Assembly (NCBI RefSeq): GCF_001558695.1
Contig: NZ_LNTU01000039.1
Coordinates: 124,001-188,000, forward strand
DNA: 64,000 bases
Direction: 5' to 3'
DNA from: Paramesorhizobium deserti
Lineage (GTDB): Bacteria; Pseudomonadota; Alphaproteobacteria; Rhizobiales; Rhizobiaceae
Shown here: piece after piece, positions 1 through 64,000 of the stretch
How positions within the stretch are numbered: position 1 is the stretch's first letter
How the letters are laid out: each line of letters opens with the position of its first letter
Made by a program: the position numbers and the translations under genes
The notes under the pieces: generated by a model
Database searches by the model: none
Told to the model about the DNA's origin: nothing
Seen by the model: the letters and a program-made list of their open reading frames with translations, nothing else

Positions 1-196
1 CCCTGCGCCGCTCGAAAAGCGAGACGCCGAGTTCATATTCCAACCTGTCGAGGAGCCGGCTCACGGCCGGTTGGCTGCGCCCCAGAAGCTCCGCCGCCCC
101 GCTCACCGTGCCGGTCAGCATGACGGCGCGGAACGCCGCGTAATGCAGAAGGTTCAACGTACTTTTCAACGGCGTATGATCCTCCGCCGGATTCAT
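1..196 (-). CDS. LysR-family transcriptional regulator, 5' part only
   Basis: The minus strand encodes the N-terminal winged-helix DNA-binding domain of a LysR regulator; the rest lies beyond the left edge. After the ATG at 196 and about 13 residues comes a typical LysR helix-turn-helix: AAFRAVMLTGTVSGAAELL, then SQPAVSRLLDRLE and ELGVSLFERR. A TTG ten codons into the gene is an alternative start, but the ATG is in frame and further upstream. The gene is divergent from the ABC operon starting at 401, so it could regulate that operon, although the operon has its own LacI gene. The ligand cannot be guessed because the effector domain is missing. Confidence 0.85.
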   Translation of the reverse strand, partial: MNPAEDHTPLKSTLNLLHYAAFRAVMLTGTVSGAAELLGRSQPAVSRLLDRLEYELGVSLFERRR

Positions 197-375
197 CAGA
201 ACGATGTGCTCGCATTGCGCATGAGGTTGAGATTCCGGGCAAATAGCAAGCGGGCAATGACACGCATCATGAACGCACATTGTCACATGCTCCGGCAAGT
301 GCCCGGATGTCATCTGCCCGTTATGATTGCCTCTTATAGCTTCGCCCGTTGAAGGAGGCGGGGTTTCGCCTTCCA

Positions 376-391
376 TTGCACAGCTGTGCAA
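376..391. promoter_or_regulatory. Perfect 16-bp palindrome, likely LacI-type operator
   Basis: TTGCACAGCTGTGCAA is its own reverse complement and ends ten bases before the ATG of the ABC ATPase gene, overlapping the edge of its AAGGG ribosome binding site. Size and symmetry fit a LacI-family operator, and a LacI gene is the fifth gene of the operon. Binding here would block transcription or translation initiation. That it is bound by that regulator is inference. Confidence 0.6.
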
Positions 392-400
392 AGGGCAAAA

Positions 401-1558
401 ATGGATAACGGAACTTTTCTGCGCATTGCCGGCCTGTCGGCCGGATATGGCGCCACCCGGGTGCTGGAGCGGCTGGATCTCGATATCCGCAAGGGCGAAT
501 TCGTCGCCCTGCTCGGCTCGTCGGGATGCGGCAAGACCACGCTCCTGCGGGCCGTCGCCGGCTTTGCAAAGCCCTCCGCCGGCTCCATCATCGTGGCGGG
601 ACGGGACGTCACCCGCCTGCCGCCGGATCGACGCGGCATGGCGATGGTCTTCCAGTCCTATGCGCTCTGGTCGCATATGACGGTCGGGCAAAACATCGGC
701 TATGGGCTGAAGCTGAAGGGACTGCCACGTACTGAAATCGCGCAGCGCGTCGGCGAACTGGAAGAGATGCTTGGCCTGACCGGTCTTGGGAGCCGCAAGC
801 CAGCAGCTCTCTCCGGCGGGCAGCGCCAGCGTGTGGCACTCGGCCGGGCGCTTGCGATCAACCCGCAGATCCTGCTCCTCGACGAGCCGCTTTCCAATCT
901 CGATGCGCGCATCCGCCTGAAGGTGCGCCACGATATCAGCGCGCTGCAGAAGCGGCTCGGCATCACCGCCGTCCACGTCACGCACGACCGGGAGGAAGCC
1001 ATGGTGATGGCCGACCGGATCGTCATCATGGATGCGGGCCGCATCGCCCAGCAGGGCACGCCGGAGGAGGTCTATAACCGCCCCGCCTCGCCTTTCGTCG
1101 CTGCCTTCATGGGCGCGGAGAATGTGCTTGAGCTTTCGGGCAATGTCGACGCCAGCGCGGTCGCGATCAAAGCGGGAGCGAACAACCACCGTTGTCTGCT
1201 GCCGCTTGGCGGCCGGACGCTCGAAAGCGGCATGTTCGAAGCACGTTTCCGGGCCGAGGCGGCGGAGCTGATGACGGGTGACGCCCCTGCCGGTGCGCCG
1301 GGTCAGGCGCTAGAGCTTTCCGGCCGTGTCGAAGCGGCGAGCTATCCCGGCGGCATCTGGCGGCATTCGATCCGCATAGGCGAAGCTCAAATTCTCGTCG
1401 ATGCCCCTCGCCCGTTCGAGCATGGCTCCGCGGTGCGCATCCGCATCCCCGCGGAAAAGCTCTTCCTTTTCAACACGCGGAGCGCGCATGAGCGCCCGCA
1501 CGCCCATTCCCTGCACGACGGCCGCAAAGGCCGCGTCCTGGAAGCATCCGAGACGTGA
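401..1558 (+). CDS. ABC transporter ATP-binding protein (PotA/FbpC/UgpC type)
   Basis: This is the energising ATPase of a periplasmic-binding-protein-dependent importer. Visible motifs are Walker A (GSSGCGKTT, about residue 39), Q-loop (VFQSYALW), ABC signature (LSGGQRQR), Walker B (ILLLDEP), D-loop (SNLDAR) and the switch His in VHVTHDREEA. A C-terminal TOBE-like extension brings it to 385 aa, normal for the iron/polyamine/glycerol-3-phosphate branch. I chose the ATG at 401 because AAGGG lies 6-10 bases upstream; an in-frame GTG at 386 would place the operator palindrome inside the gene. It is the first gene of a six-gene operon with a binding protein, two permeases, a LacI regulator and a phosphodiesterase. 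Confidence 0.93.
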   Translation: MDNGTFLRIAGLSAGYGATRVLERLDLDIRKGEFVALLGSSGCGKTTLLRAVAGFAKPSAGSIIVAGRDVTRLPPDRRGMAMVFQSYALWSHMTVGQNIGYGLKLKGLPRTEIAQRVGELEEMLGLTGLGSRKPAALSGGQRQRVALGRALAINPQILLLDEPLSNLDARIRLKVRHDISALQKRLGITAVHVTHDREEAMVMADRIVIMDAGRIAQQGTPEEVYNRPASPFVAAFMGAENVLELSGNVDASAVAIKAGANNHRCLLPLGGRTLESGMFEARFRAEAAELMTGDAPAGAPGQALELSGRVEAASYPGGIWRHSIRIGEAQILVDAPRPFEHGSAVRIRIPAEKLFLFNTRSAHERPHAHSLHDGRKGRVLEASET

Positions 1559-1583
1559 TCATTCATCAATGGAGACGACACCC

Positions 1584-2717
1584 ATGAAGAGACTCCTTCA
1601 GGCGATGCTGGTTTTGGGCCTTGCGGCCTCACCGGCCAACGCAGCGGAACTTACCGTCATCACCGCCGGCGACCAGAACATGGTCGACTACATCAACGAA
1701 TATCTCGCACCGCTGTTCGAAGAACAGAACCCGGGAAATACGGTGCGCGCCGTCGGCACCGGCCCGGGCGACGCCGGATCGCAAAAGATCCTTGAGCGTT
1801 TCGAGGCACAGAAGAAGGCCGGTGCGGAGAAATGGGACACCGACGTTGCCGTCGTGCACGAGAAATTCGCCGGCCCGATGATCGAGGGCGGCTATCTCGA
1901 GGCCTATCGTGACAGGATCGCAACCGGAAAGATGGTCACGCGCGCCAATGCCGACATGGCGCTCGGCGCGAAGGTTACCGGCTATGTCATGCCGATGTTC
2001 AACAGCCAGACGGCCATCGCCTATAATCCGGCGCTCGTCTCCAATCCGCCAAAGAGCTACGAGGCGCTGGCGGCCTGGGCGAAGGAGCATCCCAAGCAGT
2101 TCGGCTATAATGGCATCAAGGGCGGCGCTTCGGGCGTCAGCTTCGTCATGGGCTGGATCTATGCCTTCGGCGACGATGCCGACAAGCTGATGAACGGCCC
2201 GTTCGACAAGGCCGAAACCGCCAAATGGGACAGTGCCTTCGCCAGCCTCGGGGAATTCACCCAGAACGCCACGCTCACCCCCGGCAATGCCGGCACGCTC
2301 GACCTCCTGTCGCGCGGCGAAATCGCCATGGGTCCGGTCTGGGTGGACATGTTCTATTCCTGGCAGGCCAACGGCCAGCTGCCGCCCGATTTCAAGCTGT
2401 TCCTGCCCGCGCCCGGCATGCCAGGCCAGCCGATGCACTACGTGATTCCGGCCAATGCGCCCAACAAGGAACTGGCGGAGAAGTTCGTCGAATTGGCAAC
2501 CAGCCCGAAGGTGCAGGCCGAAGGCATCGTCAAGCGCTTCAACTGGTATCCCGGTATCGACGCCGAGCATGTAAAAGCCGAACTCGACGAGGCTACCTGG
2601 AACAAGCTCTTCGTCGATATCACGCCGGAAGACCTCGCCAAATACGGCAAGCCCTTCCCGATCGCGCCCTACAACAACGCGATCCTGGAAGCCTATGAGC
2701 GCCAGGCGACCAACTGA
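1584..2717 (+). CDS. Extracellular solute-binding protein of the ABC importer
   Basis: Periplasmic substrate-binding subunit, 377 aa. It begins with a clear Sec signal peptide (KRLLQAMLVLGLAASPANA, cleavage expected before AELTVITAG) and has the fold signature of the Fe3+/polyamine/2-aminoethylphosphonate binding-protein family. The ATG at 1584 is preferred over the in-frame ATG at 1569 because GGAGACG at 1571-1577 is a ribosome binding site for it. The substrate is not readable from sequence. The neighbouring phosphodiesterase points to a phosphorylated or phosphodiester compound such as a glycerophosphodiester, which is inference only. A strong hairpin follows the gene. Confidence 0.9.
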   Translation: MKRLLQAMLVLGLAASPANAAELTVITAGDQNMVDYINEYLAPLFEEQNPGNTVRAVGTGPGDAGSQKILERFEAQKKAGAEKWDTDVAVVHEKFAGPMIEGGYLEAYRDRIATGKMVTRANADMALGAKVTGYVMPMFNSQTAIAYNPALVSNPPKSYEALAAWAKEHPKQFGYNGIKGGASGVSFVMGWIYAFGDDADKLMNGPFDKAETAKWDSAFASLGEFTQNATLTPGNAGTLDLLSRGEIAMGPVWVDMFYSWQANGQLPPDFKLFLPAPGMPGQPMHYVIPANAPNKELAEKFVELATSPKVQAEGIVKRFNWYPGIDAEHVKAELDEATWNKLFVDITPEDLAKYGKPFPIAPYNNAILEAYERQATN

Positions 2718-2734
2718 GCCTAACCCGCAATCCA

Positions 2735-2758
2735 GGCCGTCCGGATATCCGGGCGGCC
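2735..2758 (+). terminator. Intercistronic hairpin after the binding-protein gene
   Basis: Two 12-base arms (2735-2746 and 2747-2758) pair with a single T-G wobble around an ATAT centre. There is no T-run, so it is more likely an mRNA 3'-end stabiliser or partial attenuator than a terminator. Such an element would raise binding-protein expression relative to the permeases. Confidence 0.55.
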
Positions 2759-2777
2759 GCCCATCCGGAACGACCGA

Positions 2778-3599
2778 ATGCCCAAACGCCTGATCGGACT
2801 GGTCCTCGTTCTCCCCGCCCTGGCGGTGATCCTGCTGCTCTTCATCGTCCCGCTCGCCGCCTCGGTGGTCGGCGCTTTCGAAGAGAAGAACAGCTATGGC
2901 CTTGGCAATTTCACCAAGGCCTTTGAACTCTATCGTTCCGATGTGATGTTCACGGTGATGATCGTCAGCCTTTCAACGGTCCTGATCGGTCTTTTTTCCA
3001 TTGCCATCGGCGGCTATCTGACGCTCGGTGAAAACCCGCGAGCCGTCGCGATCCTCCGCTGGCTTTACCGCTGGCCGATGTTCATCCCCTTCATCGTGGT
3101 CGGCCAGGTGCTCAGAACGTTTCTCGCCAAGAATGGCCTGATGAACAACATGCTGGTCGGCGCCGGCATAATCACGCCGCTGCAGGCGGCAAGCTTCCTC
3201 GACTGGCGCGGCATCGTCATCGCCTTCGTGTGGAAGCAGACGCCCTTCGTCACGCTTTTGGTGGCGGGCGCGATGGCCTCCGTCGACCGCGGCACGATCG
3301 AGGCCGCGCGCAACCTCGGCGCCTCGCGCCTGCGCATCCTCCTCGAAATCCTCGTGCCGCAGGTGACGACCACGCTGATGGTCGGGCTCGTCCTCTCCTT
3401 CGTCACCATGATGTCCGTGCTGTCCGTACCGCTGATGATCAATGCCCAGTCGCCGACCATGATCACCGCCGATATCGCCTTCCGCATCAATGCCTATGGC
3501 GACTATGGCGTCGCCAACGCGCTCGGCCTCATCTCGCTGGCCGTGACCGCCTGCGTCGCCTGGTTCTATCTGCGGCACAGCATGAAGGAGCGGGCATGA
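2778..3599 (+). CDS. ABC transporter permease (first of two)
   Basis: Inner-membrane permease of 273 aa with about six hydrophobic segments, opening with LIGLVLVLPALAVILLLFIVPLA. The cytoplasmic coupling loop (EAA motif) is visible as IEAARNLGASRLRILLEILVPQV. It pairs with the next permease, and the two overlap by the ATGA tetranucleotide at 3596-3599. The family is the CysTW-like permeases that work with PotA/FbpC-type ATPases. Substrate unknown. Confidence 0.9.
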   Translation: MPKRLIGLVLVLPALAVILLLFIVPLAASVVGAFEEKNSYGLGNFTKAFELYRSDVMFTVMIVSLSTVLIGLFSIAIGGYLTLGENPRAVAILRWLYRWPMFIPFIVVGQVLRTFLAKNGLMNNMLVGAGIITPLQAASFLDWRGIVIAFVWKQTPFVTLLVAGAMASVDRGTIEAARNLGASRLRILLEILVPQVTTTLMVGLVLSFVTMMSVLSVPLMINAQSPTMITADIAFRINAYGDYGVANALGLISLAVTACVAWFYLRHSMKERA

Positions 3600-4441
3600 G
3601 CACCGCCGCCATTCCCGAAACGAATGCGCCCGGCTTCCGCCTTGATCTCTGGTGGATCCCGCGCGCCATCGTCCTCGGTCTCATCGCCTTCGCGATCTTT
3701 GGCCCGCTCACCAATCTCCTGCTGTGGACGGTGGCGGAAAAGTGGTATTTCCCGCACACGCTGCCGCTCGAATATGGCTTCAGCTATTGGGGACGAGTAT
3801 TCTCGCCGCGCGGCAATGCTATGGAATCGCTGACCAACAGCATCCTGGTGGCCTCGCTCACCGTCGTCGTTTCGCTGGCACTGGCCATCCCCGCGGGCTA
3901 CGCGCTGGCGCGGCTCAGATTGCCTTTCCGGGCGGCGATTCTCTTCGCCTTCCTCATCCCGCAGGCCTTTCCGAACCTGCCGGTCTATGTGAACATCGCC
4001 AGGCTCTTCTATGAGATCGGCCTCAACGGCACGATCGCCGGCGTCGTGCTCGTCCACGCCACGCACGGACTGGTCTATGCGGTCTGGATCGCGACGGCCG
4101 CCTTCGCCGCCGTTGACGCCGAGCTGGAACAGGCGGCCCGCTCGATAGGCGCCGGCGCACTGCGCGCCTTCCGCGAAGTGACGCTGCCGCTCGCCGCGCC
4201 CGGCCTGCTCGCCAGCGCCATCTTCGTCTTCCTGGAATCGCTCGACGAGTTCACCGGCAGCTATTTCGTCGGCGCCCCTGATGTGAACATGCTGCCGCTC
4301 CTGCTCTATACGGCGGGGGCCGGAGGCAATTATCAGGTGGCGTCGATCACGGCGCTGCTGCTCCTCATCCCTTCGGTCGGCTTCATGCTGGTGGTTGAAC
4401 GTTTCCTGAAATCCGACGTCCTGTCGAAGGTAGGCCATTGA
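3596..4441 (+). CDS. ABC transporter permease (second of two)
   Basis: Second inner-membrane permease, 281 aa, PotC/PhnV-like. The ATG at 3596 overlaps the stop of the previous gene (ATGA), which indicates translational coupling and rules out the far longer upstream reading frame. The EAA-type loop reads LEQAARSIGAGALRAFREVTLPLAAPG. About six transmembrane segments are present. The TGA stop overlaps the TTG start of the LacI gene. Confidence 0.9.
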   Translation: MSTAAIPETNAPGFRLDLWWIPRAIVLGLIAFAIFGPLTNLLLWTVAEKWYFPHTLPLEYGFSYWGRVFSPRGNAMESLTNSILVASLTVVVSLALAIPAGYALARLRLPFRAAILFAFLIPQAFPNLPVYVNIARLFYEIGLNGTIAGVVLVHATHGLVYAVWIATAAFAAVDAELEQAARSIGAGALRAFREVTLPLAAPGLLASAIFVFLESLDEFTGSYFVGAPDVNMLPLLLYTAGAGGNYQVASITALLLLIPSVGFMLVVERFLKSDVLSKVGH

Positions 4442-5505
4442 GAATTCCGCCGACAGAAGAAGAAACCCCGTCTCGCGGCTTTGTCAGCGCCCAGCAGGTC
4501 GCCCGGCTTGCCGGTGTCTCGCGTTCGGCGGTATCGCGGGCCTTCACCCCCGGCGCTAGCATCGCGGCGGAGACGCGCGAAAAGGTAATGCGGGCAGCCA
4601 TGGAACTCGGCTATCAGGTCAACGATCTGGCGCGCGGGCTGCTCGCCAATCGCAGCCGGCTGGTCGGCCTCGTCGTCACCAGACCGGAGCTTGGCTTCCG
4701 CGCGCATCTCGTCTCGGCGCTGACGCAGGCGCTGATCCGGCGGGGGAGCGTGCCTTTCCTCATCAATACCGGAAGCTCCGAGCAGGAAATACAGGCAGCG
4801 CAGGCGGCACTCTTCGGCTACCGCGCCGAGGCGACGATCGTCCTGTCCGGCTCTCCGCCTTCGTCCTTCGTCGAACTGGCCCGGCAGAACGGCCAGCCTC
4901 TGGTGATGATCGGCCGCTCGGAACCCGATTGCGATCATGTCCGCATTGATAATGCCGCAGCGGCAAGAAAAGCAGCCGCGCTGTTCGTGGCGCGCGGATC
5001 GCAACGGCTCGGTCTCGTGGCATCGGCTTCCGGCACGCCGAGCATCGTCGAACGCCAGCAGGCCTTCATCGATGAGGCAGGGCGGCTCGGAGCAGAAATC
5101 TTTCAATCCCATGGAAGCGATTCCGATTATGCCGGTGGGCAGGAAGCGGCCGCGCAGCTCTTCGACCGTGAGGACCGACCGCAGGCGGTCTTCTGCGTCA
5201 ACGATCTCATGGCCATGGGCCTCATCGACACCGTTCGCTACCGTTTCAGGCTGAAGGTGCCGGACGATATATCGGTGATCGGCTTTGACGACATTCCGGA
5301 AGCCGCGTGGGAGGCTTACCAACTCAGCACCTTCAGGCAGGATCCCGATGCGATTGCCGCTCACGCCATCGAGCATCTGGACCGGCGCCTCGCCGATCCG
5401 TATACACCGCCCTCCACGGCGCATCTGGAAGCCAGATTTATCGAGCGGCGGAGCACGATGCCGGGTGGCGCTCAACACAAATGGCAATATGGAAATATCC
5501 CATGA
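4438..5505 (+). CDS. LacI-family transcriptional regulator
   Basis: The protein has an N-terminal LacI helix-turn-helix (SAQQVARLAGVSRSAVSRAF, with the hinge ALGYQVNDLARGL-like segment after it) followed by a periplasmic-binding-protein-like effector domain ending in the typical VIGFDDIPEAAW segment. Length 355 aa is normal. The start is TTG at 4438, overlapping the TGA of the permease. It sits inside the transporter operon, so it probably autoregulates, most likely through the palindrome at 376-391. Its effector is presumably the transported compound or a derivative; this is inference. Confidence 0.9.
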   Translation: MRIPPTEEETPSRGFVSAQQVARLAGVSRSAVSRAFTPGASIAAETREKVMRAAMELGYQVNDLARGLLANRSRLVGLVVTRPELGFRAHLVSALTQALIRRGSVPFLINTGSSEQEIQAAQAALFGYRAEATIVLSGSPPSSFVELARQNGQPLVMIGRSEPDCDHVRIDNAAAARKAAALFVARGSQRLGLVASASGTPSIVERQQAFIDEAGRLGAEIFQSHGSDSDYAGGQEAAAQLFDREDRPQAVFCVNDLMAMGLIDTVRYRFRLKVPDDISVIGFDDIPEAAWEAYQLSTFRQDPDAIAAHAIEHLDRRLADPYTPPSTAHLEARFIERRSTMPGGAQHKWQYGNIP

Positions 5506-6266
5506 AGATCATTCAGGTCTCCGATCTCCATCTTCGCGTTCCAGGCGAACTGCTCTTGGGGATAAATCCTCTGGCACGGCTGGAAGATTGCATCGCCGAT
5601 CTCAATCGCAACCACGCAGACGCCGACCTCGTCGTCTTCTCAGGCGACCTCACGAATGATGGCGAACCTTCAGCCTATGCCGCACTGGCGGAACGGCTCG
5701 CCGGGCTTGCCGCGCCGTTCCGTTTGATGCTCGGCAATCATGACGACCGCGCGGCCTTTCGCGCGGCTTTCCCCGACGCGCCAGGTGACGACGGCTTCGT
5801 ACAATCTTCCATCGACCTGCCGGATGGCCGGATCGTGCTGCTCGACACGCTGGAGACCGGCCTTATCGAGGGCAGGCTATGCCAAGAACGGCTTGCCTGG
5901 CTCGATGCCGCGCTGGCGGATGCGCGAAGCGCGTTGCTCTTCCTGCATCATCCGCCCTTCTCCATCGGCGTGCCTTCCCTCGACAAATGGCGATTGTCCG
6001 ACGCCGGGCGCCTGCGGGACGTTCTCATTCGCCACAACAATGTGAGGCATATTTTCGCCGGCCATGTGCACCGGTTCGCCGCGGGCAGCTGGAGCGGCAT
6101 CCCGTTTGCAACGGTGCGCGCCACCAGTCTGCAGTCGGCACTCACCTTCAGCGGTCCGCACGAGGTCAGCTCCGAGGCGCCGGCCTATGCCGTGATCCTG
6201 GCCTACAACGACAACATCGTCGTCCATATGCACGAGTTTCCCTGCCGGAACCCGGCGGAGGTCTAA
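5502..6266 (+). CDS. Class III cyclic-nucleotide/glycero-phosphodiesterase (metallophosphoesterase)
   Basis: Calcineurin-like phosphoesterase of 254 aa with the full set of dimetal ligands: DLH (D8, H10), GDLTN, GNHDD, the HHPP segment and GHVH. This is the CpdA/GpdQ/Rv0805 family, which hydrolyses cyclic nucleotides or glycerophosphodiesters. ATG at 5502 overlaps the LacI stop (ATGA), so it is the last gene of the importer operon. Co-expression with an uptake system suggests a catabolic role on an imported phosphodiester rather than cAMP signalling. No signal peptide is seen, so it acts in the cytoplasm. It converges on the PACE gene with a 4-base overlap. Confidence 0.88.
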   Translation: MKIIQVSDLHLRVPGELLLGINPLARLEDCIADLNRNHADADLVVFSGDLTNDGEPSAYAALAERLAGLAAPFRLMLGNHDDRAAFRAAFPDAPGDDGFVQSSIDLPDGRIVLLDTLETGLIEGRLCQERLAWLDAALADARSALLFLHHPPFSIGVPSLDKWRLSDAGRLRDVLIRHNNVRHIFAGHVHRFAAGSWSGIPFATVRATSLQSALTFSGPHEVSSEAPAYAVILAYNDNIVVHMHEFPCRNPAEV

Positions 6267-6715
6267 CGTTTCGCTGTCGCCATCTGCGCCGCTTCATCCT
6301 TCCATTCCGGCAATGGGAACAGGCGGTCGTAGGCCCAGTTGAACACGAGAGCATAGGCCATGTAGAAGGCGGCGAAGGATATATCCATCAGCAGCGCCTC
6401 CCAAAGGCCGATGCCCAGATACCATGCGATTAGCGGCAGCAACACGATCAGCAGGCCGAGCTCGAACAGCACCGTATGCGCTATTCGAACCAGCGCGGTC
6501 TTTCGGGTCGTCCCGCGAAGGCGCTGCATCGCCTGATCGAAAATCCAATTGTAGATGTAATTCCAGATCGTAGCGAGCGTAGCGCTTGCGACCCCGACCA
6601 CGCCTATATCGTGCAAAGGCTTATCGAAGGCCCACGCCCCAAGCGGCGTGACCGTGGCTAACCCGATGATTTCAAAGCTGATCGCGTGACGAATTCGATC
6701 GCGTGCCGTGCGCAT
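6263..6715 (-). CDS. PACE-family multidrug efflux transporter
   Basis: Membrane protein of 150 aa with two tandem bacterial-transmembrane-pair repeats, four hydrophobic segments in all. The family-typical opening RDRIRHAISFEIIGLATVTPLGAW is present, and the second repeat shows RIAHTVLFELGLLIVLLPLIAW. Family members (AceI type) export chlorhexidine, acriflavine and short-chain diamines by proton exchange. The start at 6715 is chosen because AGGAGG lies six bases upstream; an ATG at 6736 would lack this. The inverted repeat TTCGGG-N4-CCCGAA at 6736-6751 lies just upstream and may be its operator. Confidence 0.85.
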   Translation of the reverse strand: MRTARDRIRHAISFEIIGLATVTPLGAWAFDKPLHDIGVVGVASATLATIWNYIYNWIFDQAMQRLRGTTRKTALVRIAHTVLFELGLLIVLLPLIAWYLGIGLWEALLMDISFAAFYMAYALVFNWAYDRLFPLPEWKDEAAQMATAKR

Positions 6716-6735
6716 CCATACCCTCCTGGGAAACA

Positions 6736-6751
6736 TTCGGGTCGTCCCGAA
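6736..6751. promoter_or_regulatory. Inverted repeat upstream of the PACE efflux gene
   Basis: TTCGGG at 6736-6741 and CCCGAA at 6746-6751 form a perfect 6-bp inverted repeat with a 4-base spacer, about 20 bases before the PACE start codon. It could be an operator or a 5'-leader hairpin. No regulator gene is adjacent to assign it to. Confidence 0.3.
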
Positions 6752-6859
6752 CAGTCGTCCCAGAGGTCTGGGGAGGTCGTCCTCGCTTGTGCCCGATATA
6801 GATCAATGGGGAGACCGTTACAAGGAAGCGGCGCTATTCGGCCAGACCTGCCACTCCCA

Positions 6860-6887
6860 TTGACATGCTACCATGGTAGTATTAGAG
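6860..6887 (+). promoter_or_regulatory. Promoter with embedded palindromic operator for the gulonate/mannonate operon
   Basis: A consensus -35 box TTGACA (6860-6865) is followed by the perfect 12-bp palindrome CTACCATGGTAG (6868-6879), which extends to 18 bp with one mismatched pair (6865-6882). A weak -10 (TTAGAG, 6882-6887) gives 16-base spacing. The operator fills the promoter spacer, so binding would repress. The obvious candidate is the GntR regulator that ends this operon (13664). The -10 assignment is weak. Confidence 0.55.
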
Positions 6888-6940
6888 ATGGTCCGCAGAC
6901 GCCGAGCCGCCTCGTGGTGGAATACGGGAGGAAGAAGAAA

Positions 6941-7956
6941 TTGATAGCAGTTCGCGTGCGCGCGCCGCATTCCCTGGAGGTCATCGAGGTTGACCGCTCC
7001 GAGCCAGGCCCGAACGAAGTGCGTGTGATCGTGTCGACCGCCGGGATTTGCGGCTCCGACATTCATATCCTGCACGGCTCCAATCCCTTCGCCAAATATC
7101 CGCGCGTCATCGGCCATGAATTTGCCGGCACCGTCGCTGCGGTGGGTAGCGCGGTCACCTCCGTTGCCATTGGCGACCATGTCGTAGTCGATCCCGTCAT
7201 CTCCTGCGGCCATTGCTATGCCTGCAGCATCGGCCGCTCCAATGTCTGCGCCAATCTAGAAGTCATGGGCGTGCATCGCGACGGCGGTTTCGGCTCGGAA
7301 GTCGTCGTGCCCGCCGAAAATGCGGTGAAGGTCTCGAAGGACCTGCCGATTGCGGTGGCGGCGCTTGCCGAACCATTCTCCATTGCCGCCAACGTGCTGT
7401 CGCGCGCCGGCTGCGACGAACGTGACACAGTCCTCGTCTACGGCTCCGGTACCGTCGGACTGACCGTCCTGCAGGTCGCAAAACTGAAAGGCGCGCGGGT
7501 CATCGTCGCAGATCCGGACAAGCGGCGCCTCGAACGCGCGGAACAGTTCGGCGCCGATCGGCTTCTACAGACGGGTAAAGACGAATACCAGCAAGCGTGG
7601 CGACCGAAAATGACAGGCTCGGACCGACATTGGTCATCGACGGCGCCGGGATTCCAGCCCTTCTCGAAGAGGCCTGCCGCGTGGCAAGCCCCGCCGGACG
7701 GATCGGCATTCTTGGATTTTCGCCGGCCCCCTGCAATGTTTCACAGCAGGAGATCGTCAAGAAGGAACTGACGCTCGTCGGCTCCAGGCTCAGCCGGCGG
7801 CTTCTGCCGGAGGTGGTAGGGTGGCTGGAAAGCGGTCAGTTGAAGCCGGAGCCGATGATCACCCAGACATTCCCCGGCAGCGATGCGAAGGATGCCTTCG
7901 CGCTGATCGAAGAGGCGCCGGAAAAAACGGTTAAGGTGCAGCTGGATTTCAGCTGA
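6941..7956 (+). pseudogene. RspB-like zinc alcohol dehydrogenase (L-gulonate 5-dehydrogenase type), frameshifted
   Basis: The 5' part encodes a zinc-dependent medium-chain dehydrogenase: catalytic Cys in GICGSDIH, GHEFAG, structural zinc cysteines in CGHCYACSIGRSNVC, then GVHRDGG and the Rossmann YGSGTVGLTVLQVA. After about residue 216 the frame runs into unrelated sequence. The family C-terminus (LVIDGAGIPALLEEACRVASPAGRIGILGFS to the end) continues in another frame from about 7590. The switch is equivalent to loss of one base near 7580-7597. The TTG start at 6941 follows GGGAGGAAG. Proteins of this type oxidise L-gulonate to D-fructuronate, which fits the downstream uxuB and uxuA. Either a recent pseudogene or a sequencing error. 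Confidence 0.8.
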
Positions 7957-8032
7957 TTGAAGCGCGACTCAAGCCGCGGGACCAAACATGGCCCACCGAT
8001 ATTCGGGCGGGCATGAACCAAGGGAGGATAAC

Positions 8033-9025
8033 ATGATCAAGACGACCCTGAAGAGACGCGGCCTGCTGGCCGGCCTGCTTGCAACCTGTGTTGCCCTGAC
8101 CGGACTGACGCCCAGTCTGGCGGAAGCCAAGACGCTGAAGCTCGGCCATCTCGGCAATGAGGATAATTCCTGGCACAAGGCCGCGATGAAATTCGCCGAG
8201 GAGGTGAAGGCGCGCACCAATGGCGAGCTCGAAGTGCAGGTCTTCCCGAACGAGCAGCTCGGCAAGGAAACCGACCTGATCAAGGGGCTGCAGCTCGGCA
8301 CCGTTGATTTCACCATCACCGGCGAATCCCTGCAGAACTGGACGCCCTATGCCTCGCTACTGGCCGTTCCCTATGCGATCCGCGACAGCGAGCATATGCG
8401 CAATGTGGTCGAAGGCCCGATCGGACAGAAGATCGCCTCCGAAATCGAGACCAAGGCCAAGCTGGTACCGCTCACCTGGTTCGAGCGCGGCCCGCGCGAA
8501 CTGACCTCCAACAGGCCGATCAAATCTCCCGACGAGCTCAACGGGCTGAAGCTGCGCGTGCCGAACGTGCCGCTGTTCGTCTCGGTCTGGGAGGCGCTCG
8601 GCGCCAAGCCGACGCCGATGGCCTTCTCGGAAGTCTTCACCGCGCTACAGAGCCATGTCATCGACGCCCAGGAGAATCCCCTCGCCCTGATCCGCTCGGC
8701 AAGCTTCTATGAAGTCCAGAAATACGTGAACATGACCGATCACGTACGCAGCTGGATCTATCTCGTCGGCAGCCAGCGCCTGATGAACAACCTGACGGAC
8801 GAGCAGCGCAACGCCGTCATGGAAGCGGCCAAGGTGGCGCAGGCCTATGAACACGAGCTATTCCTTGCCGATGAGGAACGCTTCAGAAACGAACTGCAGA
8901 GCAAGGGCATGGAGTTCGTCGAGGTGGACAAGGCAGCCTTTGCCGAGAAGGCGAAGGACGCGGTAGTCAAGGCGCTCGATCCGGAAGTCCAGCCGCTCTA
9001 TGAAGAGATGCTGACGGTCAAGTAG
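8033..9025 (+). CDS. dctP: TRAP transporter substrate-binding protein, DctP family
   Basis: Periplasmic binding protein of 330 aa with a Sec signal peptide (GLLAGLLATCVALTGLTPSLAEA) and the DctP signature region LNGLKLRVPNVPLF, whose Arg pairs with the substrate carboxylate. The ATG at 8033 follows GGGAGGAT, better than the in-frame ATG at 7988. It captures an acidic sugar for the DctQM proteins encoded next. The surrounding RspB-like, UxuB and UxuA enzymes point to a hexonate or hexuronate (L-gulonate, D-mannonate, D-fructuronate). A hairpin follows the gene. Confidence 0.92.
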   Translation: MIKTTLKRRGLLAGLLATCVALTGLTPSLAEAKTLKLGHLGNEDNSWHKAAMKFAEEVKARTNGELEVQVFPNEQLGKETDLIKGLQLGTVDFTITGESLQNWTPYASLLAVPYAIRDSEHMRNVVEGPIGQKIASEIETKAKLVPLTWFERGPRELTSNRPIKSPDELNGLKLRVPNVPLFVSVWEALGAKPTPMAFSEVFTALQSHVIDAQENPLALIRSASFYEVQKYVNMTDHVRSWIYLVGSQRLMNNLTDEQRNAVMEAAKVAQAYEHELFLADEERFRNELQSKGMEFVEVDKAAFAEKAKDAVVKALDPEVQPLYEEMLTVK

Positions 9026-9044
9026 ACATCCAGGCGCTTGCGAT

Positions 9045-9069
9045 GCGGCTGCCCTTCGCGGGCGGCCGC
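9045..9069 (+). terminator. Intercistronic hairpin between dctP and dctQ
   Basis: Arms 9045-9054 and 9060-9069 pair over ten bases with one T-G wobble around a TTCGC loop. There is no T-run. As with the hairpin after the binding-protein gene at 2735, it probably stabilises or separates the abundant binding-protein message. Confidence 0.55.
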
Positions 9070-9101
9070 ACCGATGCGATCGTTTTCAGGGATTTGAAGC
9101 C

Positions 9102-9596
9102 ATGAGAAATCTGCTGGGAAAAATCATTGAGGGCGCGGCGGTCCTGTGCCGGGTTGGCACGGTCGTCGCCTTTGCAGTGCTGATCGTCATGGTGACCCTG
9201 CAGGTGCTGGGCCGCATCCCCGGAATCGCGGCTCCGATCTGGACAGAGGAAGTCTCGCGCTTCGCCCTGCTCTATCTCGTTGCCTTCTCCTGCGGACTGG
9301 CGGTGCTGGACGGCGAGTTGGTCAATGTCGATCTCCTGACCTCGACCCTGCCGGCCAGGGTGCAGGCCGCCATCGACAAGCTGGTCGACATCGCCGCGAT
9401 CGTTTTTGCGCTGGCGATCATTCCCGGCGCCTATGCCTATGTGATCAATAGCGTCGGCGAGCGTGCCCGCTCGTTCGATGCGCCCATGGTGATCGTCTAC
9501 AGCACCATCCTTATCATCCCCGTCTCGCTTGCCTTCTTCTATTTCGCCCGCCTCCTCGGCTTCGGCAAACCGATGCAACATCAGGAGACGCTGTAA
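9102..9596 (+). CDS. dctQ: TRAP transporter small membrane subunit, DctQ family
   Basis: Small integral membrane protein, 164 aa, with four hydrophobic helices and the DctQ-typical TEEVSRFALLYLVAFSCGLAVLDGELVNVDLL segment between helices 2 and 3. It forms the membrane complex with DctM. Its TAA stop shares one base with the ATG of dctM, so the two are translationally coupled. Confidence 0.9.
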   Translation: MRNLLGKIIEGAAVLCRVGTVVAFAVLIVMVTLQVLGRIPGIAAPIWTEEVSRFALLYLVAFSCGLAVLDGELVNVDLLTSTLPARVQAAIDKLVDIAAIVFALAIIPGAYAYVINSVGERARSFDAPMVIVYSTILIIPVSLAFFYFARLLGFGKPMQHQETL

Positions 9597-10873
9597 TGCT
9601 GGTCGCAGCCCTTTTCGGCACTTTCGTCATCTGTCTCGCGCTCGGCGTTCCCGTCGCCATCACGCTCGGCATTTCCTCGGCTGTCTATCTCTACCTCGCC
9701 GATATCGACCTGACGGTGGTCTCGCAATTCATGTATTCCGGCATGGACAGCTTCGTGCTGCTGTGCATTCCCGGCTTCGTGCTGGCCGGCAATCTGATGA
9801 ACAATGGCGGCATCACCGACCAGATCGTCCGCTTCGGCAATGCCCTCGTCGGCCATATACGGGGCGGGCTCGGCCTCGCCAACGTTACGGGATCGATGAT
9901 CTTCGCCGGCATCTCGGGAACGGCCGTATCGGAAACAGCTTCGATCGGCGCGGTGATGATCCCCGCCATGAAGAAATCCGGCTACGGCGCCGGCTTCGCC
10001 TCGGCGCTGACAGCTGCCGCCTCGACAGTCGGCCCGATCATTCCACCTTCGGTGCCGATGATCATCGTCGGCACGCTGACCGGCCTTTCGGTCGGCCGCA
10101 TGTTCCTGGCCGGTGCCATTCCAGGCCTGATGATGGGGCTCGGCATGATGCTGACGGTCTACATCATCGCGCGGCTGCGCAACTATCCCAAGGGCAAATG
10201 GGTCGGCTTCCGCGAGGTGCTCGTCTCCGGCAAGGCCGCCTTCTGGGCGGTGCTGATGACGCTGATCATCATCTTCGGCATTGTCGGCGGCGTCTTCACG
10301 CCTACCGAAGCGTCGATCGTCGCCTCGCTCTATGCCTTTGCCATCGGTCTCTTCATCTACAAGGGCTTCACGCTGAGCCAACTGCCGCGCATCATGCTCG
10401 AATCCGCCATCGGCTCGGGAGCGCTGATCCTTCTCGTTGGCCTCGCAAACGTCTTCGGCTGGATACTCACCAGCGAGCAGATCCCGCAGATGATCGCCAG
10501 CGCCATGTTGTCGGTGACGGAGAACAAATTCCTGATCCTGTTGATGATCAATATTCTGCTGCTCTTCGTCGGCACCTTCATGGAGACGATCGCGGCCCTC
10601 ATCATCCTCTTCCCGCCGCTGCTCGCGGTGGCGCAGCAGGTCGGCGTCGATCCGGTGCAGTTCGCCATGATCGCCATCATCAATCTGATGATCGGCCTGA
10701 CCACCCCGCCGGTCGGCATCTGCCTGTTCGTCGCCGGCAATATTGGTAAAGTGCCGTTGCGAATCATCAGCCGCGAGGTCCTGCCCTTCATCCTCAGCAA
10801 TCTGATCGTGCTGATGCTGGTCACCTTCGTTCCGGCGCTGTCCCTGTGGCTGCCTTCCCTCTTCTTCGATTGA
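9596..10873 (+). CDS. dctM: TRAP transporter large permease, DctM family
   Basis: Large permease of 425 aa and about 12 transmembrane segments, using a sodium or proton gradient. Family motifs include GISGTAVSETASIGAVMIPAMKKSGY, the AASTVGPIIPPSVPMIIVG re-entrant segment and NLMIGLTTPPVGICLFV near the C-terminus. It completes the DctPQM importer of this operon. The uxuB start follows eight bases after the stop. Confidence 0.93.
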   Translation: MLVAALFGTFVICLALGVPVAITLGISSAVYLYLADIDLTVVSQFMYSGMDSFVLLCIPGFVLAGNLMNNGGITDQIVRFGNALVGHIRGGLGLANVTGSMIFAGISGTAVSETASIGAVMIPAMKKSGYGAGFASALTAAASTVGPIIPPSVPMIIVGTLTGLSVGRMFLAGAIPGLMMGLGMMLTVYIIARLRNYPKGKWVGFREVLVSGKAAFWAVLMTLIIIFGIVGGVFTPTEASIVASLYAFAIGLFIYKGFTLSQLPRIMLESAIGSGALILLVGLANVFGWILTSEQIPQMIASAMLSVTENKFLILLMINILLLFVGTFMETIAALIILFPPLLAVAQQVGVDPVQFAMIAIINLMIGLTTPPVGICLFVAGNIGKVPLRIISREVLPFILSNLIVLMLVTFVPALSLWLPSLFFD

Positions 10874-10881
10874 GCACGACC

Positions 10882-12375
10882 ATGACCGAGAGACTTGGCA
10901 CCGCAACGCTGCAAAACGCGAAGGCCTGCCTCCCCGGCTTCGACCGGACGAAACTGCGGCCCGGCATCGTTCATATCGGCCTTGGCGCGTTCTACCGGGC
11001 CCACGGCATCGTCTATAATGACGACGCGATCGAGAGCGATCCGGCGTCCCACAGTGGCTGGGGCATCATCGGCGTCAGCCTGCGCAGCCCTTCGCAGCGC
11101 GACAAGCTTGGCCCCCAGGACGGTCTTTACACCACGGTCGAGCGCTCGGCCTCCGGCGACAAGCCGCGCATCATGGGCTCGCTGCTGCAATCGATCGTGG
11201 CGCCGGAAGACCCGAAAGGCCTCGTCGAGATCCTGGCGAACCCGGGCATCCGCATCGTTACCATCACGGTCACGGAAAAGGGCTATTGCCACGATCCGGC
11301 GACGGGGCGTCTCAATCCGGCCCATCCCGATATCGTCCATGATCTGGAACATCCGGAAACACCCGTCTCCCTGCCGGGCTTCATCGTTGCGGCGCTGACA
11401 TTGCGTGAAGCGCGCGGGATCGCACCATTCACGGTCGTCAGCTGCGATAATCTACCCTCAAACGGCAAGCTGTTGCGCGGCCTGATCCGTGATTTCGCCG
11501 CGCTGCGCGACGACCGCCTTGCCGCATGGATCGAGAGCAACGTTGCGTTCCCCAGCACCATGGTGGATCGCATCGTTCCCGCCTCGACCGATGACGATCT
11601 CCGGTTGACCCAGGACCTCATAGGGTTCACGGATCTGGCGCCTGTCATCCACGAGCCCTTCCGCCAATGGGTCATCGAGGATATTTTCGACACCGCCGAG
11701 CGGCCCGCCTGGGAGCGAGCGGGAGCGCAGTTCGTCGCCGATGTCGAGCCGTTCGAGCTGATGAAGCTGCGCATGCTCAACGGCACGCACTCCTCGCTCG
11801 CCTATCTCGGCTTTCTCTCCGGCTACGAGACCATCTCGCAGACGGTGGCCGATCCCGTTTTCCAGGATTTCCTCGCCGGTCTCTGGCATGAGGAAATCAT
11901 CCCGACGGTTCCAGCCCCAGCAGGCACCGATCTCGCCGCCTATGCTGGCCAACTGCTCGAACGCTACGCGAACCCCGCCATCAGCCACCGCACGGGGCAG
12001 ATCGCCATGGACGGTTCGCAAAAGCTGCCGCAGCGCCTACTCGGCACCATCCGCGACCGGCTGAAAGCCGACAAGCCCTGGGACCGGCTGGCGCTGGCGG
12101 TCGTCGCCTTCATCTTCTATGCCGCCGGCACGGACGAAAAGGGCCGGCCGATCGACGTCAGGGATCCGCTGGCCGGCCAGCTGAAAGCTGAAGGCGGGGT
12201 CGATCCGGCAACGCATCTGCGCCGCGTGATCGCAATCGGGAGCATCTTCGGCGCCGATCTCGGACGCGATGAACGCTTCTTCAACAAAGTCGAGGCTGCC
12301 TATCGCAGCCTTCTTTCCGGCGGCGCCCATGCCGCGATCAGCGCAATCAACCAGACAGCGAAACAAGAGAAATGA
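10882..12375 (+). CDS. uxuB: Fructuronate reductase / mannitol-type dehydrogenase
   Basis: Polyol-specific long-chain dehydrogenase of 497 aa that interconverts D-fructuronate and D-mannonate with NAD(H). N-terminal nucleotide-binding motif is HIGLGAFYRAH; family signature regions VTITVTEKGY, SCDNLPSNG and FPSTMVDRIVP follow, with the catalytic Lys and Asn/His region in EPFRQWVIED and KLRMLNGTHSSLAYLG. Mannitol dehydrogenase is the alternative, but the coupled uxuA makes fructuronate reductase the better call. The start ATG at 10882 lacks a strong ribosome binding site; an in-frame ATG at 10846 would overlap dctM. The stop overlaps uxuA by ATGA. Confidence 0.88.
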   Translation: MTERLGTATLQNAKACLPGFDRTKLRPGIVHIGLGAFYRAHGIVYNDDAIESDPASHSGWGIIGVSLRSPSQRDKLGPQDGLYTTVERSASGDKPRIMGSLLQSIVAPEDPKGLVEILANPGIRIVTITVTEKGYCHDPATGRLNPAHPDIVHDLEHPETPVSLPGFIVAALTLREARGIAPFTVVSCDNLPSNGKLLRGLIRDFAALRDDRLAAWIESNVAFPSTMVDRIVPASTDDDLRLTQDLIGFTDLAPVIHEPFRQWVIEDIFDTAERPAWERAGAQFVADVEPFELMKLRMLNGTHSSLAYLGFLSGYETISQTVADPVFQDFLAGLWHEEIIPTVPAPAGTDLAAYAGQLLERYANPAISHRTGQIAMDGSQKLPQRLLGTIRDRLKADKPWDRLALAVVAFIFYAAGTDEKGRPIDVRDPLAGQLKAEGGVDPATHLRRVIAIGSIFGADLGRDERFFNKVEAAYRSLLSGGAHAAISAINQTAKQEK

Positions 12376-13595
12376 CAGATCAGATCGGAGCGATCACCAT
12401 GGAGGAAACCTGGCGCTGGTTCGGCCCGGAGGATGCGTGCGAACTGAAGCACATCCGCCAGACCGGCGCGCGCGGCATCGTCACCGCCCTTCACCACATT
12501 CCCTATGGCGAAGTCTGGACGGTCGATGAGATCAAGCGCCGGCAGACAATCATAGGCGCCGATCCTTTGCTCGGGCTGGAATGGCGGGTGGTCGAGAGCC
12601 TGCCGATCCATGAGAACATCAAGCTCGGCGCCGGCAATCTGACGCTGCTCTTCGACAATTACCGGCAGTCGCTGCGCAATCTCGCCGAATGCGGCCTGAA
12701 AGTGATCTGCTACAATTTCATGCCGATCCTCGACTGGACCCGCACGGAGCTTGGCCAGCCCCTGCCCGGCGGCGGCACGGCGCTGCGTTTCAACTTGCAT
12801 GAATATGCCGCCTTCGACTGCTATATCCTGAAACGCCCCGGCGCCGAGGATGAGCAGGACAGCGCCACGCTGGACAAGGCCCGCGCATGGATGGCCGCAT
12901 CGTCGGAAAGCGACCGCGAGCAGCTGCTCACCAACATCATGGCGGGCCTGCCCGGCGCCTATGACCGTTACGACGTGCCAGGGCTGCGCGCCATGCTCGA
13001 GCGCTACAGCGATGTCTCGCGCGATCAACTGCGCGAGAATTATGCCCGTTTCCTGCGCGAGGTAGTGCCCACGGCGGAAGAGGTCGGGATCAGGCTCTGC
13101 GTGCACCCGGATGATCCGCCGCGCTCGCTCTTTGGGCTGGACCGGATCGTCTCCTCTGCCGAGGACATCGATTTCGTCCTTTCGGCGGTCCCCTCACCTG
13201 CCAACGGACTGACGCTCTGTTCCGGCTCGCTCGGCGCCAATCCGGCCAATGACGTTCCCGCGATCGCAGAGCGCTTTGCCGACAAGATCCATTTCGCACA
13301 TCTGCGCAATGTGAAGAAGGATCCGGACGGCTCGTTCATGGAGGCTGATCACCTTGGCGGCGACACCGATATGGTCAAGCTGGTGCGCGTGCTCCTCGCC
13401 GAATGCCGCCGCCGCAAGACCGAGGGCCGCGAGGATTGGCGCATTCCCATGCGCCCCGACCACGGCCATGAGCTGATCGACGATCACACGCGCAAGACCC
13501 ATCCAGGCTATCCGATCATCGGCCGCCTCAGGGGCCTGGCGGAGCTCCGCGGCGTCATGGCCGCTGTCACGGCGTTGGAGGGCGCCGGGGCGTGA
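12372..13595 (+). CDS. uxuA: Mannonate dehydratase
   Basis: UxuA converts D-mannonate to 2-keto-3-deoxy-D-gluconate. The 407-aa protein shows the family opening WRWFGPEDACELKHIRQTGARGIVTALHHIPYGEVW, VCYN-like VICYNFMPILDWTRT, metal-ligand segments CVHPDDPP, SGSLGA and HFAHLRN, and RPDHGHELIDD near the C-terminus. The ATG at 12372 overlaps the uxuB stop. An ATG at 12402, preceded by GGAG and starting the conserved MEETWRWFG, is an equally good start. No uronate isomerase gene is present, so entry at L-gulonate, mannonate or fructuronate is likelier than at glucuronate. KDG kinase and aldolase must come from elsewhere. Confidence 0.95.
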   Translation: MTDQIGAITMEETWRWFGPEDACELKHIRQTGARGIVTALHHIPYGEVWTVDEIKRRQTIIGADPLLGLEWRVVESLPIHENIKLGAGNLTLLFDNYRQSLRNLAECGLKVICYNFMPILDWTRTELGQPLPGGGTALRFNLHEYAAFDCYILKRPGAEDEQDSATLDKARAWMAASSESDREQLLTNIMAGLPGAYDRYDVPGLRAMLERYSDVSRDQLRENYARFLREVVPTAEEVGIRLCVHPDDPPRSLFGLDRIVSSAEDIDFVLSAVPSPANGLTLCSGSLGANPANDVPAIAERFADKIHFAHLRNVKKDPDGSFMEADHLGGDTDMVKLVRVLLAECRRRKTEGREDWRIPMRPDHGHELIDDHTRKTHPGYPIIGRLRGLAELRGVMAAVTALEGAGA

Positions 13596-13663
13596 TCAAC
13601 ACATCACCTGTCCGGCGATCGACCCGACTGCCGGCCGCTGGATAGGGAACGGGAGGAGAAACC

Positions 13664-14389
13664 TTGTCAGTTCGTCAGGCAACAGACTGGCCGAGCGCGA
13701 TCGATCCGAAAGCGCCGATCGGTACGCAGGTCCACAGCCAGATAAAACGGGCGATCCTGACGCTCGAATTGGCGCCGAACGAGGGTTTGAGCGAAAAGGA
13801 ACTGTCGCTGAAGCTCGGCGTCAGCCGTACACCGGTGCGCGAGGCGCTTATCAAGCTGGCCGATGAGGGACTGGTCGACATCTTCCCGCAGCGCGGAACC
13901 TATGTCTCGCCGATCCGCGTCGCGGAAGTCATGGAAGCGCAGTTCATCCGCGAGGCGCTCGAAATCGCCGTGGTGCGTCGTGTCGCGCGCGGAGCCGATG
14001 CGGCCTTCGCCGCCCGCCTCGACGAGCAATTGCGGCTGCAGAAACAGGCCGTTGATGCGCGGCAGCTCGACGATTTCATGGCGCTCGACGACCAGTTTCA
14101 CCACGCATTTTCCGACATCGCCGCGCTGCCGCGCAGCTGGAAGGTGATCCAATCGGTAAAGAGCCAGCTCGACCGGGTGCGCTATCTGAGTCTGCCGCAG
14201 CCGGGACATATCGAACAGCTCTATGTGCAGCATGCGGATATCGCGACCGCGGTGAGGGCCAACGACCCCGACCTAGCGGCCCGGTACATGAAGACGCATC
14301 TGAGGCAGGTCTTTCATTCCATCGACGAGCTCGTCAAGCAGCATCCATCGCTGTTCGGGGAAAGAGCCGGCTCCCCGGCCAGGCGGTGA
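13664..14389 (+). CDS. GntR-family regulator, FCD subgroup
   Basis: Regulator of 241 aa with an N-terminal winged helix (QVHSQIKRAILTLELAPNEGLSEKELSLKLGVSRTPVREALIKLADEGLVDIFPQRGTYVSPI) and an all-helical FCD effector domain with potential metal-binding His residues (DDQFHHAF, QHADIATAV, MKTHLRQVFH). The TTG start at 13664 is supported by GGGAGGAGA a few bases upstream. As the last gene of the hexonate operon it is the likely repressor acting at the palindrome 6868-6879, with an intermediate as inducer. Confidence 0.9.
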   Translation: MSVRQATDWPSAIDPKAPIGTQVHSQIKRAILTLELAPNEGLSEKELSLKLGVSRTPVREALIKLADEGLVDIFPQRGTYVSPIRVAEVMEAQFIREALEIAVVRRVARGADAAFAARLDEQLRLQKQAVDARQLDDFMALDDQFHHAFSDIAALPRSWKVIQSVKSQLDRVRYLSLPQPGHIEQLYVQHADIATAVRANDPDLAARYMKTHLRQVFHSIDELVKQHPSLFGERAGSPARR

Positions 14390-14393
14390 GGCT

Positions 14394-15608
14394 TTAGCTT
14401 TCTTCTCCCCGTTCGAAGTGCTTTCCAAGGGCCAGAGCGATCAGGCTCGCGAGAATGGCTGCTACGAGAACGGCTACCGCGGCGGCAGGCCAGCCATGGG
14501 CATCGATCGCCGCGCCAATGGCGACAGGACCAACGATCTGGCCAAGATTGCTACCCTGCATGATCAGTCCGATGACGATCGGGGCGAGCATGGCGGACGA
14601 TGCAATCACTGATGCAGATGAAAGGAGTGTCGCCGGGATCAGGCCGCCCACGGCTGAAAACACAAGACAAAGCAGGAAAGTCGGCGTATCGGCGAACACG
14701 GGTAGGAAGATGCCCAGTGCCGAAACGCCCATGACGATGCTGGCACAGACGATCAATGCCGGACGGCCGACGCCACGGGCGAGAAGATAGCCTGCCGCCA
14801 AATTGCCGATGATGTTGGCTCCCGTCGCGAGTGCGCTAAGGAGACCGGCGGTCTCGTGTGCCACCCCCATGCGTTGCATCAGCAGTACCGGCAGGAAACT
14901 GAAAAGCGCAAAGAACATCAAGCTATAGAGCGCGAAGCACGCCGCCAGCAATTGAGGACCACGACCACGCTTCCCTAGGACTGCAAGGGCATCTGTGACA
15001 AGGTTGCGCCAGGAAGGCATCTTGCCTGTCTCGGCGCGCGGCACGAGAATTGCGATCGCAATCATCGCGACCCCCGCAACACCGGCGCTGCACCACCAGA
15101 GTGTTCTCCAATCGCCAAAGAGCGGACCAGCGGACATGGCGATCGCCATGCCAGCGGGCATGAAGCAGCTCCACAGGGCAAAGGCGATATCACGCTGACC
15201 GGCAACCACAACGCGCCGAAGGATCGCCGGACCGGCGACGGTGATGAGCAGGAAACCGAGCCCCTCAATCACCCTGGAGGCGACAAGCGCCGGAAAGGAA
15301 GGCGCTACCGCCCCAAAGGCAGCGCCAAGAAAGACTGCAAACAGGCCGAAAGCCATGATGCGGCGATCACCGGCGCCGGCAATAATGGTGCCCGCCGGAA
15401 TACCACCGACCAGGCCGAGAAGGGCGAAAACGCCCGTCAGCCATCCGACCGAAGCCAGATCGAGCCCAAGTTCGGTCTGCAGCATGGGGGCGGCGATGGC
15501 AACCTTGCCGACTTGAAGCGAAGCAACAATCCCCGCCCCAACAACGGCGCCGATCACCGGCCAATGCGTGGCCCGGCCTGGCTGAGACAAGACCGCGACC
15601 ATCGTCAC
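14394..15608 (-). CDS. MFS transporter (CynX/NimT-like or drug-proton antiporter)
   Basis: Major facilitator of 404 aa with 12 hydrophobic segments. The loop 2-3 motif appears as [22 protein letters not shown]. The GTG start at 15608 overlaps the wrbA stop (GTGA) and follows GGAGG; an ATG two codons later is possible. It is the second gene of a wrbA operon and may export quinone-like or electrophilic compounds, which is inference. It converges on the GntR gene with only four bases between. Confidence 0.85.
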
Positions 15609-16231
15609 GCCGCCTCCGTAACCCGGGCAGCAGCAAGAGCACGGGCGAGTTCCGCGACGTGACGTCCCTGAAACCGAGCGCCATCGAGCTCGTTGCCGCT
15701 AGGCAGACGATCGCCTCCATTCCCGTCATCGGCGAGTGTCGATGCCCCATAGGGCGAGCCGCCGGTGATCTCGTCCATGCGCAACTGCCCCTTGAAACTA
15801 TAGGGCAGGCCCGCAATCAGCATCCCCAGATGCAGGAGCACAATATGCGTGGATAGGATGGTCGTCTCCTGACCGCCATGCTGGCTGCCGGTTGAGGTGA
15901 AGACGCTTCCGATACGTCCGACAAGCGCATCTCTCGCCCAGAGCGCGCCGGCCTGGTCCAGGAAATTCTTCATCTGGGCTGCCATGTTGCCGAAACGGGT
16001 TGGCGTGCCGATGATGATCGCATCATAATCGGCCAATTCTTCAACCCTGGCGATTTCGGCCGTCTGGTCGAGCTTGTATCCGGCTTTTCTGGCGACCTGT
16101 TCGGGGACGATCTCCGGCACCCGCTTGAGCACCGCCAGAGCACCGGTCTCGCTTACGCCTTCCACAACGGCTGCTGCCATTTTTTCGATATGGCCGTAGG
16201 ACGTATAATATAGCACAAGAACCTTCACCAT
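15605..16231 (-). CDS. wrbA: NAD(P)H:quinone oxidoreductase, WrbA type
   Basis: Flavodoxin-like FMN enzyme of 208 aa doing two-electron quinone reduction. FMN-binding regions are visible: phosphate loop [31 protein letters not shown], and [12 protein letters not shown] with [10 protein letters not shown] later on. The ATG at 16231 is chosen because AAAGGA lies six bases upstream; a neighbouring ATG at 16234 is too close to it. It heads an operon with the MFS gene and is divergent from a (frameshifted) LysR gene, the usual arrangement for redox or quinone stress control. Confidence 0.92.
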
Positions 16232-16275
16232 CATCGATCCTTTCGATTGCAACTGCGTTTCGAGATAAAATGGCG

Positions 16276-16316
16276 CTTCTGCTCTATCTACAGAAGTAAT
16301 ATAATTTCGATGAAAT
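16276..16316. promoter_or_regulatory. LysR-type binding sites between wrbA and the LysR gene
   Basis: Two inverted repeats lie in the divergent intergenic region. CTTCTG (16276-16281) and CAGAAG (16291-16296) are separated by nine bases and contain a T-N11-A LysR box (T16280, A16292). ATTTC-GAT-GAAAT covers 16304-16316. Both fit a LysR recognition plus activation site pair. Confidence 0.5.
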
Positions 16317-16334
16317 CAATCGATTGGATAGATC

Positions 16335-17250
16335 ATGCTGGATGCGCTGACGCTGGACCAGATCAGAACCTTTATCACCGTTGCGGAGAGCGGAAGCTTC
16401 CGCTCTGGGGCCGCCCGGCTGTCTCGCGTCCAGTCGGCCGTCAGCCATGCTATCGCCAATCTCGAGACGGAACTCGGCATCACGCTGTTCGACCGCTCGG
16501 GACATCGCCCTGTGCTGACGGCGGAAGAAGGCCCTTCTCGTCAATGCTCGCGATATCCTCCTCCGGGTGGATGCGATGCGTGCCCGGGCCAGAGGTCTCG
16601 GTGAAGGTGTCGAACGCGAATTGTCGCTTGTCGTGGATACACTTTATCCGATCGACGAAATCGGTATGGCGCTGATGGAAGTGCGAGCAGCGCATCCCTC
16701 GGTTTCGATCCGGCTGGCTGTCGAGCCGCTCGGTGGCCCGATTGCCTCATTGCTTGAGAAACGCAGCACGCTTGCAATCGTGGTGGGCGAAAATTTCCGC
16801 GATCCGCGCATTGTTCTGGAAGCACTCTCGTCCGTCGCGCAAGTGGCTGTCGTTGCAGCCAGACATCCGCTCGCAGTGCAGCAGCATGGTGAAAGTATCG
16901 GCTTGCCCGATCTTGCGGATCATCTGCAAATCGTCCTGACCGATCCGACGCCGCTGTCGGAAGGGCGGGACTTCGGAGTTCTTTCTCCCCAGACTTGCCG
17001 CGTCAGCAATCAGGAGACCAAACATGCGCTCATTCTTGCGGGCCTCGGCTGGGGTCGCTTGCCAGGATGGCAGGTCGAGCAAGATCTCGATGAAGGCCGT
17101 CTGGTACGTCTTGTCACCAAGGCTCTGGGACGGCGGAGCCAGGTCACCTCGGAGGCATATCTCGCCCATCGCCTGGACGAGCCTCTCGGACCGGCAGCGC
17201 AGGCATTTCGCAAGGCGCTGACGCAAATCTCGATCGCTTCAGCTACCTAA
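16335..17250 (+). pseudogene. LysR-family regulator, frameshifted
   Basis: The first 60 codons give a good LysR helix-turn-helix (LTLDQIRTFITVAESGSFRSGAARLSRVQSAVSHAIANLE, then ELGITLFDRSGHRPVLTAEE). At about 16530 the frame must shift by one base to continue with KALLVNARDILLRVDAMRAR and the whole effector domain to the stop at 17250. The change is equivalent to one inserted base in the run around GGAAGAAGG. Without it the gene would encode a normal-length regulator of about 304 aa. It is divergent from wrbA, its presumed target. Either a young pseudogene or a sequencing error. Confidence 0.82.
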
Positions 17251-17282
17251 CCGAACCTGCGCAACGGGCATGCATATAGGAT

Positions 17283-17308
17283 GCCGGACCGGCCATGGCC
17301 GGCCCGGC
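17283..17308. terminator. Inverted repeat between convergent genes
   Basis: A 26-base GC-rich near-perfect palindrome (13-base arms, one mismatched pair, centre CCATGG) lies between the convergent LysR and hydrolase genes. It could act as a bidirectional terminator, although neither side has a clear T-run. Confidence 0.45.
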
Positions 17309-17316
17309 AGTCATCG

Positions 17317-18312
17317 TTACGACCTCAAAAAGGCAAGCAGATCGGCGTTGAGCTGCTCCTTATGGGTGTCGGCGAGGCCATGCGGCGCGCCGGGATAGAC
17401 CTTGAGCTCGGCATGCGGAACCAGCCGCTTGGAGGCGCGACCCGCCGCGTCGATCGGCACGATCTGATCGTCGTCGCCATGAACGATCAGGGTCGGCTTG
17501 TCGAACTTCTTCAGATCCTCGGTGAAATCGGTCTCGGAGAAGGCCTTGATGGAGTCAAAGGCATTCTTGTGGCCGGCCTGCATGCCCTGCAGCCAGAAGG
17601 AGTCGATCATGCCCTGGCTCACCTTGGCGCCAGGCCGATTGAAGCCGAAGAATGGGCCGCTGGCGAGGTCCCGATAGAGCGTCGAGCGATCGGCGATACT
17701 GGCGGTGCGAAGCCCGTCGAAGACTTCGATCGGTAGCCCGCCGGGATTGGCTTCTGTCTTCGCCATCAAAGGCGGCACCGCCGAGATCAGGCCAAGCTTG
17801 GCGACGCGGCCCGTGCCATGCCGTCCGACATAGCGCGCCACCTCGCCGCCACCCGTCGAGAAACCGAAGAGCGAAACATTGCGCAGATCGAGCGCTTCGA
17901 TCACCTGCGCCAGATCGTCGGCATAATGATCCATGTCGTTGCCGTCCCAGGGCTGGCTGGACCGGCCATGGCCGCGACGATCATGGGTGATGACGCGGAA
18001 GCCGTTCGAGGCGAGATGGAAGGCCTGGGCTTCCCAGCTGTCGGAGCTGAGCGGCCAGCCATGGCTGAGGACGACGGGATCGCCCTTGCCCCAGTCCTTG
18101 TAATAGATCTCGACGCCGTCTCGGGTGGTGATGGTGCTCACGGTTCTTACTCCTGATGGTTGGGGTGTGGGGGTTGAGAGGATATGTCCGCCGGCCGTTC
18201 CGGTCGCGACGGCAATTAGTGGTAGAGCCGCAATGCTCGCGCCGGCGACCAACACCCGCCGCCGGGAGACGTTGCTTCCATTCATGGGTTGATCGGATGA
18301 AACGACATCCAT
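17317..18312 (-). CDS. Tat-exported alpha/beta hydrolase (non-haem chloroperoxidase-like)
   Basis: Alpha/beta hydrolase of 331 aa. The twin-arginine signal ([23 protein letters not shown]) predicts export in folded form. The hydrolase core shows the oxyanion segment HGWPL, nucleophile elbow GFSTGG, acid Asp in HGDDDQIVP and catalytic His in APHG, like cofactor-free haloperoxidases/esterases. The start at 18312 follows AGGAG by seven bases; the ATG at 18354 has no such site. It is divergent from an OhrR-like MarR gene with three candidate operators between them, so it is probably induced by peroxide or a related stress. Confidence 0.87.
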
Positions 18313-18330
18313 AACGCTGCTCCTATATAT

Positions 18331-18412
18331 ATCATGCACGATTAAATCGTACACGATACAAATACGCCGATATTTGCCAAAGTCAAGCGTCTTCGATAAT
18401 ATCGTTTGCGAT
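18331..18412. promoter_or_regulatory. Three ATCGT-NN-ACGAT operators between hydrolase and MarR genes
   Basis: ATCGTACACGAT at 18346-18357 is a perfect inverted repeat with a two-base centre. ATCATGCACGAT at 18331-18342 and ATCGTTTGCGAT at 18401-18412 match it with one change each; the last is part of a longer perfect repeat, ATATCG-TTTG-CGATAT, at 18399-18414. Repetition in a divergent MarR intergenic region supports these as its operators controlling both genes. Confidence 0.65.
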
Positions 18413-18446
18413 ATAAGTGATCACGATCAGGTGACGAGGTACACCC

Positions 18447-18914
18447 ATGCCCAACGCAAAAGACGACAAGAAGCCGGATGATGTCCTGAATCTGGGCAAT
18501 TTCCTGTGCTTTGCGGTCTACTCCGCCAATCATGCATTCAACCGCGTCTATAAACCCCTCCTGGACAGGCTCGGCCTTACCTATCCGCAATATCTGGCTA
18601 TGGTCCTGCTCTGGGGCGAAGACAACCAGACGGTCGGCGGGCTCGGCGAAAAGCTCTTTCTCGAATCGAGCACGCTGACGCCCCTGCTCAAGCGGCTGGA
18701 GGCGCTGGGACTCGTAAAACGCAGCCGCGACCTCGCGGACGAGCGCCAGGTACGGGTTCAGCTGACCGACCAAGGCCGCGCCTTGCGTGAGAAAGCGGCG
18801 GAGGTTCCGCAATGCATCCTCGAAGCTTCAGGGCTGGAAATGGGTGAAGCCAAACGCTTGCTGGCCGAAATCACCGCATTGCGGAATACGCTCGACCGCA
18901 CCGGCCGCGGATGA
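18447..18914 (+). CDS. MarR-family regulator, OhrR-like organic peroxide sensor
   Basis: MarR protein of 155 aa. The N-terminal segment NFLCFAVYSANHAFNRVYKPLLDRLGLTYPQYL closely matches OhrR, and C21 sits at the position of the peroxide-reactive cysteine of that family. The winged helix follows (VGGLGEKLFLESSTLTPLLKRLEALGLVKRSRDLADERQVRVQLT). OhrR repressors release DNA when this cysteine is oxidised. Here the partner is a divergent hydrolase rather than ohr itself. The stop codon lies in the first unit of a heptanucleotide repeat. Confidence 0.88.
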   Translation: MPNAKDDKKPDDVLNLGNFLCFAVYSANHAFNRVYKPLLDRLGLTYPQYLAMVLLWGEDNQTVGGLGEKLFLESSTLTPLLKRLEALGLVKRSRDLADERQVRVQLTDQGRALREKAAEVPQCILEASGLEMGEAKRLLAEITALRNTLDRTGRG

Positions 18915-18943
18915 CGGATGACGGATGACGGATGACGGATGAT
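18909..18943. repeat. Heptanucleotide tandem repeat (GGATGAC)
   Basis: Four exact GGATGAC units (18909-18936) and a fifth with one change (18937-18943) run in tandem. The first unit contains the TGA stop of the MarR gene and the array ends before the convergent cyclase stop. A 7-bp unit is not a multiple of three, so copy-number change would not extend the MarR protein while the first stop remains. Confidence 0.9.
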
Positions 18944-18949
18944 AAACGA

Positions 18950-20701
18950 TCAAACCAATCCGAAGGACGCTATGCCCGCCTTCAGGAGCCCGTCGCGAAC
19001 ATGTTGCGCGTCGGTCTCGCGGGCATAGTGCAGTGTCCCCATGAAGGTTTCCAGATTGAACTTGGGATCGAGCTTTTTGACCTGGTCGAGATGCGCAGCG
19101 GCGGCGATCTCATCACCCAGCCAACCATAGCACGCGGCGGCGAAGGCGCGCTGACCGGCATCCATAGCCGTGAGATGCATGAAAGCTTCGATCGCTTCAC
19201 CATATTGGCACGCGGCGAAATGTGCCTTTCCAAGGTGGCTCCAGAACCGCTCGGGATGATGCGGGTTTAACTGCATGGCCTTGCGGATCCACTCGACCCC
19301 TTCTTCCGGCCGGCCAAGCCATGTCAGAAGCTCGCCCTGCTGAACCACGACCAGATCGTAATTCGGGTTGAGCGCGAGGGCACGCTCCTGATGATAGCGC
19401 GCCGTCGTCAGCGCGTTGCTGTTGACGTTCACCGCGGCGAGGATGCGATGGACGTCCGCGTCATTGTCATCGAGGGCCAGCGCCTGGTCCAGTTCGGCAC
19501 AGATTTCGGTCCATACCGCATCCTTGTCCTCGCACCAGCCATGGACCCAGGCCTGCCCGAGAATGCAGGCGCGCCAGGCATGGGCGTGGGCGTAATCCGG
19601 GTCGAGTTCGAGGGCCCTGTCTATCAGGACCTGCGCCCGTTCATTATCCGCAATGGTGCTTCGGTGGTGCAACACCTTGGCGGCAAGCACGCATTCATAG
19701 GCCGCCATATTTGCGGGCTTCGCGCGCGCGAGTTGGTCGCGCTGCGCTGCCTCCACACGGCCGGGCAGCGTTGCCGCGATCGCAGCAGTCACTTCATCCT
19801 GGATTGCAAATATATCGTCCAGCTTCCGGTCGTATTTGTCCGCCCAGATATGCGCGTCGCTGGCCGTATCGATCAGCTGAACCGTAACACGGACCCTGTC
19901 GCCGATCTTGCGAACGCTCCCTTCCACGAGATATTGGGCGCCGAGCTTTTCCGCGACCTCCCGAACGTTCACCGCCTGGTTCTTGTAGACGAAGCTGGAG
20001 TTGCGCGAGATGACGAACAGTTCGTGGTGGCGTGACAATTCGGTGATGATGTCCTCCGTCAGGCCGTCCGCGAAAAATTCCTGCTCCGGATCGCCGCTCA
20101 TATTGTTGAATGGCAACACGACGATGGACGGTTTGGAGACGGGTCGCGTTGCCTCCAATTCGGTCTGTTGAGGCGGATGCGAAGGATAGTCGAACCCGAT
20201 GCGGTAGAGGCGAATTGGGCGGCTGATATTCTTCAGCATCTTCTCGCCCAGATCCTCGATCGGCACTTCAAGACGGTCGGCGATCTGTGTCGCGACCGCC
20301 GCGGTCACGCAAATGCCGCCGATATCCGCAAGCTGTTCGATGCGCGAGGCGATATTGACCCCGTCCCCAAAAATATCCTCGTCATCGAATATGATATCGC
20401 CAAGATTGATCCCGATCCTGAATTCGATCCGTCTGTCCTGCGATACGTCGGAATTGCGGCGTTTCATGCGCTGCTGGACTTCCACGGCGCATTTCACCGC
20501 GTCGGTCACGCTCTGGAACTCGACGAGCATGCCGTCTCCAGTGGTCTTGATGATCCGTCCCTTGTTCTTGGCGATCGCGGGATCGATCAGTTCTATGCGA
20601 TGGGCCCGAAGGCGAGCGAGCGTGCCGGATTCGTCGGCCTCCATTAACCGACTGTACCCCGCCATATCGACGGCCAGAATTGCGGCTAACCTCTGTTCCA
20701 T
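18950..20701 (-). CDS. Class III adenylate cyclase with TolB-like and TPR domains
   Basis: Multi-domain protein of 583 aa. The N-terminal cyclase domain (RRLAAILAVDMAGYSRLMEADE-like start) has both metal Asp residues (VDMAGYS and LGDIIFD), the substrate-recognition KTTGDGMLVEF and the transition-state segment FGDGVNIASRIE. A central segment starts SIVVLPFNNMSGDPEQEFFADGLTEDI, and the C-terminal half holds several TPR repeats. This architecture is expanded in rhizobia. The start at 20701 begins the conserved cyclase domain. The longer frame to 20884 would overlap the EamA gene; an ATG at 20734 remains possible. No membrane segment is seen. Input signal unknown. Confidence 0.85.
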   Translation of the reverse strand: MEQRLAAILAVDMAGYSRLMEADESGTLARLRAHRIELIDPAIAKNKGRIIKTTGDGMLVEFQSVTDAVKCAVEVQQRMKRRNSDVSQDRRIEFRIGINLGDIIFDDEDIFGDGVNIASRIEQLADIGGICVTAAVATQIADRLEVPIEDLGEKMLKNISRPIRLYRIGFDYPSHPPQQTELEATRPVSKPSIVVLPFNNMSGDPEQEFFADGLTEDIITELSRHHELFVISRNSSFVYKNQAVNVREVAEKLGAQYLVEGSVRKIGDRVRVTVQLIDTASDAHIWADKYDRKLDDIFAIQDEVTAAIAATLPGRVEAAQRDQLARAKPANMAAYECVLAAKVLHHRSTIADNERAQVLIDRALELDPDYAHAHAWRACILGQAWVHGWCEDKDAVWTEICAELDQALALDDNDADVHRILAAVNVNSNALTTARYHQERALALNPNYDLVVVQQGELLTWLGRPEEGVEWIRKAMQLNPHHPERFWSHLGKAHFAACQYGEAIEAFMHLTAMDAGQRAFAAACYGWLGDEIAAAAHLDQVKKLDPKFNLETFMGTLHYARETDAQHVRDGLLKAGIASFGLV

Positions 20702-20813
20702 CGCCTTTAACCAATGCTTGAGTTTACGCCGCATGAGTCGGCAAATCCAGCAATTTGACCTGCAAGGCGCGGAGGTTTCCGAGAAGACGCCCCTTCTTCG
20801 GAAAACCCGTTCC

Positions 20814-21725
20814 TCAGGTCGAGGACGATACGCTTTCCCGAGGTGCGACTTGCTGTTGCGATCCGAGGCTGGAGCGCGCGCCACTCCGGCTTGCCCTCTG
20901 ACTCAGCCAGACGCTGGCGATGACGACCGCCACGCCTGATATCTGCATCGGGCTCAGGGCCTGACCGAGGATACCCCAGCCGAGAAGGACTGCGGTGAGC
21001 GGGCTCAAGAAGCCCAGTGAAGAGACCGCCGCCGGCTCAAGCCGCGCCACGCCACGGAACCAGAGAATGTAAGTGATGGCGGTGAAGAGCACGAGATAGG
21101 TGAAACCCATCGCATTGGGGAGCGTCGGCACCGGCAATGCCGGTTCGAACCACAGCATGACGGGAAGAAGCAGAATGCCACCCGCCGTCAGCTGCCAGGC
21201 AGCGAAGCCGAGCGGAGAAACCGGCGGCTGCCACTTGCGGGTGAGAACCACGCCAAGCGCCATCGATACCGCACCACCGAGCGCGGCTGCAATGCCCAGC
21301 GGATCGAGCGCCGCCTCGTTGCGCAGGACCAGCAAGGCAACGCCGGCCATGCCCGCCAGGGCGGCAAGGATGGACGTCAGACGCACGGCCGAACCGAGTA
21401 GTGCGCTCGCGAGGAATATCACGATCAGAGGCTGGATGGCCCCCAGCGTCGCCGCTATGCCTCCGGGTAGCCGGTAGGCCGCGACGAAGAGCAACGTCTG
21501 GAAGATGGAGAAATTGAGCGCACCGAGAATGAAGGAGCGCAAGAGCCAGATGCCCTTCGGCCATTGCCGCACAAGCAGGAGCAGCAGCAGTCCCGCCGGC
21601 AACGCCCGTATCATGGCGACGGTGATGGGGTAGCCCTGTGGCAGGAGCTCGGTCGTCACGATGTAGGTGCTGCCCCAGATGCAGGGGGCGAGTGCCGTCA
21701 GGAGAAGGTCGGAAGTTCGGGACAT
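20814..21725 (-). CDS. EamA/DMT-family permease
   Basis: Drug/metabolite transporter of 303 aa with ten hydrophobic segments and two EamA repeats (opening LLLTALAPCIWGSTYIVTTELL; second repeat from PLGIAAALGGAVSMALGVVLTRKW). Members export amino acids or metabolites. The start at 21725 follows GAGGA by seven bases. It lies upstream of the cyclase on the same strand and downstream of the nitroreductase gene, so the three may be cotranscribed. Substrate unknown. Confidence 0.87.
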   Translation of the reverse strand: MSRTSDLLLTALAPCIWGSTYIVTTELLPQGYPITVAMIRALPAGLLLLLLVRQWPKGIWLLRSFILGALNFSIFQTLLFVAAYRLPGGIAATLGAIQPLIVIFLASALLGSAVRLTSILAALAGMAGVALLVLRNEAALDPLGIAAALGGAVSMALGVVLTRKWQPPVSPLGFAAWQLTAGGILLLPVMLWFEPALPVPTLPNAMGFTYLVLFTAITYILWFRGVARLEPAAVSSLGFLSPLTAVLLGWGILGQALSPMQISGVAVVIASVWLSQRASRSGARSSLGSQQQVAPRESVSSST

Positions 21726-21764
21726 TGGTGTTTCCTCAGGAAATGCTTGACGACGCTGCGGCAC

Positions 21765-22382
21765 TCAGACCGTTTCGAGGACCCGGGAGACCGGGAGCCT
21801 CGGCTTCTGCGGCCAGTTTCCTTCGGCAGGATGCCCCACAGCCATCAACATGACCGGGATTTCGTCGGCTGCAAGCCCAAACTCCCGTACGACCAGTGCC
21901 GGATCAAACCCGACCATCGGCCCTGTGGCGAGACCATGCGCCGCCGCGGCGAACATCAGGAAGGCGCCGGTAAGCGAAGCAGTGCGGATCGCCTCGTCAC
22001 GCCGCATCTGCGGATCGCCGGCATAGGTCCGTTTCACCGCGTCGGTCCATGACTGGGCGACGGCCGCCGGCATGATGCCGGCCTCGACCGCTGGCTTGAG
22101 CCGCTCTCCGAGCGCTTCATGCGAGGGCATCTGGCCACAGATGATGTAGGTGACAGCCGCGTCCGCCACCTTGGCCTGGCCATAGGCTGTCGCCTGTAGG
22201 CGCGCCTTCGCCTCAGGCGTGCTGACGGCGATGAAGCGCCAGTTCTGCAGATTATATGCGGTGGGCGCGCGCGTGGCCAAACGGGCGAGTTCGTGGATTT
22301 CCTCCTCTGCAAGGGATCTCAGGGGATCGAACAGATTGGTGGAGACGCGATTTTCAATAGCGGAGACGATCTCGTTCTTCAT
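21765..22382 (-). CDS. Nitroreductase-family oxidoreductase
   Basis: FMN-dependent nitroreductase-like enzyme of 205 aa. Family features are RAPTAYNLQNWRFIAV near the N-terminus (phosphate contact region) and the C-terminal GFDPALVVREFGLAADEIPVMLMAVGHP. Related enzymes reduce nitroaromatics, quinones or malonic semialdehyde (RutE). An AAAGGGC site precedes the ATG at 22382. It is divergent from a LysR gene 123 bases away, which probably controls it. Confidence 0.87.
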   Translation of the reverse strand: MKNEIVSAIENRVSTNLFDPLRSLAEEEIHELARLATRAPTAYNLQNWRFIAVSTPEAKARLQATAYGQAKVADAAVTYIICGQMPSHEALGERLKPAVEAGIMPAAVAQSWTDAVKRTYAGDPQMRRDEAIRTASLTGAFLMFAAAAHGLATGPMVGFDPALVVREFGLAADEIPVMLMAVGHPAEGNWPQKPRLPVSRVLETV

Positions 22383-22505
22383 GATATCTGCCCTTTCGGC
22401 TTGTTTCGGGCGGGTTCTCCCGCAGTCCGGGCAGAGATAATTCCTTTCCCCTCACTATATAATCCGCTATCCAGTATGGAGACTGATCACTCCAGGTGAA
22501 TAATC

Positions 22506-23399
22506 ATGGATCAGCTTACGGCATTGAGAGTATTCCGTCAGGTTGTGGAGCGAGGCTCCTTTGCCGATGCGGCAAGGCATATGCGACTGTCGCCAGCGGC
22601 CGTGAGCAAGAATATCGGCGAGCTCGAGGTACATCTGAATGTGCGGCTCCTGAATCGCACGACGCGCCGGATGAGCCTGACGGAAGCCGGCACCCGCTAT
22701 TTCGAGCAGGTGGCCCGCATCCTCGACGATCTTGCGGAGGCCGATCACTCGCTGGGTCCCCTCCAGCAGATGCCGCATGGTCTTCTGCGCATCAGCGCGC
22801 CGATGACGCTCACGCTCACCCGCCTGTCCCGTGCGATCGTCGGTTTTCTCGCCCGCTATCCGGATCTGACGCTTGACCTGCAATTGGAGGATCGCCGGGT
22901 CGACATCGTCAAGGAGGGTTTCGACCTCGCGATCCGGGGAAGTGACGGGCTGGAGGATTCAAGCCTCATCGCGCGCAGACTGATGTCGCTACCGCATGTG
23001 GTGTGCGGCTCACCGGCCTATTTCGAGCATGCTGGCCATCCCCGGACACCGGAGGACCTCCGCAACCACAATTGCCTGCAGTTCACCCTGTCGGGTCATG
23101 CCAGTGAATGGGATTTCACGCGCGAGGACCGCACCGTCCGAGTGCCCGTCCGCGGCCGCTACAAGGTGACCAGCAGTCTCGCCGTTCGCGACGCGCTCCT
23201 CGCAGGCTTCGGCGTGAGCCTCATTCCCTGGCTTTACGTCAAGGACGACATCGCGCAAGGTCGGTTGACGACCGTTCTCGACGACTGGTCCCCCAACGAA
23301 ACATCGGTCTACGTCGTCTATCCCTCCAGGCAATATGTGCTGCCGAAGGTCCGCGCCTTCGTGGATTTCCTCATCGAAGAGACGCGGGAGGAGGTGTGA
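22506..23399 (+). CDS. LysR-family transcriptional regulator
   Basis: Full-length 297-aa LysR regulator. The helix-turn-helix reads QLTALRVFRQVVERGSFADAARHMRLSPAAVSKNIGELE followed by LLNRTTRRMSLTEAG. The effector domain has the pattern of the DsdC/AaeR-like clade (PHGLLRISAPMTL). The intergenic region holds a TATAAT hexamer at 22458-22463. It is divergent from the nitroreductase/EamA pair, its likely targets. Confidence 0.9.
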   Translation: MDQLTALRVFRQVVERGSFADAARHMRLSPAAVSKNIGELEVHLNVRLLNRTTRRMSLTEAGTRYFEQVARILDDLAEADHSLGPLQQMPHGLLRISAPMTLTLTRLSRAIVGFLARYPDLTLDLQLEDRRVDIVKEGFDLAIRGSDGLEDSSLIARRLMSLPHVVCGSPAYFEHAGHPRTPEDLRNHNCLQFTLSGHASEWDFTREDRTVRVPVRGRYKVTSSLAVRDALLAGFGVSLIPWLYVKDDIAQGRLTTVLDDWSPNETSVYVVYPSRQYVLPKVRAFVDFLIEETREEV

Positions 23400-23440
23400 C
23401 TTTCGCTCGACGTGAGCATCAAATGTCTTAGGATAGCGGC

Positions 23441-24001
23441 ATGTCAGCTTCCGTGGATCCCGCAGGGCGGCCATACCGCCAGCTCGCCCGTAACGCCCGC
23501 CTCGCCAATGTGCGGCTCGATCGCGCGTGCGCGGCATTATACGCCGGCGAATGGGAAGCGCCGCGAACTTCCTTCTTTCCGTCGATCAAGGAGACAATGA
23601 TCCATCTTCTCAACGCCGACCGCTTCTATATCGACGCGCTGCGTGGCGAACGCCCCGGGCCGCCGGATGCCGGCAACCGCGCATCAGCGGCCGAATTCGC
23701 GCACGAACGGGCACAGGTCGACGACTGGTTGATTGCGTTCTGCGAAAGCCTGACGGCGCAAGACCTCTCGTGCAGGATCCAAATCCATTGGCCGACGAAA
23801 GTCATCAACGAAACGGTCGCCGATACGCTTCTGCATATTTTCCTGCACGGCCAGCATCATCGCGGGCAGATCCATTCCATGCTTTCGGGAACAAATGTTC
23901 CGCCGCCCCAGATCGATGAATTCATCCTGTCGGGAAACGATGATGCGCGCGTCGACGATCTCAAAACGCTGGGCTGGACCGAAGACCGGTTAGCGCAATG
24001 A
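23441..24001 (+). CDS. DinB/YfiT-family putative metal-dependent hydrolase
   Basis: DinB-fold four-helix bundle of 186 aa. The three metal-ligand histidines are visible: the first in IKETMIHLLNADRFYI, and two in LLHIFLHGQHHRGQIHSML. Members act as metal-dependent hydrolases or thiol transferases; this one's substrate is unknown. AGGA precedes the ATG by eight bases. It stands alone between the LysR gene and fnrN. Confidence 0.87.
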   Translation: MSASVDPAGRPYRQLARNARLANVRLDRACAALYAGEWEAPRTSFFPSIKETMIHLLNADRFYIDALRGERPGPPDAGNRASAAEFAHERAQVDDWLIAFCESLTAQDLSCRIQIHWPTKVINETVADTLLHIFLHGQHHRGQIHSMLSGTNVPPPQIDEFILSGNDDARVDDLKTLGWTEDRLAQ

Positions 24002-24128
24002 ATGGGATACGCATACGGGACCAAGCCCGGTCGGTCTCTCCTACACGCGTTGTCGCACCCCGTCATATCGACTAGCTTTCCACCGCTGGGAAAACTATGT
24101 GTTTTTGCAAATGCTATGGAGTTGATCC

Positions 24129-24878
24129 TTGTCGCTCGCAGAGACCGTAGCGAAACCTTTCGCGGAAGTCGCCACCTTGGAAGTGCCGGCTGTATGTCAG
24201 GCTTGCGAGGCGCGACATCGTGGCGTCTGCGGTGCGCTCAAGCCTGAAGAACTTGCCTATTTGAACAGGTTTTCCTCCAGACGCACGGTTGAAACGGGTG
24301 CCGAACTGGCCGGAGACAGTGCCGAGATCACCGCCTACTGCAATCTTCTTTCCGGCGTCGTCAAGCTGACCAAGACGCTCCATGACGGAAGGCAGCAAAT
24401 CGTTGGCCTGCAGTTTGCTCCCGATTTCGTCGGTCGCCCGCTCGGGTCGCAGAGCACCGTCGATGCCCAGACAGCCACCCGGGTTTCGATCTGTTCCTTT
24501 CCCAAATCGGCCATAGACCGGATGATCGATCGTTCGCCGCAGTTGCGCGAGCGTCTCCTCGACCAGACCCTCAAGGAACTCGACGAAGCGCGGGAATGGA
24601 TGATGACGCTCGGCCGCAAGATGGCCGATGAGAAGGTCGCGAGCTTCCTTTATCTGATAGCAACGCACTTCGATCCCGAGGCGCCGGGCGCCGAAGACGG
24701 CATATGTTTCGATTTGCCGTTATCCCGTGGCGAAATCGCTGATTTTCTTGGACTGACACTCGAGACCGTCAGCCGCCAACTATCGAAACTGCGCAAGGAC
24801 GGCGTGATTCTGATGGAGGCGCCCCGTTCCGTGACCGTCACGGATATCAAGCAATTGCGATGCCGCGCCTGCATCTGA
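24129..24878 (+). CDS. fnrN: FnrN-type oxygen-sensing Crp/Fnr regulator
   Basis: Fnr-like activator of 249 aa. Four cysteines for an oxygen-labile 4Fe-4S cluster are present (C23, C26, C34 near the N-terminus, and C122 in the VSICSFP segment at the position of E. coli Fnr Cys122). The C-terminal recognition helix LTLETVSRQLSKL has the E-SR contacts that specify TTGAT half-sites. A perfect TTGAT-N4-ATCAA site lies upstream of ccoN about 600 bases downstream of this gene, so FnrN is the likely low-oxygen activator of the cbb3 operon. Start is TTG at 24129 with GGAG about eight bases before. No anaerobox was seen before fnrN itself. Confidence 0.93.
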   Translation: MSLAETVAKPFAEVATLEVPAVCQACEARHRGVCGALKPEELAYLNRFSSRRTVETGAELAGDSAEITAYCNLLSGVVKLTKTLHDGRQQIVGLQFAPDFVGRPLGSQSTVDAQTATRVSICSFPKSAIDRMIDRSPQLRERLLDQTLKELDEAREWMMTLGRKMADEKVASFLYLIATHFDPEAPGAEDGICFDLPLSRGEIADFLGLTLETVSRQLSKLRKDGVILMEAPRSVTVTDIKQLRCRACI

Positions 24879-24897
24879 TCCCTCCCCTTCCGCACGA

Positions 24898-25398
24898 CTA
24901 TTGAAGTGCGACATAGGCGCCCAACTGTTCACGCTCGAACGCAACCTGACGGCGCAGTCCGCGGAAAAACGCCCTCAACATATATCCCATAGCTTCCGGA
25001 TTCTCGACCATGTTCCGGCGGCCGGCCGTGAGCGCCTCCGCCAGTTCCTGGGCGTAGGTCTCGTCCTCGGCGTGCTCGGATCTCAAGCGCGCAATGATGG
25101 CGGGCATCTCGATGCGATCGGCGAATCTTGCCTCGAACAAGGGGTAAACGACGGCTTCCTTGAAACGGTGCGCTTCCGTTACAAGCACCTTCATGACAGC
25201 CGCGAGACGGAAGCAAGTCTCTGAATCCACTGCATTCGGCAGCGAGTCTGCAACTGCCTCGAGCTGATCGCAGAGGACCGACTGCGCTTCCAGAACCCTC
25301 GCCATGACCTCCATCGGCTCGCCGCGGAACAGCACGTCCTCTCCCCGGGGCCATTGCGTGCGCCCGTACCCGTGAAACGATCGTATTCGGCTTCTCAT
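24898..25398 (-). CDS. Hemerythrin-like (HHE domain) protein
   Basis: Protein of 166 aa with an HHE-like helical bundle: candidate iron ligands are in VTEAHRFKEAVVYPLFEARFAD and RLRSEHAEDETYAQELAEAL. Such proteins bind di-iron or sense oxygen or nitric oxide. It is divergent from ccoN, with the anaerobox between them at 25481-25494, so it may be co-induced under low oxygen. The start is uncertain: ATG at 25398 has a weak ribosome binding site and a later ATG at 25314 is possible. Confidence 0.75.
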   Translation of the reverse strand: MRSRIRSFHGYGRTQWPRGEDVLFRGEPMEVMARVLEAQSVLCDQLEAVADSLPNAVDSETCFRLAAVMKVLVTEAHRFKEAVVYPLFEARFADRIEMPAIIARLRSEHAEDETYAQELAEALTAGRRNMVENPEAMGYMLRAFFRGLRRQVAFEREQLGAYVALQ

Positions 25399-25480
25399 CT
25401 TATGCGCTCACGATCTGAACCAGGAATTGCGCGGGATGATGTGATTTCCGGGAACGTGCCGATCATGGCGATACCGCGTT

Positions 25481-25494
25481 TTGATCCAGATCAA
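25481..25494. promoter_or_regulatory. Anaerobox (FNR/FixK-type binding site)
   Basis: TTGATCCAGATCAA matches the FNR/FixK consensus TTGAT-N4-ATCAA exactly. It lies 103 bases before the ccoN ATG and 83 bases before the divergent hemerythrin start, a normal activating position for ccoN. FnrN, encoded just upstream, is the expected ligand. Confidence 0.92.
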
Positions 25495-25596
25495 ACGATC
25501 CTGGCCTTTCATCGATAACAGTTGAGAACACCGCGACCGTTGTCGGTGATCTTGCTCATTGGGGGTGTCGAACCGCCATGCCTTGGGGACATATCC

Positions 25597-27219
25597 ATGA
25601 ACTACACATTTAAGCATTCGACTGAGATCGTGGCTCTCAGCATAGCCGCGTTCCTAGCGTTGCTCGGCGCGGCTTTCGCCCAGGACGATCTTTTCAAGGC
25701 GCATATGTGGGTGGCGTTCTTTACGCTGCTCGCGGGCACGGTTCTTCTGATGCGCCGCACCCAGATCGTTTCCACCAAGGCGGAAGCCGAGAGCTCCTTC
25801 TATATGGATGACGTGATCCGCTATGGCGCGATCACCACGATGTTCTGGGCTGTTGTCGGTCTGCTCGTCGGCGTCGTCGTTGCAGCCCAGCTCGCCTTCC
25901 CCGACCTCAACATCGAACCGTGGTTCAATTTCGGCCGGCTGCGCCCGCTGCACACCTCGGCGGTGGTCTTCGCCTTCGGCGGTAACGCACTGATCTGCAC
26001 GTCCTTCTATGTCGTCCAGCGCACCTCGCGCGCGTGGCTCTTCGGCGGCGATCTCGCCTGGTTCGTCTTCTGGGGCTACCAGTTTTTCATCGTCATGGCG
26101 GCAACCGGCTATCTGCTTGGCATCACGCAGAGCCGCGAATATGCGGAGCCCGAATGGTATGTCGATGTCTGGCTCACCATTGTCTGGGTCGCCTATTTGA
26201 TCGTGTTCCTCGGTACGATCTTCAAGCGCAAGGAACCACATATCTACGTCGCGAACTGGTTCTACCTGTCCTTCATCGTGACGATCGCGATGCTGCATCT
26301 CGTCAACAATCTGGCGATGCCGGTATCATTGCTCGGCGCAAAGAGCTATTCGGCCTTTTCCGGTGTGCAGGATGCGCTGACGCAATGGTGGTATGGGCAT
26401 AATGCGGTCGGCTTCTTCCTGACCGCCGGCTTCCTCGGGATGATGTATTATTTCGTCCCCAAGCAGGCCGGGCGGCCGGTCTACAGCTACCGCCTGTCGA
26501 TCATCCACTTCTGGGCGCTGATCTTCCTCTACATCTGGGCGGGCCCGCATCACCTGCACTACACCGCCCTTCCCGACTGGGCGCAGACGCTCGGCATGGT
26601 GTTCTCGATCATGCTGTGGATGCCGTCGTGGGGCGGTATGATCAATGGCCTGATGACGCTCTCCGGCGCCTGGGACAAGCTGCGCACGGATCCGATCATC
26701 CGCATGATGGTGATTTCGATCGCCTTCTACGGCATGTCGACCTTCGAGGGCCCGATGATGTCGATCAAGGCCGTCAACTCGCTGTCGCATTATACGGACT
26801 GGACTATCGGCCACGTCCATTCGGGCGCGCTCGGCTGGGTCGGCATGATCTCCTTCGGCGCCCTCTACTATCTGGTGCCGAAGCTCTGGGGCCGCGAACG
26901 GCTCTATTCGCTCCGCCTCATAAACTGGCACTTCTGGCTGGCGACGCTCGGCATCGTGGTCTACGCCGCAGTCATGTGGGTGGCGGGCATCCAGCAGGGC
27001 TTGATGTGGCGCGAATACGATGAACAGGGCTTCCTGGTCTACTCGTTCGCCGAATCCGTCGCCGTGATGAAACCCTATTACATCATGCGTGCCTTCGGCG
27101 GTCTCCTCTATCTCTCCGGAGCGCTCATCATGGCCTGGAACCTGGCAATGACCATCGCTGGACGCGAGCGCGCCGAACGGCCGATCGCAACCAGCATGGC
27201 CGTTCAACCTGCAGAATAA
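25597..27219 (+). CDS. ccoN: cbb3-type cytochrome c oxidase subunit I (CcoN/FixN)
   Basis: Catalytic haem-copper subunit of the high-affinity terminal oxidase, 540 aa and about 12 membrane helices. Haem b and CuB ligand regions are visible: [56 protein letters not shown] and [13 protein letters not shown] at 25597 follows GGGGA; the reading frame extends upstream without start-like context. It begins the ccoNOQP operon downstream of an anaerobox and supports respiration at low oxygen, as in nodules or microaerobic soil. Confidence 0.97.
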
Positions 27220-27230
27220 GGAATAAAACC

Positions 27231-27962
27231 GTGAGTCTTCTAGACAAACACCAGATACTTGAAAAGAACGCGACCCTGCTTCTTGTCGGATCGCTCCTGG
27301 TCGTCACGGTCGGCGGCATCGTCGAAATCGCCCCCTTGTTCTATTTGGAGAACACGATCGAAAAGGTAGAGGGAATGCGGCCGTATACACCGCTGGAGCT
27401 CACCGGGCGCAACATCTACATCCGTGAGGGTTGTTATACCTGCCACAGCCAGATGATCCGCCCCTTCCGCGATGAGGTCGAGCGTTACGGAAATTACAGC
27501 CTGGCGGCTGAATCCATGTACGACCATCCTTTCCAGTGGGGGTCCAAGCGCACAGGACCGGACCTCGCGCGCGTCGGCGGCCGCTATTCCAACGAATGGC
27601 ATGTCCAGCACCTGGCCGATCCGCGCTCCGTCGTGCCGGAATCGATCATGCCGAGCTATGCCTTCCTGAAGAGCGCGCCGCTCGACATCAAGAACATCCA
27701 GGCCAATCTCGTGGCCAATGTGAAGGTCGGCGTGCCCTATAGCGATGAAATGCTGGCCAACGCCGAGGCGGATCTCAAGGCGCAGGCGAATCCCGACGCG
27801 GATACCTCCGACTTGCAGGCACGCTATCCGAAAGCGGTCGTAGGCGATTTCGACGGCAATCCAAAGGCCGTAACCGAAATGGATGCGCTCGTTGCCTACC
27901 TCCAGATGCTCGGCACGCTGGTCGATTTCTCGACCTATGACGAAGCCGCCGGTTACCGTTGA
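27231..27962 (+). CDS. ccoO: cbb3-type cytochrome c oxidase subunit II (CcoO/FixO)
   Basis: Membrane-anchored mono-haem cytochrome c of 243 aa. One N-terminal membrane helix is followed by the haem site [11 protein letters not shown] and a distal Met region ([10 protein letters not shown]). The GTG start follows AAGGA by eight bases. It relays electrons from CcoP to CcoN. Confidence 0.97.
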
Positions 27963-27973
27963 GGGAGGGCGCC

Positions 27974-28123
27974 ATGGATTATCACATAATGCGCCAATTC
28001 GCCGACAGCTGGGGCCTGCTCGCCATGGTGATTTTCTTCGTGGGGGCCGTCCTTTTCACCTTCCGCCCAGGCAGCCGGAAGCTGGCAGACGATGCTGCGC
28101 GCGTCCCGTTGAAAGAGGACTGA
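27974..28123 (+). CDS. ccoQ: cbb3-type oxidase subunit CcoQ/FixQ
   Basis: Small single-span protein of 49 aa, starting MDYHIMRQFADSWGLLAM and containing one hydrophobic helix (MVIFFVGAVLFTF) and a basic-acidic tail ending KED. A GGGAGGGC site precedes the ATG. CcoQ stabilises the CcoNOP complex. Position between ccoO and ccoP confirms the call. Confidence 0.95.
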   Translation: MDYHIMRQFADSWGLLAMVIFFVGAVLFTFRPGSRKLADDAARVPLKED

Positions 28124-28129
28124 AACAAA

Positions 28130-29053
28130 ATGGACGATGCAAGACATATCGATGGAAAACGTATCGATGAAAAAACCGGCGTCGAGACGACCGGCCATTT
28201 CTGGGACGGCATCCAGGAACTGAACAATCCCCTACCCCGCTGGTGGCTGTGGACGTTCTACGCCACCATCATCTGGGCCATCGGATATACGATTATGTAT
28301 CCAGCCTGGCCGATGCTGACCAGCGCCACCGGGGGATATCTCGGTTATTCCAGCCGAGCCGAGGTGCGCGACGAACTTGCAACGGCCGAGGCCGCCCGCG
28401 GCAGCCTCGTGGAGGCGGTCAGGAGCGAGGACGTGGCGCAGATCGTCGCCAATCCCGTGCTCAAGCAGTTTGCAATCTCCGCCGGCGCCGCCGCATTCAA
28501 GGTCAATTGCGTCCAGTGTCACGGTTCCGGCGCGCAAGGCAGCGCGGGCTATCCGAACCTGAACGATGACGACTGGCTGTGGGGCGGTGATATCGAGTCG
28601 ATCTACACCACGATCAACCATGGCGTCCGCTATGCGGCGGACGAGGAAACCCGGCAGTCGGAAATGCCCTCCTTCGATGGCGTCCTGACACCCGACCAGA
28701 TGGCGGATGTCGCCGCCTATGTTGTCAGCCTCTCCGGTACTCCGAAGTTCCCGGACAAGGTCGAGGCCGGCGCGACCCTGTTCGCCGAGAACTGTGCCTC
28801 GTGCCATGGCAGCGACGCCAAGGCGGCGAAGGGCGTCGATGCCGAAGCCGTCAAGGATCTGGGCGCCCCCGATCTTGCGGACGCGATCTGGCTCTATGGT
28901 TCGGGCGAAAATGCCGTCGTGCAGCAGATGATGCATCCAAGGAACGGCGTGATGCCGGCCTGGGGCGCGCGTCTTGGCAACACCACGGTCAAGGAACTGG
29001 CTGTCTACGTCCACTCGCTCGGCGGGGGGCAGACGGTGGCGGCCGGACAGTAG
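28130..29053 (+). CDS. ccoP: cbb3-type cytochrome c oxidase subunit III (CcoP/FixP)
   Basis: Di-haem cytochrome c of 307 aa. A cytoplasmic N-terminus and one membrane helix (about residues 40-60) lead to two haem c domains with CVQCH (C127, C130) and CASCH (C222, C225). It accepts electrons from soluble cytochromes. It is the last structural gene; an 11-bp hairpin separates it from ccoG. Confidence 0.97.
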   Translation: MDDARHIDGKRIDEKTGVETTGHFWDGIQELNNPLPRWWLWTFYATIIWAIGYTIMYPAWPMLTSATGGYLGYSSRAEVRDELATAEAARGSLVEAVRSEDVAQIVANPVLKQFAISAGAAAFKVNCVQCHGSGAQGSAGYPNLNDDDWLWGGDIESIYTTINHGVRYAADEETRQSEMPSFDGVLTPDQMADVAAYVVSLSGTPKFPDKVEAGATLFAENCASCHGSDAKAAKGVDAEAVKDLGAPDLADAIWLYGSGENAVVQQMMHPRNGVMPAWGARLGNTTVKELAVYVHSLGGGQTVAAGQ

Positions 29054-29088
29054 CCGGACCGACCGGAAGCGCAAACTCACGAAACTGG

Positions 29089-29119
29089 GCCCTGCCGGCG
29101 GAATTTTGGCCGGCAGGGC
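29089..29119 (+). terminator. Hairpin between ccoP and ccoG
   Basis: Perfect 11-base arms (29089-29099 and 29109-29119) flank a 9-base loop (GGAATTTTG). The following CAATTT is only weakly T-rich. It probably attenuates transcription or protects the ccoNOQP message. No second anaerobox was found before ccoG, so read-through is the likely route to ccoGHIS expression. Confidence 0.6.
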
Positions 29120-29133
29120 AATTTAGCGGAAGA

Positions 29134-30729
29134 ATGGAACGGACCGTGACGGTCAACGTGCGAGAAGTGCAAGAAAGCGGGAACGAAGCGATCGAACGGG
29201 TCGACGCCGAGGCTGTCAACTCGGCCAAGGTCCGGCAGCCGCTCTATGCTGCCCGAAAGAAGATCCATCCGAAAAGGGCATCCGGCGCATTCCGGCAGTT
29301 CAAATGGCTGGTGATGGCCATCACGCTGGGCATCTATTACCTGACGCCGTGGATACGGTGGGATCGGGGTCCCTATGCTCCCGACCAGGCCATCCTGGTC
29401 GATATCGCCAACCGGCGCTTCTATTTTTTCTCCATTGAGATCTGGCCACAGGAATTCATCCTGATCGCCGGCCTCCTCGTGATGGCGGGCGCCGGGCTGT
29501 TCCTCATCACCTCCGTGGCCGGGCGCGCATGGTGCGGTTATACCTGCCCACAGACCGTTTGGGTGGACCTTTTCCTCGTGGTCGAACGTGCCGTCGAGGG
29601 CGACCGTAACGCACGTATCAAGCTCGACCAGACGCCCTGGACGTTGGACAAGATCACCAAGAAGCTCGTCAAGCACCTGATCTGGATCGCCATCGGCTTT
29701 TTCACCGGCGGTGCGTGGATTTTCTATTTCGCCGATGCGCCGACCCTCGCCAGGGATTTCACCCTCGGACAGGCCGCGCCCATCGCATATTTCACCGTCG
29801 TGATCCTGACTTTCACCACCTATGTCTTCGGCGGCTTCATGCGGGAGCAGGTGTGCACCTATATGTGCCCGTGGCCACGCATTCAGGCGGCGATGCTCGA
29901 TGAGGATTCGCTCACCGTCACCTACAACGCCTGGCGCGGCGAGCCCCGTTCAAGAGGTGCCAAGAAGAGCGTCGCGGCTGGAAAGCTGGTTGGCGATTGC
30001 GTTGATTGCAACGCCTGCGTTGCTGTCTGTCCACAGGGTATCGACATTCGCGACGGCCAGCAGCTTGAATGCATCACCTGCGCGCTGTGCATCGACGCCT
30101 GCGACGGCGTTATGGACAAGCTCGGCAAGGAGCGCGGCCTGATCTCCTACACGACGCTTCTCGACTACCAGCACAACATGGACATTGCCACCGTCGGCGG
30201 GACGAAGCCGATCAACCCGGCTCTTGTCCGCACAGCCGAGGGCAAGCTGACGGAAGAGGTGAAGAATTTCCGCCTGGGTCACATCTTCCGGCCGCGTACC
30301 GCAGTCTATTTCTCACTCTGGGTCCTCGTCGGCATCGGCATTCTCACCATGCTGATGAGCAGAGGACGGCTGGAACTCAACGTCCTCCACGATCGCAATC
30401 CGCAGTTTGTAACGCTATCCGACGGCTCGATCCGCAACGGCTACACGGTCAAGATCCTCAACATGATCCCGGAGCCTCGCGCGTTCACCATGTCGATCGA
30501 CGGATTGCCGGATGCGACCATGTCCGCTCCGGATATCGCGGAGGCTTCCGACGGGAAGGTCTCGGTCGAGGCCGAGCCCGATCGCGTCCGCACCTTCAAG
30601 GTCTTCGTGGCGGTGCCTGCCGGCTCGCTCGACGAGGAAATTACCCCGTTCGAGTTTCATGTCGTCGATAAGGACGGCATGGAGAGCGCCGTCTACAAAA
30701 CCACCTTCAGTGCACCGGAGAAGAAGTGA
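29134..30729 (+). CDS. ccoG: Cytochrome oxidase accessory protein CcoG/FixG
   Basis: Polyferredoxin-like membrane protein of 531 aa with about five membrane helices and two 4Fe-4S ferredoxin motifs (CVDCNACVAVCP and CITCALCIDACD), plus the early CGYTCPQTVW and CTYMCPWPRIQ motifs. CcoG acts in copper reduction during cbb3 assembly. The ATG at 29134 follows GCGGAAG at short spacing; a GTG at 29146 is an alternative. The stop overlaps the ccoH ATG. Confidence 0.95.
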   Translation: MERTVTVNVREVQESGNEAIERVDAEAVNSAKVRQPLYAARKKIHPKRASGAFRQFKWLVMAITLGIYYLTPWIRWDRGPYAPDQAILVDIANRRFYFFSIEIWPQEFILIAGLLVMAGAGLFLITSVAGRAWCGYTCPQTVWVDLFLVVERAVEGDRNARIKLDQTPWTLDKITKKLVKHLIWIAIGFFTGGAWIFYFADAPTLARDFTLGQAAPIAYFTVVILTFTTYVFGGFMREQVCTYMCPWPRIQAAMLDEDSLTVTYNAWRGEPRSRGAKKSVAAGKLVGDCVDCNACVAVCPQGIDIRDGQQLECITCALCIDACDGVMDKLGKERGLISYTTLLDYQHNMDIATVGGTKPINPALVRTAEGKLTEEVKNFRLGHIFRPRTAVYFSLWVLVGIGILTMLMSRGRLELNVLHDRNPQFVTLSDGSIRNGYTVKILNMIPEPRAFTMSIDGLPDATMSAPDIAEASDGKVSVEAEPDRVRTFKVFVAVPAGSLDEEITPFEFHVVDKDGMESAVYKTTFSAPEKK

Positions 30730-31217
30730 TGTCGAGTTCTGCCCCTCGTGAATTCACCGGCCGCCACATGTTGATTGTGCTTGCCCTGTTTTTCGGGACG
30801 ATCATTGCCGTCAACGTGACCATGGCCGTCTATGCGAATACGAGCTGGACCGGCCTTGTCGTCAAGAACTCCTATGTCGCAAGCCAGGAATTCAACGAGA
30901 AGGCGGCACTTGGCCGGGCCCAATCCGCGCTTGGCTGGCGCGGCACCGTCACCTACCGAGACGGCAGGCTCAGCTACAGCCTGGCCAATGCCGAGGGCGC
31001 GCCGGTGACGCTGACGAGCGTGAAGGTAACGCTGCGGCGCCCGGCCTATGAAGCCGAGGACATGACGGTGGAACTCCAGCCCCATGGCAACGCTTTTTCC
31101 ACTCCGGTCGCCGTGCGGGACGGGATCTGGATCATCGACGTCGAGGCCGGGATCTCCGGTCGGGCACCTTACCACGATATCTCGCGCCACCATATCACGA
31201 ATGGAACCCTGCAATGA
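30729..31217 (+). CDS. ccoH: cbb3 oxidase assembly protein CcoH/FixH
   Basis: FixH family, 162 aa, with a single N-terminal membrane helix (HMLIVLALFFGTIIAVNVTMAVYA) and a periplasmic domain. It is needed for stable CcoNOQP assembly. ATG at 30729 shares its first base with the ccoG stop; the GTG codon just before it gives the longer reading. The stop overlaps ccoI by ATGA. Confidence 0.95.
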   Translation: MSSSAPREFTGRHMLIVLALFFGTIIAVNVTMAVYANTSWTGLVVKNSYVASQEFNEKAALGRAQSALGWRGTVTYRDGRLSYSLANAEGAPVTLTSVKVTLRRPAYEAEDMTVELQPHGNAFSTPVAVRDGIWIIDVEAGISGRAPYHDISRHHITNGTLQ

Positions 31218-33505
31218 GCTGCTGCGCGCCTGGCCTCGAACCGAACGCCGTTCTGGGCGAGGGACCTTCTTCGGAAGAGCTTCTGCTCGCAAGCCGCGCA
31301 CTTGGCAACGGACTGCGCCAGATCGACCTCTCCGTCCCGGACGTCCATTGCGGCGCATGCATCCAGACCATCGAACAGGCGATGGCCAAGCTCGATAATG
31401 TGGAGAGCGCGCGCGTCAACCTCTCGACGAAACGGCTCATGGTGCGCTGGCGTGAGGACAAAGCGCCACCACCGGTCGCCGCCACGCTCCGCAAGCTCGG
31501 CTATGCGTCCCACCTTTTTGATAACGATGCGGGAGAGGACAAGACTTTTTCGGAACTCATCCGGGCGCTGGCGGTGGCGGGTTTCGCCGCGAGCAATATC
31601 ATGCTTATGTCGGTGTCGGTATGGTCGGGCGCGGAAGCGGCGACCCGCGATATGTTCCACTGGATATCGGCCATGATCGCGGCCCCCGCCCTCGTCTATT
31701 CGGGCCGTGTCTTCTTCCGCTCGGCCTGGGGTGCGCTGCGCGGCGGGCACATGAACATGGATGTGCCGATCTCGCTCGCCGTGACGCTCGCCTTCGCGAT
31801 GAGCCTCTACGAGACCATCAACCATGGCAGGCATGCTTATTTCGACGCTTCGGTCTCGCTGCTCTTCTTTCTGCTCATCGGCCGCACGCTCGATCATATG
31901 ATGCGCGAGCGGGCACGCTCCGCCGTCGTTGGCCTGTCGCGGCTCGTGCCGCGCGGAGCGCTCATCGTCACGGAAACCGGGGAACGGGAATACAGGCCCA
32001 TTTCAGAAATCAGGGAGGGCACTAGGCTCATTCTGACGACCGGCGAGCGATCTCCGGTGGATGCCCGCGTCGAGGAAGGCTCATCCGAGCTCGACTGCTC
32101 CATCGTATCGGGCGAAAGCGCACCGCAGGCGGTCCACCAGGGCTCGATCATCCGGGCGGGAATGCTCAATCTGACCGCTCCGCTGACGCTTTCAGCAATT
32201 GCGACGGCGAATGAATCCTTCCTCGCCGACATGGTACGACTGATGGAGGCCGCCGAGGGCGGGAGGGCCCGCTATCGGCGTATCGCGGACCGTGCCTCCC
32301 AGATCTATTCGCCTGTCGTGCACATCATCGCCTTTCTCTCCGCGCTTGGCTGGATCGTGACCACGGGCGACTGGTACCGCGCCATCTTCATTGCCATCGC
32401 CGTTCTCATCATCACCTGCCCGTGCGCGCTGGGGCTCGCCGTGCCGATGGTGCAAGTCATGGCGGCCCGCAGGCTTTTCGAGAACGGCATCATGGTCAAG
32501 GACGGTTCCGGACTGGAACGTTTGGCGGATGCCGACACGATCGTCTTCGACAAGACGGGAACGCTGACCCTCGGCCAGCCGCAATTGACGAATTCGCACG
32601 ATGTCGATCCCGAAATGCTGGCGCAGGCGGCCCTGATAGCCTCTTACTCCAGCCACCCGCTGGCAAAGGCATTGGCACAGGCGGCGAAGGGGATCAGGAG
32701 CAAGGCCGCGCGGTTCGAACATTTCAAGGAAGTGCCGGGCTGCGGCCTGGTGGCCGTTTCGGGCGATGCGACCTGGCGGCTCGGACGGCGTGAGTGGGCG
32801 GCGGAAGGTAACGCTGGCGCGGCCGATGCGCCCCATGGCGGACCGGAAACCGTTCTTTCCCTGAACGGCCGCATCGTGGCGGCCTTCCGCTTCGACGACC
32901 GGGTGCGCAAAGACGCGGCCGAGACGGTGGCCGAGCTCAAGAACAGCGGCATCGATATCGAAATCATTTCGGGCGACCGCTATGACGCGGCCGCTGAACT
33001 CGCCACCCGGCTCGGCGTCCCGGCCTTCACTGCAGGCGCCCTCCCGGGCGAGAAGGTAACGCGCATCGCAACCCTCGCGCAGCATGGCCACAAGGTACTG
33101 ATGGTCGGTGATGGGCTCAACGACGCGCCCGCCCTGGCAGCGGCGCACGTCTCCATGGCGCCGGCGACCGCCGCCGATATCGGGCGCAACGCCGCCGATT
33201 TTGTCTTCCTGCGGGAGAGTCTCGGCGCCGTACCGTTCGCCATGGAAGTCTCGCGTCAGGCGAAGACGCTCATCCGGCAGAATTTCGTTCTCGCCATCGG
33301 TTATAATTTTCTCGCCGTGCCGATCGCGGTCATGGGTTATGTGACGCCGCTCGTCGCCGCGCTCGCCATGTCGTTCTCATCGATCATCGTGGTCGCCAAT
33401 GCCATGCGGCTCAGGGTGAAGGCGGCGCCCCAGAAGGGCGCGACAGCTTTGGCTGGGCTGGCTGCGATTTTTGCGGGACATATGTTGCAAAGGTCTTCCA
33501 AATGA
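31214..33505 (+). CDS. ccoI: Copper-type P1B ATPase CcoI/FixI
   Basis: P1B-type ATPase of 763 aa that exports copper to the periplasm for the CuB centre. It has an N-terminal heavy-metal-associated domain (HCGACI, C46/C49), the intramembrane CPC motif (TCPCALGLAVP), phosphorylation site DKTGTLTLG and hinge GDGLNDAPALAAAHV. An additional MSCCAPG start gives two further cysteines. Position inside ccoGHIS identifies it as FixI rather than a detoxifying CopA. Confidence 0.95.
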   Translation: MSCCAPGLEPNAVLGEGPSSEELLLASRALGNGLRQIDLSVPDVHCGACIQTIEQAMAKLDNVESARVNLSTKRLMVRWREDKAPPPVAATLRKLGYASHLFDNDAGEDKTFSELIRALAVAGFAASNIMLMSVSVWSGAEAATRDMFHWISAMIAAPALVYSGRVFFRSAWGALRGGHMNMDVPISLAVTLAFAMSLYETINHGRHAYFDASVSLLFFLLIGRTLDHMMRERARSAVVGLSRLVPRGALIVTETGEREYRPISEIREGTRLILTTGERSPVDARVEEGSSELDCSIVSGESAPQAVHQGSIIRAGMLNLTAPLTLSAIATANESFLADMVRLMEAAEGGRARYRRIADRASQIYSPVVHIIAFLSALGWIVTTGDWYRAIFIAIAVLIITCPCALGLAVPMVQVMAARRLFENGIMVKDGSGLERLADADTIVFDKTGTLTLGQPQLTNSHDVDPEMLAQAALIASYSSHPLAKALAQAAKGIRSKAARFEHFKEVPGCGLVAVSGDATWRLGRREWAAEGNAGAADAPHGGPETVLSLNGRIVAAFRFDDRVRKDAAETVAELKNSGIDIEIISGDRYDAAAELATRLGVPAFTAGALPGEKVTRIATLAQHGHKVLMVGDGLNDAPALAAAHVSMAPATAADIGRNAADFVFLRESLGAVPFAMEVSRQAKTLIRQNFVLAIGYNFLAVPIAVMGYVTPLVAALAMSFSSIIVVANAMRLRVKAAPQKGATALAGLAAIFAGHMLQRSSK

Positions 33506-33711
33506 CCAATCTCGTTGTCCTGATCCCCATCGCGCTTTTTCTCGGAGTTCTCGGCCTGGTGGCGTTCCTCTGGTCGCTGAAAAACGGCCAATATGACGAT
33601 CTCGACGGGGCTGCGGAACGCATCCTGCTCGACGATCCCGCAGAAAAGACCTCCGATGCGGTCTACCGCGGAACCATGAAGCTGGACAACCGCCTGCCAG
33701 CGGGAGAATAA
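33502..33711 (+). CDS. ccoS: cbb3 oxidase maturation protein CcoS/FixS
   Basis: Small protein of 69 aa with one membrane helix (LVVLIPIALFLGVLGLVAFLWSLK) followed by the CcoS-typical NGQYDDLDGAAERIL. It is needed for cofactor insertion into CcoN. Its ATG overlaps the ccoI stop and it ends the ccoGHIS unit. Confidence 0.95.
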   Translation: MTNLVVLIPIALFLGVLGLVAFLWSLKNGQYDDLDGAAERILLDDPAEKTSDAVYRGTMKLDNRLPAGE

Positions 33712-33760
33712 TGACCTGTCCAAATCTCGGTCGTGACAATCTTTGACATATGTCGACTGG

Positions 33761-34246
33761 TTACAGGCACGCGCCCTCAGAATTGTTTATGCCGTGAAGC
33801 GACGCACGCCAGAAGATATAACCACTGGCTGCGCCACTGATCCCCAATCCCGCCGCATAAACGGCGGCGGCCTGATGAAAGGGATCCGAAACTGTCACGA
33901 GAACTGCCATCACGCCTGTCAATGCTCCACCTATGACATAGGCGGCCGGCCCGGGAATCCCTCGCCAACGGCAAAACGCCGTTAACGCCAATGCCGGAAG
34001 GAAAGCCGTGGCGGCAGTTATCGCCGTCATTATGATCAGGGATTCAACGAAACTATCCATGGGAGCCAATGCGTCTCCCGCGAGAAAACGTTCGCTGCCA
34101 ATGAAAAACCATTGAGCGGTATACCAATAGAAAAGATCGATGACGGCCTGAACAGACGAGGCGATCGCAAGACCAAAAGCGAAATGCTTTGCCAGCGTGG
34201 GCCATGCCGGCGATCTCTCCGAAATATCTCTTCTGTAGGAGGGCAT
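33761..34246 (-). CDS. Small integral membrane protein of unknown function
   Basis: 161 aa with four clear hydrophobic segments (around residues 20-40, 65-90, 100-120 and 125-145) and a short polar N-terminus. I recognise no family; it is not one of the cbb3 assembly proteins. It is convergent with ccoS and divergent from the acyltransferase. Regular codon use and the hydrophobic pattern support a real gene, but no function can be assigned. Confidence 0.6.
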   Translation of the reverse strand: MPSYRRDISERSPAWPTLAKHFAFGLAIASSVQAVIDLFYWYTAQWFFIGSERFLAGDALAPMDSFVESLIIMTAITAATAFLPALALTAFCRWRGIPGPAAYVIGGALTGVMAVLVTVSDPFHQAAAVYAAGLGISGAASGYIFWRASLHGINNSEGACL

Positions 34247-34493
34247 GGTTTTTTGTTATCATCTGATGAATTTCGCGGATATGGCGGGCCGACATACTGC
34301 ATCCGGACCGATCAGGGCAATAATCAATCTCTGTCAATACATTAACCGGATCACATATTCGATCGACCGATAGCAATTCGTGTTCCCAACTGGCGACTGC
34401 TCCGGCGCCGCTTTGTTGCATTGCAGCACGACGCTGCCTATGGTTGGCTTCCTCAAGGGCGGGCTTGCCACCAATTGAGAGGTCGACGATCGC

Positions 34494-36530
34494 ATGAGCG
34501 CCATCATCGCCGAACCGAAATCTTTTCGCCCCGACATCGAAGGATTGCGCGCCCTCGCGGTTCTGGGGGTGATCGCCTTCCATTTCGGCGTCACCGACCT
34601 GCCGGGCGGCTTTGTCGGGGTCGACGTCTTTTTCGTCATCTCGGGCTATCTCATCACAAAGCATCTCCTCCAGGAGATAGACCGGCGCGGCACGGTCGAT
34701 CTCCTGACCTTTTATGCCAGGCGTGCCCGTCGACTGCTCCCCGCGTCCATCTTCGTCATTCTGGTTACACTGTTCGCCGGCTATTTCATTCTGGCGCCGT
34801 CGGAGCAGCAGCTTTATTCGAAAGGCGCGTTGTTTGCTTCCACCTACGTCATCAATCTGTGGCTGATCCGCTGGTCTCTCGACTATTTCGCCCCGGATGC
34901 AAGCAACAATCCCTTCATCCATTTCTGGTCACTGTCGGTCGAGGAGCAGTTCTATCTGGTCTGGCCGGCGCTCCTCCTGCTCCTCGTCCGGGTGCGGGCT
35001 GACAGGCGCAGTCTCTTCATCATGATGGCCGGCATCGCCGCCATTTCCTTCGCAGCTTGCGCTTGGCTTACGGACGTCTCGCAACCTTGGGCCTTCTATT
35101 TCTCACCGTTCCGTGCCTGGGAATTCGCGCTCGGCGGCCTTGCGGCAATGACGTTGTCGGAGAGCTGGGCGAAGCGTTCCGCCATCTCGCCTCTACTGGG
35201 CTGGGCCGGCCTTGCCCTGATCCTGGGAACCTACCTGACGGTTTCGGAAGAAGACCCCTTCCCCGGTTTCATCGCGCTGGCACCGGCAATGGGAACGGTG
35301 ATGGTGCTTCTGAGCGGCATGCGCGAAAGCCGCGTGGCGCCAAAGAATATTCTCGCGATGGCGCCCTTTCAGTGGACGGGAAAACTCTCCTATTCCCTCT
35401 ATCTCTGGCATTGGCCGGTGATCGTTTATGCAGCGATGCTGATGCCCGACATGAGCATCGTGCAGCGCCTCGCATGCCTGGCATTGACCTTCGTTCTATC
35501 GATCATCAGCTATCACCTCGTCGAAAACCCCATCCGCAGGAATGCCTGGCTCGTCGCCGGCACCGGCCGTTCCATCGGGCTCGCCGCGATCCTCACCGTG
35601 AGCGGCGCTGCATTGGCCTATGGCAACGCCAAATTCGCGGGCCGTAATTTCAATCCTGAACAGCAGCTGATCGCTACAAGCGCCGAACGCTCATCAAGCG
35701 TACGGCAGACCGATGAAAGCTGTGTCGCCGATCTCGAGACGGTCAAGCCGAGGCCTTGCGTGTTCGGGGCATCCATGTCGGATAAGACCGTCGTCCTCTT
35801 CGGGGATTCCCATGCGGATCACTGGTCGACACCGCTGATCGAGATCGCCAAGAAGGAGGGCTTCCGCCTCATCACCTATATGAAGTCCTCCTGCCGCGCG
35901 ACACGGATGACGACATACAATATCAAGCTCAGACGCGATTATACGGAGTGCGATGATTGGCGGGAGCAGGCGATAAAGGAGATCATCGCGATGAAGCCGC
36001 AAATGGTCATCGTCTCGCAGCTTTCGATCAGTCACTTGGACGAGGAAATCAGCGACCCCTCCGAATATCCGCTTCGCAAGCAGCAATGGGCCGAGGGCAT
36101 AACATCGACGGCGGAGGAACTCAGCGATGTCGGCATCGACGTCGTCTACCTCCGTGATGTCCCAACCCATAAATCCTATATCGACAAATGTGTCGCGCGC
36201 GCGCTGTGGCAAAAACGAGAGCCGTCGGTCTGCGACACGCCGCGCGCCGAAGCAATGGATGATGCGGATGCAAAGACGGAGAGGGAAATCATCGCGCGCG
36301 TCGAGAATGCACGCTATGTCGACATGACCGATCTCTTCTGCAGCGAGACAACATGCCAGGCGATGATCGACGGCAAGCTGACCTTCCGCGACAGGCACCA
36401 TATCGCGACACCTTACGCTGCATCCCTGGCAGCGCCGATGGAACGGGCGGTCTTTGAAAACCAGATGGCGCACATCCAGAACGGCAGGACCAATGCGGCA
36501 AAAGACAGAGCCGTCCCGATGGCTCGATAG
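34494..36530 (+). CDS. OafA/YrhL-type acyltransferase with SGNH domain
   Basis: Membrane O-acyltransferase of 678 aa. The N-terminal half is an acyltransferase-3 domain with about ten helices, starting FRPDIEGLRALAVLGVIAFHFGV and containing FVGVDVFFVISGYLI and HFWSLSVEEQFYLVWP. The C-terminal half is an SGNH-like esterase domain with FGDSHADHW (block I) and RDRHHIATPYA (block V). Such proteins transfer acetyl groups to surface polysaccharides or O-antigen. No polysaccharide genes are adjacent. A gap of about 250 bases upstream holds no evident gene and presumably its promoter. Confidence 0.92.
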   Translation: MSAIIAEPKSFRPDIEGLRALAVLGVIAFHFGVTDLPGGFVGVDVFFVISGYLITKHLLQEIDRRGTVDLLTFYARRARRLLPASIFVILVTLFAGYFILAPSEQQLYSKGALFASTYVINLWLIRWSLDYFAPDASNNPFIHFWSLSVEEQFYLVWPALLLLLVRVRADRRSLFIMMAGIAAISFAACAWLTDVSQPWAFYFSPFRAWEFALGGLAAMTLSESWAKRSAISPLLGWAGLALILGTYLTVSEEDPFPGFIALAPAMGTVMVLLSGMRESRVAPKNILAMAPFQWTGKLSYSLYLWHWPVIVYAAMLMPDMSIVQRLACLALTFVLSIISYHLVENPIRRNAWLVAGTGRSIGLAAILTVSGAALAYGNAKFAGRNFNPEQQLIATSAERSSSVRQTDESCVADLETVKPRPCVFGASMSDKTVVLFGDSHADHWSTPLIEIAKKEGFRLITYMKSSCRATRMTTYNIKLRRDYTECDDWREQAIKEIIAMKPQMVIVSQLSISHLDEEISDPSEYPLRKQQWAEGITSTAEELSDVGIDVVYLRDVPTHKSYIDKCVARALWQKREPSVCDTPRAEAMDDADAKTEREIIARVENARYVDMTDLFCSETTCQAMIDGKLTFRDRHHIATPYAASLAAPMERAVFENQMAHIQNGRTNAAKDRAVPMAR

Positions 36531-36539
36531 ATGTGGCTT

Positions 36540-37823
36540 CTATGTCGTGGTCATGAACCGATCGAAGACCGTTTCAGACCCTACCTGCCCGCCCTTGAGC
36601 ATCAGCCGTGTGCCATCACGCTGGGGATCGGCGGAACGTGCGGTGCAGATTGCAACACCGTCATCGAGCTGATTTTCGAAGGCAAGGCTCGAGAAACCGA
36701 GACGGCGGACGAGAATGCTCGACGTATCGCCGCCGGCAATGCCCAGGGCACGCACCGCCTGCCTGTCGAGAATGGCCGCCGCGAGGTTAGCCAGTTTGCG
36801 CGCGAGATCGGCACCGTTCAGGCCATAATCCTCGTCGGGGACGAGATGAGCGAGAACATTATCTCCCGCCGCGAGCGCCTCGACACAGTGCGCAATAAAC
36901 CGCTGGCGTATCGTTTCGTGCGAAAGGTCCATCGGGCGGATCGGCATGCGCTTGAAACCCAGGGCCGCCCGCACCTGGGCGGCGGTTATTTCGGAACGGC
37001 TGCCGGCGATAACGAGACAAGGACCGTCCTTGCCCTTCTTTCTGCTCGTCGATGATTGCGCGACCCGCGGAGCCTCTCCTGCCGTTAAAGCTTCCGCCAC
37101 GCTGCTCGCGCCGATGACCAGCAACGGTCTGCCGTCATTTCCGAAATGCACCAAGGCGCTGCCGATCGTGGCGAGATGTGCCTGGCTGCAGGCGTCGAAT
37201 AGGATGTGCCGCTCCCCCGCACGCATCAGGTCTTCCAGATGCGCCGCCAATGCTGTCGGCGCCGCCTTTATCACCGGCAGCGCTATGAGTCTCAGGTCTT
37301 CCAGTCCCTGCTTTGCGAGGTGGTGGCGCAGATCCGCCTCCGTCATCGGTGTGACCGGATGATTGCGCATGACCGGGTGGCGGTCTATCCGATGAACCTG
37401 CCCGTGCGGGCCACGGGCGAAGAGATTGCCAAAAGCACAATAGCGGCCGAGGCTCGGCTGACCGCCGACGACCGCCACGAGTGCGGGAGCCAGATGATGC
37501 TCAAGGACACTGACCGCCCTTCCGATGCTGCCGATATCAGGGCTGGAATCGAATGTGGAGCAAACCTTGTAGTGGAGAATACGTGGCGAAAGCACCTTCA
37601 GCACTGGCGCCAGCGCATCAAGCCCGGCGGCGATGGCATCCGGAGCAAGTGCGCGAAACTCGGTGGCAAAGCCGATCGCGTCCAGATTTTCCTTGGCAAT
37701 GGCTCCGGGATCCGGCGGGGCGAGGAACAGGCGCACACGCCGGCCAGCGCGGGCGAGCGTCGCCAGCGTATCGGATGCGCCGGTGAAATCATCGCCGATG
37801 AAGACATAGTTGACGCTCACCAT
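36540..37823 (-). CDS. DUF1537 four-carbon acid sugar kinase family protein (OiaK-like)
   Basis: Kinase of 427 aa with the DUF1537 N-terminal motif FIGDDFTGASDTLA and C-terminal nucleotide-binding segment LGIAGGDTSSILVRRLG. Family members phosphorylate acid sugars such as erythronate, threonate, denconate and 3-oxo-isoapionate. The ATG at 37823 overlaps the stop of the RuBisCO-like gene (TGATG), with GGAGGC upstream. A kinase of this family next to a RuBisCO-like protein is the arrangement of the OiaK-OiaX step of D-apiose breakdown, so phosphorylation of a branched or oxo acid sugar is likely. Exact substrate is inference. Confidence 0.85.
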   Translation of the reverse strand: MVSVNYVFIGDDFTGASDTLATLARAGRRVRLFLAPPDPGAIAKENLDAIGFATEFRALAPDAIAAGLDALAPVLKVLSPRILHYKVCSTFDSSPDIGSIGRAVSVLEHHLAPALVAVVGGQPSLGRYCAFGNLFARGPHGQVHRIDRHPVMRNHPVTPMTEADLRHHLAKQGLEDLRLIALPVIKAAPTALAAHLEDLMRAGERHILFDACSQAHLATIGSALVHFGNDGRPLLVIGASSVAEALTAGEAPRVAQSSTSRKKGKDGPCLVIAGSRSEITAAQVRAALGFKRMPIRPMDLSHETIRQRFIAHCVEALAAGDNVLAHLVPDEDYGLNGADLARKLANLAAAILDRQAVRALGIAGGDTSSILVRRLGFSSLAFENQLDDGVAICTARSADPQRDGTRLMLKGGQVGSETVFDRFMTTT

Positions 37824-39088
37824 CAGCCTCCGAAGAAGCCAAGGGCGCGACGCAGCTCCGGCCGGTCCCTGGCCGCCTCACCAAGCGAGAGGCCCGAGGC
37901 AATCGCTTCATAAGCCTGGCGGAGGCCCTTCACCCCGGCGGCAGGCCCATCCGGATGGGCGAGAATGCCGCCGCCGGCCAGGAACATGAAGTCGGCCGAG
38001 CCGACGGCCCGATGCGTTACGGGCAGCGTGCCCGCCCATTGCCCGGAGGAGAAAACAGGCAGCACCGCATCCGCATCATCCACCGCATCCGCGGCAAGCG
38101 GCTTCAGGCAGCGGCGGGCGGCGGAGGCCACCTCCTCGGCGGAATCAGAGAACTTGCCGCCGATGCCGTGAACATGCAAATGATCGATGCCGGCAAGACG
38201 ATAGAGAGCCTGATAGGCATCAAAGCCGATGCCCAGGGCAGGATGCCGCGCAAAGGCGCCGAAGCCGTTGCGATGACCATGCAGGGCGAGCGGGGTAGCG
38301 CGGCGCAGACTTTGCAGGGCCGAGAGGCCGCACCAGTTGAGGCTCGCCATCACGCAAGCGCCCCCTTCCCTTTCCACGAGCTCCGCGTGCCGGCGCATGG
38401 CGTCGGTCTCGTCTGTGATGTTGAAAGCCACCATGACGTCACGGCCACTCGCTTCCCGATAGGCGCGGACCTTGCGCATCACCACTGGCACCCGTTCGGC
38501 AAGAGGCGCATGGTCCGGATCTGCGCAGACCTCGTCATCCTTGATGAGATCGACCCCCGCCTCGCAGAGAAGTCCCACCAGATCGGCGATTTCGGATGCC
38601 CGCATGCCGACATTCGGCTTGATAATGGTGCCAAAGAACGGACGATCCTCGACATTGAGCCGGCGGCGCGTTCCATCGACGCCAAGACGCGGCCGCTCGA
38701 AACGCGCGCGATAGGCCTCCGACAGCGCAACATCGGTGAGCCGTAGCCCCGTCACCTCTCCGAGATCATAGAGATTGCCGGCGAGCGTCGCCGCAAGTGT
38801 CGGCAGGTTGGCGCCGATATTGGCGGTGGGAAAGGCGATTTTCACCTTCGCCCGCCGGTATGGACCGGCAATGCCCTTGCGCTCGAGATAGGCGCTGGCG
38901 AGGCTCGGTTGTGCCACAGGCTCCAGCTCCTCGACCGAAAGCACTTCGGCGGCGGCGCGCTCGCGCAGTTCATCCGTCTCTCCCGCGACGCGGACGAAAG
39001 TGCCGCTCGATTGCTCGCCAGCCATGATCGCCGCCACCTTCTCAGGCTCCAGCGGCGTCTCGATCAGGTAATGCGCCTCTATCCTCAT
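37823..39088 (-). CDS. RuBisCO-like protein (form IV), OiaX-like
   Basis: RuBisCO large-chain-family protein of 421 aa. Active-site equivalents are kept: K157 (TIIKPNVG, RuBisCO K175), K183-D185-E186 (LIKDDE, the carbamylated Lys201 and metal ligands), H272-R273 (GHR), H305 and K312 (GGKFSD, loop 6 Lys334) and N105 (GNLYDL). The second loop lysine (K177) is Asn and the phosphate-loop sequences differ, so it is not a carboxylase. Related RLPs decarboxylate 3-oxo-isoapionate-4-phosphate or act in methionine salvage. Coupling to the DUF1537 kinase favours the first type: decarboxylation or isomerisation of a phosphorylated oxo acid sugar. Confidence 0.88.
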   Translation of the reverse strand: MRIEAHYLIETPLEPEKVAAIMAGEQSSGTFVRVAGETDELRERAAAEVLSVEELEPVAQPSLASAYLERKGIAGPYRRAKVKIAFPTANIGANLPTLAATLAGNLYDLGEVTGLRLTDVALSEAYRARFERPRLGVDGTRRRLNVEDRPFFGTIIKPNVGMRASEIADLVGLLCEAGVDLIKDDEVCADPDHAPLAERVPVVMRKVRAYREASGRDVMVAFNITDETDAMRRHAELVEREGGACVMASLNWCGLSALQSLRRATPLALHGHRNGFGAFARHPALGIGFDAYQALYRLAGIDHLHVHGIGGKFSDSAEEVASAARRCLKPLAADAVDDADAVLPVFSSGQWAGTLPVTHRAVGSADFMFLAGGGILAHPDGPAAGVKGLRQAYEAIASGLSLGEAARDRPELRRALGFFGG

Positions 39089-39095
39089 CGCCGCC

Positions 39096-39635
39096 TCACA
39101 GGGTGGAAAGATCGGGGAACGGGCGCACCGGATCCGCGCCGTCCCAACCCTCGGATGACTGGCGGATCAGGTCGAACAGCCGGCCTTTCGGCCCCATCAC
39201 CTCCGATAGCTCGATCACCGTGCCGGGATGCGCTTCCCGGTCGAAATAGACGAAACGGCCATTGGCACCCACCTTGCCGCTCATCTTCTGGCCGAAACCC
39301 TCGGCTTCCATACGGGTGAGATCGGCATCGTAATCCGTCGTCCAGTAGGCGACGTGCTGCAGCCCCCTGCGGCCGGCGCGCAGGAAATCGCGATACATCG
39401 AGGGCGCGTCGTTGCGTGTCTGGATCAGCTCCACCTGCAGGGGACCGCTGTTGGCGAGCGCGACGGAATTGTGGACCTCATAAGACTTACCGTCGTAGCG
39501 GTAATCCTCGATCGGCACCCGGGGATTATAGAACCAGGGGCCGACGCCCATGACCGAGTGCCAATGGGCCATCGCAGCCTCGATATCGTCCACCACATAG
39601 CCGAGCTGGCGGATCGCGCCCAGAAATCTGCTCAT
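39096..39635 (-). CDS. VOC-family (glyoxalase-fold) protein
   Basis: 179 aa, VOC fold. Opening IRQLGYVVDDIEAAMAHWHSVMGVGPWF is the first half-module; H94 (QHVAYW) and E142 (TVIELSEV) fit metal ligands, with E69 (VELIQ) as another. The usual first-strand histidine seems to be Gln10. VOC enzymes include isomerases, epimerases and lyases. Placed between a TRAP importer and an RLP-kinase pair, it may isomerise or epimerise the acid-sugar substrate; this is inference. Confidence 0.82.
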   Translation of the reverse strand: MSRFLGAIRQLGYVVDDIEAAMAHWHSVMGVGPWFYNPRVPIEDYRYDGKSYEVHNSVALANSGPLQVELIQTRNDAPSMYRDFLRAGRRGLQHVAYWTTDYDADLTRMEAEGFGQKMSGKVGANGRFVYFDREAHPGTVIELSEVMGPKGRLFDLIRQSSEGWDGADPVRPFPDLSTL

Positions 39636-39645
39636 ATTCGAATTC

Positions 39646-40923
39646 CTATTGCATCATGAGTCTTGGGAGCCAGGTCGAAATCGCGGGAACTGCGGAGACG
39701 ACCAGCAGCGAAAGAAGAAGCGGTATCAGGAAGGGCAGCACGCCACGGATCACCGCATGCACCGGCATCTTGGCGACGATCGACACCATGTAGAGGCTCA
39801 TGCCGATCGGCGGGGTGAGCAGGCCGATCATCAGGTTGAGCACGAAGACGATGCCGAGCTGCAGGGGATCGACACCCGCCGCGTGGAGCGCGGGAGCGAC
39901 GATCGGCGCGATGATCAGGATGGCGGCGATCGATTCCAGCACCATGCCGACGACAAGCAGCAATATGTTGACCAGAAGCAGCAGAATGAAAGGATCGTCG
40001 GAGAGGCCGAGCAGGAATGCGCCTGCCTTGGCTGGTACGCGGTCGAGGGTGAGCACCCAGGCGAAGACGGCCGCCGCCGCGACGATGAAAAGGATGCTGG
40101 CGGTCGCCTCCACCGTCTCGCGCAGGCTTTCCCAGACCTTTTGCGGCGTCAGCGTGCGGTAGACGGCAAAGCCGATCAGGAGGGCATAGGCAACGGTGAT
40201 GCCCGCCACTTCGGTAGGACCGAACCAACCGCTCAGAAGGCCACCGATGAGGAGCACGGGCGTAAGCAGCGCCGGGAAGGAGACGAACGCTTTCCTCGCC
40301 ACTGCACGCAGGGACGGGCTGACCACATCGCGCGGCAAATCGTAGAGACGCGCGATGATTGCGACCTGGACCATCAGGAAGAGCGTGATCAGAAGCGCCG
40401 GAACGATGCCGGCGATCAGAAGCTGCACGGCGGAAACATTGGCCACGCTCGCATAGATGATGATGGGGATGGAGGGCGGGAAGATCGGCCCGATGGTGGC
40501 GGCGGCGATGGTGATGCCGGCGGCGAAGTTCTTCTTGTAGCCCTGGCCGGTCATCTGGTCGATCTGGATCTTGCCCAGCGCCCCGATATCGGCAAGGGCA
40601 GCGCCCGAGACGCCCGAGAAGATGAGGCTGACGAGGATGGAGACCTGGGCTACCGCGCCACGGATGCGACCGACGAGGAGGCGCACGAGATCAAAGATGT
40701 GGGTCGTCACCCCCATCGCGTTCAAAAGGCTTGCAGCGAGGATGAACAAGGGAACGGCGAGCAGCGGTGTGGAATCGAGCGCATTGACCGTGCGCTGGGC
40801 CAGCACATTGATAGGCAATCCATAGACGGCGATCACCACCGCTGAGGAAAGCCCGAGCGAGACGGCGACCGGCGCGCCGGCCACGAGCGTGACGGCGAAG
40901 ACGAGAAGAAGGACGAGACTCAT
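39646..40923 (-). CDS. dctM: TRAP transporter large permease, DctM family
   Basis: Large permease of 425 aa with about 12 helices. Motifs include FSGVSGAALADIGALGKIQIDQM, AAATIGPIFPPSIPIIIYA and NLMIGLLTPPIGMSLYMV. It overlaps dctQ by four bases (start 40923). It imports the carboxylated substrate of the RLP cluster. Confidence 0.93.
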   Translation of the reverse strand: MSLVLLLVFAVTLVAGAPVAVSLGLSSAVVIAVYGLPINVLAQRTVNALDSTPLLAVPLFILAASLLNAMGVTTHIFDLVRLLVGRIRGAVAQVSILVSLIFSGVSGAALADIGALGKIQIDQMTGQGYKKNFAAGITIAAATIGPIFPPSIPIIIYASVANVSAVQLLIAGIVPALLITLFLMVQVAIIARLYDLPRDVVSPSLRAVARKAFVSFPALLTPVLLIGGLLSGWFGPTEVAGITVAYALLIGFAVYRTLTPQKVWESLRETVEATASILFIVAAAAVFAWVLTLDRVPAKAGAFLLGLSDDPFILLLLVNILLLVVGMVLESIAAILIIAPIVAPALHAAGVDPLQLGIVFVLNLMIGLLTPPIGMSLYMVSIVAKMPVHAVIRGVLPFLIPLLLSLLVVSAVPAISTWLPRLMMQ

Positions 40924-41444
40924 GATGCTGCACTGTCCTCCGGCATGTCAGCGCTCTGGGTGAAAAGCCCGGCAAGGCGGAGGAGCGAAATCATGAGAAG
41001 CAATATGAAACCCAAGAGCGCTGGCGCGTAGAACAGCCAGTTGGATATGCCGATGGCAGGTGTTGCGAACTTTCCGGCACGCGACAGGAAAGACTGGAAG
41101 CCATAGAGGGTCAGCAGGCAAAAGGCCGATATCGCGATCTCGATGAAGGCGAGCACATAGCGCCGAAGGTGCTGCGGCAGCATCATCGGCACGAGATCGA
41201 CCGCCACGTGCTGCCCGCGCAGGGCGAGGAGCGGGACGGAGAGGAAAACGAGCGCAATGCCGCTGAAGCGCGCAAGTTCATCCGCCCATGGCATGCCGAG
41301 ATTGAAGATGTTGCGGCCGACGACCTGAGTGACGATGAGCAAAGCCATCAGGGCGAGCAGAAAAATCGCCATGGTGCGGCAGGCAAGCGAGACCGCTTTC
41401 AAGCCTCCGCCAGCCGTCCTGACAACGGAACCGATACGCATCAT
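40920..41444 (-). CDS. dctQ: TRAP transporter small membrane subunit, DctQ family
   Basis: 174 aa with four hydrophobic helices and the characteristic GMPWADELARFSGIALVFLSVPLLALRGQHVAVDLV segment. Partner of the DctM encoded next. Two consecutive ATG codons at 41444 and 41441 make the exact start uncertain by one residue. Confidence 0.9.
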   Translation of the reverse strand: MMRIGSVVRTAGGGLKAVSLACRTMAIFLLALMALLIVTQVVGRNIFNLGMPWADELARFSGIALVFLSVPLLALRGQHVAVDLVPMMLPQHLRRYVLAFIEIAISAFCLLTLYGFQSFLSRAGKFATPAIGISNWLFYAPALLGFILLLMISLLRLAGLFTQSADMPEDSAAS

Positions 41445-41467
41445 ATTGCTCTTCGATCAACGCTCAC

Positions 41468-42502
41468 TTAGCTGATCGCCCTGATTTTCTCATAGAGCGC
41501 GCCGTATTTCTCGCCGAAGCGCTCCTGTACGAGCTTGTCGACGGACGCGCGGAAGGCATCGATCTTGAGACCTTCCTCGGGGCCGATCACAGTCATGCCG
41601 AGATCACGCAGTGCCCGGGTATCCTTCTCCTCATTCTCCTGGATCGCCTTGGTGGCGCGTTCGCGGATTTCGACCGCGGCTTTCGTCACGGCCTCCTTGT
41701 GCTCATCGGAAAGCCCCTGCCAGGCGTCCTCGTTCATGACGACCACCTCGGCATTGGACATGTGTCCCGTCAGCATGAGGTGCGACTGCACCTCGTAGAG
41801 CTTGACGTTGAGGATGACATTCACAGGGTTTTCCTGGCCGGCGACGACACCGGTCGCAAGCGCGGTCGGCACTTCCGACCAGTCGACCGGGACGGCCGCA
41901 GCTCCAAGCCCCTCGACGGCGGTCGTATAGATCGGGAACGGAACGGCGCGGATCTTCTCGCCGGCAAGATCGGCCGGCGAATAGACCGCCTTATTGGCCG
42001 TCAGATTGCGACGGCCAAAATAATGCGCATAGATCACGCGCACATTGGCCGCCTTGATCAGCCCCTCGTTCAACTCCTGCATCACCGGGGAACTGACGTC
42101 CACCACCTTCATGAGATGGTCGACATCGCGATAGAGATAGGGCGTGTCGAGAGCGGCGAAGGGCTCATAGAGCGAGCCAATGCCACCGGCCGTGTTATGT
42201 GAGAAGGCGATCGTGCCGAGTGAAACGGCTTCCGCCAGTTCCTGCAGCTTGCCCAGCTGCGAGGACGGGAAAACCTCGACGGCAAGATCGCCGCCGGAAT
42301 ATTTGGCGACCGCTTCGGCGAACCAGTCGGCCTGCGCGCCGGCAACGCTCGCCGGCTCGTTGTTGTGGCCATAGCGCAGCGTCACCGACTGCGCCAGCGA
42401 GGGGCCGGAAAGCATGGCGGCGGCGCTGGCGCCAAGGCCCAGCGCGAGCGCCGTCCGGCGACTGACAGGGCGTCCGCCAAGGTGTATTGAATTCCGGTTC
42501 AT
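41468..42502 (-). CDS. dctP: TRAP transporter substrate-binding protein, DctP family (Tat-exported)
   Basis: 344-aa binding protein with a twin-arginine signal (VSRRTALALGLGASAAAMLSGPSLAQS), unlike the Sec signal of the other DctP in the window. Conserved binding-site Arg lies in LAGEKIRAVPFPIY. The ATG at 42502 follows GGGAGG; an ATG at 42520 is upstream but lacks this. It heads the minus-strand operon dctP-dctQ-dctM-VOC-RLP-kinase. The ligand is presumably an aldonate-type acid sugar. Confidence 0.9.
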   Translation of the reverse strand: MNRNSIHLGGRPVSRRTALALGLGASAAAMLSGPSLAQSVTLRYGHNNEPASVAGAQADWFAEAVAKYSGGDLAVEVFPSSQLGKLQELAEAVSLGTIAFSHNTAGGIGSLYEPFAALDTPYLYRDVDHLMKVVDVSSPVMQELNEGLIKAANVRVIYAHYFGRRNLTANKAVYSPADLAGEKIRAVPFPIYTTAVEGLGAAAVPVDWSEVPTALATGVVAGQENPVNVILNVKLYEVQSHLMLTGHMSNAEVVVMNEDAWQGLSDEHKEAVTKAAVEIRERATKAIQENEEKDTRALRDLGMTVIGPEEGLKIDAFRASVDKLVQERFGEKYGALYEKIRAIS

Positions 42503-42610
42503 CGAATCCTCCCATGACATGTTCTGACGTTTTTAAGGCGGCGGCCCATCCGGTCTCCTCCCCGGGTCGCTGCCTACTTGACACAAGGCTAGGAACTCGC
42601 ATGCTTCTGG

Positions 42611-42628
42611 TCAAATGAGAAAATTTGA
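42611..42628. promoter_or_regulatory. Inverted repeat in the dctP-LacI divergent region
   Basis: TCAAA (42611-42615) and TTTGA (42624-42628) form an inverted repeat, and the second arm is part of a direct repeat TTTGAGG at 42624-42630 and 42634-42640. A TTGACA hexamer occurs at 42578-42583. These AT-rich elements are the best candidates for the operator and promoter of this divergent pair, but none is a strong match to a LacI site. Confidence 0.3.
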
Positions 42629-42663
42629 GGTTTTTTGAGGTGTCATCAGATCAGGGGAACAAC

Positions 42664-43746
42664 TTGCCGGCACCGCTCATGGCCGATATCGCCGAAGCGG
42701 CACAGGTTTCGCTGGCGACGGTCGACCGGGTGCTGAACAGGCGCAAGGGCGTGAAGGCGCGAACCGTCGAGCGCGTGCTCCAGGTCGCTTTCGATCTCGG
42801 TTATGTCAGCGAGGCGGATCACGCGCGGCTCGTTCATCCGCGCCCGCCGAACGTCGTCTTCCTGCTGCCGATGGGCGGCAACCCCTATTTGAGGCTGTTC
42901 GGCGACAAGGTTCGCGCCATCGCCCAGTCGAAATCGCGCGATGAACCGCAGGTGCGGTGCTATTTCATCGAGAGTTTCGATGCCGGCGCGCTTGCCTCAG
43001 CCATCCGCCACCATGCCGGCTGGGCCGACGGCATCGCCTTCATGGCGATCGACCATCCGCTGGTGCGCGAGGCGGTCGAAGAGGTCTCGGCCGCCGGCAA
43101 GCGCATCGTCACCATCGTCTCCGACCTGCAGCATTCGCTGCGCGACGCCTATGTCGGCCTCGACAACCAGGCTGCCGGGCGCACCGCCGGCTATCTGCTC
43201 GGCCGGTTCTGCCACCGGCCCATGGGCAGCGTCGCCCTGGTGGCGGGGAGCCGCAACTACCGCGCCCACGCCGAGCGGGAAATGGGTTTTCTCGGCCTGA
43301 TCGAGGAACTCTATCCCGGCTTGAAAGTCATCGGCATGCGCGAGGGGCATGACGACCGCGACGAGAATTATCGTCTCACGCTTTCGCTTCTCGAGCAGAA
43401 CCGCGATCTCGTCGGCATCTACAATGTCGGCGGCTCGTCCGACGGCATCGGCCGGGCATTGCGGGAAAAGAACCTGTCCGGAGAGATGGTTTTCATTGGA
43501 CACGGGCTGACGGCGGATACAAGGCGGCTCCTCATCGACGGCACCATGGACGCGGTGATCAATTCCGATCCAGACGTGCTGCTGGCGACCACGCTACGGC
43601 TCTTCAGCGACCTCCAGCGCGGCGGTATTTCCAACCCGTCACTGCTGCCGCCGGTCAAGATGGACATCATCTTCCGCGAGAACATTCCACCCGTTCAATC
43701 CGTCGCCGGCGGCGCCGCAACAAGGCGCGGCAGGCACCCGTTTTGA
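42664..43746 (+). CDS. LacI-family regulator of the RLP/TRAP cluster
   Basis: Regulator with an N-terminal LacI helix-turn-helix (MADIAEAAQVSLATVDRVLNRRKGVKARTVERVLQVAFDLGY) and a sugar-binding-protein-like effector domain (VVFLLPMGGNPYL onward), about 360 aa. The start is uncertain: TTG at 42664 has AGGGGA at good spacing and places the helix-turn-helix at the N-terminus; GTG at 42640 and TTG at 42625 are in frame. It is divergent from dctP and probably represses the acid-sugar operon until the substrate appears. Confidence 0.85.
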   Translation: MPAPLMADIAEAAQVSLATVDRVLNRRKGVKARTVERVLQVAFDLGYVSEADHARLVHPRPPNVVFLLPMGGNPYLRLFGDKVRAIAQSKSRDEPQVRCYFIESFDAGALASAIRHHAGWADGIAFMAIDHPLVREAVEEVSAAGKRIVTIVSDLQHSLRDAYVGLDNQAAGRTAGYLLGRFCHRPMGSVALVAGSRNYRAHAEREMGFLGLIEELYPGLKVIGMREGHDDRDENYRLTLSLLEQNRDLVGIYNVGGSSDGIGRALREKNLSGEMVFIGHGLTADTRRLLIDGTMDAVINSDPDVLLATTLRLFSDLQRGGISNPSLLPPVKMDIIFRENIPPVQSVAGGAATRRGRHPF

Positions 43747-43782
43747 ACCCTCTCACAGCCAGACATTCGGCGCTCCGACAGT

Positions 43783-43803
43783 CCTTCTCCAGCATCGAGA
43801 AGG
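43783..43803 (+). terminator. Hairpin downstream of the LacI gene
   Basis: CCTTCTC (43783-43789) pairs with GAGAAGG (43797-43803) around a 7-base loop, 37 bases after the LacI stop. There is no proper T-run, so termination is only possible. The rest of the 217-base gap to the next gene is AT-rich and probably holds the promoter of the transpeptidase gene. Confidence 0.45.
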
Positions 43804-43962
43804 CAAGGCTCAAATATTTTATGCGCTGAAAAGCAAAATTTAACCATATTTGGCCATCTTTTCTCAATCATACGGGTCAAACTGAGGGAAATCCGGAAAT
43901 CACGCAGTAGCGGTCGCTCGCCGGCCTGAAGATCTTTGCGGGATTTCGGCTTTGTAAGCGTT

Positions 43963-45201
43963 GTGAGTAAAACTGTTCGTGTACAATCCTTGCGCAGTTT
44001 CCTGCGTCCGCTGCTGATAACGATCCTCGGCGCCACTTTAGCGGGTGGAGCCATGTGGTCGGTGGCCGGCATGGTCGCGATGACCAGCACTCTTTCTTAC
44101 GGTTCAGGTTCGTTTTTGCCCAAGCCGCAGCTCTACTCCTTCGAGAAGATGAAGGTGCAACGGCCGGATGAGCAGGCCATGAAGGACAAGGCGCTGAAGT
44201 TCATCGCGGCTCTGGAGGCGTCCGTTGCGCCCGTGAGCGTTGCTGGCGGCAAAGTCGCCCGCCACCCTGGTCGACCCGATTCCGCCAAGCCGCAGAACCT
44301 CATGGCAGAGGTTGGCAAACCCGCCGCGGAGCGGTTTGGGCCGCGCGCACCCGGCTCGACCGGCCAACCCCAGAACTTGCTGGCCTATGCGGCTCCTGTT
44401 CCGGGGGCCGCGGCTGGCGCCGCCCTGTCTACCTGGCTGGCGGCGTCATTGCGGGAAAAGTCCGCCGCATCGCAGGATGCAGATACCGACACGGACGAGG
44501 ACGTGGCCGCCCTGCCCGGCTTCGACGGCAATGCTTCCGACATTCCTCTGCCGCAGCTTCGCCCGCGTGGCGAGGAAGGTCGCCGGCTCGCCGCAGAAAT
44601 GGCGGAATCCGCCGTCCAGCCGGTCGAAGAGCCGCCGCGGCCGAAAGCCTCCCCCGAACGCGAGACCTCGAAGCCGCAGATGCTCGCTTACGCACGTCCG
44701 GACAACCCTACGGAGAGGGCGAAAGGCGGCGGTTTCGGCAAAACGCTGCGCGATCTGTTCGGAGGCAGCCCCAAGCCGGGAAACGGCGTGGCGGTCTATG
44801 ATATCAGCGCCGCGAAGGTCTATATGCCCGACGGCAGCGTGCTCGAGGCCCATTCCGGCATCGGCAAGATGGCCGATAACCCGCGTTACGTCCACGTCAA
44901 GATGAACGGCCCTACCCCGCCTCATACCTATAATCTCAGGATGCGCGAAAAGCGCTTTCATGGCGTGGAGGCCATCCGCATGCTGCCCGTGGACGGCAAG
45001 AACAAATATGGCCGCGACGGCTTCCTGACCCACAGCTATCTGCTGCGCGGCAGGGAGGCGCAGTCCCACGGATGCGTCGCATTCAAGGACTATGACCGGT
45101 TCCTGAAAGCCTTCAAGCAGGGCAAGGTCAAGCAGCTCGTCGTGGTGCCGAGCCGGGGAGAGGCGACCATGCGCCTCGTCTCCAACGGCCGGAGCCTCTG
45201 A
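43963..45201 (+). CDS. DUF2778/Tlde1-type L,D-transpeptidase-like protein
   Basis: About 412 aa. An N-terminal membrane helix (FLRPLLITILGATLAGGAMWSVAGMVAM) is followed by a long Pro/Ala-rich linker and a C-terminal DUF2778 domain (GVAVYDISAAKVYMPDGSVLEAHSG...) ending with the catalytic REAQSHGCVAFKDYDRF, in which SHGC is the transpeptidase signature. It probably acts on peptidoglycan in the periplasm as a tethered enzyme. The start is uncertain (GTG 43963 preferred; TTG 43936 in frame). It is unrelated to the catabolic clusters on both sides. Confidence 0.83.
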   Translation: MSKTVRVQSLRSFLRPLLITILGATLAGGAMWSVAGMVAMTSTLSYGSGSFLPKPQLYSFEKMKVQRPDEQAMKDKALKFIAALEASVAPVSVAGGKVARHPGRPDSAKPQNLMAEVGKPAAERFGPRAPGSTGQPQNLLAYAAPVPGAAAGAALSTWLAASLREKSAASQDADTDTDEDVAALPGFDGNASDIPLPQLRPRGEEGRRLAAEMAESAVQPVEEPPRPKASPERETSKPQMLAYARPDNPTERAKGGGFGKTLRDLFGGSPKPGNGVAVYDISAAKVYMPDGSVLEAHSGIGKMADNPRYVHVKMNGPTPPHTYNLRMREKRFHGVEAIRMLPVDGKNKYGRDGFLTHSYLLRGREAQSHGCVAFKDYDRFLKAFKQGKVKQLVVVPSRGEATMRLVSNGRSL

Positions 45202-45213
45202 GGAGCCGATATT

Positions 45214-45960
45214 CTATCCAACGTGATAGCCGCCATCGACCGGCAGCGTTACGCCGGTCACGAATGCGGCCGCCGGCGACGCCAGGAACAGCACCGGGCC
45301 GACGAGATCTTCCGTCGTCCCCCACCGTTTCAGGGCCGAACGGTCGCTGATTTTCTTTTCGCTGTCAGGAACCGACCAGAGCGGTTTCGTCATTTCGGTG
45401 CGGTGATAACCCGGCGCGATCGCATTCACCCGAACCCCCTCACGCCCATATTTATGGGCAAGCGCCCGGGTGAGACCGACAATGCCTGTTTTGCTTGCGG
45501 TATAGGCGGGCACCGTCTCGTCCGCCAGATAGCTCAGCATCGAGGCGACATTGACGATGCTGCCTTTGGCTTCCTTCAACAGCGGAAAGGATTCCCGCGA
45601 CAGCCGCATGGCGCTGGAGAGGTTGATGTCCATGACATCCATGAAGGTTTCCTCCTCCCACTCGGCATCCGGCCGTGCCACGCCCTGGCAGTTTACCAGA
45701 ACATCCAGCCGCTTAAGGCCGGAGAAGAAAGTGGTGACTGCCTGCTTGTCGCGGACATCCAGACGCTGGAATGAGATGCCGCCCCGCTCCTCGGCCTTCG
45801 CGGTGGCGAGCCGCCTTTCGGAACTGCCCGTGGCGATCACCGTCGCACCGGCCTCGGCAAAACCCTTGGCGAGCGAAAGGCCGATACCACTGGTGCCGCC
45901 GGAGACGACCACCGTATTGCCGGAGAACAGTCCGGGCCTGAAAGCCTTTACTTCCTTCAT
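45214..45960 (-). CDS. SDR-family oxidoreductase
   Basis: Short-chain dehydrogenase of 248 aa. NAD(P)-binding GGTSGIGLSLAKG, NxxG-like NCQGVA, catalytic Ser in VASMLSYL and YTASKTG (Y-x-x-x-K) are present. The start at 45960 follows GGAGG; a GTG at 45972 includes that site and is unlikely. It is the last gene of the left arm of the polyol-type cluster and may oxidise a second hydroxyl of the substrate. Confidence 0.9.
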   Translation of the reverse strand: MKEVKAFRPGLFSGNTVVVSGGTSGIGLSLAKGFAEAGATVIATGSSERRLATAKAEERGGISFQRLDVRDKQAVTTFFSGLKRLDVLVNCQGVARPDAEWEEETFMDVMDINLSSAMRLSRESFPLLKEAKGSIVNVASMLSYLADETVPAYTASKTGIVGLTRALAHKYGREGVRVNAIAPGYHRTEMTKPLWSVPDSEKKISDRSALKRWGTTEDLVGPVLFLASPAAAFVTGVTLPVDGGYHVG

Positions 45961-45974
45961 CCTATCCTCCACTC

Positions 45975-47066
45975 TTAAACCAGTGCTTCAAGCACTCTGA
46001 CGACCATCTCTTGGGTCACCGGCATGGGCTCGTTATGGATGATCTCGCCCGCCCGGCAAGCGCGTCTGGCGACGATGGACAGTTTTTCCGGCGTCGCATC
46101 GACAATGCCGATATCAGCAAGCTTCGTCGGCAGGCGGACGGAAAGACAGAACCGCCGCACCCGCTCATATTCGTCGTCCAAATCATGCAGCTTCAGCCCG
46201 GCGAGCACGCCGATCGCCACTTTCTCGCCATGCAGGTGATGGTGTACGTCGTCGAGCTCGCAGAGCCCATGATGGATGGCATGAGCCGCCGCAACGCCAC
46301 CGGATTCAAAGCCGATGCCCGATAAGAGGATGTTCGCCTCGACCACGCGTTCGAGCGCCGGCCCCGCATTCTTCGTATCGCATTCCTGCAAAGCCGCCGG
46401 CCCGAATTCAAAGATCGTATCGCGGCAGAAGCGCGCAACTTCATAGGCGAGCGGCACGCCCGGCATCTTCATGCAGTTGAAAGCCCCGCTGCGGCGGCAG
46501 GAATCGGCCTCGTACCAGGTGGCAAGAGCATCACCAATGCCCGCGGCCAGGAAACGAGCTGGCGCCCTGGCGATGAGGGCGGTATCGACCATGACGAGAT
46601 CGGGATTGCTCGGGAGGAACGTATCGTAGGCGACCGTGCCATCCTCGTTATAGACCACTGCAAGTGCACTGCAGGGCGCATCCGAAGCAGCAATGGTGGG
46701 AAAGACGATGACGGGCAACGCCACATCGCGCGCGGCCGCTTTCGCGGTATCGAGCGCCTTGCCGCCCCCTGCCCCGATAATGACTGAGGCGCCCGCCGCC
46801 TTTGCGGCATCAGCGAGAGATACGATCGCTATTTCCGAACACTCGCCGCCATGGCGGACGATCTCGACCGCCGGTCCTTCTGCGAAGGCGGCTTCAATAT
46901 CGGCCTTCAGCAGATCAAAAATGCCATTGTCGAGCAGAACGATCGCATTGTCGCCGAAAGCCTTCGCCTCAGCGCCGAGCCGCGCGATAACGCCGGGGCC
47001 CTGGATATAGCGGCCGGGAAACCGCGCGCCGCGCACCATACCCGCCTGATCCGCCTTCACCAGCAT
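45975..47066 (-). CDS. Glycerol dehydrogenase-like iron/zinc alcohol dehydrogenase
   Basis: Group III metal-dependent dehydrogenase of 363 aa, GldA type. Features are GAGGGKALDTAKA (NAD binding), TIAASDAPCSALAV, the metal Asp in GIGDALATWYEA, and histidines in AAHAIHHGL and HHHLHGEKVAIG. GGAGG precedes the ATG at 47066, which lies within the last codons of the upstream SDR gene (10-base overlap). In this cluster the substrate is more likely a polyol or keto-sugar than glycerol; inference. Confidence 0.9.
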   Translation of the reverse strand: MLVKADQAGMVRGARFPGRYIQGPGVIARLGAEAKAFGDNAIVLLDNGIFDLLKADIEAAFAEGPAVEIVRHGGECSEIAIVSLADAAKAAGASVIIGAGGGKALDTAKAAARDVALPVIVFPTIAASDAPCSALAVVYNEDGTVAYDTFLPSNPDLVMVDTALIARAPARFLAAGIGDALATWYEADSCRRSGAFNCMKMPGVPLAYEVARFCRDTIFEFGPAALQECDTKNAGPALERVVEANILLSGIGFESGGVAAAHAIHHGLCELDDVHHHLHGEKVAIGVLAGLKLHDLDDEYERVRRFCLSVRLPTKLADIGIVDATPEKLSIVARRACRAGEIIHNEPMPVTQEMVVRVLEALV

Positions 47067-47830
47067 ACGTAACCTCCATCGGCCAGCACGATTGAGCCGG
47101 TCAGAAGGCTCGCCGCATCACTCGCCAGAAACAGGATGACCGAGGCCACCTCGTCGGTGCGGCCAAGCCGGTTCATCGGCGTGCCGCCGACCCAGTGGCG
47201 GTACATCTCCTCGTCTTCATAAACGTATTTGTTCATCTCGGTGTCGATATAGGTCGGCGCGACCGAATTGACGCGCACGCCGCGTGCACCCCATTCGGCG
47301 GCAAGCGACTTCGTCAGATGATGGACCGCGGCCTTCGAGGCGTTGTAGTTCGCCTGCTCCTGCGGCCGGTTGACAATGAAGCCCGACATCGACCCGACAT
47401 TGACGATCGAGCCGACGCCCTGCTTCAGCATCGTGTTGCCGAAGGCACGGCAGCACCAGAAAACGCCGTTGAGATTGACATCGATCACCTTACTCCAGAC
47501 CTCGTCGGCCATGGTCTCGGCCGGATGATTGGAGATGGCGATGCCGGCATTGTTGACAAGCACGTCGATCCTGCCATGGCGGGCGAGAATGGCATCATGC
47601 ACCGCTTGGACGGCCTTGACATCCGTCACATCGAGCACTTCGCCATCGACCGGATAGCCCTTCCCTTTCAGCACATCGGTCGCGCCGGCGAGCAAATCCG
47701 GGTTCATGTCGGTGAGCACGACGGTCGCGCCGGCCTCGGCGAGCGCTTCCGCGGTCGCAAGACCGATGCCGCGCGCGGCACCCGTGATGACGGCAATCCT
47801 GCCGGTGAGCTTGAACTTGTCGAGATACAT
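47057..47830 (-). CDS. Polyol dehydrogenase of the SDR family (galactitol/arabinitol type)
   Basis: SDR of 257 aa with GAARGIGLATAEALA, NNAGIA, the catalytic region VGSMSGFIVNRPQEQANYNASKAAVHHLTKSLAAEW and C-terminal VLADGGYVCW. This layout matches galactitol and arabinitol/xylitol dehydrogenases, which oxidise sugar alcohols to ketoses with NAD. Together with the ABC importer and FGGY kinase it suggests that a polyol is the entry substrate. Confidence 0.87.
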   Translation of the reverse strand: MYLDKFKLTGRIAVITGAARGIGLATAEALAEAGATVVLTDMNPDLLAGATDVLKGKGYPVDGEVLDVTDVKAVQAVHDAILARHGRIDVLVNNAGIAISNHPAETMADEVWSKVIDVNLNGVFWCCRAFGNTMLKQGVGSIVNVGSMSGFIVNRPQEQANYNASKAAVHHLTKSLAAEWGARGVRVNSVAPTYIDTEMNKYVYEDEEMYRHWVGGTPMNRLGRTDEVASVILFLASDAASLLTGSIVLADGGYVCW

Positions 47831-47831
47831 G

Positions 47832-48515
47832 TCAGGCGATCCTTGAGACGGATACGGTTTCGAACGAACTGGAAAGAAGCGGCCGGAGCGTCGCTACGAG
47901 ATCATGCGGATCGGCATTGATGGTTCCGACGGGAAAGACGATGTCGGGGCGATGCGGCTCCGGCCAGCCGATCACGGTCATACCCGCCGCGAGACCGGCG
48001 CTGGCGCCGGGTGCGCTGTCTTCCACCACAATGCAGGCGGCAGGCTCGACACCGAGCAGCCAGGCGGCGCGCAGATAGGGCTCCGGATGCGGTTTGCCGG
48101 AACGCACGTCATTGCGCGTGACGCTGACGAGGCCCGGCGTCTGCAGGTCGACGGCGGTGAGATTGGCATCGGCGAGTATCCGGTCCGAATTCGAGACGAT
48201 GGCCATGGCGGCACCGGAGGACCGGACGAGCCCCAGAACCGCTTGCGCACCCTCCCGCATCCGCAGCACGCGCGCCCTTTCGATATAAAGGGCGTATTTC
48301 CGCGCCACAAAATCATCGAGCGGCGGTGCGAAGCCGATCATCTCCGCCAGCAAGGCGTGGCAGTCGCCGATCGTTCTGCCTGTAACGCGTTCGGCATAGC
48401 CGTCGGGCACTGCGTAGCCGAAGCTTTCGACAGCGGCCGCCAGCGTCTCGAAATGCAGGACTTCGCTGTCGATCAGCGTTCCGTCCATATCGAAGAGAAC
48501 GGCTTTGTTGCTCAT
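47832..48515 (-). CDS. HAD-superfamily hydrolase (beta-phosphoglucomutase/sugar phosphatase-like)
   Basis: 227 aa HAD protein with motif I FDMDGTLID, motif II IVSNSD, and motif III/IV SGKPHPEPYLRAA...IVVEDSAPGASAGLAAG. The helical cap is of the beta-phosphoglucomutase/sugar-phosphatase type. Its start overlaps the FGGY kinase stop by four bases. It may remove phosphate from a misphosphorylated or dead-end sugar phosphate in this pathway. Confidence 0.9.
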   Translation of the reverse strand: MSNKAVLFDMDGTLIDSEVLHFETLAAAVESFGYAVPDGYAERVTGRTIGDCHALLAEMIGFAPPLDDFVARKYALYIERARVLRMREGAQAVLGLVRSSGAAMAIVSNSDRILADANLTAVDLQTPGLVSVTRNDVRSGKPHPEPYLRAAWLLGVEPAACIVVEDSAPGASAGLAAGMTVIGWPEPHRPDIVFPVGTINADPHDLVATLRPLLSSSFETVSVSRIA

Positions 48516-50014
48516 GACGACAGCCGGTCCAGATCATCATAAAGCGATTGGCTATGGAAATAGAGTTTTTCGAAGAAGGCCTGCATCGGCCGGTAGACCT
48601 CGGCCCAGGCCGGATCGGGCATGACCTCCTCCGCATAGGTTACATAGGCTTCCGCCGCATCCTCGACGGTGGAATAAAGCCCAGTCGCCGCTGCCGCCAT
48701 TGCCGCGCAGCCGACAATGCCGCATTCGGCTTCGGCGGGAACGAGGATCGGAATGCCGTAGACACTGGCCTTGATCTTCATCCAGAGCTTGGTCCTTGCC
48801 CCGCCGCCCGAGGCGATCACGCGCTGCAGCGGTGTCCCGGAAATACCGTCGAGGATGTCGATATGGCGCTTCACGGCGAAGGCCACGCCTTCCAGCACCG
48901 CCCGGTGCATGTGGGCGAGCCCGTGCGCCGCACCGATACCGAAGAACTGGGCGCGCGCATTGCGGTGGTCGCCAAGCCGCTCACCGGCGAGATAGGGCAT
49001 GAAGAAGAGACGGTCGCAGCCCGCCGGCGCCTCGGCCGCCTTGGCCACGATATCCTCATAGCTCACCTGCTTCTCATGAAAGGCGCGCCGTGCCCAGCGC
49101 ATGGCGTCGCCACCGGATTCAAGCAGCATGAAGGCACCCCAATTGCCTTCGACGGTGCCGACATTGGAAACCACAGCATTGAGCAGCGGCTTTTCGGCGA
49201 TTGCCGTGATGATGGCGGAGGTGCCCATCACCTCCGAGCCGATGCCTGGCCGGCAGACGCCGGAGCCAAGCAGCGCCACAGGATAATCTCCGCCGCCGAC
49301 AAGCACCGGCGTGCCTTCGCGCACGCCCGTCTGGCGTGCCGCCTCCGCTGTGACATGCCCCAGAATCTCGACAGGATTGCGCAATGGCGCGAGCTTCGCC
49401 CGATCGAGACCAAGCAGGCCGATCATCCGGTCGGACCATTCGCCGGTGCGCGGATCCATCAGGAAGCTCGCGCCGCCCTCGGTGCGGTCCATGGTGATTT
49501 CGCCGGTGAGCCTGAGATTGATCCAGTCCTTGGGCATCAGCACCGCCGCTGTCCTGCGCCAGGCTTCCGGGTCCATGTCGCGCAGCCATTGCAGCTTGAA
49601 GCCCGGCCAGGCCGGGGCTGCCGGATTAGCGCTGTCGGCAAGATAGGTCTCCGGCCGATGCGCCTTTTCGAACGCCTTCACATGGGCGACGGTGCGCTTG
49701 TCGTTCCAGAGCGGCGCCGTATCGCGTGCAAGATTTCCGCGATCGTCGACGAGCACCGTGCCGTGCATCTGGCCACAGGTCGCGACGGCGGAAATGCGCC
49801 CCCGCGCATCCGGCTCCTTTGAAAGCAGGTCGCGGATCGCGGCAACGACCCCGTTCCACCAGTCCGCCGGCCGCTGCTCGGACCAGCCGAACTGCGGCAC
49901 AATCTGCTCGTGCTCCCGCGCGCTGATCGCCAGAACCTTGCCGCGCTGGTTGACGAGAGCGGCACGCACGCTGCCGGTCCCGACGTCGATGGTGAGAAAC
50001 AGTTCTTCGGACAT
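48512..50014 (-). CDS. FGGY-family carbohydrate kinase
   Basis: 500 aa, hexokinase-fold kinase of the xylulokinase branch. N-terminal phosphate motif TIDVGTGSVRAALV, catalytic Asp region GGGDYPVALLGSG, and C-terminal RVIASGGGARTKLWMKIKASVYGIPI (FGGY signature 2) are visible. It likely phosphorylates the ketose made by the adjacent polyol dehydrogenase. Xylulose-like, ribulose-like or hexulose substrates cannot be told apart from sequence. Confidence 0.92.
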   Translation of the reverse strand: MSEELFLTIDVGTGSVRAALVNQRGKVLAISAREHEQIVPQFGWSEQRPADWWNGVVAAIRDLLSKEPDARGRISAVATCGQMHGTVLVDDRGNLARDTAPLWNDKRTVAHVKAFEKAHRPETYLADSANPAAPAWPGFKLQWLRDMDPEAWRRTAAVLMPKDWINLRLTGEITMDRTEGGASFLMDPRTGEWSDRMIGLLGLDRAKLAPLRNPVEILGHVTAEAARQTGVREGTPVLVGGGDYPVALLGSGVCRPGIGSEVMGTSAIITAIAEKPLLNAVVSNVGTVEGNWGAFMLLESGGDAMRWARRAFHEKQVSYEDIVAKAAEAPAGCDRLFFMPYLAGERLGDHRNARAQFFGIGAAHGLAHMHRAVLEGVAFAVKRHIDILDGISGTPLQRVIASGGGARTKLWMKIKASVYGIPILVPAEAECGIVGCAAMAAAATGLYSTVEDAAEAYVTYAEEVMPDPAWAEVYRPMQAFFEKLYFHSQSLYDDLDRLSS

Positions 50015-50071
50015 GGATCTCCCTACTCCGCCTCCTCCGTGACCTGATCACAGGCCGGCATGGCCAGGTTC

Positions 50072-51055
50072 TTAACGACGCAGCCAGTTGGACGCGTATT
50101 GCAGGAGCATGGCGCCGATGATGATGCAACCCATGAAGACCTGCTGATGATAGCCGGGCACGCGGGCAAGATTCATCATGTTCGCGATGATACCGAGCAC
50201 GATCACGCCGATGAAGGTATTGAAGGCGCCGCCGCGTCCGCCCATCAGGCTTGCGCCGCCGATGACGACGGCGGCGATGGCGTCGAGCTCCGCTCCCACG
50301 CTGATATTCGCCGAGCCGACGCCAGTGCGGCTTGCCGAGACGATGCCGGCGGCGGAGGCGAGAACGCCGGAAATCACATAGACAGACATCGTGTACCAGG
50401 CGACCGGGATGCCGGAGAGCCGCACCGCCTCGACATTCGAGCCGATCGCCTTCACCAGGCGGCCATAGCGGGTGAACATCAAAACTGTTCCCGCAACGAG
50501 GAAGACAACGGCCATCAGGATGACGGGGTATGGAATGCCCGCAAGGGCGCCCGAACCGAAGGCGGTGATCACGGCGCCTCCGTCGCCCATGACGATCGGC
50601 TGGCCGGCGGAGATAATCAGCGAAAGACCGCGCGCAACGGTCATCATGGCCAAGGTGGTGACGAAGGGCGGCAATTTCAGAAATGCGACGAGCACGCCGG
50701 ACACGAGGCCGCAGCCGGCACCCGCAAGGAGGGTCGCGGCGATGGAAAGACCCGGCCCATATTGCTGGATGAGGATCGCCGAAAGCACGCTGCCGAGCGC
50801 CGCGACGGAGCCGACCGAAAGGTCGATACCGCGCGTCAGGATGACGAAGAGCATGCCGATCGCCATGAGGCTGGTGCCGGAGATCTGGCGCAGCACGTTG
50901 ATAATGTTGCGCTCCGTCAGGAACACGTCCGACATGCTGGCCGCCACGATGACGAGCGCCACAAGGATCGCGATCGTGCCGTAGCGCTGCAGGATCTGGC
51001 TGATGTTCAGCGACGGGCGGGCGGTTTCGGTAACGTCTGTCATGGCGGTACTCAT
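50072..51055 (-). CDS. Sugar ABC transporter permease, RbsC type
   Basis: 327 aa with about ten membrane helices. The family segments [34 protein letters not shown] and [24 protein letters not shown] are present. The ATG at 51055 shares its first base with the stop of the ATPase gene, so the longer upstream reading is rejected. It is the membrane part of the importer of the polyol-type cluster. Confidence 0.93.
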
Positions 51056-52563
51056 CAGTTCACAACCATCATTTCGGGCGTAGCGGCGCTCGCCATCGCG
51101 AGCTTGAGGAGATTTTCTTCCGTATAGTTTTCCGGGAGAAGCGTGCCGGCGATCTCGCCCTCGCGCATCACCAGGATGCGATCGCACAGCCCGAAAAGTT
51201 CGAGATGCTCCGACGAGATGACCAGTACAGCCCGTCCCTCGGCGGCAAGCGATTTGATCAGCGAATAGATCTCCGTCTTGGCGCCGACATCGACACCGCG
51301 CGTCGGCTCGTCGAAGATCAGGATATCGCCGTCGGCATGGAACCATTTGGCGAGCACCACCTTCTGCTGATTGCCGCCTGAAAGGCTCGACGCGGGATCG
51401 TTGAGGCTGCCGGCCTTGAGACGCAGACGGCTGGAGAGTTCCTCCACCGTCGCCCGCTCCCTGGAGCGGCGCACGAAACCAAAACGGTTGACGAGCGGCC
51501 CGAGTTTCGCCAACGTGGCGTTCACGCGGATGGGGAAATCAAGGATGAGCCCCTGCTCCTTGCGATCCTCCGGCACGAGGCCGATGCCGGCCTTCACCGC
51601 GTCACCGGGGGAGCGGATCGCCCTCTCCTTGCCGTGGATGAAGATGCGGCCGGAATGCGCGCGCTCGGCGCCGAAGACGAGGCGGACAAACTCCGTTCGG
51701 CCGGCGCCGACCAAGCCGCCCAGACCGACGATCTCGCCGGCCCGCACGCTGAGCGAAACGCCCTTGATGAGGCCACCGTCGGAGAGGTTTTCGACACGCA
51801 GCACCTCGTCGCCCGGCTGGCGCGCGACATCCTCGCCGAAAAGCGCCTTCAGCGAACGGCCGACCATCATCCGGATCACCTCGTCGATTTGGATTTCGGC
51901 CTGGTTGACGGTCGCGACCGAAGCGCCGTCCTTCATCACGGTGATGCGGTCTGCGATGCGGAACACCTCATCAAGCCGGTGGGAAATATAGACGATGCCC
52001 ACGCCCTGCTCGCGCAGTTTCCGGATAATGCCGAGCAGCCGCTCGGCATCTTGGACTGAGAGCACGGCCGTCGGCTCGTCGAAGACGATGACACGAGCAT
52101 TGCGCGACAAGGCCTTGGCGATCTCCACCACCTGCTGGTGCGCGACAGAAAGGTCTCTCACGGTTGCGCCCGGATGAATGGAAAAGCCGAGACTGTCGAT
52201 CAGCTGACGCGCGCGGCGATTGAGGTCGCGCCACGAGATGATGGAAGGAATTTCGGAGAGGAAGATGTTCTCTGCGACGGTCAGATCAGTCGCAAGCGCC
52301 ATTTCCTGATGGATGATCGCAATACCCTTGGCGATTGCATCCGACGGCGAGCGGAAGTGCGGCTCTTCTCCTCCGACCGTGATGGTGCCTGCGCTGGGAA
52401 TATGTTCGCCGCCCAGCACGCGCATCAGCGTCGATTTTCCGGCGCCGTTCTCGCCGAGAAGCGCATGGACCTCCCCTGCTCGAAGCGTGAAATCCACGCC
52501 GCGGAGCGCATGAACGCCGCCGAAGGATTTCCGGATGCCGGAGAGTTCTACGAGATTTTCCAT
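51055..52563 (-). CDS. Sugar ABC transporter ATP-binding protein, RbsA type
   Basis: 502 aa with two fused nucleotide-binding domains. The first has Walker [15 protein letters not shown] and a degenerate signature region; the second has [14 protein letters not shown] and [12 protein letters not shown]. This is the CUT2 (ribose/xylose/galactitol) carbohydrate class. It energises uptake with the RbsC-type permease and the binding protein upstream. Confidence 0.94.
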
Positions 52564-52595
52564 TGCGCGAATGCTTCTTCGGGGTCAGTTCGACT

Positions 52596-52629
52596 GCCGC
52601 CGGCAAGTCACGCAGGACCCGCCGACGGC
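52596..52629 (-). terminator. Hairpin between binding-protein and ATPase genes
   Basis: On the minus strand GCCGTCGGC (52629-52621) pairs with GCCGGCGGC (52604-52596) with one wobble pair and a 16-base loop. It is the third case in this window of a hairpin directly after a binding-protein gene and probably protects that part of the message. Confidence 0.45.
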
Positions 52630-52646
52630 TTCGGGAGACTGGGCAA

Positions 52647-53627
52647 TCAGAATACGGCGTCGGGCTTGTAATACTGATCGACATTGCCCTTGATGATGGC
52701 CACCGGCGTCGTATAGGTGATCTTCGGCGTGTCGGCCGGCAGATCGCCATCGAGCGCCTTCTTGGCAAGGTCGACCGCGGTGGAGGCGACGAGCGCTGGA
52801 TCGTTGAGGCCGGTCGCGCCGTAGCCACCTTCCTTGATCATCGCGAGCGCTTCCTTCTGGCCGTCGGCGGCGGCAACCAGAAGCACCCCATCGAGTCGGC
52901 CCGCCTGTTCCAGCGCCTTCTTCGCGCCGAGCACCATGGAATCGTTCTCGCCCAGCACGACATTGATATCCGGGTTGGCGACCAGAAGATCTTCCATGGC
53001 CTTGAGGCCGCCTTCATGGCCCCACAGGCCCCAGCCCTGGCCGACGATTTCGACGCGCGCGCGACCTTCGTTCCTGAGCTGGCCTTCGAGCAGTCCGGCA
53101 AGCACGCCGAGACGACGCTCCTGGCCGACTTCATTGCCCTTATCGCCGGACAGGAGCGCGATCTTCAGATCCTTGCCCTTCGTCTGGTCGGCCAGCCACT
53201 GGCCGACAAGCATGCCGTTGCGGCTGTTGGAGGACTGAACCAGCGTTACGAAGTTCGCGGCCGGATCGAGCGTCGAATCGATTACGAATACCTTCACCCC
53301 TGCCGCCGAAGCGGCATTGACCGCCGGAACCATGCCCTTGCTGTCGCGCGGATTGACGATGAGCGCGCCTATGCCCTGCGCGACCATGTCCTCGATGTCG
53401 GCGATCTGCTTGTTGAGATCATTCTGCGCATCGGCCGTGATCACCTCGCAGCCGAGTTCCTCGGCATGTTTCTTCGCCGCTACTTCCTGCGCGGCGAAAT
53501 AAGGCGCATCGAGCGTTTTCATGGAAATGCCGATCTTGCAGTCGGCTGCCTGCGCCGAGCCGATCGCAAGCAGCGATACGGCGGCGGCCAAGGCGACGTT
53601 GCGGATAGTGTTCTTTCTGCGGGTCAT
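52647..53627 (-). CDS. Sugar-binding protein of the RbsB class
   Basis: 326 aa with a Sec signal peptide (NVALAAAVSLLAIGSAQAAD) and a type I periplasmic-binding fold (KIGISMKTLDAPYF, LIVNPRDSKGMVPAV, VFVIDSTL, VNVVLGENDSMVLGAKKAL). The ATG at 53627 follows GGAGGAG by seven bases. It heads the left operon. Substrate is likely a sugar or sugar alcohol. Confidence 0.93.
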   Translation of the reverse strand: MTRRKNTIRNVALAAAVSLLAIGSAQAADCKIGISMKTLDAPYFAAQEVAAKKHAEELGCEVITADAQNDLNKQIADIEDMVAQGIGALIVNPRDSKGMVPAVNAASAAGVKVFVIDSTLDPAANFVTLVQSSNSRNGMLVGQWLADQTKGKDLKIALLSGDKGNEVGQERRLGVLAGLLEGQLRNEGRARVEIVGQGWGLWGHEGGLKAMEDLLVANPDINVVLGENDSMVLGAKKALEQAGRLDGVLLVAAADGQKEALAMIKEGGYGATGLNDPALVASTAVDLAKKALDGDLPADTPKITYTTPVAIIKGNVDQYYKPDAVF

Positions 53628-53678
53628 GATTTCTCCTCCGGGTGAGCGCGTTCCATCGCGAGCCATTTCCTCCTGGCA

Positions 53679-53703
53679 TTTATGTAGCGTAGTTACCAAA
53701 TTT
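53679..53703. promoter_or_regulatory. Probable RpiR operator before the ABC/kinase operon (copy A)
   Basis: TTTATGTA at 53679-53686 is followed after six bases by TTACC (53693-53697) and AAATTT. The core TGTA-N7-TACC (53683-53697) recurs in copy B, 104 bases away in the same orientation. It lies about 56 bases upstream of the binding-protein start on the minus strand. Resemblance to RpiR/HexR sites (TGTA-N7-TACA) supports the RpiR regulator at 57908 as ligand. Confidence 0.6.
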
Positions 53704-53782
53704 TTCATCGTCAACATAAATATTCAAAATTTTTTGGCATGTTCGTGCCGCAAATTTCTGCTTGTGCGTTCATCAGCAATAT

Positions 53783-53807
53783 TTTATGTAATTTTACTAC
53801 CTAAATT
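53783..53807. promoter_or_regulatory. Probable RpiR operator before the isomerase operon (copy B)
   Basis: TTTATGTA at 53783-53790 is followed by ATTTTACTACC (53791-53801) and TAAATT. Its core TGTA-N7-TACC (53787-53801) includes GTAATTTTAC, an internal inverted repeat. It ends just before the GGAG ribosome binding site of the isomerase gene, so binding would block that operon. Confidence 0.6.
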
Positions 53808-53817
53808 GGAGATGGAT

Positions 53818-54441
53818 ATGTTGAGAGAACCGGTCACGAGCATCGTTGACGCAGACAAGGGCGGCATGAGCGGCAATACAGGACGCTATGAGAAGCGGCT
53901 GAGCGACCTCGCCGGTCTTTATGAGGACGCCGCCGCCCATGCGAATCTGACGGAAAAGCTCGGCAATCCCGTCGTCTATGCGGTCGAGGATTTCCGGCCG
54001 AGCGACCGTGCCGGCGACCTGATCTACGGCGTCACGCGTATGAGCCCCGGCCGCGTCAGTGACGAATTCTTTCTCACCCGCGGTCACATCCACGCCAAGG
54101 CGGATCGCCCGGAAATCTATTTCGGCCAGAAGGGAAAAGGCCTGATGCAGCTCGAATCGCCCGAGGGCGAAACCCGCATCGTGGAGATCGGACCGCAGAC
54201 CATCTGCTACGTGCCGCCCTACTGGATCCACCGTTCCATCAATGTCGGCGACGAGGATCTGGTGATGGTCTTCGCCTATCCCTCAGACAGCGGTCAGGAC
54301 TATGGCATCATCGAAGCCTCGAACGGCATGCGGCACCGAGTGAAGACCGATGGCAATGGCGGCTGGACCCTCGTCGAGAACCGGGATTATCGCCCCCGCA
54401 ATAGCGAAACGGCTGCCGCCCTGATGAAACGATACGCATGA
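53818..54441 (+). CDS. Cupin-type glucose-6-phosphate isomerase
   Basis: 207 aa, GPI cupin family. Metal ligands are visible as GHIHAKADRPEIYFG (two His and Glu) and WIHRS. Such enzymes interconvert aldose and ketose 6-phosphates, in archaea and some bacteria. The second of two close ATG codons (53818) is chosen because GGAG lies six bases upstream. It opens the right-hand operon and would link a ketose phosphate from the FGGY kinase to an aldose phosphate; that role is inference. Confidence 0.88.
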   Translation: MLREPVTSIVDADKGGMSGNTGRYEKRLSDLAGLYEDAAAHANLTEKLGNPVVYAVEDFRPSDRAGDLIYGVTRMSPGRVSDEFFLTRGHIHAKADRPEIYFGQKGKGLMQLESPEGETRIVEIGPQTICYVPPYWIHRSINVGDEDLVMVFAYPSDSGQDYGIIEASNGMRHRVKTDGNGGWTLVENRDYRPRNSETAAALMKRYA

Positions 54442-54473
54442 GCCGGTCGAACAGCCCGCAAGGAGAACAATTC

Positions 54474-55127
54474 ATGGAAAATCCCATCAACCTGATCGCC
54501 GGTCTCGGCGTCGTGCCCGTCATCGCCATCGAGCGCGCCTCGGACGCCGTGCCGCTCGCCGATGCGCTTCTCGAAGGCGGGCTTCCGGTCGCGGAAATTA
54601 CCTTCCGCACGCAAGCGGCTGCCGATGTCCTGGCCGCCATCCGCGACGCGCGGCCGGAGCTCTGCATCGGCGCCGGAACGATCCTCGACAAGGGCAGCCT
54701 AAAGCGCGCGATTGACTGCGGCGCCCGCTTCGCGCTCGCGCCAGGCTACGATCCCGAAATCGTCGAAGCCGCCAAGGCTGCGAGCCTGCCTTTCTGCCCT
54801 GGCATCATGACACCGACGGACCTGACACTCGCCAGCGCACGCGGCGTTCGTCTGGCGAAGTTCTTCCCGGCCGGCGTGGCGGGCGGGCCGAAGGCGCTTT
54901 CCGGCATCGCCGCGCCCTTCGCTCATCTCGGCATGCGCTTCATCCCGACCGGCGGCGTAACCGAAGCGACGATCGGCGAGTGGCTCGCGGTCAAACAGGT
55001 GATAGCCGTCGGCGGCACATGGATCGCCAAGACGGAAGATATTCGCGAAGGCCGTTTCGCGGAGATTTCCCGCAATGCGGCGGCAGCCGTGAAGACGGCC
55101 AAGGAAGCCTTGGAGAAACGCGCGTGA
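54474..55127 (+). CDS. eda: 2-keto-3-deoxy-6-phosphogluconate-type aldolase
   Basis: 217 aa, class I KDPG/KHG aldolase. Catalytic Glu in VAEITFRT and Schiff-base Lys in LAKFFPAG are present, with GAGTILD and FIPTGGVTE as phosphate-binding segments. The ATG at 54474 follows AAGGAG; an earlier ATG at 54438 overlaps the isomerase gene. It gives the pathway an Entner-Doudoroff-like cleavage to pyruvate and an aldehyde or aldehyde phosphate. Stereochemistry may differ from true KDPG. Confidence 0.9.
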   Translation: MENPINLIAGLGVVPVIAIERASDAVPLADALLEGGLPVAEITFRTQAAADVLAAIRDARPELCIGAGTILDKGSLKRAIDCGARFALAPGYDPEIVEAAKAASLPFCPGIMTPTDLTLASARGVRLAKFFPAGVAGGPKALSGIAAPFAHLGMRFIPTGGVTEATIGEWLAVKQVIAVGGTWIAKTEDIREGRFAEISRNAAAAVKTAKEALEKRA

Positions 55128-56077
55128 CGCAATATCAGCCAGCAACCCAGCCGACGCTTTATTTCATCGGCGTCACCACGGGCAAAAGCTCGATCATGAA
55201 GGTTTTCCCAGCCTGGGCGGAATATCTCGGCCTAAAGGACGCCGTCATCAAAGGCATCGATTTCAAACTGCATGACGATCCGGCCGCCTATCGCGCCGCC
55301 GTGGAATTCATCCGCGACGATCCGCTTTCCATGGGCGCCCTCGTCACCACCCACAAGATCGATCTCTTCGCCGCCTGCAAGGATCTCTTCGGCATCATCG
55401 ACCCGCACGCCTTGCTGATGGGCGAGACGAGCTGCATTTCAAAGCGCGACGGCAAGCTCGTCTGCCATGCCAAGGATCCGATCTCCTCGGGGCTCGCGAT
55501 CGACGGCTTTTTGAGCGAGGGCCATTTCGAGCGCACCGGGGCGGACCTCTTCTCCATGGGCGCAGGCGGCTCGACGATCGCGATCACCTGGCACCTGATG
55601 CGCCGGGCGCGCGGCGGGGACGTGCCCGGCCGCATCGTGGTCTCCAACCGCAGCAAGCACCGGCTCGACGAGATCAAACGCATCCACGCAAGCATCGAAA
55701 GCGATGTTCCTGTCGACTATGTGCTTGCCCCGAAGCCGGAGGACAATGATGCAGTGCTCGCCGGCCTCAAGCCGGGCTCGCTCGTCATCAACGCAACCGG
55801 CCTCGGCAAGGACGCGCCCGGTTCGCCGCTGTCCGATGCGGCCATTTTTCCCGAAAAGGCGGTCGTCTGGGACCTTAACTATCGTGGCGATCTCGTCTTC
55901 CTCGATCAGGCGCGGGCACAGGGGAAAGCGCGCGCGCTGCAGATCGAGGACGGCTGGACCTATTTTATCCATGGCTGGACGCAGGTGATCGCCGAAGTCT
56001 TCGCGATCGACATCCCCACTTCCGGCCCTTCCTTCGACCACATTTCCGACATCGCACACGAGGCCGCAGGACGATGA
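55124..56077 (+). CDS. Shikimate dehydrogenase-like oxidoreductase
   Basis: 317 aa, AroE superfamily. The substrate domain begins YFIGVTTGKSSIMKVFPAWAEYLGL; the catalytic Lys is in VTTHKIDLF and the Asp in CHAKDPISSGLAIDGF. The nucleotide loop is MGAGGSTIAITWHL, shorter and without the usual GGAGGAxRA. The GTG start overlaps the aldolase stop. Given its company it probably oxidises a cyclic or linear polyhydroxy acid, not shikimate. Confidence 0.85.
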   Translation: MTQYQPATQPTLYFIGVTTGKSSIMKVFPAWAEYLGLKDAVIKGIDFKLHDDPAAYRAAVEFIRDDPLSMGALVTTHKIDLFAACKDLFGIIDPHALLMGETSCISKRDGKLVCHAKDPISSGLAIDGFLSEGHFERTGADLFSMGAGGSTIAITWHLMRRARGGDVPGRIVVSNRSKHRLDEIKRIHASIESDVPVDYVLAPKPEDNDAVLAGLKPGSLVINATGLGKDAPGSPLSDAAIFPEKAVVWDLNYRGDLVFLDQARAQGKARALQIEDGWTYFIHGWTQVIAEVFAIDIPTSGPSFDHISDIAHEAAGR

Positions 56078-57009
56078 ACGCCAACGCCCGAATTCTCGTC
56101 ACCCCCCGCTCGCTGACCGCGGAACCGCACCCGGATATCGAGCGGTTGCGGGAGAACGGCTTCGATATCGTCTATTCCAAGGCGGGCCAGACGCCGACCG
56201 AGGGTGAATTGCTCCAGCTCGTGCCCGACTGCGTCGGCTGGCTGGCCGGCGTCGAGCCGGTAACCCCGCGCGTCATCGAGGCGGCGGCAAACCTCAGGGT
56301 CATCAGCCGCAATGGCGTCGGCATCGACAATCTACCGGTTGATGTGCTGGCGAAGCGCGGGGTGAAGGTGATGATCGCCGAGGGCGCCAATGCGCTCGGC
56401 GTGGCCGAGCTCACCATCGGCCTCACGTTCAGCGCGCTGCGCGCCATTCCGCTCGCCGATGCCGGCATCAAGGCCGGCAACTGGCCGCGGGTGCGCGGCT
56501 TGGAAATCCATGGCCGAACCGTCGGCATCATCGGCTGCGGCGCGATCGGTCGCGAGGTGGCGCGCATGGTCGTGGCGCTGGGCGCGAGCGTGATCGCCTA
56601 TGATCCGCTCCGCCCCAATCTCGACCTGCCGTCCACGCATTTCGCCTATCGCGACATCGATGAGATCGTCGCGAGCGCCGAGATCCTCTCCCTGCATTGC
56701 CCCCTGCCGAAGGACGGCTCCGCGCTTCTCGATCGCCAGCGGCTCTCGTCGCTCCGCGACGGGCTTTTGCTCGTCAATACGGCCCGTGCGCGGCTGGTCG
56801 ACGAGGATGCACTGATCGAGGCGCTCGACCTCGGGCGGATCGGATGCTATGCGACCGACGTTTTCGAACCCGAGCCGCCGGTCGATCTCCGCCTCGCCGC
56901 CCATCCGCGGGTGATCGCGACCAGCCATATCGGCGGCTTCACGGCGGAGAGCGTCGATCGCGCCACGCGCATTGCCGCCGATAATCTTCTCTCCGCATTA
57001 CAAAACTAA
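56074..57009 (+). CDS. D-isomer-specific 2-hydroxyacid dehydrogenase (phosphoglycerate dehydrogenase-like)
   Basis: 311 aa with the NAD motif VGIIGCGAIGREVARM, the catalytic Arg in NTARARLVDEDAL, Glu in FEPEPPVD and His in TSHIGGFTAES. It overlaps the previous gene by ATGA. It may oxidise or reduce a 2-hydroxy acid intermediate such as a glycerate or keto-acid derivative; no ACT domain is present, so it is not a serine-biosynthetic SerA. Confidence 0.9.
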   Translation: MNANARILVTPRSLTAEPHPDIERLRENGFDIVYSKAGQTPTEGELLQLVPDCVGWLAGVEPVTPRVIEAAANLRVISRNGVGIDNLPVDVLAKRGVKVMIAEGANALGVAELTIGLTFSALRAIPLADAGIKAGNWPRVRGLEIHGRTVGIIGCGAIGREVARMVVALGASVIAYDPLRPNLDLPSTHFAYRDIDEIVASAEILSLHCPLPKDGSALLDRQRLSSLRDGLLLVNTARARLVDEDALIEALDLGRIGCYATDVFEPEPPVDLRLAAHPRVIATSHIGGFTAESVDRATRIAADNLLSALQN

Positions 57010-57884
57010 TGGAACGGACGATGGCGGGAATGCTTCGCGAAAAGCCATTCGAAGGGGCGCTTGCCCTTGTTCTTGCCGGCAAGCCGGGCCCAGGCGCAAC
57101 CTTCTACTGGCTCGGCCAGGCGGGCTTCGTCATCGACATCGCCGGTAAGCGTCTCGTCATTGATCCCTATCTTTCCGATTCCCTCGCAATCAAATATCGC
57201 GGCGCGCGCTACCCGCACCGGAGGATGATGCCGCCGCCGATCGCGCCGGCGGAGCTTATGGGCGCCGATTACGTGCTTTGCACCCATGCTCACACGGATC
57301 ACATGGATCCGGGCACCCTGCCGGCGCTTTTCGCCGCCAATCCGGCCACCGCGCTGATCGCGCCCCGCGCCGTGCGCGCCGCCGCACTGGAGCGCTCAGG
57401 TCTGCCTGAAACGCGCACGCGTTTCGTGGACGCCGGAGAAACGATCAGCCTCGGGGACGGCCTTGAGGTCATTCCGACCCGCGCGGCACACGAGACGATC
57501 GAGCGGGACGCGGATGGCAATCATCGCTTTCTCGGTTTCCTCATCAAAGGCCAGGACGTGACGCTCTGGCATTCCGGGGATACGATCCCTTTCGACGGGC
57601 AGGTCGAGGAGGTATCACCGCATCGGCCTGATATCGCGCTGCTGCCGGTCAATGGCCGCCGACAGGAACTCTCCTCGCAAGGCGTTCCGGGCAATCTGAG
57701 TTTGGCGGAAGCGGTGGAACTTACGCGCGCAATCCGCGCGCCCAACATGATCGCTCACCACTACGGCCTTTTCGATTTCAACACGATCGAGCCAGAACTG
57801 ATTGATTCCATGGCACAATCTTTGGACGACGTCAGGATCGAGCGAGCAAGGCAGGCGATTGCCTTCGAATGGACCCTGACATAG
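57009..57884 (+). CDS. UlaG-like metallo-beta-lactamase-fold hydrolase
   Basis: 291 aa. Metal site motifs are THAHTDHMDP (HxHxDH), a later histidine in RAAHET, Asp in HSGDTIPFDG and AHHYGLFDF. UlaG of this fold is L-ascorbate-6-phosphate lactonase, so a sugar-phosphate lactonase role is plausible here. The ATG shares its first base with the TAA of the dehydrogenase gene; an ATG at 57021 is an alternative. Fourth... position in the coupled right-hand operon supports a catabolic function. Confidence 0.87.
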   Translation: MERTMAGMLREKPFEGALALVLAGKPGPGATFYWLGQAGFVIDIAGKRLVIDPYLSDSLAIKYRGARYPHRRMMPPPIAPAELMGADYVLCTHAHTDHMDPGTLPALFAANPATALIAPRAVRAAALERSGLPETRTRFVDAGETISLGDGLEVIPTRAAHETIERDADGNHRFLGFLIKGQDVTLWHSGDTIPFDGQVEEVSPHRPDIALLPVNGRRQELSSQGVPGNLSLAEAVELTRAIRAPNMIAHHYGLFDFNTIEPELIDSMAQSLDDVRIERARQAIAFEWTLT

Positions 57885-57907
57885 AGTCTCCTCAGAAGGG
57901 CAGACAT

Positions 57908-58798
57908 ATGGATACGGATTCGCGCATCGACAGTCGGAACCAGGGTGGGCGGAACATCATCGAGGTCATCCGCACCATGCGGCCCGAATTGCGCAAGTCC
58001 GACCGCAAGGTGGCGGATGTCGTGCTGGAAGACCCGCGCCGCATTCTCAACGCCACGGTCGGCGAAACGGCGGCGCTTGCCGAGGTGAGCCAGCCGACCG
58101 TTCTGCGTTTCACCACCGCGATCGGCTGCAGCGGTTTTCCCGATTTCAAGATCCGCCTTGCCCAGAGCCTGGCGCTCGGCACACCCGCGACCCATTCCGT
58201 CCTGCTCGACACCGACCAGCCGGAAACGGTCGCCGAAAAGATCTTCGACTATACGATGACCAGCCTCGACTGGGCACGATCGCGCCTCGACAAGCAGGCG
58301 CTCAACAAGGCGATCGACGTGCTGACGGCGGCGAGATCGATCGTCTTCTTCGGCTTCGGCGCTTCGGGTATCGTCGCGCGTGACGCGCAGCAGAAATTTC
58401 CACTCTTCGGCGTCCCCTGCGCCGCGGAACTCGATTCCCACCAGCAGGTCATGGTCGCCTCGATGATGAAGCCGGGCGAAGTGGCCTTCGTGATCTCCAA
58501 CACCGGCACGACGCGCTCGATCATCGAGATCGCCCGCATCGCCCGCGACAGCGGCGCGACCGTCATCTGCCTCACCGGCTCGGACTCCCCGCTGACGAAT
58601 TATTGCGACGTATCGCTGATCGTCGAGACACTGGAAAACACCAATATGTATACGCCGATGATCTCCCGCATCGCGGCGCTCGTCGTCATCGACATCCTCT
58701 CCACCAGCGTCGCCATGCGCCGCTCGCCGGAGCATCAGGCCCGCGTCCACCAGATGAAGCGCCAGCTCTCCGACATGCGCCGCATGCAGCCGATCTGA
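57908..58798 (+). CDS. MurR/RpiR (HexR-like) transcriptional regulator
   Basis: 296 aa. N-terminal RpiR helix-turn-helix (RPELRKSDRKVADVVLEDPRRILNATVGETAALAEVSQPTVLRFTTAIGCSGFPDFKIRLAQ) and a C-terminal SIS sugar-phosphate-binding domain (SIVFFGFGASGIVARDAQQKF, VISNTGTTRSIIEIARIARDSGATVICLTGS). The ATG at 57908 follows AAGGGC; upstream frame to 57869 overlaps the hydrolase. It ends the right-hand operon and likely acts at both TGTA-N7-TACC copies, sensing a sugar phosphate. Confidence 0.93.
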   Translation: MDTDSRIDSRNQGGRNIIEVIRTMRPELRKSDRKVADVVLEDPRRILNATVGETAALAEVSQPTVLRFTTAIGCSGFPDFKIRLAQSLALGTPATHSVLLDTDQPETVAEKIFDYTMTSLDWARSRLDKQALNKAIDVLTAARSIVFFGFGASGIVARDAQQKFPLFGVPCAAELDSHQQVMVASMMKPGEVAFVISNTGTTRSIIEIARIARDSGATVICLTGSDSPLTNYCDVSLIVETLENTNMYTPMISRIAALVVIDILSTSVAMRRSPEHQARVHQMKRQLSDMRRMQPI

Positions 58799-58908
58799 GG
58801 CTCGCAACCACCAATAGTTGTTCACAAATAGGTGGACCAACCTTCCCCAAAACAATGCAATTCTGGTAGGTAAGGTGACGAACGCCACCCGAAACGAGTA
58901 GGCTGCCC

Positions 58909-60858
58909 GTGCAACATCTGATCCTTGCCGACCAGCTGATGGCAGTGCGCCGCAGCATGTTGATCTCCATCCCGGTGAGCTTCGTTCTCGGCCTGACCAG
59001 CGTGCTCGTGGCTTTCTATTATGGGAACGGGCTGGCGGGATTGTGGTGGTTTCTCACATCCAGCCTCGTCAATGGCGCCCGGGTCGTTTTGTGCCGGTTT
59101 CCCGTACGGCCGCTCGACGCGGACAAGCCCGCCGAGCCGAAGAACTTCGATCCGGCGTCGGTCAAGCGGCATCTTTTCCTGCAATCTGCCATGGCCGGCG
59201 TGTCGGGCGTCGTCTGGGCCTTTATCGCCGTCCTGTGCGACGGCTACACCGCTCCGCAATCGATTTTCTACCTGACCGTTCTCTGCGGCATTACCGCAGG
59301 CGCCATAACCCACGGTTTTGCTTATGCGCGAATGCCGATCTGTTATATTGTCCCGGTTCTGTTGTCCGTCGCCGTCTGCCTTGTCTATGCAGGCGGGTTC
59401 GATCGCTACTGCCTGGCGGGGACGACCATCCTTTATCTCGCGGCACTGACACGCGGAGCCCGGGAAAGCGAGGCATTGTTCCGGCAATCCAGCAGGTTGA
59501 AAAATGAAGCGACGGCGATGGCGGAATCGCTCGCGGCAGCCAAGGATCAGGCGACCAGGGCCGCGACCGAGATGGAATACCGCGCCACTCATGATCCGCT
59601 GACCGGGCTCCTCAACCGCAGCGGGTTCATGCAAGAGGCCGCATGTTTCGCATCGTCCGGCACCACCAGCTTTGCGCTCATGCTTCTCGATCTCGATGGT
59701 TTCAAACCCATCAACGATGCCTTCGGACACAAGGCGGGCGACCGGGTTCTGGTGGAAGTCGGCAGAAGGCTCCGGGAAAGCCTTCCGGGCCACGTTCTCG
59801 TAGCGCGCCTGGGTGGGGACGAATTCGCCATCCTGCTGGACCCGGCGCTCTGCGAGGAAACACCATCGATCCTGGCCACCAAGCTGATCGCGACGGTCTC
59901 CATTCCATTCGCCAGCTTCGATGCCGGCCGGATCGGCATCAGCATCGGCGTCTGCACATCAGATCAACTGGATGTGGACGAAATGCTGGTGCGGGCGGAT
60001 GCGGCTCTCTATCGGGCGAAGGCGCAAGGGCGCAACCGGCACTATGTGTTCGATGACGATTTGCGCGACCACCTCGCGATGCGGCGCGACATCGAGCGCG
60101 ATCTCGCCAACGCGATGACCAATGATGCGCTGGAGGTCTGGTTTCAGCCTATCCTTAGCGAGGGAGGACGCAAGCTCACGGATCTCGAAGCGCTTGTGCG
60201 GTGGAACCATCCGAGACATGGCTGGATCTCCCCCACCGATCTCGTCACGGTCGCATCATTCTCGGGACTGGCGGAACCACTCTTCCGCTATATCCTGCGT
60301 GACGTGTGCACGATGATGCAGACTCTTCGCGCCATGGATCTCACCCATCTGCGGATAGCGATGAACATCTCTCCGCGCGAGATCTCGCAGATCGCGGTCG
60401 ACAATCTGATCATCACAAAGCTGCGTAAGCTCGATCTGCCCCCGTCCATGCTGGAGATCGAGATCACCGAGGATACCGCCAAGGATATCCGCGCGGTGCA
60501 GGACAAGCTCACCGCTTTGGCAAAAGCGGGCGTGCGGATCGCCGTGGACGATTTCGGGGTCGGCTACTCCTCGATGTCGTCGCTGCGGCAATTGCATGTC
60601 GACCGCATCAAGATCGACGGCTCCTTCGTGCGCGGCATCGCCGGTTCCGCCGACGACCGCAATGTCGTGCAGTCCATCATCACCCTCGGCAAGTCGCTCG
60701 GGATCGAGGTGGTCGCCGAGGGCGTCGAGACGGAGGCGAGCCGGAATATCTTGCGGCAGCTCGGCTGCTTGATCATGCAGGGCCATTATTTCGCAAAGCC
60801 GATGCCCCACCGCGAAACGATCGAATGGATCAACCAATCGAGATCTTTTGTGAGATAG
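58909..60858 (+). CDS. Membrane GGDEF-EAL cyclic-di-GMP protein
   Basis: 649 aa. About five to six N-terminal membrane helices (residues 10-185) are followed by a short coiled linker, a GGDEF domain with intact RLGGDEFAIL, and an EAL domain with DLEALVRWNHP, the metal site DDFGVGYSSM and EVVAEGVET. Both catalytic motifs are intact, so either cyclase or phosphodiesterase activity is possible. The GTG start is preceded by TAGG. It stands alone and is closed by a strong terminator. Confidence 0.93.
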   Translation: MQHLILADQLMAVRRSMLISIPVSFVLGLTSVLVAFYYGNGLAGLWWFLTSSLVNGARVVLCRFPVRPLDADKPAEPKNFDPASVKRHLFLQSAMAGVSGVVWAFIAVLCDGYTAPQSIFYLTVLCGITAGAITHGFAYARMPICYIVPVLLSVAVCLVYAGGFDRYCLAGTTILYLAALTRGARESEALFRQSSRLKNEATAMAESLAAAKDQATRAATEMEYRATHDPLTGLLNRSGFMQEAACFASSGTTSFALMLLDLDGFKPINDAFGHKAGDRVLVEVGRRLRESLPGHVLVARLGGDEFAILLDPALCEETPSILATKLIATVSIPFASFDAGRIGISIGVCTSDQLDVDEMLVRADAALYRAKAQGRNRHYVFDDDLRDHLAMRRDIERDLANAMTNDALEVWFQPILSEGGRKLTDLEALVRWNHPRHGWISPTDLVTVASFSGLAEPLFRYILRDVCTMMQTLRAMDLTHLRIAMNISPREISQIAVDNLIITKLRKLDLPPSMLEIEITEDTAKDIRAVQDKLTALAKAGVRIAVDDFGVGYSSMSSLRQLHVDRIKIDGSFVRGIAGSADDRNVVQSIITLGKSLGIEVVAEGVETEASRNILRQLGCLIMQGHYFAKPMPHRETIEWINQSRSFVR

Positions 60859-60871
60859 TTCCGGCATCAGG

Positions 60872-60902
60872 CTGTTCACCGGAACCGAGTTCCGGTGAAC
60901 AG
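60872..60902. terminator. Bidirectional rho-independent terminator
   Basis: Perfect 14-base arms (60872-60885 and 60889-60902) with a 3-base CGA loop lie between the convergent GGDEF-EAL and GST genes. A T-rich stretch (CCTTTTTC) follows a dozen bases downstream on the plus strand. It is the strongest hairpin in the window. Confidence 0.85.
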
Positions 60903-60919
60903 TCCTATCCGGTCCTTTT

Positions 60920-61630
60920 TCAGGCAGCCTGTCTCAGAGTGTCGAGTGCATCGTCGAGCGAAATCTCGCCCCTGAAAGCGCCATTCCCGGCAGGCGCTTC
61001 ACCGCGCTCGATGGCATGGGCGAACCGGACCGCCGGATCGGCTTCCAGCTTATCGAACAATCGCTGAAGCGCCGGATAGTCGCGGCGGTCGATCACGTCG
61101 TGATATTTCGTCCAGCGGGCGATGCCTGCGAAATAGGCGTCCGCCAGCGACCGATGGTCGCCGAGCAGCCAGTCGCGATCGCCGATCGCCGCCTGCAGAT
61201 CGGCGTGCACCTTGGCCAGGATGGCCGAGCCATAGGCCCGCAGCGCCTGCTTCTCCGCACCTTCCAGCCCATGTTCGAGAGCATACCAGAGCGGGGCGAA
61301 ACCGCTGAAGAGACTGGTGTTGAGATAGGCCAGCATCTGGTTGAGGCGGTCGAACTCCAGCGTGCCCTGCTTGTAGCCTAACCCCTTGTCGATGCCCCGG
61401 GCGGCGAGATGATTCAGGACCGCCATGCTTTCGCTGATGATAGCGCCCTCCTCCGTCATCAATGCCGGCGTTTCGGCGACGGGGTTGATGCGCCGATAGG
61501 CATCGCTCCCGATCACCTCGCTCATCATGTCGATGCGGCAGAGCCGATAGGGCTCACCCAGCCATTCCAGCGCGACGATCGAACCGAAGGAGCATCCCGA
61601 AGGGATGCCGTAAAAGAGGATCGGTACCAT
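60920..61630 (-). CDS. Glutathione S-transferase family protein
   Basis: 236 aa with an N-terminal thioredoxin-like domain (PILFYGIPSGCSFGSIVALEWLGEPY...NPVAETPALMTEEGAIISESMAVLNHLA) and an all-helical C-terminal domain (DWLLGDHRSLADAYFAGIARW). The ATG at 61630 follows GGAG by six bases; an ATG at 61642 overlaps that site. It is divergent from a LysR gene and probably conjugates or reduces electrophiles under its control. Confidence 0.9.
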   Translation of the reverse strand: MVPILFYGIPSGCSFGSIVALEWLGEPYRLCRIDMMSEVIGSDAYRRINPVAETPALMTEEGAIISESMAVLNHLAARGIDKGLGYKQGTLEFDRLNQMLAYLNTSLFSGFAPLWYALEHGLEGAEKQALRAYGSAILAKVHADLQAAIGDRDWLLGDHRSLADAYFAGIARWTKYHDVIDRRDYPALQRLFDKLEADPAVRFAHAIERGEAPAGNGAFRGEISLDDALDTLRQAA

Positions 61631-61683
61631 TTCTGTCTCCATATTTGCCTGTGCGAGGGTTCATTCCCTGCTGGAAAACATAG

Positions 61684-61744
61684 ATTCATGGACGTTGCTC
61701 CTGTAGACCCTATGTTATCGCCTTAAAGTCTCCATTCATGGACG
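61684..61744. promoter_or_regulatory. Two ATTCATGGACG direct repeats between GST and LysR genes
   Basis: ATTCATGGACG occurs at 61684-61694 and again at 61734-61744, exactly 50 bases apart, inside the 120-base divergent region. Spacing near five helical turns suits a LysR tetramer contacting two sites. The second copy ends six bases before the LysR ATG, which suggests autorepression. Confidence 0.6.
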
Positions 61745-61750
61745 ATCGTC

Positions 61751-62650
61751 ATGCTCAATCTCAATGATCTCCGGATGTTCGTTCAAGCGGTGGAAAGCGG
61801 CGGATTCGCTGCAGCGGCCAGGCGGCTCGGCTCGCCGAAATCCACCATCAGCAAGCGGGTGGCGGAACTCGAAGCCGAACTCGACGTTCGCCTCATCCAC
61901 CGCACTTCGCGCAGCTTCACGCTTACTGAAATGGGGCGCGAGTTCTACGACCATGCCCGCGCCGCGATCATCGAAGCCGAAGCGGCGCATGACGTCGTGC
62001 GCCGCCGAATGGCCGAGCCCATCGGCATCGTCAGAATCACCACGTCGGTCCCCGTCGCGCAATTCCGGCTCGCCGATCGGCTGCCGGGACTCTTGCGGGC
62101 CTACCCGAAAATTGAGGTCCAATTGCACGTCACCGACCGTTTCGTGGACCTTGTTCATGAGAATTTCGATATCGCGGTGCGCAGCCATAGATCCCCTCTG
62201 CCGGATTCCGGCCTCGTGCAGAGGCGGATGTCGGTTGAACGGACCATCCTGGTGGCGGCACCTGCCTATCTCGACCGCCACGGCGTGCCGCATACGCCAC
62301 GGGAACTGGCAGAACACGACGGCGTCAATGGAAGCCTCACGGTGAAGCACTGGCTGCTGCACAACCGGGCGAACGAAGAGATCGTGATTACCCCGCGCTC
62401 CAGCTTCGCAACCGATGAAGCCGGCATGCTGCTGCAGGCGGCGAAAACGGGGCTTGGCATCGTGTGCGTACCGGAGACGATCGCGCGAGAAAGCCTCGAT
62501 CGCGGTGAGCTGGTCCATGTCCTGCCCGACTGGTTCGAGAATACGATCACGACGACGATCCTGACGCCGCATCGACGCGGACAGCTGCCTGCCGTCCGGG
62601 CCGTCATCGATTATCTGGCGGAGTCCGAACGGTCCGAGCCGTCCAGTTGA
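61751..62650 (+). CDS. LysR-family transcriptional regulator
   Basis: Full-length 299-aa LysR regulator with helix-turn-helix LNDLRMFVQAVESGGFAAAARRLGSPKSTISKRVAELE and LIHRTSRSFTLTEMG, and an effector domain (IGIVRITTSVPVAQF onward). It is divergent from the GST gene, with the repeated ATTCATGGACG sites between. Likely controls the GST and itself; the inducer is unknown. Confidence 0.92.
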   Translation: MLNLNDLRMFVQAVESGGFAAAARRLGSPKSTISKRVAELEAELDVRLIHRTSRSFTLTEMGREFYDHARAAIIEAEAAHDVVRRRMAEPIGIVRITTSVPVAQFRLADRLPGLLRAYPKIEVQLHVTDRFVDLVHENFDIAVRSHRSPLPDSGLVQRRMSVERTILVAAPAYLDRHGVPHTPRELAEHDGVNGSLTVKHWLLHNRANEEIVITPRSSFATDEAGMLLQAAKTGLGIVCVPETIARESLDRGELVHVLPDWFENTITTTILTPHRRGQLPAVRAVIDYLAESERSEPSS

Positions 62651-62659
62651 CGAAAATGT

Positions 62660-63382
62660 CTACGCCGATGTCAGCCGGAACCGCCGCGGCTGCAGCGAAC
62701 TCTGAAACCATTCCACAAAGCTGGCAATCGAGAAAACCGGCAGGCCGGTGACCTCGCGAATGTCGGCCGCGTAGGGGATCATATTGGTGCATTCGAGCAC
62801 AATCGCGCCGAGATCGGCATTGGCGCGGGCAAGCTGCAACGCGGCTTCCACATTATCCCGACGCGCCGCCTCGACATCGAGCTCCTCTTCATTGCCGAGG
62901 ATGACGCGGGTGAATTCAGTTCCCGCCTCCGTCGAGCTGATCGGCGTACCGGCCGGTACGCCGGCCTTTTTCAGATGCAGTGGGGTCAGCGTCGAGGCGG
63001 AGATCGTCAGGATGCCGGCGCGTTTCGTCTTCGGCAGAAGCCGGTTGACGAGTGAGACCTGCATCAGCGACGAAGTCGCCACCGGCACGCCCACGGCGTC
63101 CGCTAGCTCCTCCTGGAACAGCGACAGAAACCCGCAATTGGTGATGCCGTCGACGCCGTCGGCCACGAGTTCACGCGCCGCGCCGATGAACACATCGAGC
63201 AGGCCTTCGGCGTTCCTCCGCACCACGCGATCGGGCGAGGCCCCGCGGACGATCTTGTAATGAACGGGAAACGGCCAGGTCAGCGCGTTGCCCATGTCGC
63301 CAACAATGCGGGGAAAGCGCGCGTCGAGCATCAGGATGCCGACCGCTGCGCCATAGATCGATTTGCCGCCTCTCGCCTTCAT
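62660..63382 (-). CDS. Aspartate/glutamate racemase-family protein
   Basis: 240 aa. Two candidate catalytic cysteines lie in GITNCGFLSL and IVLECTNMIPYAADI, the pseudo-symmetric pair of Asp/Glu and hydantoin racemases and maleate isomerases. The start overlaps the stop of the GntR gene by four bases (ATGA). Likely substrate is an amino-acid or hydantoin-like compound. It is convergent with the LysR gene, ten bases apart. Confidence 0.85.
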   Translation of the reverse strand: MKARGGKSIYGAAVGILMLDARFPRIVGDMGNALTWPFPVHYKIVRGASPDRVVRRNAEGLLDVFIGAARELVADGVDGITNCGFLSLFQEELADAVGVPVATSSLMQVSLVNRLLPKTKRAGILTISASTLTPLHLKKAGVPAGTPISSTEAGTEFTRVILGNEEELDVEAARRDNVEAALQLARANADLGAIVLECTNMIPYAADIREVTGLPVFSIASFVEWFQSSLQPRRFRLTSA

Positions 63383-64000
63383 AGCTCATCCATCGTCTTG
63401 AACTCCGGTGTCCTGTAATCCTCGTCGGCAAAAAGCCGCGCGTGGCATTCCCTGACCGCCCGCGCGATCTCTTCCCGCCGCCGGACGATATGTCCATCCA
63501 TCAGCGCGCTGGCGGAGGTGGCATCGCGCGCCGCGATCGCTGACAGGATTGCGCGGTGCTCGCCTTGGGTACGGCCGCGGCGGCTCTCCATATCCACCCA
63601 ACGGAAGAAGCGGATGCGTGCGTTGATATTCCCGAGTGTGCGCAGCAGTTCAGCGTTGCCGGCAAGATCGGCAATCGTCTCGTGGAAATGCTCATCCCAT
63701 GCCAGCAATTCTTCCGGCGAGCGGCCCTCCTCGCCCGCAGTGCGGTCGAGAAAGCGGCCGAGCTCAGCGAGCGCACCATCGCTCGCGCGCTCGACCGCCA
63801 GTTGGACGGCAAAGCGCTCGATCGCCTGGCGCAGCTGGTAAAGATCCTGAATCTCCGTGACGGAATAGGTCCGGCAAAAGAAACCCTTGCCGCTCTCGAA
63901 GGTCAGGAAACCTTCCGCCACCAGCCGGTTCAGCGCCTCGCGCAGCGGCGTGCGGCTGGCATTGAGCGCGCGCGACAGCGCCACCTCGTTGACGCGCTCC
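63379..64000 (-). CDS. GntR-family regulator (FCD), 5' end beyond window
   Basis: The reading frame runs off the right edge. What is present is most of the winged helix (NEVALSRALNASRTPLREALNRLVAEGFLTFESGKGFFCRTYS) and the complete FCD domain with metal-ligand-like DEHFHETIADLAGN and GEHRAILSAIAARD. An ATG at 63984 is not the true start because coding sequence continues upstream of it. It is coupled to the racemase-family gene, which it probably regulates. Confidence 0.88.
   Translation of the reverse strand, partial: ERVNEVALSRALNASRTPLREALNRLVAEGFLTFESGKGFFCRTYSVTEIQDLYQLRQAIERFAVQLAVERASDGALAELGRFLDRTAGEEGRSPEELLAWDEHFHETIADLAGNAELLRTLGNINARIRFFRWVDMESRRGRTQGEHRAILSAIAARDATSASALMDGHIVRRREEIARAVRECHARLFADEDYRTPEFKTMDEL

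Follow-up and report, generated by a model that had tools for sequence, protein, structure and literature searches.

What does an operon do that joins a RuBisCO-like protein (RLP) to a DUF1537 kinase, a VOC protein and a TRAP importer, and is it a form of D-apiose catabolism, which, in the part of PMC6302742 that refers to Carter et al. (2018), employs the kinase OiaK together with the RLPs OiaX or OiaT? We addressed this question for the window, the whole 64,000-nucleotide stretch of Paramesorhizobium deserti DNA analysed here, and for related loci in other genomes.

Organization and conservation of the operon

The initial annotation had described a minus-strand dctP-dctQ-dctM-VOC-RLP-kinase operon with a divergent LacI gene, and we find six open reading frames plus one at these places, with agreeing Pfam identities (Table 1). 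The kinase start overlaps the RLP stop at 37823, VOC and RLP are separated by 7 nt, dctM and VOC by 10 nt and dctP and dctQ by 23 nt, and dctQ overlaps dctM, so that the six minus-strand genes fit one transcription unit. The reading frames come from a simple script and their starts are thus approximate; the LacI protein probably begins at the ATG at 42679, where the HTH sets in, and not at the TTG at 42625 that opens the frame. With DctP, DctQ and DctM all present (Pfam; TIGR00786, TIGR00787), the importer is a TRAP transporter.

Table 1 Genes of the module (minus strand, window positions 36540-42520) and the divergent regulator
Gene product	Position	Strand	Family evidence
DUF1537 (four-carbon acid sugar type) kinase, predicted 3-oxo-acid-sugar kinase	36540..37823	-	Pfam SBD_N + NBD_C
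RuBisCO-like protein (RLP), predicted cleavage enzyme for 3-oxo acid-sugar phosphate	37823..39088	-	Pfam RuBisCO_large
VOC protein, predicted metal-dependent isomerase or epimerase	39096..39635	-	Pfam Glyoxalase_4
DctM, TRAP large permease (type 1)	39646..40923	-	Pfam DctM; TIGR00786 above cut-off
DctQ, TRAP small permease	40920..41444	-	Pfam DctQ
DctP, TRAP solute-binding protein	41468..42520	-	Pfam DctP; TIGR00787 above cut-off
LacI-family regulator, divergent	42679..43746	+	Pfam LacI + Peripla_BP_4

The gene set is more than a chance neighbourhood, since it recurs in all 14 relatives opened within the order (RLP identity 61-77%; one of them, L047, has a DctP match and no DctM match) and in 80 of 80 loci named by RLP similarity, which are the best 80 of at least 584 confirmed candidates and therefore represent the clade close to the window rather than RLPs at large. 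All 80 carry LacI, VOC and RLP genes, with the LacI homologue always on the strand opposite the operon, and 79 carry the kinase, the exception being L149, where the contig ends; the type of importer varies between them. Within the order, an RLP at 62% identity or more occurs in 15 of 397 genomes. A search starting from the VOC protein in 398 genomes of the phylum gave the same picture: all eight VOCs above 330 bits sit with an RLP and a kinase, and none of the 15 VOC loci with lower scores that were opened (33-55% identity) gave an RLP or kinase match, with the contig of one of them, L218, ending early.

Comparison with the D-apiose pathway

The module is not a D-apiose operon, which agrees with the initial view that it is distinct from apiose clusters. 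Its likeness to OiaK with OiaX or OiaT lies in an adjacent DUF1537 kinase and RLP, presumed to act in series on a 3-oxo acid, and in the RLP fold and metal site, whereas it differs in its fixed VOC and its acid importer, and in the window, where apsD, apnL and apnO were all without a match, so that it does not qualify as a D-apiose cluster. Neither enzyme falls within the apiose families by the NCBIfam models, as the RLP scores 385 bits against OiaX (NF042437) and the kinase 238 bits against OiaK (NF042436), each with a cut-off of 700, although kinases of apiose clusters also stay under the OiaK cut-off (570 bits in L051, 447 bits in the window's own genome). In trees holding a subset of the module sequences, the module RLPs (39 rows) form their own clade, separate from OiaX, and the module kinases (41 rows) form a single clade (SH-aLRT 95). 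Apart from the module, the genome of the window contains an apiose-type cluster as well as a true OiaX.

A comparison of gene neighbourhoods, proposed at the outset, ties the VOC family to the module RLP clade. A VOC stands beside 101 of 101 module RLPs and ApnO beside none of them, in contexts that span about 6.5 kb on each side (shorter where contigs end), include the best 80 of at least 584 candidates and, because L043/L124 and L093/L228 are each one contig twice, comprise 99 different RLP sequences. In the sister group RLP50, ApnO stands beside 30 of 51 RLPs and a VOC beside one. A fixed partnership with apsD, apnL and apnO, which would have spoken against a distinct pathway, is not seen either: apsD with apnL adjoins the module in one of the 100 loci probed (the window, L035-L048, L084-L163, which are the best 80 of at least 584, and L225-L229), and the genome of that one, G658, has its own separate ApnO-kinase-RLP50 set. 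An entry compound other than apionate is a plausible, if putative, reading.

Active-site residues of the RuBisCO-like protein

The active site had been described as a metal site of K183, D185 and E186, with K157, a loop-6 K312 and an Asn for the second Lys, and this matches an alignment with the genome's own RuBisCO, in which K157, K183, D185, E186 and K312 fall on K175, K201, D203, E204 and K334, and all 39 module rows have N159 where RuBisCO has K177 (RuBisCO numbering). Keeping only one of the two active-site lysines, K175 and K177, the protein does not match the RuBisCO carboxylases in this respect. Twelve RuBisCO positions (E60, T65, N123, K175, K201, D203, E204, H294, R295, H327, K334 and S379) are kept in the module rows and also in the RLP50 rows from apiose clusters, which by elimination would be OiaT-like; OiaT yields 3-phosphoglycerate and glycolate. 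OiaX carries D, G, Q and C/G at the E60, N123, H327 and S379 positions, whereas 39 of 39 module rows have E, N, H and S there and so depart from the OiaX pattern. Because the module RLP keeps nearly all the RuBisCO catalytic residues lost by the OiaX decarboxylases, we predict, from sequence, a transcarboxylase- or hydrolase-like cleavage rather than plain decarboxylation.

Kinship with MtnW, named beforehand as an observation that would count against the proposal, is not borne out by the models: the RLP reaches 161 bits (cut-off 409) and 145 bits (cut-off 514) with MtnW, against 385 for OiaX, and is not classed as MtnW by this comparison of scores, the trees having been built from other families. 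The closest structure in the PDB is 3NWR (612 bits), from Burkholderia fungorum and deposited as 'A rubisco-like protein' with no function named. It grouped with Paraburkholderia loci in one RLP tree, and a later tree confirmed its place inside the module clade. No paper naming both 3NWR and RuBisCO was found in the open-licence literature searched.

The VOC protein and the importer

Four residues of the VOC protein, Q10, E69, H94 and E142, are invariant in 14 rows, and we take them to be the metal ligands. Its AF2 model (pLDDT 89) is closest by Foldseek to 3gm5 and methylmalonyl-CoA epimerases, a family with which it shares the fold and Glyoxalase_4 membership, but its score with the epimerase model is 25 bits (cut-off 115) and the module operon has no CoA enzyme. 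ApnO is made up of NAD-binding and PGDH_C domains, and ApnO-like genes beside RLP-kinase pairs do carry PGDH_C, whereas the VOC matches glyoxalase models only and thus lies outside the ApnO family. The proposal that the VOC replaces the oxidoisomerase therefore holds at most for the isomerase half, since the protein lacks an NAD domain and a specific SDR dehydrogenase comes first in the operon in five of the named loci (L148, L152, L155, L156 and L159); the VOC is likely the isomerase of the module. Of 25 module genomes selected for a search, five, including the window's own, gave no SDR homologue at 1e-60. Relatives of the VOC at about 55% identity gave no clue to an ancestral reaction, their neighbours being TctC, P450, methyltransferase, SDR and others.

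The nearest solved binding proteins to the DctP of the window are 4p47, 4p9k/4pak and 4pdh; 4p9k, 4pdh and 4pdd are reported to have D-erythronate modelled. Among the best 80 of at least 584 loci, five have no DctP match and ten no DctM match, and five of these have ABC genes (Pfam-checked in L114). Type-2 DctP proteins of the module are close to PDB 4OAN (431-450 bits; 62% for the G194 module copy), in which 2-acetolactate is reportedly modelled. In two loci opened, the orthologues of 4OAN lie beside a gene resembling an acyl-CoA ligase, with no RLP match, and we dropped the deduction of a substrate from the importer.

Replacement of the RLP-kinase pair in one genus

In one genus (g42), the VOC operon was found in 15 of 242 genomes searched, and 11 of these operons have an apiose-type pair (RLP50-KIN2) and four the module RLP. 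The VOCs of the swapped operons form one clade (99) nested among module VOCs. In a tree made without nine long or deep rows (L206, L209, L259-L263, L265 and L266), the swapped RLP, represented by six of the 11, nests in an apiose-dominated clade (98/93); in the kinase tree, the swapped kinase, represented by L052 alone, groups with three apiose kinases (88). Since the apiose-type pair takes the place of the module pair in 11 genomes, the two pairs probably take identical or similar 3-oxo acids as substrates, although the swap happened once, within a single genus, RLP50 also includes SDR-TRAP systems, and the trees do not settle the nearest sister of the swapped RLP. A link of L052 with the SDR-TRAP systems was unstable between trees (MRCA of 31 rows, support 34) and is not claimed. 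Broken copies occur in the genus as well, with an RLP in two pieces (L278), a TAG in a VOC and a TGA in an RLP.

A proposed pathway and its alternatives

The order of the genes, its conservation, the mutual exclusion of module and ApnO, the swap of the pair and the pattern of residues are observed, whereas every reaction and the substrate are inferred. We tentatively favour, at slightly less than even confidence, the view that the operon serves the breakdown of an imported keto acid-sugar under the control of LacI. The TRAP importer, or elsewhere another TRAP or an ABC importer, would take up the acid; the VOC, as a methylmalonyl-CoA-epimerase-like metal enzyme, would convert it to a 3-oxo acid, isomerising or epimerising it through an enediolate-type step; the DUF1537 kinase would phosphorylate a hydroxyl; and the RLP would break the 2-carboxy-3-oxo skeleton in RuBisCO style, by transcarboxylation/hydrolysis, yielding 3-phosphoglycerate together with a small acid, glycolate for example. 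The 3-oxo acid would most likely be 3-oxo-isoapionate or something very closely analogous to it, ApnO not being needed to reach it, and a reduced incoming substrate could be oxidised by the SDR dehydrogenase of some operons. It counts against this scheme that a dehydrogenase is linked to only a minority of module operons, which leaves the oxidation state of the imported acid unaccounted for.

The same architecture could serve a C6 branched acid of the 2-carboxypentitol, hamamelonate type, with the VOC as an epimerase, the kinase and RLP specific for the larger 3-oxo acid, and 3-phosphoglycerate with glycolate or glycerate as products. The separate module clades of RLP and kinase are consistent with this, as are, in the portions of the sources available, an Ochrobactrum anthropi RLP reported in a D-hamamelose pathway (Kim 2018, cited in PMC8914248 and PMC10176493) and the derivation of 2-carboxyarabinitol, a plant leaf compound, from hamamelose (PMC9833046). 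The swap, however, argues for a substrate that the apiose-type pair accepts, and we regard this alternative as unlikely.

Less likely again is that the RLP works as OiaX does, as a plain decarboxylase of 3-oxo-acid phosphates with a ketose phosphate as product. Among the NCBIfam models it scores best with OiaX, the metal site and loop-6 Lys are common to both, and no pyruvate kinase gene was matched in the 100 loci probed (including the best 80 of at least 584), because of which 3-phosphoglycerate as a product rests on analogy. Against this stand the score under the OiaX cut-off, the separate clade and the retention of all four residues that OiaX has changed.

A linear four-carbon route parallel to OtnI/OtnK/OtnC, in which the VOC would interconvert 2-oxo and 3-oxo tetronate, the kinase form 3-oxo-tetronate 4-phosphate and the RLP decarboxylate it to dihydroxyacetone phosphate, is in our view less likely still. 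Against it, the RLP retains residues dropped by the decarboxylase OiaX. OtnC, of the class II aldolase type, already serves such a pathway, and the kinase scores higher with OiaK than with the 3-oxo-tetronate kinase model (180 bits, cut-off 350), a relationship that nevertheless favours the route, as do the solved relatives of the kinase, the DUF1537 proteins 5dmh, 3dqq and 1yzy, and the use of four-carbon acids by DUF1537 kinases (PMC10971088, in part). Finally, it is highly improbable that the module merely assists in the use of D-apiose, fed apionate by ApsD and ApnL: in G658, alone among the 100 loci probed, the genes for these two are found some 2.4 kb upstream of that for LacI, an adjacency that we rejected as an apiose link given the separate ApnO set of that genome, and a search of 25 selected module genomes left 15 with no ApnO match reaching 300 bits.

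The favoured scheme of VOC isomerisation and RuBisCO-style cleavage could be taken further, in a version that we consider improbable: the VOC as a ketol-acid isomerase that acts on branched sugar acids with a metal and no cofactor, dividing the work of the fused oxidoisomerase ApnO with a linked or unlinked SDR, and the module RLP as a further functional class of RuBisCO-like catabolic enzyme that keeps the RuBisCO hydrolysis machinery with K177 changed to Asn, 3NWR being its first member.

Relation to known systems and significance

Work by Zhang and colleagues from 2016 reportedly set out the four-carbon acid-sugar pathways of DUF1537 proteins, OtnI/OtnK/OtnC and DtnK/PdxA, and is said to have noted TRAP-DUF1537-RuBisCO neighbourhoods and left them unsolved. 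The module resembles these pathways in its TRAP importer, DUF1537 kinase and phosphate-acting cleavage enzyme, and differs in having an RLP for OtnC or PdxA and a VOC for OtnI. SDR-TRAP-RLP-kinase sets, as in Cupriavidus pinatubonensis, Bradyrhizobium elkanii and Azospirillum oryzae, share a related type-2 TRAP and the RLP-kinase pair, but have SDR dehydrogenases where the module has the VOC, an RLP of the RLP50 or a deeper-branching type, and, in some, adjoining pyruvate kinase or enolase genes. Titles and abstract openings in the open-licence literature, searched for RLP with VOC or glyoxalase and more widely, gave no description of the module. Each of the families is known on its own; joined in this constant set, they appear to make up a separate branch of the RuBisCO-like sugar-acid pathways already described.

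The module is conserved across Alpha-, Beta- and Gammaproteobacteria, and few functions have been assigned to RuBisCO-like proteins beyond methionine salvage. Given this conservation, the solved structure of one of its RLPs, the constant presence of a VOC and the importer, its function could be tested directly with about four proteins, and the residue comparison provides a concrete prediction, namely that the module RLP kept what OiaX lost. Such an assignment would show how the decarboxylation, recarboxylation and hydrolysis steps of RuBisCO were shared out among its relatives.

The module and its conservation

Window ORFs and Pfam matches bear out the minus-strand operon dctP-dctQ-dctM-VOC-RLP-kinase, with its divergent LacI gene, that the initial annotation had described around a RuBisCO-like protein (RLP). 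Since the RLP stop overlaps the start of the DUF1537 kinase and the gaps elsewhere are short, the genes from DctP to the kinase probably form one transcription unit. The divergent LacI-importer gap contains A-rich direct repeats (window 42620-42660), as do the gaps of other loci; 10-mers of the ATCAAAAACCATC-type motif are common to up to 46 of 96 such gaps, and the minus strand of the window reads CCTCAAAAAACCTCAA, a variant of this motif. The repeats are a possible LacI operator.

Gene sets in the window and elsewhere on the contig
Feature	Position	Strand	Basis	Remark
Kinase, RLP, VOC, DctM, DctQ, DctP	36540-42520	minus	ORFs, Pfam	Reads from DctP to kinase
Flanking ORF	34494-36530	plus		Points away from operon; looks unrelated
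Flanking ORF	43936-45201	plus		Points away from operon; looks unrelated
SDR, GldA-like dehydrogenase, SDR, HAD phosphatase	part of 45214-53717	minus	Pfam, family models	Looks like polyol or pentitol operon, separate from module
Next, sugar-kinase-like gene and sugar ABC importer	part of 45214-53717	minus	Translations read	Same set
KDPG-aldolase-like, shikimate-dehydrogenase-like, hydroxyacid dehydrogenase	part of 53860-58800	plus	Translations only	Apparently a further acid-sugar-like set
Metallo-hydrolase, RpiR-like regulator	part of 53860-58800	plus	Translations only	Same set
Kinase, PGDH_C protein (ApnO-like), Gfo/Idh/MocA dehydrogenase (ApsD-like)	about 64 kb off, same contig			Second cluster
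637-residue protein	about 64 kb off			Second cluster; no Pfam match

The RLP occurs at 62% identity or more in 15 of 397 genomes of the order, the window's genome counted, and LacI, DctP, VOC, RLP and kinase were all found in the 14 order relatives opened, DctM giving no match in one of them (L047). In a wider set of 80 loci from named genomes (the best 80 of 584 confirmed candidates, RLP identity 62-86%), which judged by their names are Alpha-, Beta- and Gammaproteobacteria, LacI, VOC and RLP are each present in every locus and the kinase in 79, the exception (L149) lying at a contig edge. LacI, VOC, RLP and kinase are thus the constant core of the module. A search starting from the VOC protein agrees with the RLP-first search on the gene set: in 398 genomes of the phylum, all eight VOCs above 330 bits adjoin an RLP and a kinase. 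Opening 15 loci whose VOCs score lower (33-55% identity) gave no match to either.

The importer differs between the named loci. The type 1 TRAP system of the window is one form; others are a TRAP system of a second type, whose permease is fused and which is found in the annotated operon of Azospirillum brasilense Sp7, and an amino-acid-type ABC system (L101, L114, L137, L150 and L151); at five further loci of the best 80, DctP was matched and DctM was not. In one family (that of genome G194), 126 of 295 genomes have matches at 1e-90 to the TRAP solute-binding protein PDB 4OAN, paralogues counted, and in both loci opened (L301, L302) the gene has as neighbours one for a fused TRAP permease and one that resembles an acyl-CoA ligase gene.

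Separation from the D-apiose pathway

The initial annotation had called the operon a probable acid-sugar pathway distinct from known apiose clusters and proposed placing its RLP and kinase in trees, and the trees set both apart. The module RLPs (39 rows, including PDB 3NWR) and OiaX (13 rows) form separate clades in the same tree, each with SH-aLRT 100. In the kinase tree the 41 rows from the module group together (SH-aLRT 95), apart from apiose, OiaX and SDR-system kinases. The scores agree: with a cut-off of 700 bits for both models, the module RLP reaches 385 against OiaX and its partner kinase 238 against OiaK, and a true OiaX (777.7 bits) lies elsewhere in the genome, on contig C4. The genome also encodes RuBisCO, as well as the second, apiose-type cluster of the table, whose 637-residue protein we take by size and place to be an ApnL candidate and which, to judge by its sequences, also encodes a sugar ABC importer.

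When the gene contexts of 156 RLPs were sorted by type, the VOC gene accompanied all 101 module RLPs (99 distinct sequences) and ApnO none, whereas among 51 RLPs nearer an apiose-cluster RLP (RLP50) ApnO was found with 30 and VOC with one; the remaining four were OiaX. Apiose genes adjoin the module in only one of 100 loci probed, and the genome concerned has an ApnO-kinase-RLP set of its own elsewhere. The operon is not that of D-apiose catabolism.

In some further RLP-kinase systems, SDR dehydrogenase and type-2 TRAP genes are present, with pyruvate kinase or enolase genes nearby. Four such loci without VOC (L202, L203, L208 and L264) would constitute another RLP pathway; one of them, L202, has an ApnO-like gene as well, some 6 kb downstream. 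RLP-kinase pairs adjoin glycoside hydrolase genes at L201 and L206, an annotated beta-L-arabinofuranosidase domain in Croceibacterium, and GH28, pectinesterase and an Asp/Glu racemase-family protein in Rufibacter. RLPs of this kind turned up on haloarchaeal plasmids too; the one at L205 is accompanied by a kinase, an SDR and TRAP genes.

The VOC protein and the oxidation step

The VOC proteins of the best 80 of 584 loci and of the operons of genus g42 are 66-90% identical to that of the window, and Q10, E69, H94 and E142 are invariant in 14 aligned rows. The confidently predicted structure (pLDDT 89) has 3gm5 and methylmalonyl-CoA epimerases as its nearest folds, which makes an enediolate-forming metal isomerase or epimerase the natural guess. 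No nucleotide-binding Pfam model matched, so the protein should not oxidise; of the proposal that it replaces the oxidoisomerase, the isomerase role is thus plausible and the oxidation is not. In five of the best 80 named loci an SDR gene opens the operon (the other four SDRs are 80-81% identical to that of L148), which suggests that SDR and VOC together are the counterpart, in two proteins, of ApnO. The remaining 95 loci probed gave no match to this SDR; hence the acid is either taken up in keto form or oxidised by a dehydrogenase encoded elsewhere in the genome. Homologues at E 1e-60 occur in 20 of 25 genomes, weak evidence as SDRs are a large family, and none was found in the window's genome.

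A swapped RLP-kinase pair

The VOC operon is present in 15 of 242 genomes of g42, most likely Bradyrhizobium; the VOC of one (G971) has the sequence of that at Bradyrhizobium locus L156. RLP50 and its kinase partner KIN2 stand beside the VOC gene in 11 of these operons and the module RLP in four. A type-2 TRAP permease is found at 14, and the remaining locus (L284) has a type-2 DctP and an SDR. The VOCs of swapped operons form one clade (support 99) nested among module VOCs, and the swapped RLPs (six of the 11 in the tree) form another (100/100) within an apiose-dominated group (98/93; 37 rows, 26 from apiose-type contexts), their exact sister not being settled by the tree. In the kinase tree the one swapped kinase included (L052) falls in a group (88; sister 80) with three apiose kinases. 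In g42, then, an apiose-type pair works downstream of the module VOC, in place of the module pair, and the simplest reading is that the 3-oxo acids on which the two pairs act are identical or very much alike. Two points tell against this: the swap is one event, and g42 has a few broken copies.

Active site and likely chemistry

Aligned to the genome's own RuBisCO and named by RuBisCO position, all 39 module RLPs keep E60, T65, N123, K175, K201, D203, E204, H294, R295, H327, K334 and S379, and all have Asn at K177 (Ser replaces G380 in 36), in line with the earlier observation that the metal site and loop-6 Lys are retained and the second active-site Lys is Asn. The 33 RLP50 rows of apiose type have the module pattern, but with Ser at K177. 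In OiaX, E60 is Asp, N123 Gly and H327 Gln in 13 of 13 rows, and S379 is Cys in 10 and Gly in three.

The RLPs characterised from apiose pathways include a decarboxylase and a transcarboxylase/hydrolase (PMC6302742). The module pattern would fit the latter kind if RLP50 is OiaT, as we infer by elimination. The best overall explanation, a catabolic module for keto acid-sugars with transcarboxylase/hydrolase-like RLP cleavage, is held tentatively, at somewhat short of an even chance. That the RLP is a plain decarboxylase seems improbable; it gains slightly, and the best explanation loses slightly, since probing 100 module loci gave no linked pyruvate kinase gene.

Kinase, RLP, TRAP and VOC are singly of known kinds, and the RLP-kinase pair is already known from the apiose pathway; for the fixed VOC-RLP-kinase module we found no assigned function in the open-licence literature searched.
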